DNA of 64,000 bases. Origin: Armatimonadetes bacterium Uphvl-Ar2. Its GTDB lineage: Bacteria > Armatimonadota > Fimbriimonadia > Fimbriimonadales > Fimbriimonadaceae. The notes beneath the pieces are model-generated. The model ran no database searches and was not told where the DNA came from. It saw only the letters and a list, made by a program, of their open reading frames with translations. Of the stretch, positions 1 through 64,000 are shown piece by piece; within the stretch, counting starts at the first letter, position 1; each line of letters starts with the position of its first letter. The stretch is from NCBI GenBank assembly GCA_002162095.1, contig CP021424.1:2046001-2110000 (forward strand). The letters are read 5' to 3'. The position numbers and the translations under genes are program-made.

Positions 1-1301
1 CTGAGCCGGTCAACCCGACGGCCGAAGTCCTTGGCTACACCCGCCCGACCAGTGCCGAAGAAGAGAAGCCTGAACTCTCGGTTTTTGGTGCGGGTGCCGC
101 GGAAAACGATGGCCACACCCCGGCGTTCGTCCCCAAGGACGTGCGCGAGCCCGAGAAGCACAAGGGCAAGTTCTATGTGGATGAAAACCTGCAAGAGCAG
201 GGCATTGTGCGCACGGGCGAGGATGTCAAGCCGGTGGCCGAAATCCACATCGACGAGTTGCTACGCATGGCCGTAGAACGCAAGGCAAGCGACATCCACC
301 TGACCGCCGGCCTGCCTCCTATGGTGCGCATGGACGGCGAAGTGGTGCCGTTGCCGTACGAAATCCTCGACCCGCAGCAAACCCAGCGCCTGATTTACGA
401 AGTCCTGACCGACGAGCAACTGGAGAAGTTTGAGAACACGCGTGAACTCGACATCGGTTACTCCGTCAAAGGCCTGGCTCGATTCCGTGTGAACGTCTAC
501 ACGCAGCGGAATGCCGTCGCCGGTGCCCTGCGCATGATTCCGAATCGCATCCCATCCTTTGATGAACTGCGGCTGCCTTCGGTCATTCGCGAAATCGCCA
601 AGCGGCACAGCGGCATGATCTTGGTGACGGGGCCGACGGGTTCCGGGAAGTCCACCACCATCGCCTCGATGATTGACGACATCAACGAGACGCGGCAGGC
701 GCACATCCTCACCATCGAGGACCCGATTGAGTACCTGCACAAGCACAAGAAGTGCATGGTGAACCAGCGCGAAATGCACTCGGACACCTACTCGTTCCAC
801 AACGCTCTGCGTGCGGTGCTCCGCGAAGACCCGGACATCATTCTGGTCGGTGAACTTCGTGACCTCGAAACCATCGAAGCCGCCCTGACGCTGGCCGAAA
901 CGGGCCACCTCGTCTTCGGCACCTTGCACACTCGCAACGCTCCGGCCACGATTGACCGTATCGTGGACGTGTTCCCGGCCGACCAGCAAGACCAGATTCG
1001 CGTGTTGCTCGCCAACACCATTGAAGGCATCATCTCGCAGCAGTTGCTGCCCAAGTTGGGCGGCGGCCGCGTGGCGGCGCTGGAGATCATGACGGGCTTG
1101 CCCTCGGTCAAGAACTTGATCCGAGAAGGGAAGACGCACCAGATGTACAGCGTCATCGAGACGAGCAAGAACGTGGGCATGCGCACGATGGATGCCTCGT
1201 TGGCGGATTTGTTCCGTCAGGGTTACGTCAGCTACGAAGAGTGCCTGATGCGCGCGGTGGATAAGGAATCCTTCGCTCGCCTGGCCAAGGGCGCGGCGTA
1301 A
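1..1301 (+). CDS. pilT: Type IV pilus twitching motility ATPase PilT (5' partial)
   Basis: Hexameric ATPase of the PilT/GspE family that powers pilus retraction at the inner membrane. Walker A GPTGSGKST lies near position 630, Asp-box and Walker B (ILVGELRD) near 840-863, and the HT-motif GTLHTRNA near 919-942. The frame is open to the left edge of the window, so the gene probably starts outside it; the GTG at 141 is only the first in-frame start seen inside. At least 80 residues of charged, low-complexity sequence precede the usual PilT start (around IHIDELL), which is a longer N-terminus than the family normally has. The stop lies 4 nt from the stop of a convergent small gene. Confidence 0.95.
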   Translation, partial: EPVNPTAEVLGYTRPTSAEEEKPELSVFGAGAAENDGHTPAFVPKDVREPEKHKGKFYVDENLQEQGIVRTGEDVKPVAEIHIDELLRMAVERKASDIHLTAGLPPMVRMDGEVVPLPYEILDPQQTQRLIYEVLTDEQLEKFENTRELDIGYSVKGLARFRVNVYTQRNAVAGALRMIPNRIPSFDELRLPSVIREIAKRHSGMILVTGPTGSGKSTTIASMIDDINETRQAHILTIEDPIEYLHKHKKCMVNQREMHSDTYSFHNALRAVLREDPDIILVGELRDLETIEAALTLAETGHLVFGTLHTRNAPATIDRIVDVFPADQQDQIRVLLANTIEGIISQQLLPKLGGGRVAALEIMTGLPSVKNLIREGKTHQMYSVIETSKNVGMRTMDASLADLFRQGYVSYEECLMRAVDKESFARLAKGAA

Positions 1302-1304
1302 GGC

Positions 1305-1532
1305 TTAGCCCGGCTGTACTCGGCTCACGGTGACAAAGTAATTGTCACCGAGGGCCTTGCTCTTTCGAATGTAGAAGGCCGCGCCAGCAGTCCGCTTGGC
1401 GTAGTAGATATCGGCGTCATCCAGGTAAACCGTGCCCAAGCCGGGTACGAACACGTCACGCGGAGCGAGGGGCTTGCCCAACGCCTCGTAAGTGATGTAG
1501 TACCGGTCGCCCACTGCGGGTTCCAACGCCAT
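1305..1532 (-). CDS. Hypothetical small protein, 75 aa
   Basis: A 75-residue protein of unknown function, rich in Tyr, Val and Asp, with no signal peptide or membrane segment. It may be a single beta-rich domain. It ends 4 nt from the pilT stop (convergent). Its ATG overlaps the ATG of the divergent lipid kinase gene within one CATG. No frame of comparable quality covers this gap, which supports it being a gene, but I recognise no family. Confidence 0.6.
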   Translation of the reverse strand: MALEPAVGDRYYITYEALGKPLAPRDVFVPGLGTVYLDDADIYYAKRTAGAAFYIRKSKALGDNYFVTVSRVQPG

Positions 1533-2460
1533 GATCTACAAGATACCCACACCGGCGGCCCCCGATTCGGCCCTTCTGATCCTCAATCCGGCGGCCGGCA
1601 AAGGGAAGCAAGATGTACCCCTGGTGGGCGAGCACATCTTGACCGTCGAAACCGAGGAGCCCGGCCACGCCACGGTGCTTGCGGCCGCGGCAGTGGCAGC
1701 GGGATGGCAGCGCATCATCGCCGGGGGTGGCGACGGCACCCTCAACGAGGTAGTGCAGAGCGTGGCGGGCACCGACGTGACCCTGGGGCTGTGGCCCGTG
1801 GGGACCGCCAACGACTACGCGCGCAGCGCGGGCCTGCCCACGGACCTGACGGCGGCGCTGGATTTGGCGGCCTCGGGGCAGGGCACGCCGGTGGATTTGG
1901 CCCGGGTGAACGGCAAGCACGACTGCGTGAACTTAGGTGGGCTGGGGTTCGACGCCGAAGTCGTGCGCCGCTACCACGCGGCTGGCCCCGTTGTGAAAGC
2001 GCTCGGCACCAAGGCGCGGTACTGGAGCAGCATCGGCCGTACATTCTTAGGTTTTCGTGGCTTGCGCGCCACCATCACCTTTGATGATGAGCCGCTGATG
2101 GTGGTCCCCAAGCTGATGTTGCTGGCCTTCGGTCCGGCGCGGCAATACGGCGAGGGCATGCGCATGTGCCCGGATGCGGTGCTGAATGATGGTCTCTTGG
2201 ATGCCGTGTGGGCGGAATCGCTGAACGCGGTGGAGCTTTCGAAGTTGTTGCCTCTGGTCTACGAGGCCAAGCACATCGGCCACCCCAAAGTGAAGTCGCG
2301 CACGTTCCGCCGGATGCGGATTGATAGTGTGCCCGCCGGCGCGTTTCACCTCGAAGGTGACCTGAAAGGCGAGAGCCCGCTGGAGGTGGAAGTGGTGCCA
2401 GGGGCGCTGCGGATGGTGTTGGGGCCGGGCGCGGCAGTAGCGCCGCCGACTTCAGATTGA
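1531..2460 (+). CDS. Diacylglycerol/lipid kinase family protein (YegS/BmrU-like)
   Basis: Soluble lipid kinase of the DAGK catalytic-domain family, about 309 aa, the usual length. The phosphate-binding start LILNPAAGKGK is near residue 16, the nucleotide loop GGGDGTLNEVV near residue 65 and the GTANDYARS motif near residue 91. The C-terminal half fits the beta-sandwich lipid-binding domain (FHLEGDL near residue 271). It probably phosphorylates diacylglycerol or a related lipid; the exact substrate cannot be read from the sequence. It stands alone and is divergent from the 75-aa gene. Confidence 0.9.
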   Translation: MIYKIPTPAAPDSALLILNPAAGKGKQDVPLVGEHILTVETEEPGHATVLAAAAVAAGWQRIIAGGGDGTLNEVVQSVAGTDVTLGLWPVGTANDYARSAGLPTDLTAALDLAASGQGTPVDLARVNGKHDCVNLGGLGFDAEVVRRYHAAGPVVKALGTKARYWSSIGRTFLGFRGLRATITFDDEPLMVVPKLMLLAFGPARQYGEGMRMCPDAVLNDGLLDAVWAESLNAVELSKLLPLVYEAKHIGHPKVKSRTFRRMRIDSVPAGAFHLEGDLKGESPLEVEVVPGALRMVLGPGAAVAPPTSD

Positions 2461-2530
2461 AGTCAAAGATTGCGGAAAGGTAGACATTTTTGCCGGGGTC
2501 GTGCAATAACCATAGCGGGAGTTATTCTAC

Positions 2531-2800
2531 ATGTTTGGAACTGTTCTGATTGGTGTTGGGGGCTTGGCGTTACTTTACGTGACCATCAAGATCCTCATCC
2601 ACGCGTTTAAGTCGGCGGGCATCTTGCACGCCATCATTTGCTTCCTCTGCGGCATTTACGCTCTCTACTGGCTGTTCGCCAAGTACGACGAATCGGACAA
2701 GAAGAATCTCATCATCATCTTCGTGGTAGGCATCGTGCTCTACTTCATTGGTGCGGGCATGGCAGGTGCCAGCGCGGTCGCGGCTGGCGGCGCGGGCTAG
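2531..2800 (+). CDS. Small integral membrane protein, 89 aa
   Basis: Three predicted hydrophobic segments (about residues 3-22, 30-48 and 58-82) with the short loop AKYDESDKKN between the second and third. A Shine-Dalgarno sequence (GGGAG) lies about 9 nt before the ATG, and a strong terminator follows at 2824. The next gene encodes a clear paralogue sharing the pattern LxxTI(K/R)IL, then CG(I/L)YA(L/I)YWLF and DESDK/EETDK. Function unknown. Confidence 0.8.
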   Translation: MFGTVLIGVGGLALLYVTIKILIHAFKSAGILHAIICFLCGIYALYWLFAKYDESDKKNLIIIFVVGIVLYFIGAGMAGASAVAAGGAG

Positions 2801-2823
2801 TCCTTACGGGTTCACGCAAAATT

Positions 2824-2856
2824 CTCCTCTCGGCCGGTGGCCGGGGGGAGTTTTTT
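2824..2856 (+). terminator. Rho-independent terminator
   Basis: A 12-bp stem (2824-2835 with 2839-2850, two G-U pairs) with a GGT loop is followed by six T residues. It ends the transcript of the 89-aa membrane protein gene and lies upstream of the chosen start of the next gene. Confidence 0.9.
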
Positions 2857-2867
2857 GTTCATTCGGA

Positions 2868-2897
2868 TTGCCCTGGAAATGGGCCGTCGGATACGAT
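2868..2897 (+). promoter_or_regulatory. Possible sigma-70-type promoter
   Basis: TTGCCC at 2868-2873 and TACGAT at 2892-2897 are separated by 18 nt. They sit just after a terminator and about 20 nt before the GTG of the 112-aa membrane protein gene, where a new promoter is needed. Based on sequence match only. Confidence 0.35.
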
Positions 2898-2917
2898 CAC
2901 GCTGGAGAACACCCCCC

Positions 2918-3256
2918 GTGCCTCAAGTCATCGCTGCCCTAGGCATGATCGCCTCGCTTTACGCGACCATACGAATCCTCTACGACATCTTCGAGACAGA
3001 AGGGTTCGGTCACCTCGTCCTTGCGCTCATCTGCGGGCTCTATGCCATCTACTGGCTCTTCACGCAATACGAGGAAACGGACAAGATTGCCGTCATTGTA
3101 TGCATGGTACTCGGCATCGTGCTGCCGATCATTGCCGCAACCATGTTGCCGGACGACCCAGAAATGCAGGCGCTTCAGGCGCTCGGTCGGGTACCCGGCT
3201 TGGTGACCGCGATGGCGTTCAACCACTCCGGGACTTCACTAGCAGCCCAGGTCTGA
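2918..3256 (+). CDS. Small integral membrane protein, paralogue of the 2531 gene
   Basis: About 112 aa. I chose the GTG at 2918 because GGAG lies about 9 nt upstream and the longer upstream reading runs into a terminator. It shares the three-helix layout and the CGLYAIYWLF and EETDK patterns with the preceding gene. It has an extra hydrophilic C-terminal tail of about 35 residues whose coding sequence overlaps the 3' end of convergent pyrE by 82 nt. The tail may be real or a read-through product after loss of an earlier stop. Function unknown. Confidence 0.65.
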   Translation: MPQVIAALGMIASLYATIRILYDIFETEGFGHLVLALICGLYAIYWLFTQYEETDKIAVIVCMVLGIVLPIIAATMLPDDPEMQALQALGRVPGLVTAMAFNHSGTSLAAQV

Positions 3257-3753
3257 GCTTCCACCTTGTAGGCCGCCGTCCACTCCACACCCAGATCGGT
3301 GTTCGGGGCACTGCGGTCAATCAGCACGCTGGCAGCCACCACGTCGCCCCCGGCTTGCTGCACGCACTGGATGGTTTCCCGCACGCTCAGGCCCGTGGTC
3401 AGCACATCATCCACCACCAAAACCCGCGCCCCGGGGGCCACGGTCGCCCCGCGCCGGATGGTCTTGATGCCGTTCTCGCTCTCGATGTAGAGCGATTTCA
3501 CGCCCAGCAATCGCGCGACTTCAAACGCGATGATGATGCCGCCGGTCGTCGGTCCGGCCACAACGTCAATCTTGGCGTCACGGTACGTCTCGGCAATACG
3601 AGCGCAGAGGGCGGAAAGCACGTCCGGCTGCTCCAGAACGCGGAACTTCTCGAAGTAAACGTCGCTGTGGCGTCCGCTCGTTAGTACAAAGTGGCCCCGC
3701 AGGATCGCCCCGCGATCCTCGAGCATCTTCCCGAGATCGACGGTCTCAGCCAT
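3175..3753 (-). CDS. pyrE: Orotate phosphoribosyltransferase
   Basis: Converts orotate and PRPP to orotidine 5'-phosphate in pyrimidine synthesis. At 192 aa it has the usual length. The PRPP-binding motif VLVVDDVLTTG is at residues 111-121 and the glycine-rich AGPTTGGI near 67-74. Its ATG overlaps the 3' end of panD by 8 nt, so the two are likely translated from one message. The 3' end overlaps a convergent membrane protein gene. Confidence 0.95.
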   Translation of the reverse strand: MAETVDLGKMLEDRGAILRGHFVLTSGRHSDVYFEKFRVLEQPDVLSALCARIAETYRDAKIDVVAGPTTGGIIIAFEVARLLGVKSLYIESENGIKTIRRGATVAPGARVLVVDDVLTTGLSVRETIQCVQQAGGDVVAASVLIDRSAPNTDLGVEWTAAYKVEAQTWAASEVPEWLNAIAVTKPGTRPSA

Positions 3754-4108
3754 GGACGGTGAAGGGCTCCATTTCGCGCACGAACTGGTTGTTCTCGTCC
3801 ACCAGGATCATGGTGGGCGTCACCGGCTCATCACTCATGCAAAAAGCGGCAATGACCAGTCGGTCGCCCGCCTTAAAGTGGTGCGCCGCCCCGCCATTCA
3901 GGCCGACCACGCCGCGCGGCCCCCCAAAGGCGTAGGTGGTGATGCGCGAGGTGTGATCCACCGCCCACACGTGCACGAGTTCTCCATCCACAATGCCGAT
4001 GCGTTCCATCAGCTCGTGATCGATCTCGATACTGCCCACATAGTCGGGGTTGGCGTAGCTCACCCGCGCGTGGTGAATCTTAGCCTTGAGTAATTGGTTC
4101 AGGCGCAT
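3746..4108 (-). CDS. panD: Aspartate 1-decarboxylase
   Basis: Pyruvoyl enzyme that makes beta-alanine for pantothenate and CoA. I chose the start giving the conserved N-terminus MRLNQLLKAKIHHARV; an upstream in-frame ATG at 4132 would add 8 residues. The self-cleavage site is Gly25-Ser26 in YVGSIEID, where Ser becomes the pyruvoyl group. Length about 120 aa is normal. It overlaps the ccmF 3' end by 29 nt and pyrE by 8 nt, so it lies in the middle of a compact minus-strand operon. Confidence 0.95.
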   Translation of the reverse strand: MRLNQLLKAKIHHARVSYANPDYVGSIEIDHELMERIGIVDGELVHVWAVDHTSRITTYAFGGPRGVVGLNGGAAHHFKAGDRLVIAAFCMSDEPVTPTMILVDENNQFVREMEPFTVHG

Positions 4109-6437
4109 CGCTTTGCTTGGACTGCTCCTCATTTTGGACGACGTTGTTCAGGTCGCCCGTGGGCTCATCCCGCATTGGTCCGGGTGTCCGCCGGGACCGG
4201 CTACGCGCCGCCCAGAATCCACCGAGCGTCATCACACCCACCCCGATCCACACAAAGATGGTCAGGGGCTTGTAGAACAGCTCTACCGGGTAGGCCGGCT
4301 GCACAAAGAACAGCGTGACGGTGGCCGACTTGGTCGCGGCATCGATGCGGTCCAGGCGAATCTCGAAAGTGTCGCCGATACGACCATTGCTGTACTCAGG
4401 GCCATCCTCCGTGATCATCATCATGGATTCAAACTCGCCGTCGCCCATCGTCACCGAATCGTAGGTGAAGCGGGCAAAGAAGCGTGCACCCGCCGTGCCG
4501 AGTTGGCCTTCGGTGCGCATGCCTTCGTACTGAAGCGTGATGTCCTTGAAGGCCCGCATTTCGCCGACATTGAAGGTGGTTTCGCCGGAGGCGTCGAACG
4601 CCATGGGGTAGGCGATGACGATCATGTCCCACAGGGCGTGGCGCTGGATGTGCGGCCACATCACGGGGTTTGGCTCTTCCTCACCGGGGGTGAAGTAGAG
4701 GCCGGGGTGCGCCAGAAACTCCTCGCCGCGACCCATCACCATCATGTGCAGTTCGTTGTGCCGGTCCGTGAACTTGTAAGCCCGGTCAATGTAGGCAAAG
4801 GTGTAGCCCAGGGCCGTACCGGGGTAATCCGGGTGCACCAAAACTTCCGTCTTCTGCTCGAACCCGCGCGAGAACACTAACCCGAAGAGGGACAGAGCGA
4901 AACCCACGTGGGTGATGAGCCCACCCACGGAGGGCCGGGCCGTGCGCCATAGCTGGAAGATGCGCGTGAAGTTGGAAACCGTGGCAAATACGCACAGCCA
5001 ACTGAGGAACAGCACCCAGGGCAGGCGCGGGAGCTTGGCACCCCAGGGCGTATCGACGCCTTCATTGACCATGGGCAACCACACGGTTTCGGTGCGTAAG
5101 CCCAGCAGAAGGATGCCGGTGATGAACACCGAAATCGCCAGCGACTGATTGACCCGCCCGAGCGTGGCCTTGAAGGTCGAGCCGCGCCAAGTGATGAACG
5201 GGAAGATGGCCAGCGCCAGCATGAAGGGCGGGAAGAACCAGCTGAGGATGTAGTGGTAGAGCTTTTCTTCCACCATCTTCGGGGCTTGCCCGGCAAGGCT
5301 CTGGATGAGCGGCACGCTCATGCCCACCCCGGCGATGACGCCAAAGGCGAGCAGAATCCAGATGGACGTGCCATAGCCCGTGGTGCGGTTCAGGATGTGT
5401 TCCGGTTCGGCCGCGCGGGGTTCGGGCAGCCAGTCCTTGGCCGTGCGCATGCGCGCAAAGACCAAGCCGAAGAAGCCGAGAATCGTGACGCCGCCAATGC
5501 TCGTAAGGATCCACAGCGCACTGCGGTCCATCTGCGCGAAGCTGTGGACGCTTTGGTCGCCCAGGAAGCCGGACCGAGTGAGGAACGTGCCGAAGCAGAA
5601 CGCCATGAGCGGCACCGCCGCCAGCACCGCATTGCCGATGTGCCACCGCCGTCGCGCCTGCTGCACAAAGATGCCATGGATGAAGGCCACCGCCGCCACC
5701 CAGGGGACGAAGGAGGTGTTTTCGACCGGGTCCCACATCCAGAACCCGCCCCAGTTGAGCATCTCGTACGCCCAGAAGCCGCCCATACAGAGGCCGAGGC
5801 CAAGGAGGGTCGCCGAGATGATGGCCCAGGGCCGAATGGGGACAATGTAGTCCTCCAGGTTCTTGCGCATGAGGGCCGCGGCCGCCCAAGCAAACAAAGC
5901 CAGAAGGGAGCCGAAGCCCAAGAAAATGGTGGGCGGATGGATGACCATCCAGTAGTTCAGCAGCGCGGGCGAAAGGCCGTTGCCATCGGGCGGCGTGCGC
6001 AGTTGACCCAAGATCGGGTCGATGAGGCGGAAGGGCGACTCAAACGTGAGGATGCCCGCCAAGCCCATGAGGAACGCGCTGGCCACGCCCAGGTAACCGC
6101 GCTCATCGGCGCCGGTCTTTTTGCGGGCGAGGGCCACAAACATCGCCGAGGTCACGGCCCAAAGAAGGAACGAACCTTCTTGTCCGGCCCAAGCGGCCGA
6201 GACGCGATACCAGGGCTCGAGATCGGCCTGGCTGTGCGCAAAGACGTAGCGGTAATGGAATTGACCCGTGCTGGTGAGCGAAAGGAGCAGGCCAAAGGAA
6301 ATGAAGACGCTCCACGCACCCACGGCAAATCCGATCCGGGATACGCGAAGGCGGTTGGTGATGGAGCCGATGACCGCCGCTAAGAAGCTGGCCATCGCCA
6401 AGAAAAGGAGGATGCGACCCGCGTCGCCGGCCAGCAT
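4080..6437 (-). CDS. ccmF: Cytochrome c maturation haem lyase subunit CcmF
   Basis: Large polytopic inner-membrane protein (785 aa) of cytochrome c maturation System I that joins haem to apocytochrome. The WWD-type haem-handling signature (WGGFWMWDPVENTSFVPW) is at residues 229-246 and conserved periplasmic His residues lie nearby (for example HPPT near 167). Many membrane segments are visible. The hydrophilic C-terminal tail ends within panD. ccmE lies just upstream on the same strand. No other ccm genes are in this window. Confidence 0.95.
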   Translation of the reverse strand: MLAGDAGRILLFLAMASFLAAVIGSITNRLRVSRIGFAVGAWSVFISFGLLLSLTSTGQFHYRYVFAHSQADLEPWYRVSAAWAGQEGSFLLWAVTSAMFVALARKKTGADERGYLGVASAFLMGLAGILTFESPFRLIDPILGQLRTPPDGNGLSPALLNYWMVIHPPTIFLGFGSLLALFAWAAAALMRKNLEDYIVPIRPWAIISATLLGLGLCMGGFWAYEMLNWGGFWMWDPVENTSFVPWVAAVAFIHGIFVQQARRRWHIGNAVLAAVPLMAFCFGTFLTRSGFLGDQSVHSFAQMDRSALWILTSIGGVTILGFFGLVFARMRTAKDWLPEPRAAEPEHILNRTTGYGTSIWILLAFGVIAGVGMSVPLIQSLAGQAPKMVEEKLYHYILSWFFPPFMLALAIFPFITWRGSTFKATLGRVNQSLAISVFITGILLLGLRTETVWLPMVNEGVDTPWGAKLPRLPWVLFLSWLCVFATVSNFTRIFQLWRTARPSVGGLITHVGFALSLFGLVFSRGFEQKTEVLVHPDYPGTALGYTFAYIDRAYKFTDRHNELHMMVMGRGEEFLAHPGLYFTPGEEEPNPVMWPHIQRHALWDMIVIAYPMAFDASGETTFNVGEMRAFKDITLQYEGMRTEGQLGTAGARFFARFTYDSVTMGDGEFESMMMITEDGPEYSNGRIGDTFEIRLDRIDAATKSATVTLFFVQPAYPVELFYKPLTIFVWIGVGVMTLGGFWAARSRSRRTPGPMRDEPTGDLNNVVQNEEQSKQSDAPEPITQG

Positions 6438-6483
6438 CGACCACTGCGCGGGGGCCGGCCAATCCTGGGGGCAATATCCGTGT

Positions 6484-6894
6484 TCACTTTTGGGCTACCT
6501 TCGGTCCGTCACCCTCATACCGAGACGGGCACTTGAGGAGCAAATCGCGGGCTTCAAATTCGGTGGTGCCCATGCCACCAATGGCCACGGCGCGGTCAGC
6601 CGTGCGGAGGTTGGCCGGGGCGGGGCCCTTGTAGACCACGGGCACGGTCTGTCCGTAGTCGTCCTTAAGGATAAAGCGCGTGGTGGAGCCGTCCATAACG
6701 GTTGTTGTGATCGTTCCTGGAACGATGACACCCGCCAAGTGCAGGTTGTTGCCCTTCATGCTTTTGGCTTGCTCAACGTTGACGTAGGGGCTCGCCTGGG
6801 TAAGAAACATGGTCATCACCACGCCCAAAGCAACCACGGAACCTGCAATGAGGGCAATGACGCCGACCTTACGCTTGGTAGCTACACCTTTCAT
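6484..6894 (-). CDS. ccmE: Cytochrome c maturation haem chaperone CcmE (CxxxY variant)
   Basis: Membrane-anchored periplasmic OB-fold protein that carries haem to CcmF. I chose the ATG at 6894 (136 aa), giving a short positive N-tail (MKGVATKRK) and one membrane anchor at about residues 10-32. An in-frame start at 6990 would add 32 residues but runs into the divergent gene. The haem-binding His of the classic family is replaced by Cys122 in CPSRY (Cys-x3-Tyr), the variant described for System I* CcmE of archaea and some anaerobes. Confidence 0.9.
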   Translation of the reverse strand: MKGVATKRKVGVIALIAGSVVALGVVMTMFLTQASPYVNVEQAKSMKGNNLHLAGVIVPGTITTTVMDGSTTRFILKDDYGQTVPVVYKGPAPANLRTADRAVAIGGMGTTEFEARDLLLKCPSRYEGDGPKVAQK

Positions 6895-7006
6895 GGCCTT
6901 AATGTGAGTGTACGCAATTTCTGGCCCAACTCCCAATTTGGCCGGGGCCCTTGGGCGGGAACGAAACCACTTCGGCACGGGTTTTGCCATAATGGAAAGA
7001 CAAGTT

Positions 7007-7555
7007 ATGCGACGCTACGGACTGTTGGCAACCGTGGGGGTTCTGGGCCTCCTGTATGCGGTGGGACATTCGCAACCGGCCACCCCGGAGCAACGCGGCA
7101 AGTTGCCTCTGGACGAGCGTAAGTACGGCACCTTGCACTTATCCACGCGTTTGGGCTCGTTCCGGTCCATCAACTGCGAGGGCCGCATGGAATTTACGTT
7201 CACCGGCACCGTGCTCATCTCGCGGATGGAAGGGGATGTGCAGGTCACGGGCAACGTGCGCAAGGAGTACGAATTCGGAGATCGTAAGGTCTATTACGGA
7301 ACCGGACGCGTGGTGGCCAACGGGAAGTGGCGCGCCATCCAGTGGTTCGGCAAGGATATGCGGGCCGTGTTCTACGGGGCCGGTTTGGTCCGCGTGAACG
7401 GGGAATTTGACAGCAACCAAGACACGGGCCTCTTCTGGTACGACGATAAGGATCTCGCGTTGCCCTGGCCGGCCGCTAGCAGCCGCGACGTGATCGTGCC
7501 TGAGCCGTTTGTGAACCAACGAATTCAGCCCAAGATCAAGTCGTCCGGCGGCTAG
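7007..7555 (+). CDS. Secreted protein of unknown function
   Basis: About 182 aa with an N-terminal signal sequence (MRR followed by a hydrophobic stretch, then HSQPA). I chose the ATG at 7007 because GGAAAG lies 7 nt upstream; an ATG at 6992 is an alternative. The mature part is rich in beta-strand-like segments (MEFTFTGTVLIS, VYYGTGRVVANG), which resemble OstA/LptA-type repeats only loosely. It is divergent from ccmE and 2 nt upstream of the RNase H-fold gene. I do not assign a family. Confidence 0.7.
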   Translation: MRRYGLLATVGVLGLLYAVGHSQPATPEQRGKLPLDERKYGTLHLSTRLGSFRSINCEGRMEFTFTGTVLISRMEGDVQVTGNVRKEYEFGDRKVYYGTGRVVANGKWRAIQWFGKDMRAVFYGAGLVRVNGEFDSNQDTGLFWYDDKDLALPWPAASSRDVIVPEPFVNQRIQPKIKSSGG

Positions 7556-7557
7556 TC

Positions 7558-8343
7558 TTGCTCACGCGGTCGTTCTGCCACCTACCTCGCGTCGGTCCTT
7601 CCACCGAGGCGGATTTGTGGCGGCAGGGTTGCACCTCCTGGGATGCCTTCTTAGCCGACCCCAAGGGCTTCAACCTGCGCGGCTGCGACCCGGTGGAAGC
7701 TGAGGACATCATCTTGGCCAGCCGAGAAGCCTTGGCGGCGGGAGATTTCCGCTTTTTTGCCCGCCACTTTTCCAAGGAGGTGTGGCGCACCTGGCCCGCC
7801 TTTGCCGACCAGGCGGTGTATCTCGATATCGAGACGGACGGGGGGCAATCCGGGTCGTCCATCACCATCATCGGCCTCTACGACGATGTAGGTTTCCGTG
7901 GCCTGGTGAAAGGGAAGGACCTGCATGATTTCCCCGACCTGATAGAGCAGTACGGGATGATCGTGACGTTCTTTGGCACCGGTTTCGATATCCCCATGCT
8001 GAAGCGGGGATTCCATCGGGTGCCGTTCGATCAGATCCACTTGGACCTGTGCATGGCGTTTAAGCGGCTGGGCATCCGGGGAGGCCTCAAGAAGATCGAG
8101 AAGCGCTTTGGATTGGAACGCGGCGACGACACGGACGGCCTGGACGGGCGGGACGCGATCCGGCTTTGGTACGCCGCCCAGCGTGGGCGCGAGGATGCGC
8201 TTGAGACGTTATTGGCCTACAACCGGGAAGACGTGGCGAATCTCAAGACCTTGGCGGGAATTGCCTACAAGCAGTTGGAAAGCGAGCTCTTAGGCCCGCA
8301 TCTCTCCGGCAATCTCTTTGATCCGGTCAATCGCCAAGGCTAG
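7558..8343 (+). CDS. RNase H-fold 3'-5' exonuclease-like protein (YprB-like)
   Basis: About 261 aa starting with TTG 2 nt after the previous stop. The exonuclease fold is shown by DIETDGG (Exo I, near residue 84), a central FFGTGFDIPML (Exo II-like, near 139) and AYNREDVANL (Exo III-like, near 220), supplying the acidic metal ligands. A short N-terminal region (FCHLPRVGPSTEADLW) resembles a helix-hairpin-like lead seen before such domains. It probably cuts nucleic acid; the substrate is unknown. Its 3' end overlaps convergent threonine aldolase by 54 nt. Confidence 0.8.
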   Translation: MLTRSFCHLPRVGPSTEADLWRQGCTSWDAFLADPKGFNLRGCDPVEAEDIILASREALAAGDFRFFARHFSKEVWRTWPAFADQAVYLDIETDGGQSGSSITIIGLYDDVGFRGLVKGKDLHDFPDLIEQYGMIVTFFGTGFDIPMLKRGFHRVPFDQIHLDLCMAFKRLGIRGGLKKIEKRFGLERGDDTDGLDGRDAIRLWYAAQRGREDALETLLAYNREDVANLKTLAGIAYKQLESELLGPHLSGNLFDPVNRQG

Positions 8344-9309
8344 GTCGGCATCGTTCACGTCGCGGTGGGTGACAAACCGCAGGCGATACGGCCCGAAGGG
8401 CACGCACCCGACACCCACAGTGGCCAGCGCGTCTATCCAATCCGTGGCCGGCAGGTCGGTGTCCACCAGCACAATATTGGTGGAGGGAGAAAGTGGTCTC
8501 AGGCCGGGAGTGCCCACGAGGGCTTCCGCAAAAGTGCGGGCGCGGCGGTGATCCTCTGTCAGTTGGTCTCGGTCATCCAAGGCCACCAGGGCGGCCGCCG
8601 CCAGCAATCCGGATTGGCGCATGCCGCCGCCGAGGCGCTTGCGCACATAGCGGGCCTCGTCAATGAAATCGGCTGACCCCAACAAGGCCGAACCCACCGG
8701 CGCGCCCAGCCCCTTGCTGAAGCACACCGACACCGAATCAAACATCTTGGTCAGTACGCGCGGGTGCAAGTCCAAAGCCGCCGCCGCATTCCACACCCGG
8801 GCTCCGTCCAGGTGGCATACGGCCCCTGCCGCCCGCACTTGGTCCGCGTGCGCCTGCAGGATGTCTGGCGGGATAACCGCGCCGCCATGGCGGTTGTGGG
8901 TGTTTTCCACCGCCACAAACTTGACGCCGGGCGTATGGTGAGTGCGCTGCCAAAGTTTGCCCGCCACCACGGCCGGATCAGGAATCCCGCCCTGGCTGGG
9001 GTAGCTGAGAGTGACCACGCCCGCCAAAGCCCCGGGGGCTCCGGCTTCGTAATACACCATATGCGCCTCTTCTTCAAAGAGTGCGGCGTCGCCCGGGCGC
9101 GTGTGCACCATCAGGGCAATCTGGTTGCTCATGGTGCCGCTGGGCACAAACATGGCCGAAGGGAAACCTAAGAGTTCGGCCACCGAATCTTCAAGTGTTC
9201 TTACGGTTGGCTCATCTCCCAGCACATCATCGCCCAAGGGGGCGCTGGCCATGGCGGCGTACATCGCCGGGGTTGGCCGGGTGACGGTGTCGCTGCGCAG
9301 GTCAATCAT
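8290..9309 (-). CDS. ltaE: Low-specificity L-threonine aldolase
   Basis: PLP enzyme of fold type I that splits threonine or allo-threonine into glycine and acetaldehyde. The family N-terminus MIDLRSDTVTRPTP is intact. SGTMSNQIAL binds the PLP phosphate and the Lys is in SVCFSKGLGAP (near residue 200). At 339 aa it has full length. It lies 3 nt downstream of an esterase gene on the same strand and overlaps a convergent nuclease gene by 54 nt. Confidence 0.93.
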   Translation of the reverse strand: MIDLRSDTVTRPTPAMYAAMASAPLGDDVLGDEPTVRTLEDSVAELLGFPSAMFVPSGTMSNQIALMVHTRPGDAALFEEEAHMVYYEAGAPGALAGVVTLSYPSQGGIPDPAVVAGKLWQRTHHTPGVKFVAVENTHNRHGGAVIPPDILQAHADQVRAAGAVCHLDGARVWNAAAALDLHPRVLTKMFDSVSVCFSKGLGAPVGSALLGSADFIDEARYVRKRLGGGMRQSGLLAAAALVALDDRDQLTEDHRRARTFAEALVGTPGLRPLSPSTNIVLVDTDLPATDWIDALATVGVGCVPFGPYRLRFVTHRDVNDADLALAIDRIKEIAGEMRA

Positions 9310-9312
9310 GAC

Positions 9313-10074
9313 TTAGCCGGCGTGGGTGTTGGCAAAGGCCAGGGCACGGGTCCGGATGTCGGTCCAGGCTTCTAGTGAGAAAGCGTGGTACTCGCGCGGA
9401 TACTCGATCAATTCGCTCGTCACCCCGGCGCCCTGCAGGGCTTGGTGGATGCGCCGGGCCTGATCCACGGGCACAATTTCGTCGTCCTGGCCGTGCAGAT
9501 TGAGCACCGGGGCTAGCCCCGCGCGGACGTGGGAAATCGGACTGGCCTCTGCCCACCGTTCGGGGGCCTCAGAGTGTGTTCCACCCATAAACTGCTCCAA
9601 GAAGCTCAGCGAGATGTCGTAGTGCGTGTCGTCGGGGTTCCGGAGATCGGTGATGCCGCACACGTTGACCGTGGCGCGCGGGCGAGTGAAATCTTCACCA
9701 CTCAAAGCCGGCGCCAGGGAAGCCATGAGCGAAAGGTGCCCCCCGGCACTGTGCCCAAAAGTCGCGATGTGGCCGGGCTTGGCCCCGAGTTCAGCCCCGT
9801 GGCTATCCAGGTGGCGGAAGAACGCCTGCAGATCTTCAATCGCTGCCGGATACGGATACAGAGGCGCCAATCGATACTCCACCGAGGCGGACGCCCAGCC
9901 ATTCTCCGCCCAAAACTCGGCTTCGGCGCTCATCATGGTGCGGTCGCCGCTGATCCATCCCCCGCCGTGGATGAGCACGACCACCGGGAACGGACCCGCA
10001 CCCTCCGGCGTGACCCAATCGAAGGCTAAAGATCCGCCCGGGGATGAATAGGAGTACGTGGAGTGACGCGCCAT
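9313..10074 (-). CDS. Alpha/beta hydrolase (HSL-like esterase)
   Basis: 253-aa cytosolic esterase. The oxyanion motif HGGGW is near residue 36 and the nucleophile elbow GHSAGGH near 108. The acid is probably in LHGQDDEIVP and the catalytic His in EYHAFS near the C-terminus, in the order expected for the hormone-sensitive lipase group. Substrate unknown. The stop is 3 nt from the ltaE start, so the two genes form an operon. Confidence 0.9.
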   Translation of the reverse strand: MARHSTYSYSSPGGSLAFDWVTPEGAGPFPVVVLIHGGGWISGDRTMMSAEAEFWAENGWASASVEYRLAPLYPYPAAIEDLQAFFRHLDSHGAELGAKPGHIATFGHSAGGHLSLMASLAPALSGEDFTRPRATVNVCGITDLRNPDDTHYDISLSFLEQFMGGTHSEAPERWAEASPISHVRAGLAPVLNLHGQDDEIVPVDQARRIHQALQGAGVTSELIEYPREYHAFSLEAWTDIRTRALAFANTHAG

Positions 10075-10100
10075 GCCGGGTTCATTCTAGCGTGTTAGGC

Positions 10101-10139
10101 AAAGAAAAGCACCCTCGGCCTACGGGAGGCCAAGGGTGC
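10101..10139 (-). terminator. Rho-independent terminator
   Basis: A 13-bp stem with one mismatch (10109-10121 with 10127-10139) is followed, reading the minus strand, by a T-rich tract (10101-10108). It ends the transcript of the secreted-protein gene at 10164. Confidence 0.85.
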
Positions 10140-10163
10140 GACTGCGTGATGGTAAGCCGAAAG

Positions 10164-11015
10164 TTAGTTCTTCTTCAGTTCTTCAACCGACTTGAGTTTG
10201 AGCGTGATCACCACCATGCCCAGGTCAATCGTTTGCGTACCTTCGAGGCTCGACTTGGTGGCAATGCCGTTGGTCATGTTCACCAGAATGGTGCCCACGG
10301 TGTTGCTTTCCAGCGTGCCTTCGCCGGCCATCGGGGAGGAGATCGGCACCGAACCCACGGTCGTCGAGGTGATCTTGGCGTGCTCCACGCCGTCGATCAT
10401 CTCGAAGCCTTGGACCTTGTATTCCACGGGCAGGCTCTTGTCGGAGGTCACCATTCCGCCGCTTTGCTCGTTCAGCACCTTGCCGATGTTGAGTTCGCTT
10501 TTCCAGGTTTGACCGACGGCCAGGGGGCCTTGGGGCAGCTTGGTGCCGCTGATGCCGAGGTCGGCCATGGTTTGACCCATACCGCCAATCGCCATCATGG
10601 TCATCGGGTCGCTCGTGTCGCCACCCACCACGCGGATGTTGCGGACGGTCGCCAGTTCGTTCACTTCACCGGCCACCACCACTTGCTCCATCACCTTGCC
10701 CGTGGAGTCAGCGTCCATACCCGGCATGGCTTCGCCGGTGGATTCCGTCTTCACGTTGCGCGTGTGCCATTCAAACTTGGTCCAGCCGTCCACCGTGTCC
10801 TTGATCTTCAACACGCGGGTAGAGGTCACCTTCGTGTCACTGGACTGCTCCATCATGCCCGAGATGGCCATGCTGCTTTCGCTCACGCTGTTATAAGCGT
10901 ATTCCGTGTTGGCGGTGGGGCGGAATCGAAGAGTTCGATCCTGCGGGATCAGGCCCGCTCCAGCAACCGCGACGGCCATCACAGCCGCCATCCACATACC
11001 TGTTCTTACGCGCAT
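10164..11015 (-). CDS. Secreted hypothetical protein (DUF6263-like)
   Basis: 283 aa with a clear signal peptide (MRVRTGMWMAAVMAVAVAGAGL). The mature protein has alternating short beta segments, a Gly- and Met-rich middle (MTMMAIGGMGQTMADLG) and the GPLAVGQTWKSEL segment typical of DUF6263-type periplasmic or lipoprotein sequences. That match is from memory of the family pattern and is not certain. It is a single gene with its own terminator. Confidence 0.7.
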   Translation of the reverse strand: MRVRTGMWMAAVMAVAVAGAGLIPQDRTLRFRPTANTEYAYNSVSESSMAISGMMEQSSDTKVTSTRVLKIKDTVDGWTKFEWHTRNVKTESTGEAMPGMDADSTGKVMEQVVVAGEVNELATVRNIRVVGGDTSDPMTMMAIGGMGQTMADLGISGTKLPQGPLAVGQTWKSELNIGKVLNEQSGGMVTSDKSLPVEYKVQGFEMIDGVEHAKITSTTVGSVPISSPMAGEGTLESNTVGTILVNMTNGIATKSSLEGTQTIDLGMVVITLKLKSVEELKKN

Positions 11016-11094
11016 TTACACTTGCTCCGTTCACGCAGTATATCTGCGTTCAATGGGTCAACGTTCACTGGTCCGATTTGGATTCATCAGCTAG

Positions 11095-11172
11095 GACCCA
11101 TGGACCGCATCTGGGTCTACATGAGTCATGAAAAATGACCAATAATAAATACTAGGTTTGGGCTGGTCACCA
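11095..11172. promoter_or_regulatory. Cluster of short dyads upstream of the SARP-like gene
   Basis: Three inverted repeats lie between the secreted-protein gene and the regulator: GACCCA/TGGGTC at 11095-11117, GTCAT/ATGAC at 11125-11139 and TGGTCACCA at 11164-11172. An AT-rich block (AATAATAAATACT) between the last two could hold a -10 element. These are candidate operator sites for autoregulation. Confidence 0.3.
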
Positions 11173-11189
11173 GTCCGAAGGGGAGAAAT

Positions 11190-12275
11190 TTGAAGCAGGT
11201 ACCGACGGTAGACATACATTTGTTCGGCCGTGTCCACGTTACTGAAGAAGGCCGAAAGATCACGTCCTTCCCAACGGCGAAGTGCCGTTCCTTACTTGCG
11301 TTTCTGGCGTTGCACCCGGGTTCCGGGCATCCGCGTGAATTGCTGGGCGAGTTCCTGTGGCCGGAGGCCAGCGAAGATGTCGCTCGAACCCGCCTCAACG
11401 TGACTTTGCATCTGCTGAAGAAGCACCTGGAAGGTGAGAACTCCAGCCTCGCCGATCAAATCGAATCGGATCGCGATGGCATCCGACTTGATCCCACCGG
11501 GGTCCACATTGACTTTGCGCAGTTTACTGAGGCGAGTCTGCGGGCCGAGCATACGACCGATGAAGACGAGCGTAAGGTGGCATGGCAAGAGATTACGCTG
11601 CTATACACCGGCCGTCTCGCGACGGGGCTGAACGAGCCTTTCCTCGAGCCCTGGCGCGTAAGTGCCCGGCAAACCTATGTCGAAGCCGTCCTAAACTTGG
11701 CCACCGAAGCGCGGTTAGTTCACGGCCTCAATACGGCCCTCAAGTTTTTCCACCAGGCCCTGCGGGTGGAAGGGGCGAATGCAGAGATTTACTCGGCGAT
11801 GACCAATTGGTTTGCGCAAACGAGCCAGACGGTGGACGACGCCAAGGCCTCCGCCAATGCCATTGCCAAGAGCCTGCGCAAAGCGATTTTGCGGACTGGA
11901 TTACCGGGAGTGTTCCCAGAACGCGCCATCTGTTCGGTGCTGGACACTGGCAACGTGACGGCCAACATGCTGGGCGAAGTTTGCGCCCACGAGGAGGCCC
12001 TACACATGACCGGCCAACCCCGGGCGGCCTTCGCCAGCCCGCGCGTGGCTATTGCCGTGGCCCGCAAGCTGCAGGAGATGGCCCCCGACGCGCAGAGCGT
12101 GGTCCGTACCCGCGAAGTGACCCTGGCCGACCTGCCCGAGTGGCCGGTACCCACAGTGGAAGGTCTGCCTGCTCGCGCCATCTTGGTGGATGAGGTCTCG
12201 GCGATGCTCCTGGCTTCGGAAGGGGAAAGTCCGACCCTTAAGCGGGTATCGGACGAGTTCTTCGCCTTGGCGTAA
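11190..12275 (+). CDS. SARP/BTAD-type transcriptional regulator
   Basis: 361 aa starting with TTG, preceded by GGGGAG about 6 nt upstream. Residues 1-95 fit the OmpR-like winged helix of SARP/AfsR regulators (HLFGRVHV, then LLAFLALHPG, RELLGEFLWP and ARTRLNVTLHLLKK). Residues about 100-250 fit the bacterial transcriptional activator domain of helical repeats. The last 110 residues match nothing I recognise; no ATPase domain follows. Targets are unknown; the flagellar operon starts 8 kb away and reads in the opposite direction. Confidence 0.75.
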   Translation: MKQVPTVDIHLFGRVHVTEEGRKITSFPTAKCRSLLAFLALHPGSGHPRELLGEFLWPEASEDVARTRLNVTLHLLKKHLEGENSSLADQIESDRDGIRLDPTGVHIDFAQFTEASLRAEHTTDEDERKVAWQEITLLYTGRLATGLNEPFLEPWRVSARQTYVEAVLNLATEARLVHGLNTALKFFHQALRVEGANAEIYSAMTNWFAQTSQTVDDAKASANAIAKSLRKAILRTGLPGVFPERAICSVLDTGNVTANMLGEVCAHEEALHMTGQPRAAFASPRVAIAVARKLQEMAPDAQSVVRTREVTLADLPEWPVPTVEGLPARAILVDEVSAMLLASEGESPTLKRVSDEFFALA

Positions 12276-12299
12276 TGCCACCGAGACGGAGGCAGGATT

Positions 12300-12375
12300 T
12301 GGCCCGGGCGGAGGGACTCGAACCCCCGACACCCAGTTCCGAAGACTGGTGCTCTATCCACTGAGCTACGCCCGG
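12300..12375 (-). tRNA. tRNA-Arg (anticodon UCG)
   Basis: A full cloverleaf can be drawn: acceptor CCGGGCG/CGCCCGG, D stem GCTC/GAGC, anticodon stem CCAGT/ACTGG with loop CTTCGGA (anticodon TCG) and T arm with TTCGAGT. The CCA end is encoded. It lies 24 nt downstream of the motE-like stop on the same strand with no visible terminator between them. Confidence 0.96.
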
Positions 12376-12399
12376 CCGGAGTGCAAATTTACCCGAGGC

Positions 12400-12891
12400 T
12401 TACGATTCTTCCGGTACGACGGAGGCAATTCGGGCCAGTTGGCGACTTACGGAGGCCCCTCGTTTGGGGTCCATTTCCCCCACCAGGGCGGCCACTTTCT
12501 CGACTTCCATCTTGCTCAGCACCAGGGCCAATTCGTCGTCCTTGAAGGTCGCGGATACCGCCATCAAGTCCTCGGTGGAAAGGGCATTCCAAACCTTCGC
12601 CAGCTTCTTCGCGCCGAGTTCGGGGTCGAGGACAGGTTCCGGTACCTCGGGCTCCTCCTCCGGTTTCTTTGCTACCGGCGGGGCCGCGGGTTCACTCGGC
12701 TCCACCGTGGCGTCAATCTTCACCTCGGTGTCAGCATCGGGGGCATACAGGTCGGTGCCTTCGCCGTAGAGGTTCGCGGCCAACTTCGCCTTCGGCGTGA
12801 TGCCCGGAATCTTGATCACGCCCATAAACGCGGCGCCGCCCACCCCACCGATGAGGAGCACGGGAACAAGGATGACAATGGCTTTATTCAT
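12400..12891 (-). CDS. MotE/YlxF-like flagellar protein (MgtE N-domain-like)
   Basis: 163 aa. One N-terminal membrane anchor (about residues 4-26) is followed by a Pro/Glu-rich linker (about 60-90) and a C-terminal helical domain (ALSTEDLMAVS, then ALVLSKMEVEKVAALVGEMDPKRG), the layout of MotE/YlxF proteins and of MgtE N-domains. It lies at the 3' end of the flagellar operon after fliJ and a lytic transglycosylase, which fits a stator-associated or export-associated role. The name rests on layout and position. Confidence 0.75.
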   Translation of the reverse strand: MNKAIVILVPVLLIGGVGGAAFMGVIKIPGITPKAKLAANLYGEGTDLYAPDADTEVKIDATVEPSEPAAPPVAKKPEEEPEVPEPVLDPELGAKKLAKVWNALSTEDLMAVSATFKDDELALVLSKMEVEKVAALVGEMDPKRGASVSRQLARIASVVPEES

Positions 12892-12909
12892 GATCGGCTC
12901 TGATTGGCT

Positions 12910-13557
12910 TTATCCGTTTTGCCAGCGGCTCATGATCCGGCTGACGTAGTTTTGAGTTTCACGGTACGGCGGGATGCCACCGTGGCGGCGCACGGCCCCC
13001 GGCCCGGCATTGTAAGCAGCCAGGGCTAGGCGGGTGTCGCCGTTGAATTCGCGCATCATCTGCGCCAGGTACTTGGCGCCTCCGTTCAGGTTCTGCACGG
13101 GGTCCATCGGGTTGGTGACACCCAATGATCGCGCCGTGGCGGGCATCAATTGGGTCAGTCCTTGGGCGCCTACGGGCGAAATCGCCTGCGGGTTAAAGCT
13201 GCTTTCTTGTTCCACCAGCGCTGTCAGCAAGCCGACATCCACGCCGTGGCGGGTGGCCGCGGCGGCAATCTCGGTGGCGAATTTGTTCCCGGCCACCACT
13301 CGGCTCCCGGGCTGGCCAATCGCACCGGTGAGCGAGACTCCTGCCGACATCGGGTTAAACGGGGCGAAGCCCATCGGGTCGCTGGCACCGGCGGCCAAGG
13401 AACCCGGCATGGCTCCGGGCTGGCCGGTTTGCGAGGCGATCAACTGATCAAACTGGCTCGCCATGCCGTTGTGGGCCGGCCGAAATCGCTCGACTCGCGC
13501 CTTCAGTTCTTCCATCCGTTGTTGGGAGCGTTCGGCCCCCATCGGTTGCAATCTCAT
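12910..13557 (-). CDS. Lytic transglycosylase (SLT domain) in the flagellar operon
   Basis: About 215 aa. The ATG at 13557 is chosen because AAGGAGAT lies just upstream and its ATGA overlaps the fliJ stop. The C-terminal half is a family 23-like transglycosylase domain: catalytic Glu in VEQESSFNP, then [16 protein letters not shown] and [13 protein letters not shown]. No signal peptide is seen, which suggests export through the flagellar apparatus, as for FlgJ-type muramidases. It probably cuts peptidoglycan to let the rod through. Confidence 0.88.
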
Positions 13558-13973
13558 GCCCATCTCCTTTGCGTAGCCCATTCATCCAGAGCTAGGTTTT
13601 CAAGTCGGTCTTCTTCGGCCAGCCACTCGGCGTGGCGCTTTTCGCGCAATCGCTCAATGGCCTCTGCGTCTTGGCGGGCCTGTAAGTAAGCGCGGCGGGC
13701 CTCGTCCTCTTCAATCAGCAAGATGGAGATCACGGTCTCCTGTGAACTCACATCGTCCGTCAGACGCAAGATCATGGCGTCTTGGCTAAAGCGATCGGTG
13801 ATATCGCGGGCGGGGAAGCTGGCAATCGCGGCGAGTCGCTTTTGAATCTCGTCCCGTTCCGCTTCGGCCTGCACGCGCCGGGCAATCGCCTCCAGGTATT
13901 CACGCTTTGCATCTTCGCGGGCGCGGTCTCGCACCTTGCGCACCGTTTCGAGTCGGAATTTGAACTTAGCCAT
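13554..13973 (-). CDS. fliJ: Flagellar export protein FliJ
   Basis: 139-aa, highly charged, coiled-coil protein with the family start [17 protein letters not shown]. It acts with FliI and FliH in the flagellar type III export apparatus as a stalk in the ATPase ring. It overlaps fliI upstream by 8 nt and the transglycosylase downstream by 4 nt. Confidence 0.85.
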
Positions 13974-15255
13974 TGGCCAGCATCTCCATCATCTGGTAGC
14001 TCTCGGTGGGCTCTGTCCACTCCTTCTTGTCTTGCTTTAGGAATGCGTTGATGCGCGGCCACTGTTGCACGGCAAGGTCAGCAGCGGGGTTTTGCCCTTC
14101 TTTGAAGGCACCGATGTTGATGAGGTCTTCAATCTCCAGATAGTCCGACATTCGTTGGCGCAGGGTCTGGGCGGCGCTCACATGGGCCTGGTTCGTCACC
14201 ATGGGTTGCACACGGCTCAGGCTCTGGGCAATGTCAATCGGCGGGTAGTGCGCGCGGCTGGTCAGGCGGCGGCTCAAAACGACATGGCCATCCAGGATGG
14301 ATCGCGCGGCGTCGGCAATTGGCTCGTTGGTGTCGTCACCGTCCACTAGCACGGTGTAAATCGCGGTGATGGCGCCCTTGTCGCTGCAGCCAGCGCGCTC
14401 CATCAGGCGGGGAAGCAGGGCAAACACGCTGGGGGTGTAGCCCTTAGTGCTGGGCGGTTCGCCCACGGCCAGGCCAATCTCGCGTTGCGCCATGGCAAAG
14501 CGCGTGACGGAGTCCATCATCAGCAGCACGTTCTTGCCTTGGTCGCGGAAGGCTTCGGCAATCGCCGTCGCCGTAAGGGCGGCTTTCAGGCGGAGGAGAG
14601 CGGGCTCGTCGCTAGTGGCGCACACCACCACGCTCTTGGCCATGCCTTCCGGCCCCAAATCGTTTTCCATAAACTCCCGTACCTCGCGTCCGCGTTCGCC
14701 CACCAGGGCGATTACGTTCACGTCGGCGCTGCCCTTGCGAGCAATCATGCCGAGAAGGGTGCTCTTGCCGACACCCGAACCCGCGAAGATCCCGACCCGC
14801 TGGCCAACGCCCATCGTCAAGAACCCGTCAATTGCCCGGACCCCAGTGCCGAACGGTTCTTCGATCATCTTCCGCTGCAACGCATTGGGCGGGGAAGCCA
14901 CATTCGGGTAGGTGGGCAGGTCACCCAGGGGGCCTTTGCCGTCCATCGGTCGGCCCAGAGCGTCTACCACGCGGCCGAGCATGGCATCGCCCACCGGCAC
15001 GCGCAGGCAACCATCGGTAGGTCGCACGGCACTGCCGGGGCCGATCCCGTGCAAGTCACCCAGGGGCATCATCAGCACGCGGTCTCCTCGGAAGCCCACC
15101 ACTTCGCAGGGCACACTTTCGCCGCCCGGGGTGTCTACCGTGCAAATGTCGCCCACGTGCGCCATGGGGCCGCGCGATTCAATAATCAGGCCCACCACCT
15201 GCTCCACTCGGCCTTGCAACTGATGCCGAGGGGTGCGCTCGATGGCGCGTTTCAT
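13966..15255 (-). CDS. fliI: Flagellum-specific ATPase FliI
   Basis: ATPase of flagellar protein export, homologous to F1 beta. Walker A GIFAGSGVGKST is near residues 155-166 and Walker B (VLLMMDSVTRFAMAQREIGLA) further on. I chose the ATG at 15255 (429 aa), 20 nt after the fliH stop; in-frame ATGs at 15285 and 15336 would overlap fliH. The start is therefore uncertain, but the product is not. Confidence 0.93.
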   Translation of the reverse strand: MKRAIERTPRHQLQGRVEQVVGLIIESRGPMAHVGDICTVDTPGGESVPCEVVGFRGDRVLMMPLGDLHGIGPGSAVRPTDGCLRVPVGDAMLGRVVDALGRPMDGKGPLGDLPTYPNVASPPNALQRKMIEEPFGTGVRAIDGFLTMGVGQRVGIFAGSGVGKSTLLGMIARKGSADVNVIALVGERGREVREFMENDLGPEGMAKSVVVCATSDEPALLRLKAALTATAIAEAFRDQGKNVLLMMDSVTRFAMAQREIGLAVGEPPSTKGYTPSVFALLPRLMERAGCSDKGAITAIYTVLVDGDDTNEPIADAARSILDGHVVLSRRLTSRAHYPPIDIAQSLSRVQPMVTNQAHVSAAQTLRQRMSDYLEIEDLINIGAFKEGQNPAADLAVQQWPRINAFLKQDKKEWTEPTESYQMMEMLANG

Positions 15256-15274
15256 GGTTTCAAATCGGGGGCAA

Positions 15275-15970
15275 TCACGCGGCATCCTCCAGGTGGTTGT
15301 CAATCCTTTCGAGATAGCCTTCCACGGTGGCGTCAATGATTCCGGCTTGGGTTTCCAGGCGGCAGCCGGCTTCGATGTTTCGATTCGGTCTCACCACCAG
15401 CCCCTGAACCGAGCCCGTGGCTTGCAAGAGGTCGTTGAGGCGAGCTTCCACCAACCCCATGTCCATGGGATTGACGTGGAGCTGGACTTCGGTGCCGCCA
15501 ATGACTTCATTCAGCGCCCGGCGCGCGATGGCAAGGATGCTGTCTCGGCTAAGAGACAATTCTTCGGCCAGGGCTTCGCGGGCAATGTGGGTGACCGAAT
15601 CGGTCAATTCCGCCTCGGCCGTCTCGGCCCACTGCTTCACAGCCACCTCGGCCTCGCGCACAATGCGCTCAAGGGCATTTCGTACGGTCTCAAACTCTTG
15701 GGCAAGCTTGGCGCCGTGTTCCTCGCGAGCTTCCACGCGGCCTTTGGCGTAGCCATCTCGGTACCCCGCCTGTTGGCCGTCACCGAAGCCCACCATGTAG
15801 CCTTCGCTCTTGCCCTGTTCGCGGGCTTCTTCCCGCAACTCGGCCAACTCCGTTCGAGCTCGTCCGCTGACGCGACGAATCAGGTCGTCCTTCGCAATCG
15901 GCGGCAGCTTATCAATCTGGTCGACGAACGCGCTCGTCGTCACCCCACCCCGCAGAATGTGCTTAGACAA
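15275..15970 (-). CDS. fliH: Flagellar assembly protein FliH
   Basis: About 231 aa regulator of FliI. The middle is a charged coiled coil with the family's glycine-spaced repeats (GYMVGFGDGQQAGYRDGYAKG). The C-terminal half resembles V-ATPase subunit E (VHVNPMDMGLVEARLN-like). The TTG at 15970 is preferred because GAGGA lies about 8 nt upstream; a TTG at 15994 is also possible. Either start overlaps the fliG 3' end. Confidence 0.85.
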   Translation of the reverse strand: MSKHILRGGVTTSAFVDQIDKLPPIAKDDLIRRVSGRARTELAELREEAREQGKSEGYMVGFGDGQQAGYRDGYAKGRVEAREEHGAKLAQEFETVRNALERIVREAEVAVKQWAETAEAELTDSVTHIAREALAEELSLSRDSILAIARRALNEVIGGTEVQLHVNPMDMGLVEARLNDLLQATGSVQGLVVRPNRNIEAGCRLETQAGIIDATVEGYLERIDNHLEDAA

Positions 15971-16985
15971 GTACGTCGTCCTCGCCGCGTCCAATCTGCA
16001 GTTCGCCGCTTTCTTCCAGTCGGCGGATAGCGGCCACGATCTTCTTCTGGGCCTCTTCCACGTTCTTCATCTTCACCGGACCCATGAATTCCATTTCTTC
16101 CTTCAGCTGGTTCACGGCGCGTTCGGACATGTTCTTGTAGACCTTATCGCGGACTTCCTGACCCGCCGCCTTGAGCGCGGTCGCTAGATCCTTGCCTTCA
16201 ACCTCGCGGAGGATCGACTGCACGGCTCGGTCGTCCAGTTGCACGATGTCTTCGAACGTGAACATCATGTTGCGGACTTCCTCGGCGAGCTCTGGATTCG
16301 TTTCGTCGAGCTGTTCAAGGATCAGCTTCTCCGTCGCGCGGTCTACGCGGCCGAGCAGATCCACCAGTGCCTTCGGGCCTCCAGCCTGACTAAGCTCTGT
16401 ACTCAGCACGTTTGAAACCTTTCTTTCCAACTGCTTTTCCACCTGGCGGATAACTTCTGGTGGAGTTTGGTCCATGGAGCCAATACGAGCCGCCACGTCG
16501 GCGCGAATCTCTTGCGGTAGGCGCGAGAGGATCGGCGCGCTCTGGCTGATCGGCATGTAAGCCATGATGAGAGCAATGGTTTGTGGGTGTTCGTCCTGGA
16601 TGAAGCCGAGGAGTTGCTGCGGGTCGGCCTTTTTGAGAAAGTCGAAAGGGATCACCTGCATCGCATTCACGACGTTGTTGAGCACATTGTTGGCGATTTC
16701 GCTCCCGAAGGCTTGCGTTAAAGACTTGCGGACCGCCTCGAGACCACCTTCAGCGATGAATTCTTGAGCTTCCGCAATTTCGTGGAACTCGTCCACCACC
16801 TTTTGTCTCGTTTCCGCACCGACCTTTTCGAGTCGAGCCATTTCGATTGAAACTTGCTCGATCTGCTCCTGAGACAGATGCTTGAGCACATCTCCCGAGA
16901 GCTTGGGGCCAAGCACAGCCAAAATGATGGCGGCCTTGCGGCGATTCGTCAGGTCAGGGTTGGTGACTTTGCGAGCGGCACCCAT
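15963..16985 (-). CDS. fliG: Flagellar motor switch protein FliG
   Basis: 340 aa, full length. The N-domain (RRKAAIILAVLGPKLSGDVL), middle domain (IQDEHPQTIALIMAYMP, which has the EHPQ motif) and C-terminal torque domain (MMFTFEDIVQLDDRAVQSIL) are all present in order. It sits on the MS ring formed by FliF and contacts the stator and FliM. Confidence 0.97.
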   Translation of the reverse strand: MGAARKVTNPDLTNRRKAAIILAVLGPKLSGDVLKHLSQEQIEQVSIEMARLEKVGAETRQKVVDEFHEIAEAQEFIAEGGLEAVRKSLTQAFGSEIANNVLNNVVNAMQVIPFDFLKKADPQQLLGFIQDEHPQTIALIMAYMPISQSAPILSRLPQEIRADVAARIGSMDQTPPEVIRQVEKQLERKVSNVLSTELSQAGGPKALVDLLGRVDRATEKLILEQLDETNPELAEEVRNMMFTFEDIVQLDDRAVQSILREVEGKDLATALKAAGQEVRDKVYKNMSERAVNQLKEEMEFMGPVKMKNVEEAQKKIVAAIRRLEESGELQIGRGEDDVLV

Positions 16986-17006
16986 AGTGTTCTCCTTTTG
17001 ATCTCC

Positions 17007-18794
17007 TTAGCGGTCTTCCGAAATCCAAGATTTCAGCAACATGGCCACCGTGTCCGGTCGCTGGCGGGCGAGTTTCTTAATCTGTTCGAGCGGCAGGTCG
17101 AGGCGATTCTTGATGCCTTCCACGTCCACTGTGTCGACACCGGGGTCCAGGCCAAGGGCCTGCATGACTTCCGACATCGTCTGCGCTCGGTCAATCAGGG
17201 CGGCTTGTTCGGCCGTGGCCGTTGCCTTCAGCATCGCCTTGTCGTCCGCCGAGAGCAACTCCGCTTGTTGGTTGCGGGTAAGTTCTAAGACCTTCTGGTT
17301 CGGGCCACCCGGCAACAGGGCACTTGCACCCCCGCCCTCCACGACTCTCAGTGCGGCGAGGTGATCGTTCTTCACCATGCGCGCGGTGCTCTCATCCAGG
17401 GCCAGCAAGCCTTCCGCCGGAATGTAGCTGGTCACCGGTTTGGGGGCCGCCTTGCCAATCGCCTTGGTGAGCATGAAGCCCACCGCTAGCAGAGCGGCAA
17501 TCGGGAGGAAGCTCACGACCTGCTGCATCGTCGCACTGGACTTGGCGGAGGCGGCGGCCTTCTTCTGTTCCTCAGCGGTCGAGGTGTCGAACTTGGTGGC
17601 CGTGACGGTCGCCTTGGTCTCTTCGGTGTTGGTGATGCCCGAGGCGGCGTCGTAGGCTAGGCCAGTGAAGCCCGCCACGGCCTGTTGCACGGCCTTCACG
17701 TCTTCCACCTTCTCGGCGTCTACCAGCACAGTCACGGTTTGGCTCTTCACCGAACCCTGAGCGCGCTTGATGGTCTTGTTAATCTGGGTTTGCGGTACCA
17801 CGGCGTAGGTGCTTTGCATCTCGTAGCCGCTGTCGCTGCTGCCGGCGTTGTTGGTGGCCCCGGCGATGTTGGCGTCAATGCCGGCCGGGCCGCCCGCATT
17901 GGGGTTGGCGCCATCCAGCTTTTCGGTCACCTTCTCTTGCACCACACCTTCATCCACCTTGGTCTGGTTGCTTTGTTCGGTCACCTCGTCCATGTCGAGC
18001 TCGACATTGATGTGGGCCTGGGTGTTGCCCGGGCCGAAAGCGCGGTCCAGGATCGCCTGCAAGTCGCGCTGGCGGATCAGGCTCTCTTCGCGCTCCGCTT
18101 CTCGCTTGCGGCTCGCGCTCGTGCCGCCGGATTCTTCGGTGCCGTCAAACAGCAATCGACCGAGCGTGTCGGTGACGGTGATGTTTTCGCGCTTCAGGTT
18201 CGGCACGGAGTTCTGCAGGAGCAGCGCAATGGCGCGGCCCATCTCCGGCGAAACCATTGCGTCGGAAGTCGTGCCCAAGATCACCGCCGCGCTCGAATCC
18301 GCATTGCGGTCCAGCACACGGCTGCTTTGGCCAATATTGAGGCGCACGGTGGCGGAAGAAATGCCCTCCATGCTCTGAATGGACTGCGCCAGTTCGCCTT
18401 CGCGGGCGGCGACTAACCGGGCCTTTTCTTGCGCCGGGGTCGTCATGGCGTTCATGCCTTCAATGAGTTCAAATCCTTGCTGGCCAGAGCGGGGAAGGGC
18501 GCCGGCTGTGGCCAGCTTCATCTTGGCGCTGGCGACCATTTCGGCGGGCACCAAAACATCGCCTCGGTTGCCAATCTCCACCGGAATGCCTTCTCGGTTC
18601 AGGGCGTCCACCACTTTGCCCTGATCCTCGGGGGTCAACCCCACGTAGACCGGGCGCATGGCCGGCTTGCTGGTGAAGAAGACTGCCAGCGAAACCAGCA
18701 CAATGAGGAATGCACTCCCAAAGAGCGTGACCAGTTTTTGCGTCCGGTCCGCTGTAATCCACCATCCTTTAATTCGAGCTGCGAGGGCTCCCAT
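17007..18794 (-). CDS. fliF: Flagellar MS-ring protein FliF
   Basis: 595 aa with two membrane segments (about residues 24-45 and 450-470) bounding a large periplasmic domain. The secretin-like ring-building motif region begins MRPVYVGLTPEDQGKVVDALN. The Gly/Asn-rich linker (about residues 310-335) is typical of the family. The C-terminal cytoplasmic tail provides the FliG-binding site. It is the base of the flagellar basal body. Confidence 0.97.
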   Translation of the reverse strand: MGALAARIKGWWITADRTQKLVTLFGSAFLIVLVSLAVFFTSKPAMRPVYVGLTPEDQGKVVDALNREGIPVEIGNRGDVLVPAEMVASAKMKLATAGALPRSGQQGFELIEGMNAMTTPAQEKARLVAAREGELAQSIQSMEGISSATVRLNIGQSSRVLDRNADSSAAVILGTTSDAMVSPEMGRAIALLLQNSVPNLKRENITVTDTLGRLLFDGTEESGGTSASRKREAEREESLIRQRDLQAILDRAFGPGNTQAHINVELDMDEVTEQSNQTKVDEGVVQEKVTEKLDGANPNAGGPAGIDANIAGATNNAGSSDSGYEMQSTYAVVPQTQINKTIKRAQGSVKSQTVTVLVDAEKVEDVKAVQQAVAGFTGLAYDAASGITNTEETKATVTATKFDTSTAEEQKKAAASAKSSATMQQVVSFLPIAALLAVGFMLTKAIGKAAPKPVTSYIPAEGLLALDESTARMVKNDHLAALRVVEGGGASALLPGGPNQKVLELTRNQQAELLSADDKAMLKATATAEQAALIDRAQTMSEVMQALGLDPGVDTVDVEGIKNRLDLPLEQIKKLARQRPDTVAMLLKSWISEDR

Positions 18795-18828
18795 AACCGC
18801 TATCCAAAGTTGCGGTCAACCGTTGTCG

Positions 18829-19125
18829 CTACACTTGCATGCGGCTGATTTCTTGGTAGGCTTCCAACAACTTGTTGCGCACTTGCATGGTCAATGCCAT
18901 GGCCGTGCTTGCCTTTTCCATCGAGATCATCACGTCGTGGATTTCCACCGGTTGACCCGCCATCATTCGGTTCTGCATCTCGCGCGCATCAAGTTGCTGC
19001 GAGTTGACCTCCTGAATGGCGTCCATCAACTGTTGCCCGAAGCTCGCTGAATCGTCCTTCAGCGCGGGCGTGGCGGCAGGGGTTCCCTGAGTCGGGATCC
19101 GGGCTGCACTAACGTCGATTCTCAT
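18829..19125 (-). CDS. fliE: Flagellar hook-basal body protein FliE
   Basis: 98 aa. Family features are FGQQLMDAIQEVN in the middle and the conserved C-terminal block MISMEKASTAMALTMQVRNK followed by LLEAYQEISRMQ. It joins the MS ring to the rod. It lies between flgC and fliF as in most flgBC-fliEFG operons. Confidence 0.95.
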   Translation of the reverse strand: MRIDVSAARIPTQGTPAATPALKDDSASFGQQLMDAIQEVNSQQLDAREMQNRMMAGQPVEIHDVMISMEKASTAMALTMQVRNKLLEAYQEISRMQV

Positions 19126-19139
19126 GGGTTACTCCGTGT

Positions 19140-19529
19140 TTAGCGTTGTCCAATCGAAAGGGCCGAACGCGCCATATTGCGCGCGGCGTTGAAAGCGGTG
19201 ATGTTGGCCTCGTAGGCGCGAGTGGCACTCAGCATGTCCACCATTTCCTTCACGGGTTCCACGTTGCTGTACTCCACGTAGCCCTGCGCGTTGGCGGCGG
19301 GGTGGCCGGGGTCGTACACCTGGCGGAGCGGCGTTTGGTCGGTGCGGATGGCTTGCACACGCACGCCATTCGGTCCGGATTGAAGGGAAGTGATTTGGCG
19401 GCGGTAGGCGGGCGTGCCGTTGGCCGAAATACTGTTCGCGTTGGCGATGTTGCTGCTGATAACGTCCATGCGGAAGCGCTCGGCGTGCAGGCCGGAGCTA
19501 CTAGTCGCCATCGCTCGGTTGAGATTCAT
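19140..19529 (-). CDS. flgC: Flagellar basal-body rod protein FlgC
   Basis: 129 aa. The rod-protein N-terminal block (SSGLHAERFRMDVISSNIANANS) and C-terminal block (YVEYSNVEPVKEMVDMLSATRAYEANITAFN) are both present. It is a proximal rod subunit exported by the flagellar type III system. It lies 3 nt downstream of flgB. Confidence 0.95.
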   Translation of the reverse strand: MNLNRAMATSSSGLHAERFRMDVISSNIANANSISANGTPAYRRQITSLQSGPNGVRVQAIRTDQTPLRQVYDPGHPAANAQGYVEYSNVEPVKEMVDMLSATRAYEANITAFNAARNMARSALSIGQR

Positions 19530-19532
19530 GGA

Positions 19533-19907
19533 TTAGCGTCCTCCTTGGATCACGTCGCGCATGCCGGAGAAGTACCGGCGCGTCATGTCGGTCAGCATCT
19601 GGTAGCGGATTTCGTTGTCGGCCATAGCCGCCACTTCTTGCTCCAGGTTCACGCTGTTGCCGTCCACGCGGACGGGGCCTTGCATCTCCTGGATGCCTTC
19701 GGTTCGCTTGAGGGAGCGGTCAAATCGTCGGGGGGAGTGCTGAGAGTTCGCCTCGTCCAGAGCAATCCCAAAGTCTACGTCGCGGCGCTTGTATCCCGGC
19801 GTATTCACGTTGGCCAGGTTCTCAGAGAGAACTCCCTGGCGTTCGGTGGTTCGGCCCAACGCGCGCTGCAGGTTGGTGGCGTGCGGTCCAAATAAGCGAT
19901 CGAACAT
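19533..19907 (-). CDS. flgB: Flagellar basal-body rod protein FlgB
   Basis: About 124 aa from the ATG at 19907, giving the family-like start MFDRLFGPHATNLQRAL; upstream in-frame ATGs would add a tail of no family character. The rod motif LSENLANVNTPGYKRRDVDF is near residue 30. It is the first gene of the flagellar operon seen here; its promoter should lie in the roughly 90-bp gap before the divergent aminotransferase. Confidence 0.92.
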   Translation of the reverse strand: MFDRLFGPHATNLQRALGRTTERQGVLSENLANVNTPGYKRRDVDFGIALDEANSQHSPRRFDRSLKRTEGIQEMQGPVRVDGNSVNLEQEVAAMADNEIRYQMLTDMTRRYFSGMRDVIQGGR

Positions 19908-20000
19908 GACTTTCTGGCAAGCAGTTGCTGGCCCATCAGTTCTCTCGGGAAAAACCGGCGTTTTCCTCAGGGTGATTTCGAAATTTGTCATCATGAGGGC

Positions 20001-21260
20001 ATGGCGATGAATGCCGACGCCCTGCGGGCGAGCGTCGTGTCGGATTACTCCGAACATCTCAATCCGGGCTTAGCCAAGCTGATGCAGTTCGCCGGGTTCG
20101 GCGTCGAGGTGAGTGCCGAGGGCATGTACATCACCGACCAGGACGGTCGTCAGTACCTCGACTTCTTAGGTGGCTACGGTGTGTTTAGCCTCGGCCATCG
20201 CCACCCGGACGTGCTCCGTGCGGTGGTGGATCAGCTGCACAAGCAACCGCTGAGCAGCAAGACGTTCTTCAACCCCGTGCAAGGGGCGCTGGCGCGTCGC
20301 TTGGCGGAAGTCGCTCCGGAAGGTCTGCAATACACATTCTTCTCCAATAGCGGTACGGAAGCGGTGGAGGCCGCTCTCAAGATGGCTCGCGCCGCCACCG
20401 GCCGCACCGGATTTGTGAGCACCGAAGGGGGATACCACGGCAAGACCATGGGCGCCCTGAGCGTGACGGGGCGTGAGAAGTATCGCAAGCCGTACCAGCC
20501 GTTGGTGCCCGGCGCGAGCTTCGTGCCCTACGGTGACCTCGCCGCCGCCGAGAAAGCGATTGATGAAACCACGGCCGCCTTCATAGTGGAAACCGTGCAA
20601 GGGGAAGGGGGCGTGCACGTGGCCCCGGGAGGCTATCTGGCGGGGCTGCGCGCGGCCTGCGACCGAGCCGGGGCGCTGCTGATTGTCGACGAAGTGCAAA
20701 CCGGGCTCGGGCGCACGGGCAAGTGGTTCGGCTGCGACCACGAACAGGTCCGCCCCGACCTGATGACCCTGGCCAAGGCCCTGGGCGGGGGCGTGATGCC
20801 GATCGGGGCGACCATGGGCACGGCCGCGGTCTGGAACAAGGTCTTTGCCGACAACCCCCTCACTCACACCAGCACCTTCGGGGGCAACCCGCTGGCTTGC
20901 GCCACCGGCTTGGCCGTGCTGGACATCATGGAGCGAGACAACTTGGTGGAGCGCGTGGCGACCCAGGGGGACCGGTTGCAGGCCGCTCTCAGGGAAGCCT
21001 TCAAGGATCAGCCACTGGTGGCCGAGGTGCGGGGCCAGGGTCTGCTCATTGGGGTGGAGTTCGCGGAAGATGAAGTGGGCGAGCTCGTCATCGCCCAGAT
21101 GATGAAGCGCGGCGTGATTGCCGCCTACACGCTCAACAATCCGCGCGTGATCCGCATGGAGCCGCCGTTCTTGGTGACGGATGAGCAGATTGAGCACGCG
21201 GTCAGTTGCCTGAAGGAATCGGTTGCGGAAACCGCCGACCTTATCTCTGCGTTCGCGTAA
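20001..21260 (+). CDS. Class III aminotransferase, putrescine/ornithine type
   Basis: 419-aa PLP enzyme. Conserved features in order are GGYGVFSLGHRHP, SNSGTEAVEAALKMAR, GGYHGKTMGAL, VDEVQTGLGRTGK and the PLP Lys in TLAKALGGGVMPIGAT, then HTSTFGGNPLAC. The LAKALGGGVMPIGAT and TLNNPRVIRMEPP segments resemble E. coli PatA (putrescine aminotransferase), so a polyamine or omega-amino substrate is likely; ornithine cannot be excluded. ATG 20001 or 20007 could be the start (GAGGG upstream). It is divergent from flgB. Confidence 0.88.
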   Translation: MAMNADALRASVVSDYSEHLNPGLAKLMQFAGFGVEVSAEGMYITDQDGRQYLDFLGGYGVFSLGHRHPDVLRAVVDQLHKQPLSSKTFFNPVQGALARRLAEVAPEGLQYTFFSNSGTEAVEAALKMARAATGRTGFVSTEGGYHGKTMGALSVTGREKYRKPYQPLVPGASFVPYGDLAAAEKAIDETTAAFIVETVQGEGGVHVAPGGYLAGLRAACDRAGALLIVDEVQTGLGRTGKWFGCDHEQVRPDLMTLAKALGGGVMPIGATMGTAAVWNKVFADNPLTHTSTFGGNPLACATGLAVLDIMERDNLVERVATQGDRLQAALREAFKDQPLVAEVRGQGLLIGVEFAEDEVGELVIAQMMKRGVIAAYTLNNPRVIRMEPPFLVTDEQIEHAVSCLKESVAETADLISAFA

Positions 21261-21266
21261 CCGGGC

Positions 21267-22655
21267 TTACCATTTCGATGCGAGCTGGTAGGTCATGGTC
21301 ACCGATCCCTTCGCGGGTACCGAGACCAAGAAGTACATGGCCGTCGTGTCGATCTGCGTGTACGGGTGGCTCGCGTTCGAGACTTTGCCCGAAAGCCAGT
21401 TCCGCTCGATGAAGTGCACTTCCTCGTCGGTGTCCCGGCGGTTATGGAAGGTGATTTCAAAAGTTTCACGGCAGGCGGATTCGGCGGGGCCGATCCACTC
21501 AAAGCCAGTGCGCTCGCGCTGAATGCTGACGTGGCTGGCGTGGCCGGCCAAAAGCGTGATGGAGCCATCGGGGCTCACATGGTCCAAAGTGTCTTCGTCC
21601 AGGACGGTCGTCGCCCCGGCCGCGTCCCGCTGGAAAATACGCACTTGGCCCGGCGGCAGGGCCCGGCCCAGTTCATTGTCCGCCGAATTGCGGAAGGCGA
21701 AGAGCATGAGCGGGCGGAACGTACCCACGCCTTGCGGCTTCTCGTTCGGCTTAGCGTCGCGCAGGTTGGCGAGCGGGTCGCTGACCAGGCGGCGGCTCAA
21801 GGCGATCTGCAGGGCCTCGCAATAGAGCACCTGCTTGGTTTCCGCATCGCGGATGCTCATCGGGCGCTGAATGTGATACTCGCGGGCCTCGGGCACGCTC
21901 AAATCTCGGGCGAGAACCTCGTTCGAGGGCTCCTTGGTTTCGGGTTGCCCCACCCGCTTGCCCTGCTCGTTCATCACCCGCACGTGGGCGTTGTTAATAT
22001 CGCGCCCCGATTGATTGGTGATAGTCACCCAGCCCGTGAACTCGGCCTTGGTGCCCGTGGGGTCCACGTAAAGCACATAGCCCGCCTTCCATCTCACCCC
22101 TCGGGTGATGTAGCTGAGCTCGACATTGTTTTCCCCGGCGATCTTGGAGGAAACCTCCCAGACCAGGGCCGGTCGGTAGTAAAAATTCTTGGGGATCTGC
22201 GCCAGTTCCAACTGACCGCTGGGGCTGAGGATAAATCGTCCGTCGTCGGCCTTAAAGACCAGGCCATCCCACGTCGGGCCATCTTCGCCGCCCGGGATGA
22301 CTTGCTTTGGTGCGCTCAGGATGAGACCGGTGGTGCGCTCGCGGGCCTTCTCGCTCAGGATGCGCGAGAGGACGGCCTTGCGGCCAATCGCTTTGCGCAA
22401 AAGCTCCGTAGGGTCCATGCTGTCGAACTGGAACGTCTGCTCGACGATGGCGAAGGAACCTGGATTGCTGAGCGAACGCACGCCCACGCTGTTCGGGTCG
22501 ATGTGCTCGGCAATGTCCTCCACCACCAAGGTCTGCTCTCCCACGCGCAGATAAATGGTGCGGCGCTCTTTGACCAGGCCGAAGCCCTCCAGATAGACCG
22601 TCAATTCAGTCTTATCCGGCTGACTCGCCATCGCGCCCAACGTTCCCAAAGCCAT
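21267..22655 (-). CDS. DUF4139 domain-containing protein
   Basis: 462 aa. It fits the DUF4139 layout: an N-terminal domain (LTVYLEGFGLVKERRTI), a middle with GVRWKAGYVLYVDP and the beta-rich C-terminal domain (REYHIQRPMSI, then FHNRRDTDEEVHF). Members are usually exported, but here only about 12 residues (MALGTLGAMASQ) precede the domain and an in-frame stop lies just upstream, so a normal signal peptide is not visible. Function unknown. It converges with the aminotransferase, with a 6-nt gap. Confidence 0.8.
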   Translation of the reverse strand: MALGTLGAMASQPDKTELTVYLEGFGLVKERRTIYLRVGEQTLVVEDIAEHIDPNSVGVRSLSNPGSFAIVEQTFQFDSMDPTELLRKAIGRKAVLSRILSEKARERTTGLILSAPKQVIPGGEDGPTWDGLVFKADDGRFILSPSGQLELAQIPKNFYYRPALVWEVSSKIAGENNVELSYITRGVRWKAGYVLYVDPTGTKAEFTGWVTITNQSGRDINNAHVRVMNEQGKRVGQPETKEPSNEVLARDLSVPEAREYHIQRPMSIRDAETKQVLYCEALQIALSRRLVSDPLANLRDAKPNEKPQGVGTFRPLMLFAFRNSADNELGRALPPGQVRIFQRDAAGATTVLDEDTLDHVSPDGSITLLAGHASHVSIQRERTGFEWIGPAESACRETFEITFHNRRDTDEEVHFIERNWLSGKVSNASHPYTQIDTTAMYFLVSVPAKGSVTMTYQLASKW

Positions 22656-22743
22656 CGAGAAGATTCCCTTCCCTCACTTTATCGGCATTTCATCTCCGAA
22701 TCATTCCCCATCCCGAAACGAATGACGAAAATAGGGGGGTGAA

Positions 22744-23640
22744 TTAATCGACGGGTTGGTATTGGGCGAAGAGTTGGCGCGCCACGGCGAGTTCTTCAGG
22801 CGAAAGCGGAACGACCGGCAACCGCATGTGCTGCGTTTCAAAACCCTGGTCGGCCAGCAGGGACTTGAGCGGAGACGGATTGGGGCCGCAGAAGCAGGCC
22901 GCAATCGCCGGTTGCAGGGCATGGTGCCAGCGCCGGGCGAGCGCGGGGTCGGTAGAAAAACATTCGATCATCGCCTTGAATCCGCGCCCGGCCATATGGG
23001 CCGCCACGCTCACCAGGCCGTAGCCGCCCACCGCCAGAATGGGCAGGGTCAGTCCATCATCCCCGCTATACACGCGGAAATCGCTGGGGGCGAGGCGGCA
23101 CACATCGCTGATTTGGCCCATGTTGCCACTCGCTTCCTTCACAGCGGCAATGCGCGGGTAGTTCTCAACCAGCCGCATCAGGGTCGGCGTATCCAGATTG
23201 ATGGCCGAACGGGGCTGGATGTTGTAGACCATGATCGGCAGGGTCGTCGCCTCGGCCACGGCCGCAAAGTGTGCGTAGAGGCCCGCCTGCCCGGGGCGGC
23301 TGTAACATGGATTGACCAGCATCAGGCCGTCGCAGCCGCGCTTTTCGGCCGCTTGGCTGAGGTGGATGCTGTGCTGGGTGTCGTAGGAACCCGAGCCAAA
23401 AACGATGGCCGCCCGGTCGCCCACGGCTTCGCGCACGGCATCGAGTAGGTCGAGCTTCTCGTCGTCGGTGAGGGTGGGCGATTCGCCTGTGGTCCCGCTG
23501 ACCACGATGCCGTCGTTGCCTTGCTCGTCCACCAAGTGGGCGGCGAGGCGCTGAGCTTCGGCCAGATTGACCTGGCCATCGGCGGTCATCGGCGTGACCA
23601 TGGCGGTCAGCAAGCGTCCCCATTCGGAGCGAGAAGTCAT
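22744..23640 (-). CDS. dapA: 4-hydroxy-tetrahydrodipicolinate synthase
   Basis: First committed step of the lysine and diaminopimelate pathway (pyruvate plus aspartate semialdehyde). About 298 aa from ATG 23640. The Schiff-base Lys168 is in AAVKEASGN, the GTTGES motif at 49-54 and the active-site Tyr139 in MVYN. Position 143 has NIQPRS where many members have NVPGRT, a mild deviation. It is the last gene of a minus-strand operon, 7 nt after cmk. Confidence 0.93.
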   Translation of the reverse strand: MTSRSEWGRLLTAMVTPMTADGQVNLAEAQRLAAHLVDEQGNDGIVVSGTTGESPTLTDDEKLDLLDAVREAVGDRAAIVFGSGSYDTQHSIHLSQAAEKRGCDGLMLVNPCYSRPGQAGLYAHFAAVAEATTLPIMVYNIQPRSAINLDTPTLMRLVENYPRIAAVKEASGNMGQISDVCRLAPSDFRVYSGDDGLTLPILAVGGYGLVSVAAHMAGRGFKAMIECFSTDPALARRWHHALQPAIAACFCGPNPSPLKSLLADQGFETQHMRLPVVPLSPEELAVARQLFAQYQPVD

Positions 23641-23647
23641 GCTTTGA

Positions 23648-24319
23648 CTATACCGAGGTGCGCTTGAGGAGCAGCTCCATGATCCGGTCCACCACGGCCT
23701 CAGGCGTGAGGCCAAAGGACTCGATGATCACCGCATCTTCCGCCAGCATCAGCGGCGAATCGGCGCGGGTGTAGTCGCGATAGTCGCGGCTGATGACGTC
23801 CTTGATCACCATCGGCAGAGTGTCGGTCACCCCTCGGGCTTTGCTTTCTTCCCAGCGGCGGCGACCGCGCTCTTCCACACTGGCCGTCAGGAAAATCTTG
23901 AGTTCGGCCTTCGGGGCGACCACGGTGGTCACGTCGCGCCCTTCCAGCACGAAGCCTCCCGCCTCAATGATGCGCTGCTGCTGCGCTACCAGGGCCTGTC
24001 GGACGCCCGAATGCTCGCTCAGGCGGCTGGCATCCTGGCCAATCTCCAGCGTACGAATCTCGTCGCCCACGTCGGTGCCGTCCACCACCAATCGGGCGGG
24101 GATCCCTTGGAATTGAAGGTCAACTTCATTCGCCAGACGTGTCATCAGGCCCGCGTCCGCCACGTCGAGCTTGTCGCGGTGGGCGGCCCAAGCAATGCCT
24201 CGGTACATTGCGCCGGTGTCTAGCATCGCGAGGCCGGTGCGCTGGCACACCATGCGGGCCACGGTGGATTTGCCCGCGCCGGCGGGGCCATCAATGGCGA
24301 TGACGGGACGAGGCTTCAT
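23648..24319 (-). CDS. cmk: Cytidylate kinase
   Basis: 223 aa. Phosphorylates CMP and dCMP. P-loop GPAGAGKST at residues 11-19, the substrate loop LDTGAMYRGIAW near 34-45 and the lid region near RGVTDTLPMVIKDVISRD. It is 9 nt downstream of aroA and just before dapA; the aroA-cmk pairing is common in bacteria. Confidence 0.95.
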   Translation of the reverse strand: MKPRPVIAIDGPAGAGKSTVARMVCQRTGLAMLDTGAMYRGIAWAAHRDKLDVADAGLMTRLANEVDLQFQGIPARLVVDGTDVGDEIRTLEIGQDASRLSEHSGVRQALVAQQQRIIEAGGFVLEGRDVTTVVAPKAELKIFLTASVEERGRRRWEESKARGVTDTLPMVIKDVISRDYRDYTRADSPLMLAEDAVIIESFGLTPEAVVDRIMELLLKRTSV

Positions 24320-24328
24320 GACCTCAGT

Positions 24329-25633
24329 TTATCTACCCTGGAGGGTGCGCAGGTGCTCTTGGAAGTCGGGGTAGCTGGTTTGGATGCTTTCCGCGCCCGA
24401 AATCTGCGTGGTGCCCTTGGCGACCAGCCCGGCAATGGCAAAGCTCATGGCAATGCGGTGGTCGTGGGAGGCTTCCACTTCGGTGGCGGTCAGCGTCGTC
24501 GGCCCGGTGATTTCCATGCCGTCCTCATGCACCTTCACGTCTGCGCCCATGCGGATTAGCCCCTCGGCCATGGTGGCGATGCGGTCGGATTCCTTCACGC
24601 GTATCTCTTGGGCGTCGCGGATGATGGTGCGCCCTCGGCACTGGGTGGCCAGCACGGCCAGCACGGGAATCTCGTCAATCAAACGGGGCACCAGGTCGCC
24701 AGAAATCTCAAAGGCCTTGAGATCGCGGTCGCCTCGGACGATCAGGTCGGCCACGGGTTCGCCCGAGTCTTCCCGCAGGCCTTCTAACGTTACGTTGGCC
24801 CCAGCGGCTTCCAGCACTTCCAGCAGACCCGAGCGGGTGGGGTTGACTCCCACGTTGGTCAGGCGCACTTCGCTGCCCGGGATCATCGCGCCTGCCACCG
24901 CAAAGAACGCGGCGCTACTGATGTCGCCCGGGACGGTGAATGTAAACGGCGCCCACGTAGCACCGCCGACCACGCCCACGCCCCGCTCATCTCGCATGAG
25001 ATTGACGCCCAACGATTCCAACATCCGCTCGGTGTGGTCGCGGCTCAGGGAGGGTTCCCGAACCCAGGTTTCACCCTGCGCGGCAAGACCCGCGAGAAGA
25101 ACGCAAGATTTCACCTGAGCACTGGCGACCGGCGAGACGTACTCGATGCCCCGCAGATGTTGTCCATGGATGCTGAGCGGCGGGGTGTCGCCTTCCACGC
25201 TCGCCCCCATGAGCCGAAGCGGGGTGGCGACGCGCCCCATCGGTCGCTTGCTGAGCGAGGCATCCCCCACCAAAATGGCGGCAAGCCCCGGCCGCCCGGC
25301 CAGGATGCCCGCTAATAGGCGCATAGTGGTGCCGCTATTTCCGCAATCCAGGTTGCCTTCGGGCGAAGTCCAGCGCTCGGGCGCAAAGACCATCGTCATC
25401 GCGTCGGCTCCTTGTTCGCCAGCTTCAAAGTGGTCAGCATCCGCGCCCAAGTCCACCAAGCACTGTAGCGTGCTTTCGCAGTCGGCACCGTTGAGGGGCT
25501 GATAGATGATGCTGGGCACGCCGGGTTGCGCCATCGCCGCAAAGAGATAGGCGCGGTGGGTGAGGGATTTATCCCCCAAGACCCGCACCGAACCCTTCAA
25601 TGGCCCACTTCGTTCGACCTCGAAAACGCTCAC
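24329..25633 (-). CDS. aroA: 5-enolpyruvylshikimate-3-phosphate synthase
   Basis: About 434 aa. Transfers enolpyruvyl from PEP to shikimate 3-phosphate. I chose GTG 25633, which gives VSVFEVERSGPLKGSVRV and a GTGA overlap with the upstream gene; longer in-frame starts give a tail of no family character. LGDKSLTHRAYLFAAMA, the LDCGNSGTTMRL motif and IRVKESDRIATMAEGL are all intact. In the loop near residue 90 the usual NAGT is NSGT (GNSGTTMR), seen in glyphosate-tolerant class II types as well, so the class is not certain. Confidence 0.94.
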   Translation of the reverse strand: MSVFEVERSGPLKGSVRVLGDKSLTHRAYLFAAMAQPGVPSIIYQPLNGADCESTLQCLVDLGADADHFEAGEQGADAMTMVFAPERWTSPEGNLDCGNSGTTMRLLAGILAGRPGLAAILVGDASLSKRPMGRVATPLRLMGASVEGDTPPLSIHGQHLRGIEYVSPVASAQVKSCVLLAGLAAQGETWVREPSLSRDHTERMLESLGVNLMRDERGVGVVGGATWAPFTFTVPGDISSAAFFAVAGAMIPGSEVRLTNVGVNPTRSGLLEVLEAAGANVTLEGLREDSGEPVADLIVRGDRDLKAFEISGDLVPRLIDEIPVLAVLATQCRGRTIIRDAQEIRVKESDRIATMAEGLIRMGADVKVHEDGMEITGPTTLTATEVEASHDHRIAMSFAIAGLVAKGTTQISGAESIQTSYPDFQEHLRTLQGR

Positions 25634-26346
25634 GGCACGATTCCCAGCGACTCTTCTTGGCCCGCCATCACGTTCATGGCGTGCACCACTTGCGCAGCCC
25701 CCAACTTGCCGTGGATATCCGCCATTACGAGAATCGTGAGTAATCCCGTGGGGCCGTCGCCGGGGCTCCATCGCAGTTGATAAAGCGCATGAGGCTGGCC
25801 TAGCACCTGGGCCGCGTGCCACTCTTCGGCGGTGTGGCGATGCACAAAGAAGGAGCGGCCGTAGGCTTCCTCATAGAGTTCGTCGTACTCCTGCGGGGTG
25901 TCGGTGGAAGGCACTTCCACGTGGATGATGGAGGCTCGTACCGTTTCCATCTCCATCGGCGAAACCTGCACGATCGGCTCTTCATCGGCGCCCATAGATG
26001 CTAGGGCCGCGTTCAAGTCCTCATCATCGCCCTCAAAGGAAAGCTGAATCACGGGCGTATCGCACACCAAGCCCGCCCGCAGGAGCGGCCCAAGGGCGAT
26101 GAGGGCTAGGGTGGCGGCGGGGCCGGGCACCGAAACCTGATCCGCGCACACCATGGGGTTGTTGTCCATCAACTCCACCAGGCCGTAAACCTCGGCATCC
26201 GGTTGGGCAACCTGGACGCCACGTTGCCATTCACCCACTCGGAAGGGAAGCGCTGCCGTGCCGCTCACCTCGCCCCGCTCAACATGCGGGTGGCGAGAGA
26301 TGAAACGCTCCAGTGGGGCGGCCAGGCCCGACGGCACAACGATCAC
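25630..26346 (-). CDS. ArgC/Asd-like C-terminal-domain protein lacking the NADP domain and catalytic Cys
   Basis: 238 aa. The second half follows the C-terminal domain of N-acetyl-gamma-glutamyl-phosphate reductase: VPGPAATLALIALGPLLRAGL lines up with the NPGC...LLALLPLLKAGL segment, VSPMEMETVRASI with the PhLxPMxRGIL segment, YDELYEEAYGRSFFV with the ELYEEFYxDEPFV segment, and the end (KLGAAQVVHAMN) with KGAAGQAVQNMN. The catalytic Cys after PG is Pro here. Only about 70 residues precede this part, too few for a Rossmann domain. It is probably not a dehydrogenase. It starts with GTG and overlaps its neighbours by 4 nt on both sides. Confidence 0.6.
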   Translation of the reverse strand: MIVVPSGLAAPLERFISRHPHVERGEVSGTAALPFRVGEWQRGVQVAQPDAEVYGLVELMDNNPMVCADQVSVPGPAATLALIALGPLLRAGLVCDTPVIQLSFEGDDEDLNAALASMGADEEPIVQVSPMEMETVRASIIHVEVPSTDTPQEYDELYEEAYGRSFFVHRHTAEEWHAAQVLGQPHALYQLRWSPGDGPTGLLTILVMADIHGKLGAAQVVHAMNVMAGQEESLGIVP

Positions 26347-26963
26347 TTCCGGGTCACCTCAATTCGCACGGGTACCGAGCGGCGGGTGCCACTTTCATTG
26401 ACCGTCAGCACATAGGAGAAAAAGAGCCGGATGAGGCGGCCGTGCTTGGCATCCACCAGGGCACTGCCCGAACCTCCTCCGCTCAGGTTGCCTCCCAAGA
26501 GCGTACTGCGGAAGAAGAAGTGCGCCACGTCGCGGCCGGCCAACTTATCCACCCGGCGGAGGATGCACACCGAGGTGCGCTCGGTGATTCCAAACGGGGT
26601 TTGAAATTTCTTATCAAACAGGATGAACTCCTGGTCCGGCAGGATGGGATCGGGGGGCAGGCGGAACCAACTGAACGGCACGATGGGCCGAGAGATCATC
26701 TGGCCCTTGTCGCCAATCTTGATCACGGTGTCCTCCGCCAGCGAAGGGCCTTCGACAACCATGCGCAGGTCGTAGCGATCGAGAACCAACCGCTTCACCT
26801 CAAAGGTCTCGGTGAACTCCCGCCCGATGGTGCCGTTTTGGGGGTCAAAGACGGTTTCCTTGACCACGAAGGCATGACGCTCGCCGACTTCCCACTTGAT
26901 GCGGAAATCCGTGGGTTCGGCCTGCATGGCCAACACCAGGGCGAGCGCGCCGGGGCTGATCAC
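26343..26963 (-). CDS. Secreted hypothetical protein
   Basis: 206 aa starting with GTG; an in-frame stop (the FKBP gene's stop) lies just upstream, so the start is fixed within a few codons. A short hydrophobic N-terminus (residues 1-14, ending AMQAEP) may act as a signal peptide. The rest looks beta-rich (FVVKETVFDPQNGTIG, then TETFEVKRLVLDRYDLRMVVEG). No family recognised. It is translationally coupled (GTGA) to the next gene. Confidence 0.65.
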   Translation of the reverse strand: MISPGALALVLAMQAEPTDFRIKWEVGERHAFVVKETVFDPQNGTIGREFTETFEVKRLVLDRYDLRMVVEGPSLAEDTVIKIGDKGQMISRPIVPFSWFRLPPDPILPDQEFILFDKKFQTPFGITERTSVCILRRVDKLAGRDVAHFFFRSTLLGGNLSGGGSGSALVDAKHGRLIRLFFSYVLTVNESGTRRSVPVRIEVTRK

Positions 26964-26972
26964 TACGGTGCG

Positions 26973-27755
26973 TTAACCCTTCGTGATGGCAACCATCTCG
27001 ACTTCGTAAATCAAGACCATGTTGGGCTCAACGCCTTGGAAGCCTTGCACACCCCAACCGAGCTTCGGCGGAATCTTGATGCGACGCTTGCCCCCGACGC
27101 TCATGCCGCGCACCGCCCAGTCGATGCCGGGAATGGCTTGACGCTTGCCAATCTTGAATTGGTCGGGTTTGGCGTTGCGCTTGCGGCTGTCGTCAAAAAC
27201 GGTGCCGTCCACGTACTTGCCCACGTAGTGCACGCTCACGGTGTCGCCGTCGGCTGCGGCGGGGCCAGTGCCCTTGGTGATGTCGTCCACCACGAGGGTT
27301 TCCGACTCGGACGCCGGGACCATGTCCACGATCTCAATCTCGAATTCAAGGCCGGACTTCGGCGGAATGGTGGGCGCGCGGCCCTCGTCGCCATAGGCCA
27401 GGAAGGAGGGGATTTGCAGCTTGTACTTGCCGCCCTTCTGCGTGTTCTTCAGGCCCTGATTCCAGCCCGCAATCACGCCCATGCCGCCCAATTCGATGGC
27501 AAACACGTTGCGCCCGGGCTTGTTGATGTTGGAGTCGAACTCGGCCCCGGTCTTCAATCGGCCAACATATCGGGCGTAAAGGAGGTCGCCATCGGCCGCC
27601 TTGGGTCCGGTCCCCGGCGTGATGGTTTCGACCGTCAACTTTTCGAAATCTCCAGGCCCGGTCGTCTCCTTGGGCCCGCATCCGCTGGCCACGATCCAGG
27701 ATAGGGCACCTAAGGCCATCAGGCACAACGAACCGCGATTGCGCATCTCCCCCAT
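26973..27755 (-). CDS. Lipoprotein with two FKBP-type peptidyl-prolyl isomerase domains
   Basis: About 260 aa. The signal peptide ends in a lipobox (VASGC) and two FKBP domains follow. Domain 1 runs from LTVETITPGTGPKAADGD to VDMVPAS, with YVGRLKTGAEFDSN and IPPKSGLEFEIE. Domain 2 runs from LVVDDITKGTGPAAADGD to the end, with VHYVGKYVDGTVFDDS and AIPGIDWAVRGM. It probably helps fold exported proteins at the envelope. ATG 27755 is preferred over 27767. Tandem FKBP domains in one lipoprotein are less common than single ones. Confidence 0.88.
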   Translation of the reverse strand: MGEMRNRGSLCLMALGALSWIVASGCGPKETTGPGDFEKLTVETITPGTGPKAADGDLLYARYVGRLKTGAEFDSNINKPGRNVFAIELGGMGVIAGWNQGLKNTQKGGKYKLQIPSFLAYGDEGRAPTIPPKSGLEFEIEIVDMVPASESETLVVDDITKGTGPAAADGDTVSVHYVGKYVDGTVFDDSRKRNAKPDQFKIGKRQAIPGIDWAVRGMSVGGKRRIKIPPKLGWGVQGFQGVEPNMVLIYEVEMVAITKG

Positions 27756-27793
27756 GGTACCTGGCACGCCACCGGTACACTTGGCCCTCAGGC

Positions 27794-28273
27794 ATGGCCA
27801 AAAAGTCGGGAAAGTCCCGCGAGCCTCAGGGACCGGCGACGATCCAAAACCGGAGGGCGCGATACGATTACGAAATCCTCGATACCTTAGAGACCGGAAT
27901 GGTCTTGCAAGGAAGCGAGGTGAAGTCGTTGTACGCCGGCCGCGCCCACATTGCCGACGCCTACTGCCGGATTGTCAATGGCGAGCTGTGGGTGTATCAC
28001 CTCGATATTGAGCCCTGGACGCACAGCAGCGCGTTCACTCCGGACCGTCGCCGGGACCGAAAACTCCTGGCCCATGCCCGAGAAATCGTCCTTTTGGAAC
28101 GCCGCGCGCAGGAGCGAGGGCTGAGCATCATCCCGCTCTCGATCTACTTTAAGAACGGGAAAGCCAAGATGCTCGTGGGCACCGCGCGAGGCAAGCACAA
28201 CTACGACAAGCGCGAATCCCTAAAGGACAAGGAAACGAAGCGCGACCTCCGCCGCGAGCTTCGAGACCTGTAA
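27794..28273 (+). CDS. smpB: SsrA-binding protein SmpB
   Basis: 159 aa. Binds tmRNA and brings it to stalled ribosomes for trans-translation. RRARYDYEILDTLETGMVLQGSEVKSL, HLDIEPW and the basic C-terminal tail with DKRESLKDKETKRDLRR are all family features. No tmRNA gene was recognised in the window. It is divergent from the FKBP gene by 38 nt. Confidence 0.96.
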   Translation: MAKKSGKSREPQGPATIQNRRARYDYEILDTLETGMVLQGSEVKSLYAGRAHIADAYCRIVNGELWVYHLDIEPWTHSSAFTPDRRRDRKLLAHAREIVLLERRAQERGLSIIPLSIYFKNGKAKMLVGTARGKHNYDKRESLKDKETKRDLRRELRDL

Positions 28274-28279
28274 CTCCCC

Positions 28280-28603
28280 TTACGGTTCGATCTCGACGCC
28301 CGGATCCCAGCCTTGCTCGCTGGCGCGCATCAGGATTTCGACTTCCATATCGCGATCCATGCGGATTTGGCAGGAAAGGCGGAACTGACCCAGCACGCCG
28401 TCTTCTTCCAGGCAGGCGCGCTCGTCTTCACCCATCGGCGGCTCCTCGCCCTTAATGGTGACGCGGCAGGTGGTGCAACGGGCATTGCCTCCGCACCGAT
28501 GGCTGACATCCTCACCGTTTTGCTCAAGGGCCAAGGCGAGCTTGGTGCCCGATTCCACCACGTAACTTCCGCCACCGACGACGTCCAAACGATGCTGACT
28601 CAC
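28280..28603 (-). CDS. [2Fe-2S] ferredoxin, adrenodoxin-like spacing
   Basis: About 107 aa from GTG 28603. Cluster ligands are Cys37, Cys43 and Cys46 in CGGNARCTTC and Cys78 in LSCQIRMD. The C-x5-C-x2-C spacing is that of adrenodoxin/Isc-type ferredoxins rather than the plant type. It probably transfers single electrons; the partner is unknown. It ends 6 nt from convergent smpB and is divergent from the M20 peptidase. Confidence 0.85.
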   Translation of the reverse strand: MSQHRLDVVGGGSYVVESGTKLALALEQNGEDVSHRCGGNARCTTCRVTIKGEEPPMGEDERACLEEDGVLGQFRLSCQIRMDRDMEVEILMRASEQGWDPGVEIEP

Positions 28604-28640
28604 GGGGTGCAATCTACCTTGCGGTAAGGTCCAAAGCACA

Positions 28641-29768
28641 ATGGTCAACCAAGCGCGACTGGTCGAACTGTTCAAGACCCTGTGCCTTATCAATGCCCCG
28701 GCCCTGGAAGAGCGCCCGGCGGTGGATTACGTCAAGAACTTGCTCACCGAAATGGGCCTGGAAGTGGTGGAAGACAACGCCGGGGAAGTCATCGGCGGGA
28801 ACGCCGGCAACGTCATTGCCACCTGGCGCGGCACCCGGCCCGACGCCCCGCGCATCTATTTCTCCGCCCACTTCGATACCGTGGAGCCCACCGAGGGCCT
28901 GGTGATCGGCGAGCGTGATGGCGTGCTCTACACCGAAAGTGACACCATCCTCGGCGCTGACGACAAGGCGGGCATGGCCGCCATTATCGAAGCCCTACGC
29001 GTGATGAACGAGACGGGCGAGGAACACGGGGATGTGGTTCTTCTTCTGCCGGTGGCCGAAGAGATTGGCCTGAAGGGCGCCGGAGCGCTGGACATCCAGT
29101 CGCTCGATCTCGACTTTGGATACGTGCTGGACACGGGCCCGCCGGTGGGCACCTATGTGAACCGCACCGCCACCCACGACAAGCTGGACATCACGGTCAT
29201 TGGCAAGCCGGCCCACGCGGGTAAGCACCCCGAAGACGGTATCAACGCCCTGTGCGTGGCGGCCGATGCCATCAGCCAGCTCAAGATTGGCCGGGTCGGC
29301 CCTGAGACCACGAGTAACCTGGGCATCGTCAGCGGCGGCACGGGCACCAACGTGGTGATGCCGAGCGTGACCATCAAGGCCGAAGCCCGCAGCACCAGCG
29401 TGGAAGAGCTAGACGCCACCGTCGGCGAGATGATGCGCGCTTTTGAGGACGCCGCCCGGCGCTGGGGCGCAAAGGTGAGGATTGACCACGTGCGGCACTA
29501 CGATTCGTACTTGATTCCGGAGGACAGCACCGTGGTGCAGGTGGGCCAGCAGGCGGCGCGGAAGCTAGGCTTCACGGGCGACCTCCGCACGACTCTCGGC
29601 GGCAGCGACGCCAACCAGTTCAACACCAAGGGCGTGCCGAGCATCGTGATGGCTACGGGGATGGAGGACATCCATACCCACGACGAGCACGTGTCCATCG
29701 AAAGCCTGGTCCAAAACACGGAATTGGTGATGGAAATCGTCCGGACCGTTCGCGAAATGAAGCGATGA
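28641..29768 (+). CDS. M20 family metallopeptidase, PepT/YqjE-like
   Basis: 375 aa dizinc aminopeptidase or related hydrolase. The metal and catalytic motif SAHFDTVEP is near residue 74, ILGADDKAGMAA near 109, EEIGLKGAGAL near 142 and the C-terminal His in MEDIHTHDEHVS near 340. Layout and length fit the tripeptidase T-like branch. The natural substrate is unknown. Its stop lies 57 nt before the beta-barrel gene on the same strand. Confidence 0.88.
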   Translation: MVNQARLVELFKTLCLINAPALEERPAVDYVKNLLTEMGLEVVEDNAGEVIGGNAGNVIATWRGTRPDAPRIYFSAHFDTVEPTEGLVIGERDGVLYTESDTILGADDKAGMAAIIEALRVMNETGEEHGDVVLLLPVAEEIGLKGAGALDIQSLDLDFGYVLDTGPPVGTYVNRTATHDKLDITVIGKPAHAGKHPEDGINALCVAADAISQLKIGRVGPETTSNLGIVSGGTGTNVVMPSVTIKAEARSTSVEELDATVGEMMRAFEDAARRWGAKVRIDHVRHYDSYLIPEDSTVVQVGQQAARKLGFTGDLRTTLGGSDANQFNTKGVPSIVMATGMEDIHTHDEHVSIESLVQNTELVMEIVRTVREMKR

Positions 29769-29824
29769 GAGTAACATACGCAACAGCAGGGGACGACCCT
29801 GTCAATTACGCGAGGAAATCACGG

Positions 29825-30349
29825 ATGAAGAACGTGGCAAAAATGGGGCTGGTCGCCGCTTTGGCGGTGGGTGTTCTGGCTCCGGCAATGGCTCAATATA
29901 GCAAGCCGTCGGGTCTCTCGGTGAAGGGCGGTTTGTTCTTCCCCATTAGCAACGAAGCGAGGAACGCCTCGGGCTCGGACTGGTTTGGCTTTGGTGTGGA
30001 CTACGAACTGGGCAACCTGTTCAATGTGAAGTCGGACGGGGAAGTCGAAAGCACTTTCCACCTGTCCCTCGACTACTACGGCGATGGCGACTTTAGCCAG
30101 GTGCCGGTGATGCTGAACTACCGCGGTCGCCAGAAGAATGTGTACTGGGTCATCGGCGGTGGTCTTGGTTTTGTGCGCACCCCGAAGGTGGGCGGCGGCA
30201 CCACGACCAACGAAGAGTTCGCCTACAACTTCGCTTTGGGCTACAACTTCAACCAGGGCGCCACGCCGTACTTCATCGAAGCGCGGTTCTTGGGCTCCAA
30301 CGAAGAGCGACTGAACGGTTTCGGGCTCTACGCCGGCCTCCGCTTCTAA
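29825..30349 (+). CDS. Small outer-membrane beta-barrel protein
   Basis: About 174 aa. ATG 29825 is chosen for its GAGGAAA ribosome site and the following signal peptide (MKNVAKMGLVAALAVGVL, cut after AMA). The mature sequence alternates hydrophobic residues (ESTFHLSLDYYGDGDFSQ, then VYWVIGGGLGFV) and ends in GLYAGLRF with a terminal Phe, as in outer-membrane barrels. About eight strands are likely. Function unknown. A strong terminator follows. Confidence 0.8.
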   Translation: MKNVAKMGLVAALAVGVLAPAMAQYSKPSGLSVKGGLFFPISNEARNASGSDWFGFGVDYELGNLFNVKSDGEVESTFHLSLDYYGDGDFSQVPVMLNYRGRQKNVYWVIGGGLGFVRTPKVGGGTTTNEEFAYNFALGYNFNQGATPYFIEARFLGSNEERLNGFGLYAGLRF

Positions 30350-30367
30350 AGCTCGCAACCTCGAAGA

Positions 30368-30412
30368 CCCTCCGTGCGGCCGTTTCTCGCGGCCAACGGA
30401 GGGACTTTTTTT
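30368..30412 (+). terminator. Rho-independent terminator
   Basis: A stem formed by CCCTCCGT and ACGGAGGG with an inner GGCCG/CGCGGCC pairing is followed by seven T residues. It ends the M20/beta-barrel transcript. Confidence 0.92.
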
Positions 30413-30419
30413 AACGTAC

Positions 30420-30447
30420 TGAACTTTGGTCATGCGTTTGCGTCATC
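30420..30447 (+). promoter_or_regulatory. Possible ECF-type promoter of the sigma operon
   Basis: TGAACTT at 30420-30426 followed about 16 nt later by TCATCA resembles sigma-E-like GAACTT/TCA promoters. It lies about 50 nt before the sigma factor ATG, where an autoregulated promoter would be. The match is short and may be chance. Confidence 0.3.
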
Positions 30448-30494
30448 ACTTGATCATGGGCACTGATGCGCAGGCCCGAACGTGGAGCCCCTGC

Positions 30495-31103
30495 ATGAAA
30501 CATGACGCCACGGCCGAAGCGGCTTTGGTTTCCGCTTGTCGTCGGCGGGATGACGCCGCGTTTGGTCGACTGATCGATCTTTATCAGGCCCGAATTTACG
30601 GGTTTGTGAAGCGCATGGTCCACGATGCCGAGGACGCACAGGACCTCACCCAAGAAGTATTCATTCGCGCATACCAAGGATTGGACCGGTTTGACGGCCG
30701 CTCCTCCTTGCGCACGTGGCTGTTCCGCATCGCCACCAATCTGTGCATCGACCGGTCCCGTCGGCTGAACCACACTCTCGAAGTCGTTTCGGGGGGCGAA
30801 GAGGAAGCCTGGGACAACACGCCTGACCACCGTTGGGACCCGGAAACCGCTGCGCTTTCGGCCGAGATGCACGACGTGGTGGAGCACGCACTCGCCCAGA
30901 TGAGCGATAAAATGCGCATGGTCTTGCTTCTGCATGACCGCGAAGATATGGCGTATGAAGAGATTGCGGCCACGATGTCGCTTCCCGTGGGTACGGTGAA
31001 GAGTCGACTTTTCTTGGCCCGAGAGTCTTTGCAAAAGACACTGAAGCAGTACATGGGAACCCAGGGGTTCAGTCGTGAATCAAGATTGGCGAGAAAAGAT
31101 TGA
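30495..31103 (+). CDS. ECF-type RNA polymerase sigma factor
   Basis: About 202 aa. ATG 30495 is chosen for GGAG 7 nt upstream; ATG 30426 would give a longer N-terminus. Region 2 (AFGRLIDLYQARIYGFVKR, then DLTQEVFIRAYQGLDRF and LRTWLFRIATNLCID) and region 4 (MSDKMRMVLLLHDREDM, then YEEIAATMSLPVGTVKSRL) are complete. It probably directs an envelope stress regulon. The 3' end overlaps the anti-sigma gene by 29 nt. Confidence 0.93.
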   Translation: MKHDATAEAALVSACRRRDDAAFGRLIDLYQARIYGFVKRMVHDAEDAQDLTQEVFIRAYQGLDRFDGRSSLRTWLFRIATNLCIDRSRRLNHTLEVVSGGEEEAWDNTPDHRWDPETAALSAEMHDVVEHALAQMSDKMRMVLLLHDREDMAYEEIAATMSLPVGTVKSRLFLARESLQKTLKQYMGTQGFSRESRLARKD

Positions 31104-31530
31104 GCAAGAAGCGGAATTGACGCTGGCGGAAGCCGTGGTGCTGGACGAAGAGATCGAGCGCCTGGAGCCAATGCGCCATGCGTTGCAAGCCTTGCCGTCT
31201 GACGAACTGAGCCTGCAATGGCGCAGCCAACTCAATCAACGCCTGGCGGCCGAGGCCAAGCCGGTGGCCCCGCGCCGCAATGTGTTTGCTCTGTGGCCGG
31301 TGGCCGTTTCGGGGCTGGCGGCGTGCGCGCTGGCGGTGGCGTTGTTTGCCCCGCGTGGCGGTTCTGCACCGACGGCCAGCACGGAAAATAGTGTGGAAGC
31401 ACGGCTCGTGCGATCGCACCAGGAGTTCCAGAACGCCCGGGATCTTGGGGTGGCGGCACCGACGACGCCGGTGGCAGCCCCGCCGTCCTCAGGAGGATTC
31501 GATTGGTCAACGCTCGAAAAGGGCTCTTAA
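31075..31530 (+). CDS. Probable membrane-bound anti-sigma factor (RseA-like layout)
   Basis: 151 aa from GTG. A charged cytoplasmic N-domain (about residues 1-70) is followed by one membrane segment (VAVSGLAACALAVALFA, about 75-92) and a periplasmic Ala/Pro-rich tail. It has no His-x3-Cys-x2-Cys zinc motif, so it is not a ZAS-type factor. Position between the sigma factor and an RseB-like gene supports the role; sequence homology alone does not prove it. Confidence 0.7.
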   Translation: MNQDWREKIEQEAELTLAEAVVLDEEIERLEPMRHALQALPSDELSLQWRSQLNQRLAAEAKPVAPRRNVFALWPVAVSGLAACALAVALFAPRGGSAPTASTENSVEARLVRSHQEFQNARDLGVAAPTTPVAAPPSSGGFDWSTLEKGS

Positions 31531-32453
31531 CGCTGGTCGCGCTGGCGGGGGCCGCCCCGGCTTTCGCGCAACCGGCCCGGTCGTACCCGCCCGAGATTAC
31601 GAAGTACTTGCAACTGCAATCCCGTGTGAATGCGGCAGGGATTCGCAACGTGACGCTGATGGTGGATGGCCAGATGGGCACCTTCCGGGAGCGAGTTCTG
31701 AAGCAAGGCCTCAACATGCGCATTGAGTTCGCTGACGGCCCGAACGCGGGTTCGTTCACGGTCGAATCCGGAGGGCGAAGGTTCTTGGTGAATCCGGCTC
31801 GCCGTGAAGCCCGCACCATGGCCCCCATGGGCGCGAGCTTTGCGCCGGCCTCCTTGATGTCTCGCCTTCAGGGTCGCGAAGGTCGGTGGGAAAAGTCAAC
31901 CGGGGGGGACATCGCGGGGGCCAAAACCGTCCGGTGGGATGTCTTTGATAGTCGCAACCGGATCATGCAGAGGTTTTGGGTCGAGCCCAATCGCGGTCTG
32001 GTCCTGAAGCGCCAGATCTTTGATGAGAACGGCCGAGTGGTCGGCGGGTTCGAGTTTGAGGTCGTCAAGTTCGATGTCGAAATGGCCTCGAACGAGTTTT
32101 CGGTGCCCACCGATTTTCGCATCATCCGGCCGCTGGAAGAACTCAAGGCCGCCTGCCAACGCGCATCGTTGACTCCGGTCATTTTGGATCCGGCGCTAGG
32201 CTATAACCTCGATGCCGTTCGGATCTTGAGTGCGCAGCAGGGTTCAGGCATTGTGATGTCGGTTTATGCGGACGAAACCACGCAACTGAGCCTCTACATC
32301 ATGAAGCAGCCGCTGAACACCGAGCGACTCCGCCGCTTAACTGGGCAGAGATTAAAGTTCTACTCCTGGCAACAGGGAGGGCAGTACCTCACCATAATCG
32401 GGGCGTTGCCGCAGGAAGAACTGGCCCGCTTGGCCCGGTCGGCCCGAACCTAG
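31503..32453 (+). CDS. RseB/MucB-like periplasmic sigma-factor regulator
   Basis: 316 aa from TTG, with AGGAGG about 6 nt upstream. A signal peptide (VALAGAAPAFA) is followed by a LolA-like beta domain (FRERVLKQGLNMRIEFADGP, then FWVEPNRGLVLKRQIFDENG) and a smaller C-terminal domain (LGYNLDAVRILSAQQGSGIVM), the two-domain layout of RseB. In RseB, this protein senses lipid or lipopolysaccharide signals and guards the anti-sigma factor from cleavage. It overlaps the anti-sigma gene by 28 nt. Confidence 0.75.
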   Translation: MVNARKGLLTLVALAGAAPAFAQPARSYPPEITKYLQLQSRVNAAGIRNVTLMVDGQMGTFRERVLKQGLNMRIEFADGPNAGSFTVESGGRRFLVNPARREARTMAPMGASFAPASLMSRLQGREGRWEKSTGGDIAGAKTVRWDVFDSRNRIMQRFWVEPNRGLVLKRQIFDENGRVVGGFEFEVVKFDVEMASNEFSVPTDFRIIRPLEELKAACQRASLTPVILDPALGYNLDAVRILSAQQGSGIVMSVYADETTQLSLYIMKQPLNTERLRRLTGQRLKFYSWQQGGQYLTIIGALPQEELARLARSART

Positions 32454-32477
32454 CAACGCTAAATGGTGCTGGCCCGT

Positions 32478-32491
32478 CATAATATATAACG
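32478..32491 (+). promoter_or_regulatory. Possible -10 element immediately before the PBP gene
   Basis: CATAATATATAAC is the most AT-rich stretch in the region and abuts the GTG at 32492. If it is the -10, transcription would begin at or within a few bases of the start codon, giving a leaderless message. No good -35 is seen. Confidence 0.3.
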
Positions 32492-34827
32492 GTGCAACGC
32501 GCCCCTGCTACACGCGTCAAGTCCAACTCCGCGCCGGAGCAAACCCGGTCGCGCAAATGGACTCGAAAGAGAGCTTTTAAGTCTGCTTTCTTAATCCTGT
32601 GGGGCGTCATTGCCGCGGTGATTGCCGCAGGCTCGCTTTACTTCTGGACCAAGCTGGAGCAAGCCAATGCGATGGTGCCGCAGTTGCCGAGCATCATCCA
32701 GGAGACGATTACGGGTCCCTCCGAGATCCTGGCGTCCGATGGCTCTGTGCTTTTCCGGGTGGCGGCGGAGTTCCGTGAGCCGGTGGCTTACGGCGACATT
32801 CCTCAGCACGTGATTGACGCCACGCTGGCGGCCGAAGACAAGCGCTTCTTTAGTCACGACGGTGTGGACTCCATCGCCATGATGCGTGTGCTCTGGGTCA
32901 CCGCGGCCTCCGGGCGTTCCACCCAGGGGGGCTCGACCATCACCATGCAGCTCGCCAAGCGTGTCTTCTCGGGATCCGAAAAGACGCTCGAGCGCAAAGT
33001 GCAGGACATTTCGCTGGCCCTGATGATGGAGCGCAGTATGTCCAAGGAGCAAATCCTTGGCCTGTATTTAAACCAAGTCTTTTACGGCAACGGTGCGTAT
33101 GGCATTTCCGCCGCCGCCGACGTCTACTTCGGTAAGTCCCTCAAAGATTTGACCATCGGCGAAGCCGCGCTTCTCTCCCGTTTGGTGCGCCGCCCGAGCC
33201 AGGAAAACCCCTTCCGCAATCCCGAGATCGCCAAGACGAACCGCGACGTGGTGTTGGGCATCATGTTGGAAGAGAAGTTCATCACCAAGGCGGAGTACGA
33301 CAAGGCGATCAAGGAGCCGATCAAGCTGGCCAAGAGTGCCAAGGTCGAAGTCAATCGCGACAAGAAATTCCCGTTCTTCGTGGATTACGTCCTGGCCGAG
33401 CTTGACAAGAAGTATCCCGACATTGACCTCGCACGGGGCGGATATCGCGTTGAAACGACCCTCGATCCTAAGATTCAAACCATTGTCGATGCCGAGATCA
33501 AGAATACGATCAATCGGTATCGTCGCCTGCGAGTGACCACCGCCGCCTTCCTGGTGGTGGATAAGTCAGGTCGTATCGTGGGTATGTGTGGGGGGGGAAC
33601 TACGAGCGCAACCAGTTCAACGTGGCCTCGCAAGGACGACGTCAACCGGGTTCGGCCTTCAAGCCGTTCGTCTATGCGGCGGGATTCGAAACCGGTGCCC
33701 TCAGTCCGGACGGCACCGTAAGCAACGACCCCTATTACATCAAGGTGGGCGGACTCCGCAAAAAGGTGTCCGGGGGCGGTAGTGGTGGCCGAGTTTCGGT
33801 GTCCAGCGCGCTCGCCGCGTCCATCAACTCCCCCGCGATGTGGGCGATTGAAGAAGTGGGAGCCCGCAACGTCGTTAAGTACGCTAAGAGCACCTTTGGC
33901 TTCACCAACGAGCTCCCGGCCGTGCCTTCGCTCGCCCTGGGGACCGGCGAGGTTTCAATGCTGGAAATGGCAGGCGGCTATTCCGTCTTCCAGTCCGGCG
34001 GCGATCGCTATACCCCTTACGGCATTGTCCGCATAGTGGGGCCGGACGGCACCACTCTGGCGCGCTCCAGCGGTCAAAAGTTCAACCGCGTGATGAGCAC
34101 CGCCTCGGCGACAGGGATGGATGCGCTTCTTCGCACGGTGGTCACCAGCGGTACCGCGAAGGCGGCCAGCTACGTGGTCAACGCCCGCGGCAAGACGGGG
34201 ACGACTAACAGCCACAAGGACGCCTGGTTTGCCGGCTACACGGATCAATACATTGGCATCGGCTGGATTGGCAACGACGTGCCGAATCCCAGCGGCAATC
34301 CGCCTTTCGTTTCGGGCACCATGGCCGGCGTCTTTGGCGGTGAAGTGACGGCCCCCATGTGGGCGCGGATCATGTCCAAGGTTCAGGATATTTATCCGGA
34401 ACCCCGCCGCCAAATTCGTGCCATCGGTCGGGTGATTGAAGAGCCCGACGAGGAAGAAGAGGAAGAAGACACCACCCATATCGATGCGGATGACAACGTC
34501 CGTACGACCCCGGAAAACACCGACCCGGTGGTGGCGCCTCGCATTAACGAAGGGAACACGGAAAGCGGCACCACGGGCAGCACCGGCGGTGGCGATGGCC
34601 TTACGGTCGAACCGGTGAAGGATCCGCCCACCAATGACCCGCCCAAGACCAAGCCCAAGGATCCCCCGGCCCAAGGCGGCGGTGATGGTGGTGGCGATCT
34701 GATCTCGGTGGAAGTGTGCGCAGATAGTAGCGCCCGGGCCAGCGTCTATTGCCCCGAGCGGCGTCGCATCAAGGTGCCCCGCGACCAAGCCCCCCGCGGC
34801 CGTTGCCCGCTTCACGGCCCGCACTAA
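32492..34827 (+). pseudogene. Class A penicillin-binding protein (PBP1A type), frame broken in a G8 run
   Basis: Bifunctional peptidoglycan synthase. The first frame (32492 to about 33590) has the membrane anchor (about residues 33-53) and glycosyltransferase domain (AAEDKRFFSHDGVD, then QGGSTITMQLAK and RKVQDISLALMMER). The second frame (from 33586 or so) has the transpeptidase with SAFK, SIN and KTGTT motifs and an acidic tail rich in Pro and Gly. The frames meet at eight G (33590-33597). A ninth G would give MCGGGNYERNQFN, matching the family's MVGG-x-DY-x-R-x-QFN. The gene may be intact in the cell (sequence error, slippage or -1 frameshift) or truly broken. Confidence 0.85.
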
Positions 34828-34833
34828 AGCGCG

Positions 34834-36669
34834 ATGTCGGTGATCAGGGCCCCACGTCACGTCCCGTACGATCTTCGCCAGTTGATCGTACCGGTAGGGG
34901 TTGCCGCCTTCTTCATCTTCTACTTCTTCCGGCTGTGGTTCTTGCAAGTGGCCGAGGCCGACTCCTTGCGCGAACAAGGCGCCCGATCTCGAGAGACCAG
35001 GGTGGAGCAGCTCGCGCCGCGCGGCGAGATTTTGGATCGTAAAGGGCAACTTTTGGCGGGGGTTCGCCCGAACCTCGTGCTGATGGCCGTGCCCAGCAAG
35101 CTCGAAAAAGATGATGCCTTGCGGCAAAGAGTGGCCGATGTAACCGGATTAACTCTTAAGGAGCTGGACGCCAAGCTCAAGCGCATTACAAGCCCGCCGG
35201 ATCTGCCGACGGTGTTGCTTCGCAACATAGACATTAAAGCCGCCACCCGGATTGCCGAGGCCGAGCACCTTTACGAAGGCTTGAGTGTCAAGACGCTGCC
35301 TATGCGCTATTACCCGGACACCAAGACCTTCGCCCACGTGCTGGGCTGGGTTTGGGTGCCAACGGATTCGATCGAGAAGCGACTGAAAGAGAAGGGATTC
35401 ACGCCGGCGAGCTTTGTCGGTCGCGATGGCATCGAAGCCACGTACGAGGAAGTCCTGATGGGCAAGGCCGGTTCCGAGCGGGTGCGATTGGATGCAAAGC
35501 GTCGTCCAGTAGCCAGCTTGCCGTCGGATCATCCGCAGCCTGGCAAGGACCTCATCTTAGGGATTGATGGGGATTTGCAGGCGCATGCCACCAAGCTTTT
35601 GGCTGGACGCAGAGGTGCCATCGTGGCTTTGGACCCCAAAACGGGCGATGTGTTGGCGATGGTGAGTGCCCCGACCTTTGATGTTACAGATTACATAGGT
35701 TCGTATAACACTCTTCGAGACGACCCGAGCAAACCCCTCTTTTTCCGTGCAATTCAGGGCACCTACCAGCCCGGCTCCACCTTCAAGATTCTGACCACCT
35801 TGGCGGCGCTCAAGAAGGGCGTTTTCGATGCCAATCGCCCCGCCTATTGCAACGGGGGCTACCAAATGGGTAGCCGCCGATTCCGATGCTTAGGGGTCCA
35901 CGGGTCGGTGACCTTTAACCGCGCCATGCAGAAGTCGTGCAACGCCTACTTTGCCGATTTGGCGGTAAGAGCGGGCTACGAAGCCATGTGCGACGCCGCC
36001 GAGGAGCTACACTTCGGCACTCGGTTGGGGCTGGATTTTGACCGCGAAGGGCGAGGCGTGGTGCCCAACCCCGAGTGGTGGGGCAAGGTCAGCAACCGCC
36101 CGTTCTCGCGTGGGGACTTGGTGAATATGGGCTGCGGCCAGGGAGAACTCCTGGTCACACCGCTTCAAATGGCCAGCCTGATTGCCACGGTCGCCAATGA
36201 TGGGAAGCAGATGCGACCTCGGTTTGTTCGGGCAATCCGGGATGCGAACGGCAAGGTGACGCCCGTCGAACCGGAAGTCATCGGGGAGATCGCAGCGTCG
36301 CCGGAGTTCTGGTCCATCATGAAGAACTCACTCGAGGCCGTCGTTTCGGGCGGCACGGCCCGTGGTGGTCGCATTCAGGGCATCACCATGGCCGGGAAGA
36401 CGGGCAGCGCAGAAAACGCCCACGGCCCTCTCACGCACTCATGGTTTGTGGCCTACGCCCCCGCCGATAACCCGCAAATTGCGATTGCCGTGATGGCTGA
36501 AAACGCCGGCCACGGCGGCACGGTGGCCGTGCCGATGGCCAGCAGCGTCATCCGCAAGTACCTTGAAAAGGACCCGCCCAAGCCGGCGGGGCAAGCTGAA
36601 CAATCCGGTCAGTCCAACTCAAACGCGCCGAAGATCGAAGTCTCCGATCCGCTGCCGATTGTCAACTGA
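34834..36669 (+). CDS. mrdA: Penicillin-binding protein 2 (class B, elongation)
   Basis: 611 aa. Single N-terminal anchor (about residues 16-34), a PBP dimerisation domain (APRGEILDRKGQLLAGVRPN) and a transpeptidase domain with the Ser in QPGSTFKILTTL, the SxN box in KSCNAYF and KTGSAENAHG. It cross-links peptidoglycan during cell elongation, normally with RodA (not seen here). It starts 6 nt after the class A PBP. The 3' end overlaps the convergent O-antigen-ligase-like gene by 61 nt. Confidence 0.93.
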   Translation: MSVIRAPRHVPYDLRQLIVPVGVAAFFIFYFFRLWFLQVAEADSLREQGARSRETRVEQLAPRGEILDRKGQLLAGVRPNLVLMAVPSKLEKDDALRQRVADVTGLTLKELDAKLKRITSPPDLPTVLLRNIDIKAATRIAEAEHLYEGLSVKTLPMRYYPDTKTFAHVLGWVWVPTDSIEKRLKEKGFTPASFVGRDGIEATYEEVLMGKAGSERVRLDAKRRPVASLPSDHPQPGKDLILGIDGDLQAHATKLLAGRRGAIVALDPKTGDVLAMVSAPTFDVTDYIGSYNTLRDDPSKPLFFRAIQGTYQPGSTFKILTTLAALKKGVFDANRPAYCNGGYQMGSRRFRCLGVHGSVTFNRAMQKSCNAYFADLAVRAGYEAMCDAAEELHFGTRLGLDFDREGRGVVPNPEWWGKVSNRPFSRGDLVNMGCGQGELLVTPLQMASLIATVANDGKQMRPRFVRAIRDANGKVTPVEPEVIGEIAASPEFWSIMKNSLEAVVSGGTARGGRIQGITMAGKTGSAENAHGPLTHSWFVAYAPADNPQIAIAVMAENAGHGGTVAVPMASSVIRKYLEKDPPKPAGQAEQSGQSNSNAPKIEVSDPLPIVN

Positions 36670-38703
36670 TTGCGCTTCGCCATATCGGCTCGCTCCTCTT
36701 CAATCGCCACTGCCTCATCCCGCTTGGTGCGCGCAGACCGGAGGGACTCACCGGCAATCACGGCATCCTCATCACCGCCGGCCAGGGACTTGAGATAGGG
36801 CACAGTCTTGGCGGCGTACTCCCGGTAGATGGCCAAAGCCTGGGTGTAGAGCTCGTATTGCCGAGCCGGATCGTTCGCCTCGCGGGCCAAAACCAGGTAC
36901 GCCTTGGCGTGTTCGGTCGGCACGATCTCGGGCAGGGCGCGCAGAGTGTTGGGGGCGGCTTTGGCCATCTCCACCATGGTTTCCGCGGTTTGGCGGGCGT
37001 CTTCGTCTTGACCCGCTTCTTGTTGCAAATCCAAGATGAGGCCGAGCGTGTCTAGGTTGGCGGGGTCGAGGGCGCGCGCCCGTTCCAGAGTTTGCAGGGC
37101 CGCTTCGGCCCCCAGGGTGGCTAGTTGTTCACGGGCCAGCAGGCGCATGTTGCGGGTGCTGGGCAGCACACTCACGGCATTGCGGGCGTGGGCCAGGGCT
37201 TGGTCGCGGTCCACTTGGGCGGCCAGGTTCCACAGCTCGCCGTCAATCTTCGCTTGTTGAGCCAGGGCCACCACGTCCTCGCGGCTGGTGGGGGTCATCG
37301 GCGAATTGATGATAAGGGCGGCCTGCAGTCGCTTCCATTCCAGGTTGGCCGTCCAGAGCGAAACGAAAATTGGGGTCAGGCCGAGGGCGGCAAGGGCGGC
37401 AAAGCGATGGGGGTGCCCCACCGGCTCCGGGTTCGAACCATCAGCACTCACGGCCAGCCATAGGCCGGCCAGCGCCCAAAACAGCCACAAAGAGCCGAAG
37501 AACGACCAGTTGGACTCCACCATCCCGTTCGCGAAGAGGGCTGCCAATGCCCCGAAGAGACAGGCGTGCAGGATCTGCCGCTCCGCAGACTGCGACCGCG
37601 CCCCCCGGAAGCCGTGCCGGGCCGCCATGCCCCCCACTACCAAGAAAAGCCCCAACGCCAGCACGCCGCCCTCCACTTGAAGGTGGAGGAGGTTTTGGTG
37701 CGGGTTGTGGGTTTGGGCCACCTGCATCGGTTTGCCACTGAGGTACCGGAACGAGCCCAAGCCGTGGCCCATGGGGGCTTCCCGGCTGAGGGCAATGGCC
37801 GTGCGCCACAGGTTGGTACGCACGCCGGTACTCTGTTCTTGGGCCGCACCGATGCGCCCGGTGGGGGCCGCGCCGGGCTTCGCGCTCTGGCTATTCGTGA
37901 GGGCAAACCCCAGCAGCACCGCCAAGACCAGCGGCACCAGGGCCGCCAACCCCGCCCGCCCCTGGCGCAAGGCAAACAGCAACCCCGCTGCAATCACCAG
38001 TCCCGCCCCGGCGGCCAGCAAACCGCCCCGGCTCTGGGTAAGCAGCAGCGCCAGCACCAGTGGCAGGATCAGGATGGCCCCAAGAGGTTGAGAGGGCGCG
38101 GGAGGATAAGGCTGAGCCCCACCGCGAGCGGGATGCCGGCGGCAAAGATCACCGCCGCCGCGTTCGGGTTTTGGTAACCCGCAAAGATGCGCCAGGTCGG
38201 GTCGATCGCGCGCATGTCGCCGTATTCCATGGCTCCGCGCAGGCTCATCGCAACGATGGCTAACACAATCGCCCCCAGCACCCATTTGACGCCCGTTCCT
38301 CGACCCGCCACGGCGATGATGGCCAGGAAGGAACCCAGGGCCACCGCCCAACTGGTCCAGGTGGTCCACGCGGGGAGCACGTAAGGGCTGGCAAAGCCTT
38401 GCCCTGCCATCCACACCACCAGCAGCAGCACCGGGGTCAGCACCATGCGGTCGGGCACCAGCATCACCCGGTGCTTGGCGGCCATCGCGAGCCACGCCCC
38501 CAGCACCAGCACCGCCACCAGCGCTCTGGTGACTTGGACCAGTTCGTTCGGGCCGAACAACAGCGCGCCGAAGCTCAAGGCCCCGGGCTGATGTTGTCCA
38601 GGGGCGTGTAGCCGCCGGCCAGGATCGCCACCACTGCCCCGACCATCAACATCCATTGCCCAGCCGTGGGCATGGGGGTGGTGGCTTCGGCCTTGCGGCT
38701 CAC
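36609..38703 (-). pseudogene. O-antigen ligase/polymerase-like membrane protein, two frame breaks
   Basis: The product is read across three frames. Frame 1 runs from GTG 38703 to about 38584 (MSRKAEATTPMPTAGQW-type start and first helix). Frame 2 runs to about 38081 (ALVAVLVLGAWLAMAAKH and further helices). Frame 3 runs to 36609 (ILPLVLALLLTQSRGGLL, then QTHNPHQNLLHLQVEGG, the Wzy/WaaL-like loop) and ends in TPR-like helical repeats. Both breaks lie in four-G runs (38581-38584 and 38078-38081) and each is repaired by one extra G. Likely role is polymerising or joining surface polysaccharide. The GTGA overlaps the glycosyltransferase stop. Confidence 0.75.
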
Positions 38704-39599
38704 TTACGCACCGCCCGCACGAGGGCATCCTTATAGTTCTTGAGCAAGAACAGGCTGGCCCGGGTACCGAGCGCCACCAGCGCAAACCCCGCCGCAAACG
38801 GGCGCAACAGCAGGTTCATCGAGGCCAAATGATGCTTTTGGTAATAGCGGTACATACTGCGGTGGAACCTGATAATCATCTTGTTCGCAATGCGGTCGGT
38901 GCTGCGGCCGATGGCGTGCGTGATCACCGCCGACGGAAGGTACCGAACCCGGAAACCGGCGTCCCACGTGCGCTTGCAGAAGTCCACGTCTTCGCAATAC
39001 ATAAAGAACGAGGGGTCCAGCCCGCCAATCTTCTCGTAGACCTCGCCGCGAAGGAACAGCGCCGCGCCGCTCACCCAGTCCACCTCTCGTTCTTCGGAGT
39101 GGTCGAAACCGACCATCAGGTAGTCCTTAACGTACCGATTGTTGGGGAAGAGGCGACCCAAAATGGTGTTCCGGAAGGCCGCCGCCACCGGGTTGGGAAA
39201 GCGCCGGCAACTGAACTGGAGCGACCCATCGGGGTTGAGCAACTTCGGGCCGACCACGCCCACTTCGGGGTTGGCCCGCATGAACTCCAGCAGGGTGCCG
39301 ATGGCCCCCGGGTGCACCACGGTGTCGCTGTTCAGCAGGGCCGCGTGATGCCCTTTGCGTTCGGCCAGGGCGCGGTTGTGGCCACCGGTGAAGCCCAGGT
39401 TCGTCTCGCTGCGGATCAACCGAAACTCGGGGAACTCGGTGGCGATCATGTCGGCACTGCCGTCCGCGCTGGCGTTGTCCACCACGATCACTTCGAACTC
39501 GGTGGTCTGCCGTTCCGCCCGCAGGCTGGCCAGGCACGCCCGGGTATCCGCGATGGTATTCCAACTACAGATGGTGACGCTGAGTTCGAAATCCGGCAT
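38700..39599 (-). CDS. Family 2 glycosyltransferase
   Basis: About 299 aa from ATG 39599. GT-A fold signatures: TICSWNTIADTRACLASL, IVVDNASADGSADMI, the DXD-like LLNSDTVVHPGA, and FFMYCEDVDFCKRTWDAGF. The C-terminus has a hydrophobic stretch (about residues 265-285). It resembles rhamnosyltransferases. It probably builds the same surface glycan as its neighbours. Confidence 0.9.
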   Translation of the reverse strand: MPDFELSVTICSWNTIADTRACLASLRAERQTTEFEVIVVDNASADGSADMIATEFPEFRLIRSETNLGFTGGHNRALAERKGHHAALLNSDTVVHPGAIGTLLEFMRANPEVGVVGPKLLNPDGSLQFSCRRFPNPVAAAFRNTILGRLFPNNRYVKDYLMVGFDHSEEREVDWVSGAALFLRGEVYEKIGGLDPSFFMYCEDVDFCKRTWDAGFRVRYLPSAVITHAIGRSTDRIANKMIIRFHRSMYRYYQKHHLASMNLLLRPFAAGFALVALGTRASLFLLKNYKDALVRAVRK

Positions 39600-40446
39600 G
39601 ATATCCACGAGCACGCACAAAAGCGGCCAACCCGACAAGGATGGCCAACAGTGGCAAACCGAGCCTTGCAAAACCCCGCGTGTGCTTAGAAAAGTAACGC
39701 AATAGGCTACGGTGTGATTCCCAGATCATACTGGGTCGCACCTGCCGGGTGCTGGCCCCGTGGTGGTGGGCAATGGTCAACCCCGCTTGGTACCACGCCG
39801 GCCACCCCGCCTGCGCCAGCCGGTAGAGCAGGTCCACCTCGTTAAAGAAGATGGGGAAGTTCTCGTCGAAGGGAGCCTTCACGTCGCCAATGGCGGCCAG
39901 GGCTTCACGGCGGAACAGCAAGAACGTGCCCATGGGCTGCGGGGCCGGACCGCTGGCTGCGTAATCGAAGGCCGGGAGCAAGTAGCTCCCCAGTGCCCCG
40001 TGAGGTGAGCGCCGCGCCAACCCCGTGAACTGCCCCACAATGCCCCAGAACGAAGGGAATCCCCGCACGCTGGCCTGGATATCGCCGCTGGGCAACTGGA
40101 AGGGCACACTCAGCACCCCAAACTTGGGTTGCGCGCGCAGGGCGTCAATTGCCCCTTGCAGCACGCCGGGGCGCAGTTCCGTGTCTGGGTTGAGGGTCAG
40201 GAGCCACTCCCCCTGGGCCACCGTAAAGGCCAGGTTATTGCCGGCCGCATAGCCGGTGTTGAAGCTCGGCTGGATGAGCTGAACCTCCGGAAAGTCCCGG
40301 GCCACCATCTCCGCGCTGCCGTCCGTGCTGGCGTTGTCCACCACGATGATCTCCATCGGCTCCTGCGGCGGGTGCGCGCGCAGGCTTTTGAGGCAGATTT
40401 CCAGGTGGGAACGGGTGTTCCAATTGACGATGAGGACGCTCAGCAA
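39565..40446 (-). CDS. Family 2 glycosyltransferase (rhamnosyltransferase-like)
   Basis: About 293 aa. SVLIVNWNTRSHLEICLKSL, IVVDNASTDGSAEMV, LLTLNPDTELRPG and FFNEVDLLYRLAQAGW are clear GT-2 motifs, and the protein is a paralogue of the next gene. TTG 40446 is my best start because it gives the family N-terminus; longer forms up to 40608 would overlap the divergent NlpC gene. The 3' end overlaps its neighbour by 35 nt. Confidence 0.85.
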   Translation of the reverse strand: MLSVLIVNWNTRSHLEICLKSLRAHPPQEPMEIIVVDNASTDGSAEMVARDFPEVQLIQPSFNTGYAAGNNLAFTVAQGEWLLTLNPDTELRPGVLQGAIDALRAQPKFGVLSVPFQLPSGDIQASVRGFPSFWGIVGQFTGLARRSPHGALGSYLLPAFDYAASGPAPQPMGTFLLFRREALAAIGDVKAPFDENFPIFFNEVDLLYRLAQAGWPAWYQAGLTIAHHHGASTRQVRPSMIWESHRSLLRYFSKHTRGFARLGLPLLAILVGLAAFVRARGYHAGFRTQRHHL

Positions 40447-40611
40447 CGCGCTTGCAAGGCTACCAGGGACCCAGGACAGGCGACCCGCCCAGATTCGCGA
40501 AATACCGGGAATTGGCGAGGAACTAGGAACAATCCAGGTAAAGTATCCGAAGATACGACTGTCACACGGCGTATTTTTACGCTTGGCAGACGTAACGGAG
40601 GAAACCAAGTT

Positions 40612-42249
40612 TTGGCATTAACCGGCGCCATTTGGGGCGCGATGATGGTGGGTGCAGGCAACGCCAGTGCCCCCGTCAAGTACCAGGTACAGAATAACGA
40701 AACCGCTGTTACAGTGGCAAGGAAGTTTGGGCTGGATGCGAAAGAGCTCCAAAAGGCGAACCCGGGCGTGCAGATTGCACCCGGTGTCACAGTCCTGATC
40801 CCGTCGCGCGTGCTCGCCGACGATAAGGGCCCCATTTACCTCGTGCGCAACGGGGATACCGACTGGAGCATCGCTCGCCGGTACAACCTGCGCCCGGCGC
40901 AGCTCCATGTGCTCAACCCCGATGTGGATTGGGGTCGCATGGAAGTTGGCACCGTCATCCGCGTCGGCACGGCCATGCAGGCCCGCACCACGCAACTGGA
41001 AGCCCCGCGACCCGTCGCTCCGGCTCCGCGCCAGGATGCCTCCACCACCGGCGCCAATGCCGCCACCAAGATTGAAACCGTCCCCTACCGCGTCGCGGAA
41101 GGCGACAACGACTGGACCATTGCCAGCAAGGTGGGCGTGCCGCCCAGCCAGATCCGAGACCTGAACCCGGGCCTGGACTGGGACAAGCTGACCGTGGGCA
41201 CCGTCATTCAAGTGCCGAAGGAAGGCCGCGCCGTGGTCACCAACGTGATTGCCACCAGCCGCGTGCAACTGAAGGGTGACCGCGTGAATCTGCGCGCCGA
41301 GCCCAACACCGACGCCCGCATCATTGCCAACCTGCCCCGAGGCCGGGTGGCCAACGTGCTGGACCGCCAAGGCGACTGGTACAAGATCCAATTCGCTGGT
41401 GGCACCATCGGCTGGATGAGCCGCGATTTCCTGGAGCCGGTGAGCGCCGATACGCTCGCTCGCACCGCCGAAGGCCAAGCCCTGCTGCAAGCCAGCGTGG
41501 CCCCGGCCAGCGCGAGCGTGACGGGACCCGCCGCTGCCGCCCAGAACGACGCCGTTTTGGCGAGCAACCTCTCGGCCGAACCCGTGCCGGACCCGGACTT
41601 GGGTGCGGTGGGCAACATGCTGGCCACGGCCCGCTCCCAAATGGGTGTCCGCTACAAGTGGGGCGGCACCAGCCGCAACGGCTTTGACTGCAGCGGCTTC
41701 ACTACTTATGTCTTTGCCAAGCACGGCATCAACCTTCCGCGCACCGCAAATGCCCAAAGCAACGTGGGCCGCGTGGTGCAGCGAGGTGCCCTACAGCCGG
41801 GCGACCTGGTCTTCTTCAAGACCAGCACCTATGCCCGTGTGACGCACGTGGGCATCTACATTGGCAATGACCAGTTCATCCACGCCAGCAGTGGTGGTGG
41901 CTCGGTGCGCATCAATAGCCTGAGCGAAAACTACTACAACCAGCGTTACGTGGGCGCGCGCCGGGTGCTGGGCATCCAGGCCAACGCCAACGGCTACGAA
42001 GGCTACGACGTGAGCGAAGAGTGGGCCTACAACAACGCCCCGGGTGCCAGCACCCGTGCGGCCAGTGCGGCCTACCTGAACCAGAACGCTTCGCGATCGG
42101 AAGAGCCCGTGGCTGCGGCTCCTCGACAAGAAGCTCCGGCTCCTATCCCGGCCCCGACTCCGGCGCCTGTGAAGGAAGCTCCGGCTCCCGCTCCGGCTCC
42201 GGGTTCGGCCCCGCCGATGGGCATGGGCTCCGACATCATCGCCCGGTAA
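40612..42249 (+). CDS. LysM/SH3/NlpC-P60 peptidoglycan endopeptidase
   Basis: About 545 aa. Two LysM repeats (about residues 23-65 and 75-120) and a third LysM-like repeat near 160-205 bind glycan. An SH3 domain (VNLRAEPNTDARIIANLPRG) follows, then the NlpC/P60 domain with catalytic Cys in GFDCSGFTTYVF and His in VTHVGIYIG. The tail is Ala/Pro-rich. It probably cuts stem peptides outside the membrane. TTG 40612 has GGAGG about 10 nt upstream; the signal peptide from it lacks positive residues, and an ATT start near 40576 would restore RR, so the start is open. Confidence 0.88.
   Translation: MALTGAIWGAMMVGAGNASAPVKYQVQNNETAVTVARKFGLDAKELQKANPGVQIAPGVTVLIPSRVLADDKGPIYLVRNGDTDWSIARRYNLRPAQLHVLNPDVDWGRMEVGTVIRVGTAMQARTTQLEAPRPVAPAPRQDASTTGANAATKIETVPYRVAEGDNDWTIASKVGVPPSQIRDLNPGLDWDKLTVGTVIQVPKEGRAVVTNVIATSRVQLKGDRVNLRAEPNTDARIIANLPRGRVANVLDRQGDWYKIQFAGGTIGWMSRDFLEPVSADTLARTAEGQALLQASVAPASASVTGPAAAAQNDAVLASNLSAEPVPDPDLGAVGNMLATARSQMGVRYKWGGTSRNGFDCSGFTTYVFAKHGINLPRTANAQSNVGRVVQRGALQPGDLVFFKTSTYARVTHVGIYIGNDQFIHASSGGGSVRINSLSENYYNQRYVGARRVLGIQANANGYEGYDVSEEWAYNNAPGASTRAASAAYLNQNASRSEEPVAAAPRQEAPAPIPAPTPAPVKEAPAPAPAPGSAPPMGMGSDIIAR
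42118..42215 (+). repeat. Ala-Pro low-complexity coding repeat
   Basis: Repeated GCTCCGGCTCC-type units encode (Ala-Pro)n runs in the tail of the NlpC/P60 protein. This is a flexible linker or wall-spanning segment within the gene, not a separate element. Confidence 0.6.
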
Positions 42250-42260
42250 ATCCTGGCGAC

Positions 42261-42312
42261 GGCCCCTGCGGGGCCAACCGACCCGACCCCCTTGCAACCA
42301 GGTGGTCGGGTC
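42261..42312 (+). terminator. Two hairpins after the NlpC/P60 gene
   Basis: A 6-bp stem (42261-42266 with 42270-42275) is followed by a 9-bp stem GACCCGACC/GGTCGGGTC (42280-42288 with 42304-42312). No T-run follows, so this is a possible weak or Rho-dependent terminator upstream of the tRNA gene. Confidence 0.45.
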
Positions 42313-42336
42313 TGGCATTATCTTCAGGCACCCCGT

Positions 42337-42412
42337 GCCCCGGTGGTCTAGCGGTTAGGACGCCTCCCTTTCAAGGAGGAAATCGCGGGTTCGAATCCCG
42401 TCCGGGGTACCA
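42337..42412 (+). tRNA. tRNA-Glu (anticodon UUC)
   Basis: Complete cloverleaf: acceptor GCCCCGG/CCGGGGT (first pair G-U), anticodon stem CCTCC/GGAGG with loop CTTTCAA (anticodon TTC), T arm with TTCGAAT and encoded CCA. The last 18 nt plus one base are repeated about 100 bp downstream. Confidence 0.96.
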
Positions 42413-42418
42413 ATTGCA

Positions 42419-42450
42419 AGAGCCCTGGCACCAAGTGTCAGGGCTCTTTT
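42419..42450 (+). terminator. Rho-independent terminator after tRNA-Glu
   Basis: A 13-bp stem (42419-42431 with 42435-42447, one G-T pair) with a 3-nt loop, followed by TTTT. Confidence 0.85.
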
Positions 42451-42496
42451 GATTTCTACCTTTCCGGTATGAGATGCGCGCAGCGCAATGGGGGAT

Positions 42497-42514
42497 TCCC
42501 GTCCGGGGTACCAA
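42497..42514 (+). repeat. Duplicate of the tRNA-Glu 3' end (att-like)
   Basis: TCCCGTCCGGGGTACCAA at 42497-42514 repeats 42396-42413 exactly, covering the 3' T-stem, acceptor strand and CCA of tRNA-Glu. No other part of a tRNA can be folded around it. It may be an attachment-site scar or the remnant of a lost second tRNA gene. Confidence 0.7.
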
Positions 42515-42654
42515 CGCCGCTTGGTTCCTTACACGATCTAGGGTAGCCTCCGGTTCTTAACATTCCGAACTCGAATCGCCTTCGGCTCCTTAATCATCGG
42601 GGTCTCCCGGTGGGTCTGGCGCGCGGTTCGATCGGATTCCGGTGAAGCGCATCC

Positions 42655-43326
42655 ATGAAGACTCGAAGCCTGCTTGTTGTTCCCGTTCTGGCCGCGATCC
42701 ATGTCGCCTTTGCCCAAGGTGTGGTGGAAGACAACCGGGCCTGGCTGAACATCAACGGCACCGGAAAGATCAGCAAAGACTGGTCGTGGTACGGGGAGTT
42801 TCAGCCTCGCTTCCGCGACAACTACTCGAAGCTCGATCAGCTGACCTTGCGCGTAGCCGCCATCCAACGAATCAGCCCTCGGCTCTCCGTGGGCTATGGC
42901 TACGGCCGTATCACCAACTACCGCCCCGCCGGCGATGTCCATGAGGATCGCTTGTGGCAGATGGTCACCTATAACCCGCCGGCCCTCGGGCCGGTGAATC
43001 CCCAATTGCGCCTGCGCCTAGAGCAGCGCATGGTCGATAGCGGCTCCGACACGGGATGGCGAGTGCGACTCCAGGCCCGTGGCACCCGGCCGATTGAGGG
43101 CACCAAGTGGTCGGTCTTTGTGAGTAACGAGTACCTCTACAATCTCAACTCCACGGATTGGGGAGCCACGCGGGGTTTTGATCAGAACCGTTTTTCCCTC
43201 GGCCTGGGCTACCAGACCTCAAAGCAGGTGCGGGTCGAGTTCGGCTACTTGAACCAGTACTCGCGCGGGGCCAGTGCCGACCGGAGCAACCACGTCATCT
43301 TCTTTACGACGGTCTTCAGTTTCTAA
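42655..43326 (+). CDS. DUF2490 family outer-membrane protein
   Basis: 223 aa with a signal peptide (VVPVLAAIHVAFAQ). The sequence is a run of amphipathic beta strands with the DUF2490 pattern (WSWYGEFQPRFRDNYSKLDQ, then RLRLEQRM and RFSLGLGYQTSKQVRVEFGY) and ends in FFTTVFSF with a terminal Phe. It is likely a 10- to 12-strand barrel in the outer membrane. Function unknown. Confidence 0.88.
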   Translation: MKTRSLLVVPVLAAIHVAFAQGVVEDNRAWLNINGTGKISKDWSWYGEFQPRFRDNYSKLDQLTLRVAAIQRISPRLSVGYGYGRITNYRPAGDVHEDRLWQMVTYNPPALGPVNPQLRLRLEQRMVDSGSDTGWRVRLQARGTRPIEGTKWSVFVSNEYLYNLNSTDWGATRGFDQNRFSLGLGYQTSKQVRVEFGYLNQYSRGASADRSNHVIFFTTVFSF

Positions 43327-43416
43327 GCCTCAGGCGCCGTGCTTATGGGGCAGAACCGCAAGGCGGGGCATTGTTGTTTTGTGGTGACACGTAAGGGCGA
43401 CGGGTAACCTCGTGCG

Positions 43417-43890
43417 ATGCCGCACCAGGGACTCCGGAGAAACGGGGAACAGACCACACCCAGCGTCCTCAACATCTTCGGTGACCTGGTTTCGATCAGG
43501 GTTGCAGGGGCAGAAACGGGCAACCAATACACGGTCATTACGAGTCAGACTCCACCTCTGGGCGGGCCACCGCTCCATGTGCATATCTCTGACGCCGAGA
43601 CGTTCTACGTCATAGAAGGCACGTTCCTGTTCGAGTTGGATGGTGAGGTCGTTCACGCCCAAGCTGGAGACGTGGTTCAGGTTGATCCGGGGGTAAAGCA
43701 CCTTTATCAGAACGTGGGTGCGGAGCCCGGCCAGCTGCTGCTTGTGGTGTGCCCCGCCGGGTTGGATGAGTTCTTTATCAAACTTGACGCTCTCCTCAAG
43801 GAATCGGAGCACCCGCCGATGCCTGAGATTGCGGCGCTGCACGCCCAATACAACATGGAACTCCACGGCCCCCCGATGGCGGCTCGGTAG
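43417..43890 (+). CDS. Cupin domain protein
   Basis: 157 aa single-domain cupin. Metal-binding motif 1 is PPLHVHISDAETFYVIEG (His-x-His and Glu) and motif 2 is GDVVQVDPGVKHLYQN (final His). The metal and substrate are unknown; similar proteins include quercetinase-like and sugar-binding cupins. The C-terminal 40 residues are helical and outside the barrel. Confidence 0.85.
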   Translation: MPHQGLRRNGEQTTPSVLNIFGDLVSIRVAGAETGNQYTVITSQTPPLGGPPLHVHISDAETFYVIEGTFLFELDGEVVHAQAGDVVQVDPGVKHLYQNVGAEPGQLLLVVCPAGLDEFFIKLDALLKESEHPPMPEIAALHAQYNMELHGPPMAAR

Positions 43891-44039
43891 AATCGTAGCC
43901 ACGCATGGCCGTGAGGCGGGGCGGCTGGAGTCAGTGATGCCCGGCGGGCCGTCCGAGGGTCTCTACACGCAGATCGTCACGGGGCAGTTCTGGCGATCGT
44001 TTACTTCTTTGCTGCTGGAACTCCAGGTATACCCACGCC

Positions 44040-44684
44040 ATGATCTGCGCTTTGCTCCTCGCCACCACCACTGCCCCCAGCGCCCCGGCCGGCTCCGTGC
44101 GCCTGTTCAACGGTCGGAACCTGGAAGGCTGGACGCAGCTGAACGGCACCGCCACCTACACCGTGGAGGACGGCGCGATTGTGGGGCGCACCGCCGAGGG
44201 CAGCCCCAACTCCTTCCTCTGCAGCAACAAGATGTACGACGACTTCGAGCTCTTCTTCGAGGTCAAGGTGGACGACCCGCTCAACAGCGGCTGCCAGATC
44301 CGCTCCCTCCAGTCCGAGGGGCTGCAAGGTCAGCCGGAAAAGGGCCGCGTGTGGGGTCCGCAGGTCGAGATCATGGCCGGCCCCGGCCACTCCGGTTACA
44401 TCTACGGTGAGGCCACCCGCTTCGGCTGGCTTTCCCCCGAACCGAACCAGCCCGGATCGAACCACACCATCTTTAAGAACGGCGGCTGGAACCAGTACCG
44501 CATCCTGGCCCAGGGGCCGCGCATCCAGACCTGGGTGAACGGCATGAAGGTCGCCGACCTGACCCACGACGAGGTTTACAAAACCCACTCGCGCGGGTTC
44601 ATCGGGCTGCAGGTGCACAGCATCGCGCGGGGGGCTGGCCCCTACGAAGTGCGCTGGCGCAACCTCCGCATCCTGGAGCGCTAA
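44040..44684 (+). CDS. DUF1080 (3-keto-disaccharide hydrolase-like) domain protein
   Basis: 214 aa with an N-terminal hydrophobic stretch (MICALLLATTT) that may be a short signal peptide. The DUF1080 pattern is complete: RLFNGRNLEGW, then DDFELFFEVKVDDPLNSGCQIRS and GGWNQYRILAQGPRIQTWVNG. It is a jelly-roll glycan-active domain. The region 43891-44039 upstream holds no gene that I can support. Confidence 0.88.
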   Translation: MICALLLATTTAPSAPAGSVRLFNGRNLEGWTQLNGTATYTVEDGAIVGRTAEGSPNSFLCSNKMYDDFELFFEVKVDDPLNSGCQIRSLQSEGLQGQPEKGRVWGPQVEIMAGPGHSGYIYGEATRFGWLSPEPNQPGSNHTIFKNGGWNQYRILAQGPRIQTWVNGMKVADLTHDEVYKTHSRGFIGLQVHSIARGAGPYEVRWRNLRILER

Positions 44685-44695
44685 GGCAGCGGGGC

Positions 44696-44725
44696 AAAAA
44701 AAGTGGGGTCGGCGCTATGCCGACC
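44696..44725 (-). terminator. Rho-independent terminator
   Basis: GGTCGGC/GCCGACC stem (44707-44713 with 44719-44725) with a 5-nt loop; on the minus strand it is followed after a short CCAC by a seven-T run (44696-44702). It ends the NHL-repeat gene fragment and may also stop the DUF1080 transcript. Confidence 0.85.
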
Positions 44726-44745
44726 TCATCTTCGTTTCTCGATCC

Positions 44746-45195
44746 TTACGGAACGAGGGCGTCCAACGCGAAGACTTGTCCCCCTTGACCGGTGAACAAT
44801 CGCCCCGTCCTTTTGTTGACTGCCATATGGCGCGGAATGAACTGGAAAACCTTTGCAAAGCCGTCGCCAGAGTACAGGCCCGCCACTAGTACCGTGTAGA
44901 GTTGTCCATTCCTGAACACGCGAACTTTGCCACTAGGGCTCGAAACGTAGACGGAGTCACTGTCGTCGACGGCCAGATAGCGCACCTCCCGGATGGCCCC
45001 GGCGTTGTCATCATCTCCGGCTGTACCGGTGCCTGCAACGGTGGTGACGTTGCGTTGGACATCAATCTTTCGGATGCGGGCATTGTTGGCGCCTGCAACA
45101 TACACGTTCCCGAAGCGATCGACATCTACCCCTTGTATATTGGAACTGAATTGCGCTGCAAGCTGCGCGAAGGTGAGTGGCACATCGGCCGCCAC
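44746..45195 (-). CDS. NHL-repeat protein, probably 5'-truncated
   Basis: 149 aa from GTG. Two to three NHL/beta-propeller blades are visible (NIQGVDVDRFGNVYVAGANN, then ARIRKIDVQRNVTTVAGTG and REVRYLAVDDSDSVYVSS). Whole propellers need five to seven blades and a signal peptide, neither of which is present. An in-frame stop (TAG) lies about 10 codons upstream, and the upstream DNA changes to a lower-GC patch. It looks like the 3' end of a larger gene cut off by that patch. Confidence 0.65.
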   Translation of the reverse strand: MAADVPLTFAQLAAQFSSNIQGVDVDRFGNVYVAGANNARIRKIDVQRNVTTVAGTGTAGDDDNAGAIREVRYLAVDDSDSVYVSSPSGKVRVFRNGQLYTVLVAGLYSGDGFAKVFQFIPRHMAVNKRTGRLFTGQGGQVFALDALVP

Positions 45196-45395
45196 GTGTG
45201 GGCTCTTCAGTTCAGGAGGGACCTAGAGTCCGAGGGTCCACCAAGTGACATGACGATGTATGCAATAAGTAATTTAACGCATGTGAGCTGTCAGTCCTGC
45301 GGGCTTCAATCAAAGTCTAAAAGAGGCCAAAAGCGTTGGCCTAAACCAATGATGGAACTTAGGTTCTTCCCGAACTCTTTCTGGATCCTGAGTTG

Positions 45396-46193
45396 TCACG
45401 CACGGACTACAGTGCGCTTGCGGAGAATGGATAGCAGACCGATACCCAATGCGACAATGGAAGCTGGCTCGGGCACAGCTGTTGTTGTTAGGGTGATGTC
45501 ATCAAGCAACGTCGTACGGTCATCAACTCCGGTCAAGTTTCCAAATGAGTCGTACACAAAGGGGCTCAAGCTGTTAAAGTTGAGCGTGTATGTTCGCCCC
45601 GAGATAAGCGTGAAGCTTGTGCCGGTTCGCGCGAACCAACCCTGTTTTCCGGCCAGAGTGAAGCGATCGTCAGGAGCATTTGTCCAGCTGTTTGAATCCA
45701 AACCCAGAAACACCTCACTTGTGTAACTCCCAATAAGTTGTGTGTTGCCGAAGTTATCAACGAGAGTAACGTTATACTCGTTCTGTCGGCCAAACCATGT
45801 ATGCTCTCTCCAGGAATTCCGATTTGAGTCGAACCAAGAAAGGGTGCCGATGGCGTCTTCAGTCGCAAGGAAGGACTGTGACATTGTCTGACGATCTTTT
45901 ATGATGCCCATGACATCGCCAGTGCGCGCCCACTTCCAGCCCGTAGTGAAATCCTCAGTGCGAGCAATTGCGCCGCCTGTCCATGCACCAGCAAAGTTGT
46001 TTTGCCAAGAACTCCATCCCCAATTGCTCCAGGCGGCACCCCATTTTGAACCGTCGGATTGCAGATAAAAAGGATTTTCTTGAGATACCGCCTGATTCTC
46101 GAAGCTGCCGTCCAAAAGAGTCGTTGCATTTGCCGGAACGACTAGTGCAAGGTGCGTGGCGATCGTAAGAGCGAGTTTAGATGGGAGTTTCAT
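45396..46193 (-). CDS. PEP-CTERM sorting-domain protein
   Basis: About 265 aa from ATG 46193. A signal peptide (LALTIATHLALVVPANA) is followed by a Trp- and Asn-rich beta-sandwich-like body (FENQAVSQENPFYLQSDG, then WGAAWSNWGWSSWQNNFAGA). The C-terminus is a PEP-CTERM signal: VPEP, a hydrophobic helix (ASIVALGIGLLSIL) and RKR. An exosortase should cleave it, but none is in the window. Codon use and base composition are more AT-rich than in neighbours. Confidence 0.85.
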   Translation of the reverse strand: MKLPSKLALTIATHLALVVPANATTLLDGSFENQAVSQENPFYLQSDGSKWGAAWSNWGWSSWQNNFAGAWTGGAIARTEDFTTGWKWARTGDVMGIIKDRQTMSQSFLATEDAIGTLSWFDSNRNSWREHTWFGRQNEYNVTLVDNFGNTQLIGSYTSEVFLGLDSNSWTNAPDDRFTLAGKQGWFARTGTSFTLISGRTYTLNFNSLSPFVYDSFGNLTGVDDRTTLLDDITLTTTAVPEPASIVALGIGLLSILRKRTVVRA

Positions 46194-46725
46194 TTCTCTA
46201 AAAGCGATGTCGGAATTCGCGGCGGCCTTCAGTGTTTCATGAGATGATCGAACAAAGCCATACGATATTGTACACGACACTTTCTGTTAGTCGCAATCAG
46301 TAATGTTGCGGGAATCAATCAGGCACAGGTTCCCAGCATAACTACTAGGAGTCGCGACTGTGCTTGGTGCGTTACCAAATCCTTCTAACCAAGCATGGGG
46401 TTCGTCAAGCGTTGTGTGTCTAGGCTTGCACGATGGCTTAGACCCAGAAAGACTGCGTTGCAGGAGGTTCGTTGCTGTAGAGGTGCTGAGCTCATCTTCG
46501 ACTCGGTGTGTATCGGGATCGAACATAGCATAGCGCTGATTGAGTGTTGCGGGCGGAAGCTGACTGCATCAACAGGTCTCGTAGCTGAAGGCGTGCTTGA
46601 CCTCTCCAGAAATAGCTGCTAGCCTCTCGTGCCCGGTACTGCTGGGAATGAGAGGAGTGTATAGATGGCCTATTGGATTGTTTCGTATTGCATTGTTCGA
46701 TATTCATCTGGTTAGATGTTTTTTG
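46194..46725. other. AT-richer intergenic stretch without a supported gene
   Basis: About 530 bp. Two short ORFs (plus strand 46395-46622, minus strand 46287-46526) lack ribosome sites, family features or a conserved look, and I do not call them. The 46194-46320 part is likely the promoter region of the PEP-CTERM gene. The base composition is visibly poorer in GC than the flanks. Confidence 0.5.
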
Positions 46726-47442
46726 ATGTTCACCGCCGTGGCCCTGCTGGCAAGTGTCAAGCCTTCGGACGCCGCTTTGCTCTTGGCTGGCGGTGGCTCG
46801 ACCACTCCCGAGATGGTGCGGACCTTCATCCAGGCCATCGGGGGGCCGGACCAACCGATCTTGGTTGTCCCCCTCATGCGGGAGAGGGCGGACGAAGCGG
46901 GACGTCAGTCGGCTGACTTCTTACGGGAAAACGGGGCCAAGAACGTGGACGTGTTTCTCGAAGTTGAATACCGTCCCTTGGACCAGGCTGCCACCCGGAC
47001 TCGTTTCCTGCGGGCAAAGGGACTTTGGCTACCCGGCGGTGATCAAGGCCTGTTCATGCAAAGGCTGGGCTCGAGTTTCGCCAAAGACCTCTTTCAGCTG
47101 GCCCACCGCCGGGGGATCTCGGTGTTCGGCACCAGTGCCGGAGCCATGCTGATGAGCGACCCGATGATTGATGGTTGGGAGGATGACACTCGGCCTAAGC
47201 GATCGCCGGGGTTGGGGCTGATTCCTGTGCTGGTGGATACGCACTACCGCGAACGCGAAAGGCAGGGGAGGCTGCGGTTTGCCTTCGAGAACTGGAACTC
47301 GCACACCCGGGCCCTCGGCCTGAGCGAGGGGGAATGGATCTTGTGGCAAGGTGGCCGGGTTCGGCAGTCCTCCGGTCGCCCGGAGTGGGTTGAGTCTCCT
47401 GCTTTACCGCAGAGCACTGGGCGTAGAAAGGTCCAAATCTAA
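46726..47442 (+). CDS. Cyanophycinase-like S51 family peptidase
   Basis: About 238 aa. Residues near the start have the Gly-rich loop LLLAGGGSTTPEMV. LWLPGGDQGLFMQ and the nucleophile motif GTSAGAMLMSD (Ser) follow, then a His in DTHYRERERQGRL, in the order of cyanophycinase and S51 dipeptidases. A hydrophobic N-terminus (MFTAVALLASVKPSDA) may be a signal peptide. The ATG at 46726 is uncertain. Cyanophycin is only one possible substrate. Its stop TAA overlaps the next ATG (TAATG). Confidence 0.8.
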   Translation: MFTAVALLASVKPSDAALLLAGGGSTTPEMVRTFIQAIGGPDQPILVVPLMRERADEAGRQSADFLRENGAKNVDVFLEVEYRPLDQAATRTRFLRAKGLWLPGGDQGLFMQRLGSSFAKDLFQLAHRRGISVFGTSAGAMLMSDPMIDGWEDDTRPKRSPGLGLIPVLVDTHYRERERQGRLRFAFENWNSHTRALGLSEGEWILWQGGRVRQSSGRPEWVESPALPQSTGRRKVQI

Positions 47443-47932
47443 TGTCTGGGATCAACAATCCCATCGACCCCGGCCCCCGCATCGGCCACGTGCATCTGCG
47501 CGTCGCCGATCTGGACCGCGCCCTCGCCTTTTATCACGGCGTGCTCGGCTTCGATATCACGCAGCGCATGGGGCGTGGCGCAGGGGCTACCACCACCACA
47601 TCGGCCTCAACACTTTGCAGAGCCGCAATGGTTCGCCGCCGCCTCCAGTAAGCACGGGGCTGTATCACTTCGCGATCCTTTACCCAACCCGTCGTGCACT
47701 CGCTCAAGCACTGGAATGCCTGAATCAGTCTTTTTACGAGATTAATGGCGCTGCCGACCACGGGGTCAGCGAGGCGATTTATCTCTGCGACCCCGACCAA
47801 AACGGCGTCGAGCTTTACTGGGATCGCCCCGTAGAAGACTGGCCCCGCGATGAAGCGGGCGAGTTGAAAATGGTCTCGGAGCCGCTGGATCTGGCCGCCC
47901 TGCTAGCCGAGTTCGATGACGCCAGCCGTTAA
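47442..47932 (+). pseudogene. VOC family (glyoxalase/catechol dioxygenase-like) gene, broken
   Basis: The first part (47442 onward) reads RIGHVHLRVADLDRALAFYHGVLGF. The second, in another frame from about 47587, reads GYHHHIGLNTLQSRNGSPPPPVSTG, then GVSEAIYLCDPDQNGVELYWDRP. The family normally has AAFLSAGGYHHH-like residues at the joint; about five residues plus one base appear to be missing (a deletion of about 16 nt near 47577-47587). This is not a single homopolymer error, so the gene is probably truly inactivated. Confidence 0.75.
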
Positions 47933-47969
47933 CTCGCAGCCCGCCCGACTTCGTGTATAAAGAAAGGGA

Positions 47970-48401
47970 ATGGGCACGCGGAACGCTTGGGAGAAAACGC
48001 GACAGGATCACGCCAAGGAATCGGCGGAAGACTACGTGGAAGCCATCTACCGGCTGGAATCTCAAGCGCGGGACGCGGGCGATGATCGCCGCCAAGTGCG
48101 CCTGACCGACCTGGCCGATCAATTCCAGGTCAGTGCCCCCACCGTCAGCAAATTACTGGCCCGGTTAGAGTCAGAAGGGTTGGTGAGCGTGCAGCCGCGC
48201 AGCCACATTGAGTTGACCGAGGAAGGGCTGCGCGTGGCCGAGCAGAGCCTGCGCCGCCACCAGATCGTGGTGGACTTCTTGGAAAAACTGGGGGTCTCAG
48301 CGCACCAGGCCGAGCTCGATGCCGAAGGCATTGAACACCACGTGAGCCAAGAAACCTTAATCGCCATGCAGCGGTTTTTGGAGCAAGAATTCAAGGACTA
48401 G
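47970..48401 (+). CDS. mntR: MntR-like manganese/iron-dependent repressor (DtxR family)
   Basis: 143 aa. N-terminal winged helix (EDYVEAIYRLE, then VRLTDLADQFQVSAPTVSKLL and GLVSVQPRSHIELTEEG) and a helical dimerisation and metal domain (VVDFLEKLGVSAHQAELDAE and EGIEHHVSQETL). No SH3-like third domain, as in MntR rather than DtxR. It probably represses metal uptake genes, but none are adjacent. It converges with the DinB-like gene with a 4-nt overlap. Confidence 0.88.
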   Translation: MGTRNAWEKTRQDHAKESAEDYVEAIYRLESQARDAGDDRRQVRLTDLADQFQVSAPTVSKLLARLESEGLVSVQPRSHIELTEEGLRVAEQSLRRHQIVVDFLEKLGVSAHQAELDAEGIEHHVSQETLIAMQRFLEQEFKD

Positions 48402-48880
48402 CCGACGTAGACTTGTTGATCCCCCCAACAAGTTTGGAGGAAGTCAATTTGGCCGCAGTGGAGGTTGGCGTGGGTGGCGGGGAGGTCCACCAAGAACCGC
48501 ATCGGCATGCTCCAGCCCTGCCCGGAATCCAGCATTGCGTTCAGATCCTCGGGCTGAAGAGCATCCATCGCCGCCAGAACCCGCTCCGTCCCCGCCCGGA
48601 AAGCCGCTTCTACTTCTCCTCGAAATGTCACCGCCCGCTCCTCCTGCTCCCGCGCGGCCAACCATTCATCCAAATTATCCGGCTGCGGCAACACACGCGT
48701 CTCCATCATCGCCGCAAAGCGGGCGGCATAGAGGGCGGTGTGCGCGGCAATGTGGAGGGGTGATTTGGCCCCCGGCGCGGCCTGCCAGTGCAGCCGTTCA
48801 TCCGGCACCTTGGAGAAGTTGCGGAGGAACATCTCCATTGCACTCACGGCCCGCTTCTTGGCGGCTTCAATCTCAGTCAT
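48398..48880 (-). CDS. DinB-like four-helix metal-binding protein
   Basis: About 160 aa from ATG 48880. DinB/YfiT-like helical bundle: an early His in RLHWQAAPGAKSPLHIAAHT and late His residues in THANLHCGQIDFLQ would bind one metal. Family members include thiol transferases; the substrate is unknown. It is divergent from the SIMPL-domain gene. Confidence 0.82.
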   Translation of the reverse strand: MTEIEAAKKRAVSAMEMFLRNFSKVPDERLHWQAAPGAKSPLHIAAHTALYAARFAAMMETRVLPQPDNLDEWLAAREQEERAVTFRGEVEAAFRAGTERVLAAMDALQPEDLNAMLDSGQGWSMPMRFLVDLPATHANLHCGQIDFLQTCWGDQQVYVG

Positions 48881-48947
48881 GGCCAGACTACAACCGACTT
48901 TGCCGCGTGGTGAAACCACGCTGGCAGCAGTCGGCGTCTACATTTAC

Positions 48948-49673
48948 ATGCGCTGGCCGCTCATCCCCGTGTCCCTTGGCGTTTTGGCAGCCTTAGGTTG
49001 CCAGCCCGCCCCGCAAGTTATCGTCAACCCCAATGCCACGCAAAGTGGCCTTACCGTCTCGGGTACGGCCACCGTGCGGGTGAAGCCAACCCTCGTGGTG
49101 TTGAGGCTGGGTGCGAACTTCACGGACGGCAGCATCAAGACTGCCAAATCCAAGACCGAGACCACCATCAAGGCGATTGCAGCGGCGGTGTCCCGCGAGA
49201 AGATTGCGCCCGAAGACGTTCAAACCACGTCCTTCCGGCTTAACCAAACCTATCTGGACAATGGCCGTCGCATGGCCTGGAATTGCCAATCCTCGCTCGA
49301 AATCCGAGTGAAGGATATCGAGAGCGCGCCCCAGGTCCTGGAAGCCGCGCTCGCTGCCGGCGCTAATCAAGTGCAAAGCGTCGAGTACACCGTAGAGGAA
49401 TTGCAGGAGGTTCGGGCTAAGGCCCGGGATGAAGCCTGCCAAGTTGCACAGGCCAAAGCGGACCAATACGGGCGCAATTTCGGGGTGAAAGTCGGCAAGC
49501 CCATTTCGATTTCAGAGACTACGCCCGGCGGCTGGTACTACGGCAGCAACACCATGGCCCAGCGAATGAGCGCGGACATGCCTGCGGCATCGGCTGGAGA
49601 TAGTGAGCGAATTTTGAGTTCAGGATCCGTCGAAGTCCAACTCACTGTGAATGTGAACTATTCCCTCAACTAG
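48948..49673 (+). CDS. SIMPL (DUF541) domain lipoprotein
   Basis: About 241 aa. ATG 48948 gives a signal peptide ending in lipobox LAALGC, so the mature protein is lipid-anchored. The SIMPL domain follows: LTVSGTATVRVKPTLVVLRLG, then TSFRLNQTYLDNGRRM and ARDEACQVAQAKADQYGRNFG. In other bacteria related proteins contribute to oxidative stress resistance, which fits the katG neighbour. No -35/-10 pair stands out. Confidence 0.88.
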   Translation: MRWPLIPVSLGVLAALGCQPAPQVIVNPNATQSGLTVSGTATVRVKPTLVVLRLGANFTDGSIKTAKSKTETTIKAIAAAVSREKIAPEDVQTTSFRLNQTYLDNGRRMAWNCQSSLEIRVKDIESAPQVLEAALAAGANQVQSVEYTVEELQEVRAKARDEACQVAQAKADQYGRNFGVKVGKPISISETTPGGWYYGSNTMAQRMSADMPAASAGDSERILSSGSVEVQLTVNVNYSLN

Positions 49674-49684
49674 GAGCAATCAGA

Positions 49685-49719
49685 CCCTCTTATCTGGACT
49701 CAGCCCAGATAAGAGGGGG
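49685..49719 (+). promoter_or_regulatory. Perfect 13-bp hairpin/dyad at the perR-like ribosome site
   Basis: CCCTCTTATCTGG (49685-49697) pairs with CCAGATAAGAGGG (49705-49717) across a 7-nt loop. The purine-rich AGAGGGGG that would serve as the ribosome site of the GTG at 49732 lies in the 3' arm. It could be an RNA switch, a protein operator (dyad) or the terminator of the SIMPL gene; no T-run follows, which argues against the last. Confidence 0.55.
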
Positions 49720-49731
49720 TAACGTGACGTT

Positions 49732-52436
<2,705 letters not shown>

Positions 52437-52450
52437 GCGGACGGGCACAC

Positions 52451-52492
52451 ACGGCCTCGGGGGTCTCTGGCCTCCGGGGCCGTTTAGGTTTT
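52451..52492 (+). terminator. Terminator after katG
   Basis: ACGGCC...CGG-GG pairs with CCTCCG-GGCCGT (52451-52463 with 52471-52483, two mismatches) followed by TTAGGTTTT. A moderate Rho-independent terminator, also close to the stop of the convergent DUF1905 gene. Confidence 0.7.
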
Positions 52493-52781
52493 AGCCAGAG
52501 CCAAGCCGCACCGTGCCCACCACCACTGAATCCACCGTCAGGTTCTCGGCGCGTTGCAGGTCTACTTTGAGCGGCACGAGATAGCCCCCATCCTTGGGCA
52601 TCAGGCTCGTTTTCACCGTGGTGTCCCCGACGGTTACCGTGCAGGTGATGCACCCCCAGCCGTAGCTCAGCTCCCGGGCCACGGCCCGCACCTGTGCGGC
52701 GGCTTCTTCGGGCAGGCGGGCAAAGAGGAACGGGGCCGGGCCGCGCCACTCAAAGGCCACCGCTTCAAAGGGGATTTCCAT
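52491..52781 (-). CDS. DUF1905 domain protein
   Basis: About 96 aa. DUF1905 pattern: AFEWRGPAPFLFARLPEEAA, then YGWGCITCTVTVGDTTVKTS, PKDGGYLVPLKVDLQRAENL and VDSVVVGTVRL. A small soluble beta-rich protein of unknown function. ATG 52781 or GTG 52784 is the start. Confidence 0.85.
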   Translation of the reverse strand: MEIPFEAVAFEWRGPAPFLFARLPEEAAAQVRAVARELSYGWGCITCTVTVGDTTVKTSLMPKDGGYLVPLKVDLQRAENLTVDSVVVGTVRLGSG

Positions 52782-52873
52782 CACTATCGCCCGAGTTTAG
52801 CGGAACGTGGTCATAGCCCACCTTGGGGGTCCAGCAACCTGGTTGGCTACCCCGGCGTAATCTCGATTGAAAG

Positions 52874-53239
52874 ATGGCTGCATGCGAAATGAGCCCCCCG
52901 AGCAAACGGGCGTACATCAGCGCCGTCGGCGAAGAACTCGTCAAGCGGCACGGCAAAAAGAAACACTACGACCCGGCGGATATCCGCACGGCCTCACTGG
53001 CCCGGGGCTTTGCCATTGATTACGTTTGCTGGGCGCATGCGGTTTTTGCCACTTCCGGCGACTTCAAAGCCCTTCACGATGCTCTGGGAGAAGCCTGCAA
53101 CTACACCGCGATGCGGGCTGAGGTCTTGAAGGACCTTTCCGGCGGCTCATTCCAGTGGCCCGACGTGGATCTTTCGTGGCTAGATTGGCCGGATATTGAC
53201 CTTTCCGGCATCTTCGATTGGTTCCCTTGGAATCCGTAA
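52874..53239 (+). CDS. Hypothetical protein with Trp-Pro-Asp repeats
   Basis: 121 aa. No family recognised. The first 90 residues are helical in look and contain no signal peptide. The C-terminus carries a short degenerate tandem repeat: WPDVDLSWLD, WPDIDLSGIFD, then WFPWNP. An ATG at 52889 is an alternative start. It converges with the flavoprotein gene by 7 nt. Confidence 0.65.
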   Translation: MAACEMSPPSKRAYISAVGEELVKRHGKKKHYDPADIRTASLARGFAIDYVCWAHAVFATSGDFKALHDALGEACNYTAMRAEVLKDLSGGSFQWPDVDLSWLDWPDIDLSGIFDWFPWNP

Positions 53240-53246
53240 GTCGGCT

Positions 53247-54491
53247 CTAGGATCGCACAAGCTCGCAAGCCGATTCCCCCGCGACAAACCCGGTGGCAAA
53301 GGCCGCCTGCAGGTTGTAGCCACCCACCGGCCCGGCGATATCCAGAATCTCGCCGCACAAAAAGAGGTTCGAAACGAACTGACTCTGCATCGTCTGCGGG
53401 TTCACTTCGTCCAGGCTCACACCCCCCGCCACCACTTCGCCCTTCGGCAATATCACCTCGCGCACGGCCCCCAAAGGAAACCCCTTCAGTCCGTTCAGCA
53501 AGCGATTGCGCACCTTGGTCGGGGTTTGCGCCATGGGCGTAGTTGCCGGAATCTCGAGCTCAAAGAGCATGCCTTCCAGGAAACGCTCCGGCCCAAACGG
53601 TTCTAGCCACGTCGCGACTTGCCGTCGGGGGTTCTCCCGGGCATAGGCCAAGAACCGCTCCGTTAATTCTTCAAAGCTCAGGTCCGGCACCACGTCCACC
53701 TCCAGAGTCACCGGGGCCTGTGAAATTTGCTCGCTCACCTCGCGGCTAATGCCCAGGCAGCACGGCCCGCTAATGCCCCGGTGCGTAAAGAGTAGGTCAC
53801 CCCGCCACTGGGTAAACGCTTTGCTCTGCCGCCCGCGTAGCACGCAGTCACGGAGCGCAATTCCCGCCCAGTCTTCGCGCATCTCGCGCAAGTGAATGGG
53901 AGCCAGTGCCGCCAATGTGGTCACAATGCGGTGCCCCAGGGACCGCGCCCACGGCCAGCCGTCGCCGGTCGTGCCAGAGTTCGGATAAGAGGAGCCCCCC
54001 GTGCACAGCACCACGGCCCCAGCTTCTACCGGGCCTTGCTCCGTCAGCACGTGGCTAATCTCGGATCCCGCCCGTTCAAATCCGGTCACTGGGCACTCCA
54101 AGCGAATGTCCACCCCGGCCTCCCGCAAGTACGAACGCAGGATCGCCACCACATCCTTGGCGGTGCCGAGGGTAGGGAAGATGCGCCCGTCTGGGCGGGT
54201 GTAGACCTCCAAGCCCCGCGAGGTCAGCATGTCCACGATCACGTGGTTAGGGAAGCGGTAACAGGCCGGACGGATGAAGCGGGTTTCGTTCGGGCGGAAC
54301 GCCCGCAACACGTCCTCCAGCGGGCCGTCGTGGGTGATGTTGCACTTCCCTCCACCTGAGATGAGAATCTTGGTGCCCAGGCGGTTGGTTTTCTCCAGCA
54401 GGATGACCGGCGCCCCCAGAGTGGCAGCGCGCCAAGCCGCCATGATGCCGGCGGCTCCGGCCCCCACCACCACGACGGGCTTGTTGCTCAT
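53247..54491 (-). CDS. HI0933/YhiN-family flavoprotein
   Basis: 414 aa. N-terminal FAD-binding GAGAAGIMAAWRAATLG, then LGTKILISGGGKCNITH, the signature of HI0933/YhiN proteins, and CTGGSSYPNSGTTGDGW. A C-terminal FAD motif (FLCGEILDIAGPVGGYNLQ) closes the fold. The substrate of this family is poorly known. Confidence 0.92.
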   Translation of the reverse strand: MSNKPVVVVGAGAAGIMAAWRAATLGAPVILLEKTNRLGTKILISGGGKCNITHDGPLEDVLRAFRPNETRFIRPACYRFPNHVIVDMLTSRGLEVYTRPDGRIFPTLGTAKDVVAILRSYLREAGVDIRLECPVTGFERAGSEISHVLTEQGPVEAGAVVLCTGGSSYPNSGTTGDGWPWARSLGHRIVTTLAALAPIHLREMREDWAGIALRDCVLRGRQSKAFTQWRGDLLFTHRGISGPCCLGISREVSEQISQAPVTLEVDVVPDLSFEELTERFLAYARENPRRQVATWLEPFGPERFLEGMLFELEIPATTPMAQTPTKVRNRLLNGLKGFPLGAVREVILPKGEVVAGGVSLDEVNPQTMQSQFVSNLFLCGEILDIAGPVGGYNLQAAFATGFVAGESACELVRS

Positions 54492-54507
54492 CCCGCTAGT
54501 TTAGAAC

Positions 54508-55722
54508 TTAGCTTCGGCGACCGCTGCGGGCGCTGCGCTGAGATTGGAACACAAAGTTCTGGCGAGCATTGCGCGCCGGGAAGGCACGCGGCATGTGCAC
54601 CACCGGGGCCGGCGGGGCGGCATCCGGGTTGGTCACCGGGATGGCCTGCTTCAGCACACGCTCGATGGCGCGCACTTCCTTGGCCTGCTCCGGCGTGGCG
54701 AGGGTGATCGCGCGGCCCGAGTGTCCGGCGCGGCCCGTGCGGCCAATGCGGTGCACGTAGTCCTCGGGGTTATCCGGCAGGTCGTAGTTCACCACCAGCT
54801 CAATCTCCTTCACGTCAATGCCGCGCGCGGCAATATCGGTGGCGACCATCACACGGTAGCGGCCGGACTTGAAGCCGGTCAGGGCGTCCTTGCGCTGGGC
54901 CATGGTGCGGTCGGAGTGGATTTCGCAGGCCGAATGATTGGCCGTGCGCAGGGCCTTGGCGACCTTGCGGGCGCCGTGGCGCGTGCGGGCGAACACCAGC
55001 ACCGTGCCGGCGTGTTCTTCCAGCAGGTAGTTCAGCGCGTCCGGCTTGTTGGCGTGCGGGATGTAAGTGACTTCCTGCTTGATGCTCTCCACCGGGGTGC
55101 CGGCGGGAGTGACTTCCACCGTCTCCGGGTATTCCATGAACTCGTCAGAAAGCTTGCGCACTTCCGGCGGCATGGTGGCCGAGAACATCATGGTTTGGCG
55201 GCGCGGCGGCGTGGCGGCCAGGATGCGGCGGATGGCCGGGGCGAAGCCCATATCCAGCATGCGGTCCGCTTCGTCCAGCACCACAATGCCGGCGTGGCGC
55301 AGGTTCACCGAGCGGCGATCCATGTGGTCAATCAGGCGGCCAGGGGTGGCGACCACCACTTCCGGGCGGGCGCGCAGGGCGTGCACTTGCTGATTGATGC
55401 TGGCGCCCCCAATGATGAGGGCCGTGGTCACGCCGAGCTTGTGCAGCGTTTCTTCAATCTGCATGGCCAGTTCGCGGGTCGGGGCGAGGACGAGGCCAAA
55501 TTCGGTGGGGCGAAGTCGCTCCAACATGGGCAGGCTAAAAGCGAGCGTCTTGCCGGTGCCCGTCTGGGCAATCCCGATCACGTCCACACCCTTCAGGGCG
55601 ATGGGGATGGCCCCGGATTGAATCGGGGTGGGGGTTTCGAACTTGAGCGCCGAAACCTTGGCAAGAAATTTGGGGGAGAGGCCGAGTTGATCGAAGCCGA
55701 GGGTGAGGGAAATCGTAGGCAT
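54508..55722 (-). CDS. rhlE: DEAD-box RNA helicase (RhlE-like)
   Basis: About 404 aa from ATG 55722. Motifs in order: Q motif (TPTPIQSGAIPIAL), Walker A AQTGTGKT, PTRELAMQ, VATPGRLIDH, DEADRMLD, SAT, and the C-domain HRIGRTGRAGHSG. A short basic C-terminal tail suits RhlE-type cold and ribosome roles. It is 16 nt upstream of the flavoprotein gene. Confidence 0.92.
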   Translation of the reverse strand: MPTISLTLGFDQLGLSPKFLAKVSALKFETPTPIQSGAIPIALKGVDVIGIAQTGTGKTLAFSLPMLERLRPTEFGLVLAPTRELAMQIEETLHKLGVTTALIIGGASINQQVHALRARPEVVVATPGRLIDHMDRRSVNLRHAGIVVLDEADRMLDMGFAPAIRRILAATPPRRQTMMFSATMPPEVRKLSDEFMEYPETVEVTPAGTPVESIKQEVTYIPHANKPDALNYLLEEHAGTVLVFARTRHGARKVAKALRTANHSACEIHSDRTMAQRKDALTGFKSGRYRVMVATDIAARGIDVKEIELVVNYDLPDNPEDYVHRIGRTGRAGHSGRAITLATPEQAKEVRAIERVLKQAIPVTNPDAAPPAPVVHMPRAFPARNARQNFVFQSQRSARSGRRS

Positions 55723-55817
55723 GAAAAGACCGAAGCTCCACAGCGTCGGCAAGGCTTATGATGACAGGTTCAGTTGAACTGAAGGTAGGCACCCGTGCCA
55801 ATGTGCCCGCGTAAAGA

Positions 55818-55835
55818 CCCGGGGTTAGCCCCGGG
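55818..55835. terminator. GC-rich hairpin over the sulfatase stop codon
   Basis: CCCGGGG (55818-55824) and CCCCGGG (55829-55835) pair around a 4-nt loop that contains the sulfatase stop TAA. No long T-run follows on either strand, so any terminator role is a guess. Confidence 0.45.
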
Positions 55836-57318
55836 ATATGGCCAGGTTCACCTGAAAAATGAGGTCAGGATCCTCCTTTAACCGCCGCATTTCGGCCACC
55901 AACTTGCGGGTGAGTTCGGCGCGGGTGGCGTTCGGGCCAAGCGACCACAGGTTCTTTTGCTCGTGCGGGTCGGCCACTACGTCAAACAGTTCCCACTCCT
56001 TCAAATCGTAGTAGTAAATCAACTTGTTGCGCTGCGTGGCGATGCCCACCCATCGCGGCACCCGGTGGTCGGGGTCCTCACTTTCGTAGAAATGGCCGTA
56101 GGTGAGGTTGCGGTTGGTAAGGTCGGTTGGGCGCTGGGTCACGGGCCAAAGCGATCGCCCTTGCATGTCCGCAGGCACCGCCACCCCGGCCGCTTCCAAG
56201 ATCGTGGGGGCCAAATCCACATTGCTGGTGAGGGCGGTGGCCACCGCCGGGCGCAACCCCGGGCGGCGCACGACCAGCGGGGTGCCGGCGGAAGGCTCGT
56301 AGAACCAGCGCTTGTCGTACCAGCCGTTCTCGCCGAGGAAGAATCCCTGGTCCGAGGTGTAAATCACCACGGTGTTCTTGTCCTGGCTGGTGCGCCGCAG
56401 TTCGTCCAGCAGGGCGCCCACGCTGTCATCCACGCTCTTCACGCAGCGCATGTAGTTGCGCAGGTAACGCTGGTAATTGGTCGCTAGCAGGTCGTTGCTG
56501 GCTTCCAGTTGCGCGGCGTAGGCTTGGTCTTGCGCGGCCCAGGCGGCTTGCCACTGCGCCAGTCGGTCGCCCTCCAGGGCCGGGGGCGCATATTGCACCA
56601 TCAGGTCTTCTTGTAGGCGCATGTGCCGGTCGATCCGCATGCTCACTTGCGGGGCCATCGAGTTCAGGCCCGCGTAGTCGGTGCGCAGGTTGGGGGGCTC
56701 GGCGAAGGTTTTGTCCAGGAACAGCGTCCACGTTGATGGCGACGGGATGAAGTTGCGGTGCGGCGCCTTGTGCCCCACCATCAAGAAGAACGGCTTGGTG
56801 CGCGGCTGGCGCATCCACGCCAGCGACTTTTCGGTGATGATCTCGGTGACGTAGCCCGGGGCGGTGGTGCGGCCCTCGCGGCTAATGAAAACGGGATCGT
56901 AGTACGCGCCCTGCCCGGGCAGCACGTCGAAATCATCGAAGCCCGTGGGGTCGCTTTGCAAGTGCCACTTGCCAATCACGGCCGTTTCGTAGCCTGCCGC
57001 TTGCAAGGCCTTGGGGAAGGTCGGTTGGTCGCCATCAAACGTCGTGGTGTTGTCGCGGTGGCCGTTGATCTGCGCGTGCTTGCCCGTCAGGATGGCGGCG
57101 CGGCTGGGGGCGCAGAGCGGGTTGGGGGTGTAGTGGCGGTCAAACCGGACGCCCTCGCGGGCGAGTTGGTCGATGTGGGGGGTCTGGATGTGCGGGGAAC
57201 CATACGCCGAGATCGCAGCCCGGGCGTGGTCGTCACTCACGATGAGGAGGATGTTCGGGGCCGCGTGGCTTGATGCAAATCCAAGCACGGCCAAGCCAAC
57301 GAGAACACCCTTCAACAC
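55825..57318 (-). CDS. Secreted type I sulfatase
   Basis: 497 aa. A signal peptide (VGLAVLGFASSHA) precedes the alkaline-phosphatase-fold sulfatase domain. PNILLIVSDDHA holds the metal Asp29 and Asp30. The formylglycine site is Cys69 in CAPSRAAILTGKHAQ, the CxPSR form that needs a formylglycine-generating enzyme (not in the window). Other metal residues are in GDHKAPH-like VGHKAPHRNF and TSDQGFFLGENGWYDKR. It probably desulfates a polysaccharide. Confidence 0.93.
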   Translation of the reverse strand: MLKGVLVGLAVLGFASSHAAPNILLIVSDDHARAAISAYGSPHIQTPHIDQLAREGVRFDRHYTPNPLCAPSRAAILTGKHAQINGHRDNTTTFDGDQPTFPKALQAAGYETAVIGKWHLQSDPTGFDDFDVLPGQGAYYDPVFISREGRTTAPGYVTEIITEKSLAWMRQPRTKPFFLMVGHKAPHRNFIPSPSTWTLFLDKTFAEPPNLRTDYAGLNSMAPQVSMRIDRHMRLQEDLMVQYAPPALEGDRLAQWQAAWAAQDQAYAAQLEASNDLLATNYQRYLRNYMRCVKSVDDSVGALLDELRRTSQDKNTVVIYTSDQGFFLGENGWYDKRWFYEPSAGTPLVVRRPGLRPAVATALTSNVDLAPTILEAAGVAVPADMQGRSLWPVTQRPTDLTNRNLTYGHFYESEDPDHRVPRWVGIATQRNKLIYYYDLKEWELFDVVADPHEQKNLWSLGPNATRAELTRKLVAEMRRLKEDPDLIFQVNLAISRG

Positions 57319-57357
57319 GTACCTAGGATACCAATCGCTACCGGTAACATTCTCAGC

Positions 57358-57879
57358 GTGAAAATTGCCATCTCGGCCCTCACTATTCTTTCGCTTTTCG
57401 TGCTCATCGGTTGTGGTGCGCAGGAACCCACGGGCGTTCCCCCGACGGCCGCCACGGGCGGCACCACGGGCAGCACGGCCAGCCCCGCCACGCCGAGCGA
57501 ACCGGTGGCCGGCGGCACGGAAGTTACCGAAGCCGAACTCGAGATGCCGTTCTATCCCGGTGCGGCTCTGCGAACAGGATCGGCATTTGAGGTGGTGATT
57601 CCGACCGAAGAGAATTACAGCGTGGTCTACACCACGGGCGATGAGCCGAGCAAGGTGGAAGCCTTCTACAAGGAGAAGTTCGCGGATGCCACGTTTGGGC
57701 CGATGAACACCGCCGAGAAGGAAGGCTTCTTGATGAACAAGACCCTGCCGAGCGGGAAGAAGATCGCCCTCACCGCGCTGCGAACGAAGGGAAGCGCCGA
57801 AACCGAGATCACCTACTCGGCCGGTCTGGTGAAGTCAGAAGCCGGCAAGACGGAACCCGCCCCCGCCACCGGAAACTAA
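57358..57879 (+). CDS. Lipoprotein of unknown function
   Basis: 173 aa from GTG. The signal peptide ends in lipobox FVLIGC. A Thr/Ala/Pro-rich linker (about residues 22-55) leads to a compact domain with MPFYPGAALRTGS, then VVYTTGDEPSKVEAFYKEKF, a pattern found in several lipoproteins of unknown role. It is divergent from the sulfatase gene with a 39-bp gap. Confidence 0.75.
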   Translation: MKIAISALTILSLFVLIGCGAQEPTGVPPTAATGGTTGSTASPATPSEPVAGGTEVTEAELEMPFYPGAALRTGSAFEVVIPTEENYSVVYTTGDEPSKVEAFYKEKFADATFGPMNTAEKEGFLMNKTLPSGKKIALTALRTKGSAETEITYSAGLVKSEAGKTEPAPATGN

Positions 57880-57909
57880 CCTCTGGTCAACCGGAACTGA
57901 GCCCGCCCC

Positions 57910-57977
57910 GTGCGTCGGTAATAACCCCTGGGGGTAATGTCCCCTTCGGAGAACGATCTCCGAAGGGCACGACGCAC
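57910..57977 (+). promoter_or_regulatory. Nested stem-loop leader of the S9 peptidase gene
   Basis: GTGCGTCG (57910-57917) pairs with CGACGCAC (57970-57977), enclosing a CCCC/GGGG hairpin near 57925-57933 and a perfect 11-bp stem CCCTTCGGAGA/TCTCCGAAGGG (57942-57952 with 57957-57967). The structure ends 4 nt before the ATG at 57982, so it would hide the ribosome site region. It may be a translational control element or the terminator of the upstream lipoprotein gene. Confidence 0.5.
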
Positions 57978-57981
57978 CATC

Positions 57982-60483
57982 ATGCATTTATTTTCGCGTA
58001 AAGGAGCCTTGCTCGCGGCGCTCGCCGTGATGGCGGGCGCTTCTGCTCCAGCTCAAGCCAACTGGGAGTTGGTGAATCGGTACACCACCGATTACCTCCG
58101 CCCCTCCATCTACAGCCTTTCGCTGACGCCTTCGTTTATTCAAGATACGGACGAGTTTTGGTACGCCTGGCGTTCAAGCGATGGCTTCCGTTATTGGCGG
58201 GTGAACCCGGACAAGCGCACCAAGCGCCCGCTGGTAGACAGTGTGAAACTGGCGGCGCAGCTTTCCGAAGTCAGCCGCAAGCCGTACGACACCAGCAACC
58301 TCGACCTCCAGCAGATCTCGTTTGTCGACAAGAGTACGACCGTCATCCGGTTTGTGATTGGCGAAGAACGGTTCGAATACGACACCGAAAAGGAGATTCT
58401 CAAGTCGCTTGGCCCCGTGCGTCCACCCCAACAAGGCGGGACGGCCGTCAACCGCTTTGGCCGTAACCAAGAGGGCCAGCGGGTGGGGAACCAGACGCCG
58501 CCGGCGGAAGATGTCACCAACCGCCCGTTCGGCAACTACGCCCCGGATAAGAAGCGATACGTTTATGCCCTGGATCACAACCTCTACTATGTAGAGATCG
58601 TGGACGGGAAGGAAACCGAGCCGGTCCAGCTCAGCAAGGATGGTGTCGAAGACTTTAGCTTCGGCGGCGGTGGCCGCTTTGGGGGTGGCCAACAAGGCGA
58701 ACAACAAGGCCAAGGCCGCGAGCGCCGCACCCGCCCGGGCGTGACCTGGAGCCAGGATAGCGCGCGCTTCTACGCCATGCGGTTCGACCGCCGCAAGGTC
58801 AAGGATCTGTGGCTCGTCAACTCGCTGGCCATGCCGCGCCCCACGCTGCTCACTTACAAGTACGAAATGCCGGGCGAACCCGACGTGACGCAGCAGGAAC
58901 TGCACGTGTTCACCACGGCGACCAAGGAACTGGCGAAGGCGAAGGTGGATAAGTACAAGGATCAGCAGATGTTTGACATCCACTGGCAAGAAACCACCAG
59001 TGACTCTCTCCGCCTGGTCCGCCGGGATCGCCTACAGCGCAACATGGAGCTGATTGAGCTCGACCTCAAGAACAATGAAGTCAAGGTGCTGCTCACCGAG
59101 TCCGTGGAAAACGCCTACCTCGAACGTCGCCCGGTGCGCTACATCAAGCCCGGCGGCGACTTCATCTGGTGGAGCGAACGCACGGGTTGGGGCCACCTCT
59201 ACCTGTATTCCAACGATGGCAAGCTGAAGCACGCCATCACCAGCGGCCCGTGGCGGGTCGAGGGCCTGACGGACTTCGACGACAAGAAGAACGAAATCTT
59301 CCTGGCGTCCTTCGGTCGCGAAGCCAATGAGAACCCCTACTACCGGCATAATTACCGGGTAAACCTGGATGGTTCCGGCCTCACTTTGCTCGATCCGGGC
59401 AATGCCGACCAGAGCACCACGCTCACGCCCAGCAAGAACTTTGCCGTCAGCGTTTACAGTCGCATCGACATGGCCCCCGAGGCCGTGGTGCGCGATCGCA
59501 GTGGCAAGGTGATCATGGAACTGGAGAAGGCTGACCTCTCCCGCCTGTACGAAACGGGCTGGAAGATGCCGGAAACCTTTAAGGTCAAGGCCGCCGACGG
59601 CGTGACGGACATCTACGGCAACCTGTGGAAGCCTTTCGACTTCGACGCCCGCAAGAAGTACCCGATCATCGCCTACGTCTATCCCGGTCCGCAAACCGAG
59701 AGCGTGACGGCCAACTTCTCGCCGACCATCAGCATGCAGCGCCTCGCTCAGCTGGGATTCATCGTCATCCAAATCGGCAACCGAGGTGGCAACCCGGCTC
59801 GATCCAACGCCTACCACTCGTACGGCTACTACAACCTCCGCGACTACGGCCTGGCCGATAAGAAGGCGGGCATGGAGCAACTGGCGGCGCGCCACAGCTT
59901 CATCGACATCTCGCGCACGGGGATCTACGGTCACTCGGGCGGGGGATTCATGACGGCGGCGGCCCTGTTGTTGCCCCCGTTCAATGAGTTCTTCAAGGTC
60001 GGTGTGAGCAGCGCGGGCAACCACGACAACAACGTCTACAACAGCAACTGGAGCGAGCAGCACCACGGGCTGCGCGAAGTGCCGGTGACGCAGGGCCAAG
60101 GCCAAGCAGGCCAAGGCGCCGCTACGGGCCGCACGGCTCCGGAAGAAATGTTCGTTGACGAAGCGCCGCAGGAGCAAACCGGCACAGGCACCAAGTTCGA
60201 GATCAAGGTACCGACCAATGCCGAACTCGCCGCCAACCTCAAGGGCAACCTGATGCTGGTGCACGGGGACATGGATAACAACGTCCACCCGGTGGGCACG
60301 ATCCGGCTCATCAATGCGCTCATCCGCGCTAACAAGCGGTTCGAGATGATCTTCCTGCCGGGGCAAGCCCACGGCTTCGGGGATATGAACCCTTACTTCA
60401 CGCAACGGATGTTTGAATACTTTGCCCAGCACCTGCTGGACGAACGCATTCCGTCCGGCGCGGATATGGTCGTTCGCCCGTAA
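57982..60483 (+). CDS. Secreted S9 family prolyl oligopeptidase (DPP IV-like)
   Basis: About 833 aa. A signal peptide (LLAALAVMAGASAPAQA) is followed by a DPP IV-type N-terminal beta-propeller (about residues 25-560) and an alpha/beta hydrolase domain. The nucleophile Ser is in IYGHSGGGFMTAA, Asp in LVHGDMDNNVHP and His in PGQAHGFGD. Two Gln/Gly-rich inserts are odd: one in the propeller (58660-58730) and one in the catalytic domain between Ser and Asp (60080-60190). It probably cleaves dipeptides after Pro or Ala outside the cell. Confidence 0.92.
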   Translation: MHLFSRKGALLAALAVMAGASAPAQANWELVNRYTTDYLRPSIYSLSLTPSFIQDTDEFWYAWRSSDGFRYWRVNPDKRTKRPLVDSVKLAAQLSEVSRKPYDTSNLDLQQISFVDKSTTVIRFVIGEERFEYDTEKEILKSLGPVRPPQQGGTAVNRFGRNQEGQRVGNQTPPAEDVTNRPFGNYAPDKKRYVYALDHNLYYVEIVDGKETEPVQLSKDGVEDFSFGGGGRFGGGQQGEQQGQGRERRTRPGVTWSQDSARFYAMRFDRRKVKDLWLVNSLAMPRPTLLTYKYEMPGEPDVTQQELHVFTTATKELAKAKVDKYKDQQMFDIHWQETTSDSLRLVRRDRLQRNMELIELDLKNNEVKVLLTESVENAYLERRPVRYIKPGGDFIWWSERTGWGHLYLYSNDGKLKHAITSGPWRVEGLTDFDDKKNEIFLASFGREANENPYYRHNYRVNLDGSGLTLLDPGNADQSTTLTPSKNFAVSVYSRIDMAPEAVVRDRSGKVIMELEKADLSRLYETGWKMPETFKVKAADGVTDIYGNLWKPFDFDARKKYPIIAYVYPGPQTESVTANFSPTISMQRLAQLGFIVIQIGNRGGNPARSNAYHSYGYYNLRDYGLADKKAGMEQLAARHSFIDISRTGIYGHSGGGFMTAAALLLPPFNEFFKVGVSSAGNHDNNVYNSNWSEQHHGLREVPVTQGQGQAGQGAATGRTAPEEMFVDEAPQEQTGTGTKFEIKVPTNAELAANLKGNLMLVHGDMDNNVHPVGTIRLINALIRANKRFEMIFLPGQAHGFGDMNPYFTQRMFEYFAQHLLDERIPSGADMVVRP

Positions 60484-60505
60484 CCCACGGCTAAACGCAC
60501 AGCAA

Positions 60506-60538
60506 CGAAACCCTCGCCGCGTTTAGGCGAGGGTTTCG
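60506..60538. terminator. Bidirectional hairpin between S9 peptidase and DAHP synthase
   Basis: A perfect 13-bp stem CGAAACCCTCGCC (60506-60518) and GGCGAGGGTTTCG (60526-60538), loop of 7 nt that contains the DAHP synthase stop codon. No clear T-run follows; it sits between convergent genes, which fits a bidirectional terminator. Confidence 0.7.
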
Positions 60539-61470
60539 AGCGTTTCCAGGGTGCATTCCCAGCTCAGGCAGCCATCGGTGATGCTCTGCCCGTAAACCAG
60601 GGGCTGTCCGGATTCGAGGGATTGCTTGCCGCCCACGAGGTTGCTCTCCATCATGATGCCCACGATGGGAGAGGTGCCGGTGGCCCGTTGCCGCACCACA
60701 TCGGCCGCGATTTCCGGTTGGCGTTCGGGGTCGCGGCGGCTATTGGCGTGGCTCAAGTCCACCATCACGCGCTCTGGCAGGCCGGCTTTACGAAGCTTGC
60801 CCGCCGCATCGCTCACGGATTTCACGTCGTAGTTCGGCGTCTTGCCGCCCCGCAGAATGATGTGGCAATCCCGGTTGCCGCGGGTCTCCACGATGGCGCT
60901 ATGCCCGCCCTTGGTGACGGAGAGGAACGAGTGCGGGTGCTGAGCCGCGAGAATCGCATCCACCGCGATATCGAGGTTCCCGTTGGTTCCGTTCTTGAAC
61001 CCGACCGGGCTGCTGAGCCCGCTGGCGAGTTCACGGTGGACTTGGCTCTCGGTGGTGCGCGCGCCAATGGCCCCCCAGCTCACAAGGTCCGCCACGTACT
61101 GCGGCGAGATCATATCCAGGAACTCGGTGGCCACCGGCACGCCCATCTCCGTGATCTCCATCAGCAGGCGCCGCGCTTGGCGCAATCCGTAGTTGATATC
61201 GAACGAGCCATCCAGGTGCGGGTCGTTGATGAACCCCTTCCACCCTACCGTGGTGCGCGGCTTCTCGAAGTACACGCGCATCACCAGTTCAATGCGGCCG
61301 GCGAGCTGCTGGCGCACCTGGGCGAGGCGCTGGGCGTATTCGAGCGCCGCGTCCATGTCGTGGATGCTGCAGGGGCCGCTAATGACGAGGAGGCGCGGGT
61401 CCTCGCGCTGAAGAATGCGGATGATGGTGGCGCGGGATTCGGCGATGAAAGCCGCGTTGGCCTCCGTCAC
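60523..61470 (-). CDS. aroG: DAHP synthase (AroG/AroF type I alpha), frame broken near the N-terminus
   Basis: 315-aa intact frame from GTG 61470. Condenses PEP and erythrose 4-phosphate to start the shikimate pathway, which aroA continues. LLVISGPCSIHD, the metal and PEP site KPRTTVGWKGFINDP, VGFKNGTNG, ILRGGKTPNYD, DLSHANS and SNLVGG are all present. The family has about 30 more N-terminal residues; these are found in another frame (61475-61562), so the true product is about 345 aa if one base is restored. Confidence 0.9.
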   Translation of the reverse strand: MTEANAAFIAESRATIIRILQREDPRLLVISGPCSIHDMDAALEYAQRLAQVRQQLAGRIELVMRVYFEKPRTTVGWKGFINDPHLDGSFDINYGLRQARRLLMEITEMGVPVATEFLDMISPQYVADLVSWGAIGARTTESQVHRELASGLSSPVGFKNGTNGNLDIAVDAILAAQHPHSFLSVTKGGHSAIVETRGNRDCHIILRGGKTPNYDVKSVSDAAGKLRKAGLPERVMVDLSHANSRRDPERQPEIAADVVRQRATGTSPIVGIMMESNLVGGKQSLESGQPLVYGQSITDGCLSWECTLETLETLA

Positions 61471-61562
61471 TAAGAACTCTCGGACAAGGTGGGCCGGGGG
61501 GCTAACTCGCGGATTCCAGCAATCCGCAGGTCATCAATTTGGGGTCGGCCAGGGGTCCTCAT
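61471..61562 (-). pseudogene. N-terminal segment of DAHP synthase in a shifted frame
   Basis: From ATG 61562 the sequence reads MRTPGRPQIDDLRIAGIREL, then stops at 61475. One extra C in the six-C run (61496-61501 on the plus strand are G) gives APPAHLVREFLVTEANAA, which joins the main frame and matches AroG-type N-termini (ELVPPAHLVREFPVTEA-like). The segment is therefore part of the DAHP synthase gene. Confidence 0.75.
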
Positions 61563-61634
61563 GCGCTCGCCTCTCTAGTCTACGGCCCGGCGGCGTGACT
61601 CCCTCGGGCGGCGGGGCCGAACTACCGGGCGAGC

Positions 61635-62642
61635 TTAGGCCTCAATGCTCTTCATCCGGCCCGCCACGAGGGTGACGGCATCGTTGAGCGTGATGACGCC
61701 GACCACGGCTTGGTTCTCATCCTCCACCAGCGTCATCTTGGTTTCCCGGGCGCGGAGGGTTTCGAAGAGGTCAATGGCCGATTGCTTCTCGTTCAACCGC
61801 GGCAATTCGGAGAGTAGAGAAGTCAGGGGTACATCTTCTCCGCAGTACCAATCGCGAACGCGCAAGAGGCCCGAGGTGTCCTCCCATCCGCCCCGGAACA
61901 CCGGCAAGTAGGAGTGCGAAGATTGCCGAATGGCTTCTTCCATGCGCTTACGATCCCAGTTGAGGTCCAGAGCCTCGATTTCGGCGATGGGAGTCATCAC
62001 TTCGCCGCACGTGCGCTCGCTGAGTTGGAAGGCGTTTTGCACAAACTCGCTTTCTCGTTTATCAATGGCTCCGCTTCGAATGCCTTCTCGAATCAGGGTG
62101 AGCAGGTCTTGTTCCGTCACGCGGGCCCCCAAGCGTGCCCGCCGATTCACGGCATCCTCGGCGATCTTGCTGGTCCGGCTGACCAGCCACGCGAGGGGCC
62201 GCGTGATGCGGATGAGCCAATAAAAGGGCTTCGCAAACCAAAGGGCAATGGCGTCGGCGTGGTCGAACCCGATCTGCTTGGGGATGACATTGGTCACGAT
62301 AAGCGCCGCAATAGTCATCACGAGGAGGGTCAGGCCGCTCGCTATGGGCTGGGCATGGGTTTCCTGGATCCATGACTGCGCCAAAAACCACGGGGTGACG
62401 ATGGGTGTGAGTTGGTTGCTGATGATGGCCCCGAGGAGGAAGTTGGCGGCGGTGGCCAGCAACTGCCCGGCGGCCAAGAACGCCACCGGAGAGCGCTGGT
62501 AGACCAACACGAGCCGCCCCGCATGGTTACCCGCCTCGTGGGCTTGTCGCATCCGCTCGACGCGGGCACTGAAGGTAGCCATCTCAGCGGCGGAGATCAG
62601 CGCCGACACCAAGAAGAGAATCAGAATCTCCACCCAAACCAT
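61635..62642 (-). CDS. CNNM/CorC-type (DUF21 plus CBS) membrane protein
   Basis: About 335 aa. DUF21 membrane domain with about four helices (ILILFLVSALISAAEMATFS, then LLATAANFLLGAIIS and LLVMTIAALIVTNVIPKQIG) followed by a CBS pair (VMTPIAEIEAL, then VEDENQAVVGVITLNDAVT). The C-terminal CorC/HlyC domain is missing (family often 400-450 aa). It may export magnesium or cobalt. ATG 62642 or GTG 62645. Confidence 0.87.
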   Translation of the reverse strand: MVWVEILILFLVSALISAAEMATFSARVERMRQAHEAGNHAGRLVLVYQRSPVAFLAAGQLLATAANFLLGAIISNQLTPIVTPWFLAQSWIQETHAQPIASGLTLLVMTIAALIVTNVIPKQIGFDHADAIALWFAKPFYWLIRITRPLAWLVSRTSKIAEDAVNRRARLGARVTEQDLLTLIREGIRSGAIDKRESEFVQNAFQLSERTCGEVMTPIAEIEALDLNWDRKRMEEAIRQSSHSYLPVFRGGWEDTSGLLRVRDWYCGEDVPLTSLLSELPRLNEKQSAIDLFETLRARETKMTLVEDENQAVVGVITLNDAVTLVAGRMKSIEA

Positions 62643-62703
62643 CACCGATGAGACGCACGATCAGGGGTAGAGGATGCACACCCCCCGCTGGTAAGATGGC
62701 TAG

Positions 62704-63225
62704 ATGGGTATTGCCACTCTCGTTGCCCACGCCGCCCTTTTGGTGGCTTCCTCGTCCACGTCCCATCCGGATGCTGATCTGAGCACGATTGACGGCACGA
62801 TTAACGAACTGTATGCCGTGATCAGTCGAACTACGCCGGGCACTCGGGATTGGGATCGGTTCAAGGCGCTCTTCGATCCCCATGCGCGGATCATCCTCAA
62901 CCGAAATCCGAATACGGCGAGGGCAGGTTCGGATTTCTTCAGCCTTTCAACGGACGATTACCGAACGCAGAACGAGAAGTACTTCCTGGAAAATCCTTTC
63001 GTCGAGAAGGAGCTACATCGAGACACGATGGTTTACGGTGGCATTGCCCAAGTGTTGTCAACTTATGAACTGAAAGCTGGCCTTGCCCCTGCAGAATGGA
63101 CTGCGACAGGTGTGAACATGATCCAGCTCTACTTCAAGGATGGCCGGTGGTTCATTCAGGGCATAGTTTTCAGGCCATCGGATCAAAACAACCCCATCCC
63201 CGCGCGCCTCCTGCCACCCCGGTAA
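62704..63225 (+). CDS. Secreted NTF2-like (SnoaL-type) protein
   Basis: 173 aa. A hydrophobic signal (VAHAALLVASSSTS) precedes a single NTF2-fold domain: INELYAVISRTTPGTRDWDR, then LFDPHARIILN and VNMIQLYFKDGRWFIQGIVF. Members act as enzymes or ligand carriers; the function is unknown here. Confidence 0.78.
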   Translation: MGIATLVAHAALLVASSSTSHPDADLSTIDGTINELYAVISRTTPGTRDWDRFKALFDPHARIILNRNPNTARAGSDFFSLSTDDYRTQNEKYFLENPFVEKELHRDTMVYGGIAQVLSTYELKAGLAPAEWTATGVNMIQLYFKDGRWFIQGIVFRPSDQNNPIPARLLPPR

Positions 63226-63235
63226 GCTGGGGGGC

Positions 63236-63463
63236 ATGACCTTCGAGACCTTTCGCATCCACAGCGAGTTCATCACGCTCGGCCAGCTTCTCAAAGCGGC
63301 CGACGTGGTGCAATCCGGCGGCGATGTGAAGTGGTTTCTCTCGCAGGCCGACATCAAGGTCAATGACGAGCCGGACAACCGGCGCGGCCGCAAGCTCTAC
63401 CCAGGCGACCGCATCGTGATTGACTTCGAACTCGAACTCGAGATCACCAGTCCAGCGCGTTAG
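63236..63463 (+). CDS. S4-domain RNA-binding protein (YaaA-like)
   Basis: 75 aa single S4 domain: FITLGQLLKAADVVQSGGDV, then KWFLSQADIKVNDEPDNRRG and RKLYPGDRIVID. This is the RNA-binding fold of ribosomal protein S4 and small proteins such as YaaA/YbcJ. It probably binds rRNA or tRNA. It overlaps the next gene (convergent) by 20 nt. Confidence 0.88.
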   Translation: MTFETFRIHSEFITLGQLLKAADVVQSGGDVKWFLSQADIKVNDEPDNRRGRKLYPGDRIVIDFELELEITSPAR

Positions 63464-64000
63464 GGGTGCGGCCCAGCGCCGCCGGGTTGTAGGTTCCGGT
63501 GGTATTGCCCAGCACCACCACCACGCGCTCCTTGGCCAGGTCAATCATCAGGTGTGTGCGGGCCCCGGGCTGGCTACCCCCATGCTGCAGAACATTGGCC
63601 TCGCCCAGGTCCCATCCCAAGCCGTACTCCGTCTGGGTGCCGTTCTTCAGCGTGCGCGGCGTGCCCATGAGCTTGAGGCTCGCGGGCGACACCAGTTTGC
63701 CGGACCGCACCGCTTCTCCCCAGCGGGCCAGCCCCCGGGCGGTGCTTTCCATGCCGCCGCCCCCGTACTTCCAGCTCAAGTCGTCGCGGAAGGTGTTCAG
63801 GCGCGGCACGCCCAGGCCGTTTTGTTCGTAAATTCGGTTGCGCGGGGTCTTCAGACTCTGGTCTTCCACGTCCAGCTCGCCCCCGGCGGGCGTAAACACT
63901 TCTAGGCGCATGTAGCTCACAAAGTCGCGCCCGGAAGCCGTTTCCATGGCCCGCGCCACCACCGTAAAGGCGTGGGTGCTGTACATATAGCGCGTGTTGG
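63444..64000 (-). CDS. Beta-lactamase-family serine hydrolase (5' partial)
   Basis: The frame is open to the right edge, so at least the N-terminal part, including the SxxK motif, lies outside. The visible part has the Tyr motif region (TRYMYSTHAFTVVARAMETASG, resembling YSNxxY), GGGGMESTARGLARWGEA and the third-box-like HGGSQPGART in place of KTG, as in class C beta-lactamase/esterase-type enzymes. The substrate is unknown. Confidence 0.85.
   Translation of the reverse strand, partial: NTRYMYSTHAFTVVARAMETASGRDFVSYMRLEVFTPAGGELDVEDQSLKTPRNRIYEQNGLGVPRLNTFRDDLSWKYGGGGMESTARGLARWGEAVRSGKLVSPASLKLMGTPRTLKNGTQTEYGLGWDLGEANVLQHGGSQPGARTHLMIDLAKERVVVVLGNTTGTYNPAALGRTPNALDW

Follow-up and report, generated by a model that had tools for sequence, protein, structure and literature searches.

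A short hairpin-bearing interval between two copies of the tRNA-Glu 3' end in an Armatimonadetes genome

Background

What has left a second copy of the end of a tRNA gene about 100 bp behind the gene itself? The question is raised by the tRNA-Glu gene in a stretch of 64,000 nucleotides from Armatimonadetes bacterium Uphvl-Ar2 (contig CP021424.1, positions 2,046,001 to 2,110,000), hereafter called the window. The 3' ends of tRNA genes are classic docking sites of mobile DNA, where the standard account calls for a sizeable element with an integrase. An earlier note on the window followed that account: it took the duplication for what an excised or collapsed integrative element leaves behind and linked it to the block on its right (42.5-48 kb). 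In the following, G, C and L numbers denote genomes, contigs and loci, respectively, with G000 being the genome of the window.

Results

The duplicated tRNA-Glu 3' end is a real repeat (Table 1). Its two copies show 0 mismatches between them, are spaced 101 bp from start to start with 83 bp in between, and extend to 21 bp (42393-42413 and 42494-42514) when one mismatch is allowed. The window contains no third site at up to 3 mismatches, with an expectation for the 18-mer of 0.04 per shuffled window at this limit, and the whole genome (2,633,441 bases) has the sequence at these two places only at up to 2 mismatches, as compared to 0 for the reversed pattern. In random 400-bp sequences of local composition a copy of the last 18 nucleotides of the tRNA (up to 3 mismatches) appeared in 4 of 20000 cases. 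A chance repeat, for which we found no supporting evidence, is on these figures negligibly probable, and the earlier note was right about the duplication. The repeat spans about 20 bp between T-loop and 3' end (18 exact, 21 with one mismatch), as in ssrA-like islands, and it is a direct repeat of a tRNA 3' end, as in tRNA-targeted integrative elements; the cargo genes expected of the latter are lacking from the 83 bp inside the window's repeat pair, where no gene is evident. The gene concerned is the sole tRNA-Glu gene among the 47 distinct tRNAs of G000. A tRNA-Glu(CTC) gene is absent from these 47; genes of both types are found in G005, G066, G067 and other genomes.

Table 1. Features at and to the right of the tRNA-Glu gene (positions in the window)
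Feature	Position	Strand	Remarks
tRNA-Glu (anticodon TTC)	42337..42412	+	ARAGORN
Repeat copy 1, TCCCGTCCGGGGTACCAA	42396..42413	+	T-loop end to CCA plus one base
Body between the copies, without evident gene	42414..42496 (83 bp)	+	
Intrinsic-terminator-like hairpin	42418..42448	+	14 pairs, loop 3, T-rich tail, right behind CCA
GGTATGAGA	42466..42474	+	TGAGA at +58 from CCA; +57 to +64 in units of relatives
Repeat copy 2, TCCCGTCCGGGGTACCAA	42497..42514	+	42494-42514 with one mismatch
DNA right of the repeat pair	42515..43942	+	DUF2490 gene 42655-43326, cupin gene 43417-43890
Remnant matching end of a G001 frame	43943..43991 (49 bp)	+	G001 frame open over 136 aa, C45:5997-6407
C-terminal gene fragment	44746..45195	-	G001 gene open over 841 aa

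The region 42410-42462 folds with a minimum free energy of -25.8 kcal/mol (z -5.9 against shuffles), and this fold is the stronger evidence for the hairpin, because on the terminator scan by itself 0.7 chance sites are to be expected in the stretch scanned. The hairpin is most simply the terminator of tRNA-Glu and as such would end the tRNA transcript. Behind copy 2 the window has no second hairpin.

The DNA on the right of the repeat pair has a history of its own. G001, which belongs to the same genus and is the closest relative compared, aligns at 92.7% over window positions 38002-42413 and departs from the window exactly at the tRNA 3' end, after CCAA. Its contig C17 stops just past CCAA, and its contig C45 opens with the same eight bases and holds the right-hand synteny; from this 8-base overlap and the synteny we infer that the two contigs adjoin. 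Positions 1-6356 of C45 have no match within window 38001-55000 and, conversely, no DNA match to 42515-43942 was found in G001 (40 of 59 first-look candidates scored). Farther to the right, the end of the 841-aa gene runs directly into part of a second gene (matched by window 45148-45234), the fusion spanning 44746-45234, while 14.4 kb separates both genes in G001; these fragments are probably the trace of a deletion in the window's lineage relative to G001. The distance from tRNA-Glu to Fur-KatG amounts to 316 bp in G002 (first aligned base), about 7.3 kb in the window (Fur start) and about 30 kb in G001, and a precise empty site was not found in the comparison of relatives. The AT-rich patch and the gene fragments that the earlier note saw in the 42.5-48 kb block are present (GC 0.52-0.53 at 45-47 kb), albeit outside the repeat pair. 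Its attribution of the block to the element is not borne out: the repeat pair does not flank the block, the fragments fit deletions relative to G001, and the window, with up to 3 mismatches allowed, has no second repeat on the far side of such an island. Judged from these alignments the stretch behind tRNA-Glu is plastic, yet the repeat pair does not bound it.

An integrase next to this tRNA, which the earlier note proposed to look for in relatives, was not found in the window's own genome either. Matches to PF00589 occur in G000 only at 147586, 485739, 508837 and 1644952, the closest lying about 443 kb from tRNA-Glu at 2088337, and large serine recombinases (PF07508), which are present in 3 of 9 genomes searched, are missing from G000. 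Nor do any of the other 46 distinct tRNAs of the genome carry a unit of the window type (1 of 47 tRNAs in all). The scan of these tRNAs at up to 4 mismatches (2 of 47 for the reversed control; 2 of 47 upstream, each of them a neighbouring tRNA) gave an exact 18-nt copy at +608 of tRNA-Arg(CCT) and a 2-mismatch copy at +607 of tRNA-Ala(CGC); matches at Gly (+81) and Cys (+89) were neighbouring tRNAs. In the Arg case two full tRNA-Arg(CCT) genes (L198 and L200, at about 1493143 and 1496501) lie 3.4 kb apart, with the partial 3' copy 0.6 kb behind the first, and the pair plus partial copy likely is another integration scar in this genome.

The arrangement seen in the window recurs in relatives. 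We compared 129 distinct tRNA-Glu loci, the window included, nearly all of which come from its family; three (L017, L019, L021) belong to another family of the same order. In a first set, with 3 mismatches allowed, 8 of 64 loci (including the window) had a same-strand copy, against 1 in the antisense, 1 in the reversed and 0 in the upstream control, and in a second set, under the same limit, 8 of 45 (controls 0). The limit was 2 mismatches in the count of 130 loci, to which a last batch contributed, and in its recount as 129, for which loci with identical tRNA and identical first 25 downstream bases were merged. The recount yielded, on the strand of the tRNA, a copy of its own final 18 nucleotides within 400 bp in 11 loci and within 4 kb in 5 more, hence in 16 of 129, plus 2 loci with a more distant copy, whereas the antisense, reversed and upstream controls gave 0, 0 and 0. 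The two far copies (L083 at +5295, by eye inside a gene; L280 at +7708) are probably due to chance.

Nine of the 12 loci whose copy lies no more than 220 bp away (3 mismatches allowed) share one plan, namely a hairpin after CCA, TGAGA near +60 and the copy at +84 to +139. They are the window, two genes each in G005 and G067, and one each in G021 (3 mismatches), G063, G066 and G075; G079 is a variant of the plan. TGAGA at +40 to +85 was present in 9 of the 12 near-copy loci as opposed to 9 of the 114 without such a copy (126 loci followed by 100 bp or more of sequence, up to 3 mismatches, one ARAGORN call not ending in CCA excluded), a difference whose p value is optimistic as the motif was found on some of the counted loci. 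Eight of the unit hairpins have z values of -4.1 to -7.8, though their sequences mostly differ. A fold of -20 kcal/mol or lower occurs in 12 of the 114 loci that lack a near copy, and of the no-copy loci with strong fold or TGAGA some look like decayed units and some do not; read by eye, decayed versions seem to exist in G010, G012, G018, G027, G070, G074 and G078. The copies in G029 and G088 (about 30 bp or more, no motif, weaker folds) are more like ordinary attachment sites. Because the 101-bp spacing with hairpin and TGAGA recurs, singly or in tandem, in relatives, the window unit need not be the remnant of a large element.

Might copy 2 instead derive from a normal tRNA-Glu gene that once followed the first in tandem? 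The presence of such a gene in relatives is what the earlier note had named as speaking against its own reading. A decayed full-length tRNA-Glu-like sequence, noticed by eye about 350-440 bases past the tRNA behind the row of copies in G075 (L273), would fit such an origin. On the other hand, copy 2 comprises only 18-21 bp, the sequence ahead of it is unlike the tRNA, and none of the 64 loci of the first set has a second tRNA-Glu gene, which makes this origin very unlikely.

The pattern TTCGANTCC..GATGAGAA, which misses most units including that of the window, occurs at 19 places in 14 of 113 genomes (reversed control 0). The eight places examined comprise four units (three in G005, one in G021), a tRNA-Glu of G071 with the motif and no near copy, and three places behind other tRNAs with no copy by eye. 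When 13 units were aligned with MAFFT the hairpins did not come into register, and a T-arm-like inverted sequence noticed by eye behind some copies was found behind the tRNAs themselves in 3 of 64 loci. An RNA switch, in which the sequence behind the hairpin would pair with the tRNA end, was considered since GGGAT-ATCCC pairing is possible in several units; it was dropped because the Glu-TTC unit of G005 has no pairing sequence and the Arg unit retains only GGGAT.

In several relatives the copies stand in a row, as do the repeats of ssrA arrays: three behind Glu-CTC in G005 and two each behind Glu-CTC in G075 and G067, the second G067 interval being without a clear hairpin by eye. The window has one extra copy only. 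In G005, units occur at 3 of 45 tRNAs (Glu-TTC, Glu-CTC and Arg-CCG), their bodies have ATGAGAAGC and TGTCCTGAGC in common, and each copy matches its own tRNA with 0-1 mismatches and the other tRNAs with 2-7; the same tendency is weak in G067 (0-1 against own, 1-2 against others). The own-tRNA match of each G005 copy favours target duplication over an element with one fixed attachment site, even if gene conversion may also generate own-tRNA copies. The tRNA scan of G005 gave two further matches, at +557 of Gln(CTG) with 2 mismatches and at +242 of Trp with 4. The G005 units at L060, L061 and L128 hold CCTGAGC-TGTCGAAGG-like strings, which we take to resemble REP palindromes.

Rows of this kind could also be the product of slippage or unequal exchange that duplicates 3' end, terminator and spacer in tandem, without any mobility. 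Indeed, adjacent units often are most alike over the part from motif to copy (97% identity between units 1 and 2 of G005, 84% between those of G075), and in G070 the hairpin recurs nearly identical behind a decayed copy. However, the common interiors at different tRNA genes and the copies that match each tRNA require spread between genes, and in the window copy 2 has no second hairpin behind it. We therefore consider tandem duplication improbable as the source of the window unit. In the window the motif-to-copy stretch measures 27 nt and is only 29-59% alike to those of other units, so that its membership in the group rests on layout; in this comparison the G079 segment begins elsewhere since its TGAGA was unrecognised.

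Two offsets between genomes fit added DNA, if weakly: a stretch at about 103-111 bp past the tRNA in G010 and G082 begins about 272 bp past it in G005 Glu-TTC, where the unit has 125 bp, and a stretch 30 bp past the tRNA in G076 begins about 326 bp past it in G021. Two close relatives that share the flanks and differ in having or lacking a unit were not found, for which reason the insertion origin of the window unit is something we infer rather than demonstrate directly.

Larger bodies are enclosed by tRNA-Glu ends as well. In some relatives genes lie between the repeats; tRNA-Glu and its 3'-end copy there enclose inserts of about 0.7-3.6 kb, and one pair lies about 10.6 kb apart. Between tRNA-Glu(CTC) and the copy we found a short Argonaute with a TIR partner (L051 of G027, 6412-9332; PADLOC pAgo_I E 1.1e-162, Aga_TIR E 4.5e-70), presumably a SPARTA-like defence pair, a DUF6036/AbiEii-type nucleotidyltransferase (L053 of G012, 3098-3712), a Beta-lactamase2-domain protein (L288 of G074, 453-1664), and two mutually related stop-to-stop frames without Pfam match, of 229 residues (L281 of G071, 438-1124) and 259 residues (L290 of G064, 435-1211). 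No integrase was seen among the reading frames listed in these inserts, the family scans covering the named frames. Moreover, among the 129 loci contigs of G001, G017, G036 and G082 end 0-3 nt past tRNA-Glu, and one G025 contig begins at the tRNA-Glu 3' end; this fits mixed or repeated ends at the site and is not proof of activity.

These inserts speak for a larger integrative element that collapsed or was excised incompletely, after which attL (the tRNA) and attR would survive and the interior would be lost save 83 bp. The strong difference between G000 and G001 in the DNA right of the tRNA and the comparable tRNA-Arg(CCT) case in the own genome point in the same direction. Against it, the interior is mostly terminator-like hairpin, units with this short spacing and layout are seen again in other genera, in rows too, and neither a PF00589 nor a PF07508 integrase was found nearby. 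Collapse hence appears unlikely to us, if less so than tandem duplication. The earlier reading is partly supported: what stands is recombination at the tRNA end, to which the divergence of G001 and the inserts of relatives testify; a collapsed element tied to the 42.5-48 kb block is neither required nor demonstrated, in view of the missing integrase and the small recurring unit.

Discussion

The reading that we prefer over collapse and over a tandem duplication is that the window holds a small hairpin unit of about 100 bp with a target-derived duplication of the tRNA end, situated at a recombination hotspot. We put its probability at roughly 0.5, the mechanism having to be read from sequence comparison. 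The repeat accordingly looks like a scar or a tiny unit at a hotspot and not like the edge of a large lost island. The 3' end of tRNA-Glu would, in the window's family, be a recurrent place of insertion and exchange. As the likeliest origin of the unit we envisage a site-specific insertion, with a recombinase that acts in trans or is long gone and with breakage presumably within the T-loop. The tRNA would remain intact and acquire a terminator, and the leftover second 3' end could act as a new target, which would account both for the rows of copies and for the gene inserts in relatives.

More tentatively, and with clearly less confidence than for the window itself, we suggest that Fimbriimonadaceae-like Armatimonadota may harbour a class of non-coding elements of about 100-160 bp that insert at tRNA 3' ends, mostly Glu and also Arg. 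Such elements would duplicate some 18-20 bp of whichever tRNA is hit, bring their own terminator, spread between the tRNA genes of one genome, pile up in rows and leave copies of tRNA ends that other gene inserts, the defence pair among them, may use.

Why would this matter? Within a single bacterial family, tRNA-end copies enclose bodies too small to code for much, which lie on the tRNA strand and often have a terminator-like hairpin. Provided that these bodies arose by insertion and target duplication, they would be tRNA-targeted elements of very small size, and the presence of one- and two-gene inserts next to tRNA-Glu in the absence of an integrase, the Argonaute-TIR pair included, might become easier to explain. 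A literature search, covering mainly papers outside subscription, brought up no report of such tRNA-end hairpin units in Armatimonadota.

The 178-bp tandem repeats of E. coli tyrT (RtT RNA) consist of short units lined up behind a tRNA gene, every one of which holds approximately the last 19 bases of the tRNA. The units described here are likewise short, located behind a tRNA gene and in possession of the tRNA end. They differ in tRNA and sequence, in being mostly single, in occurring in one case also at tRNA-Arg, and in having the hairpin right after CCA; Rfam gave no RtT match in the five loci scanned, with only tRNA matches at gathering score. Should the units be slippage products after all, repeats of tRNA ends like those of tyrT would seem to have originated independently in a distant phylum.

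A second likeness is to cis-mobilizable elements, i.e. att-bounded DNA without an integrase of its own, a concept named in PMC3146451. Here too DNA bounded by tRNA ends is seen without an integrase, the gene inserts of relatives included; unlike in that concept, neither a helper element nor mobilisation is known for the DNA described here, and the window interval has no evident gene. The nearest described parallel are the ssrA-specific islands of Dehalococcoides, of which 16 of 31 have an integration module and 15 of 31 do not, and whose integrase is compared there with the Ccr proteins (PMC3146451). Those islands carry genes where the window has a body of 83 bp with no evident gene, and in G000 no PF07508 recombinase was found.
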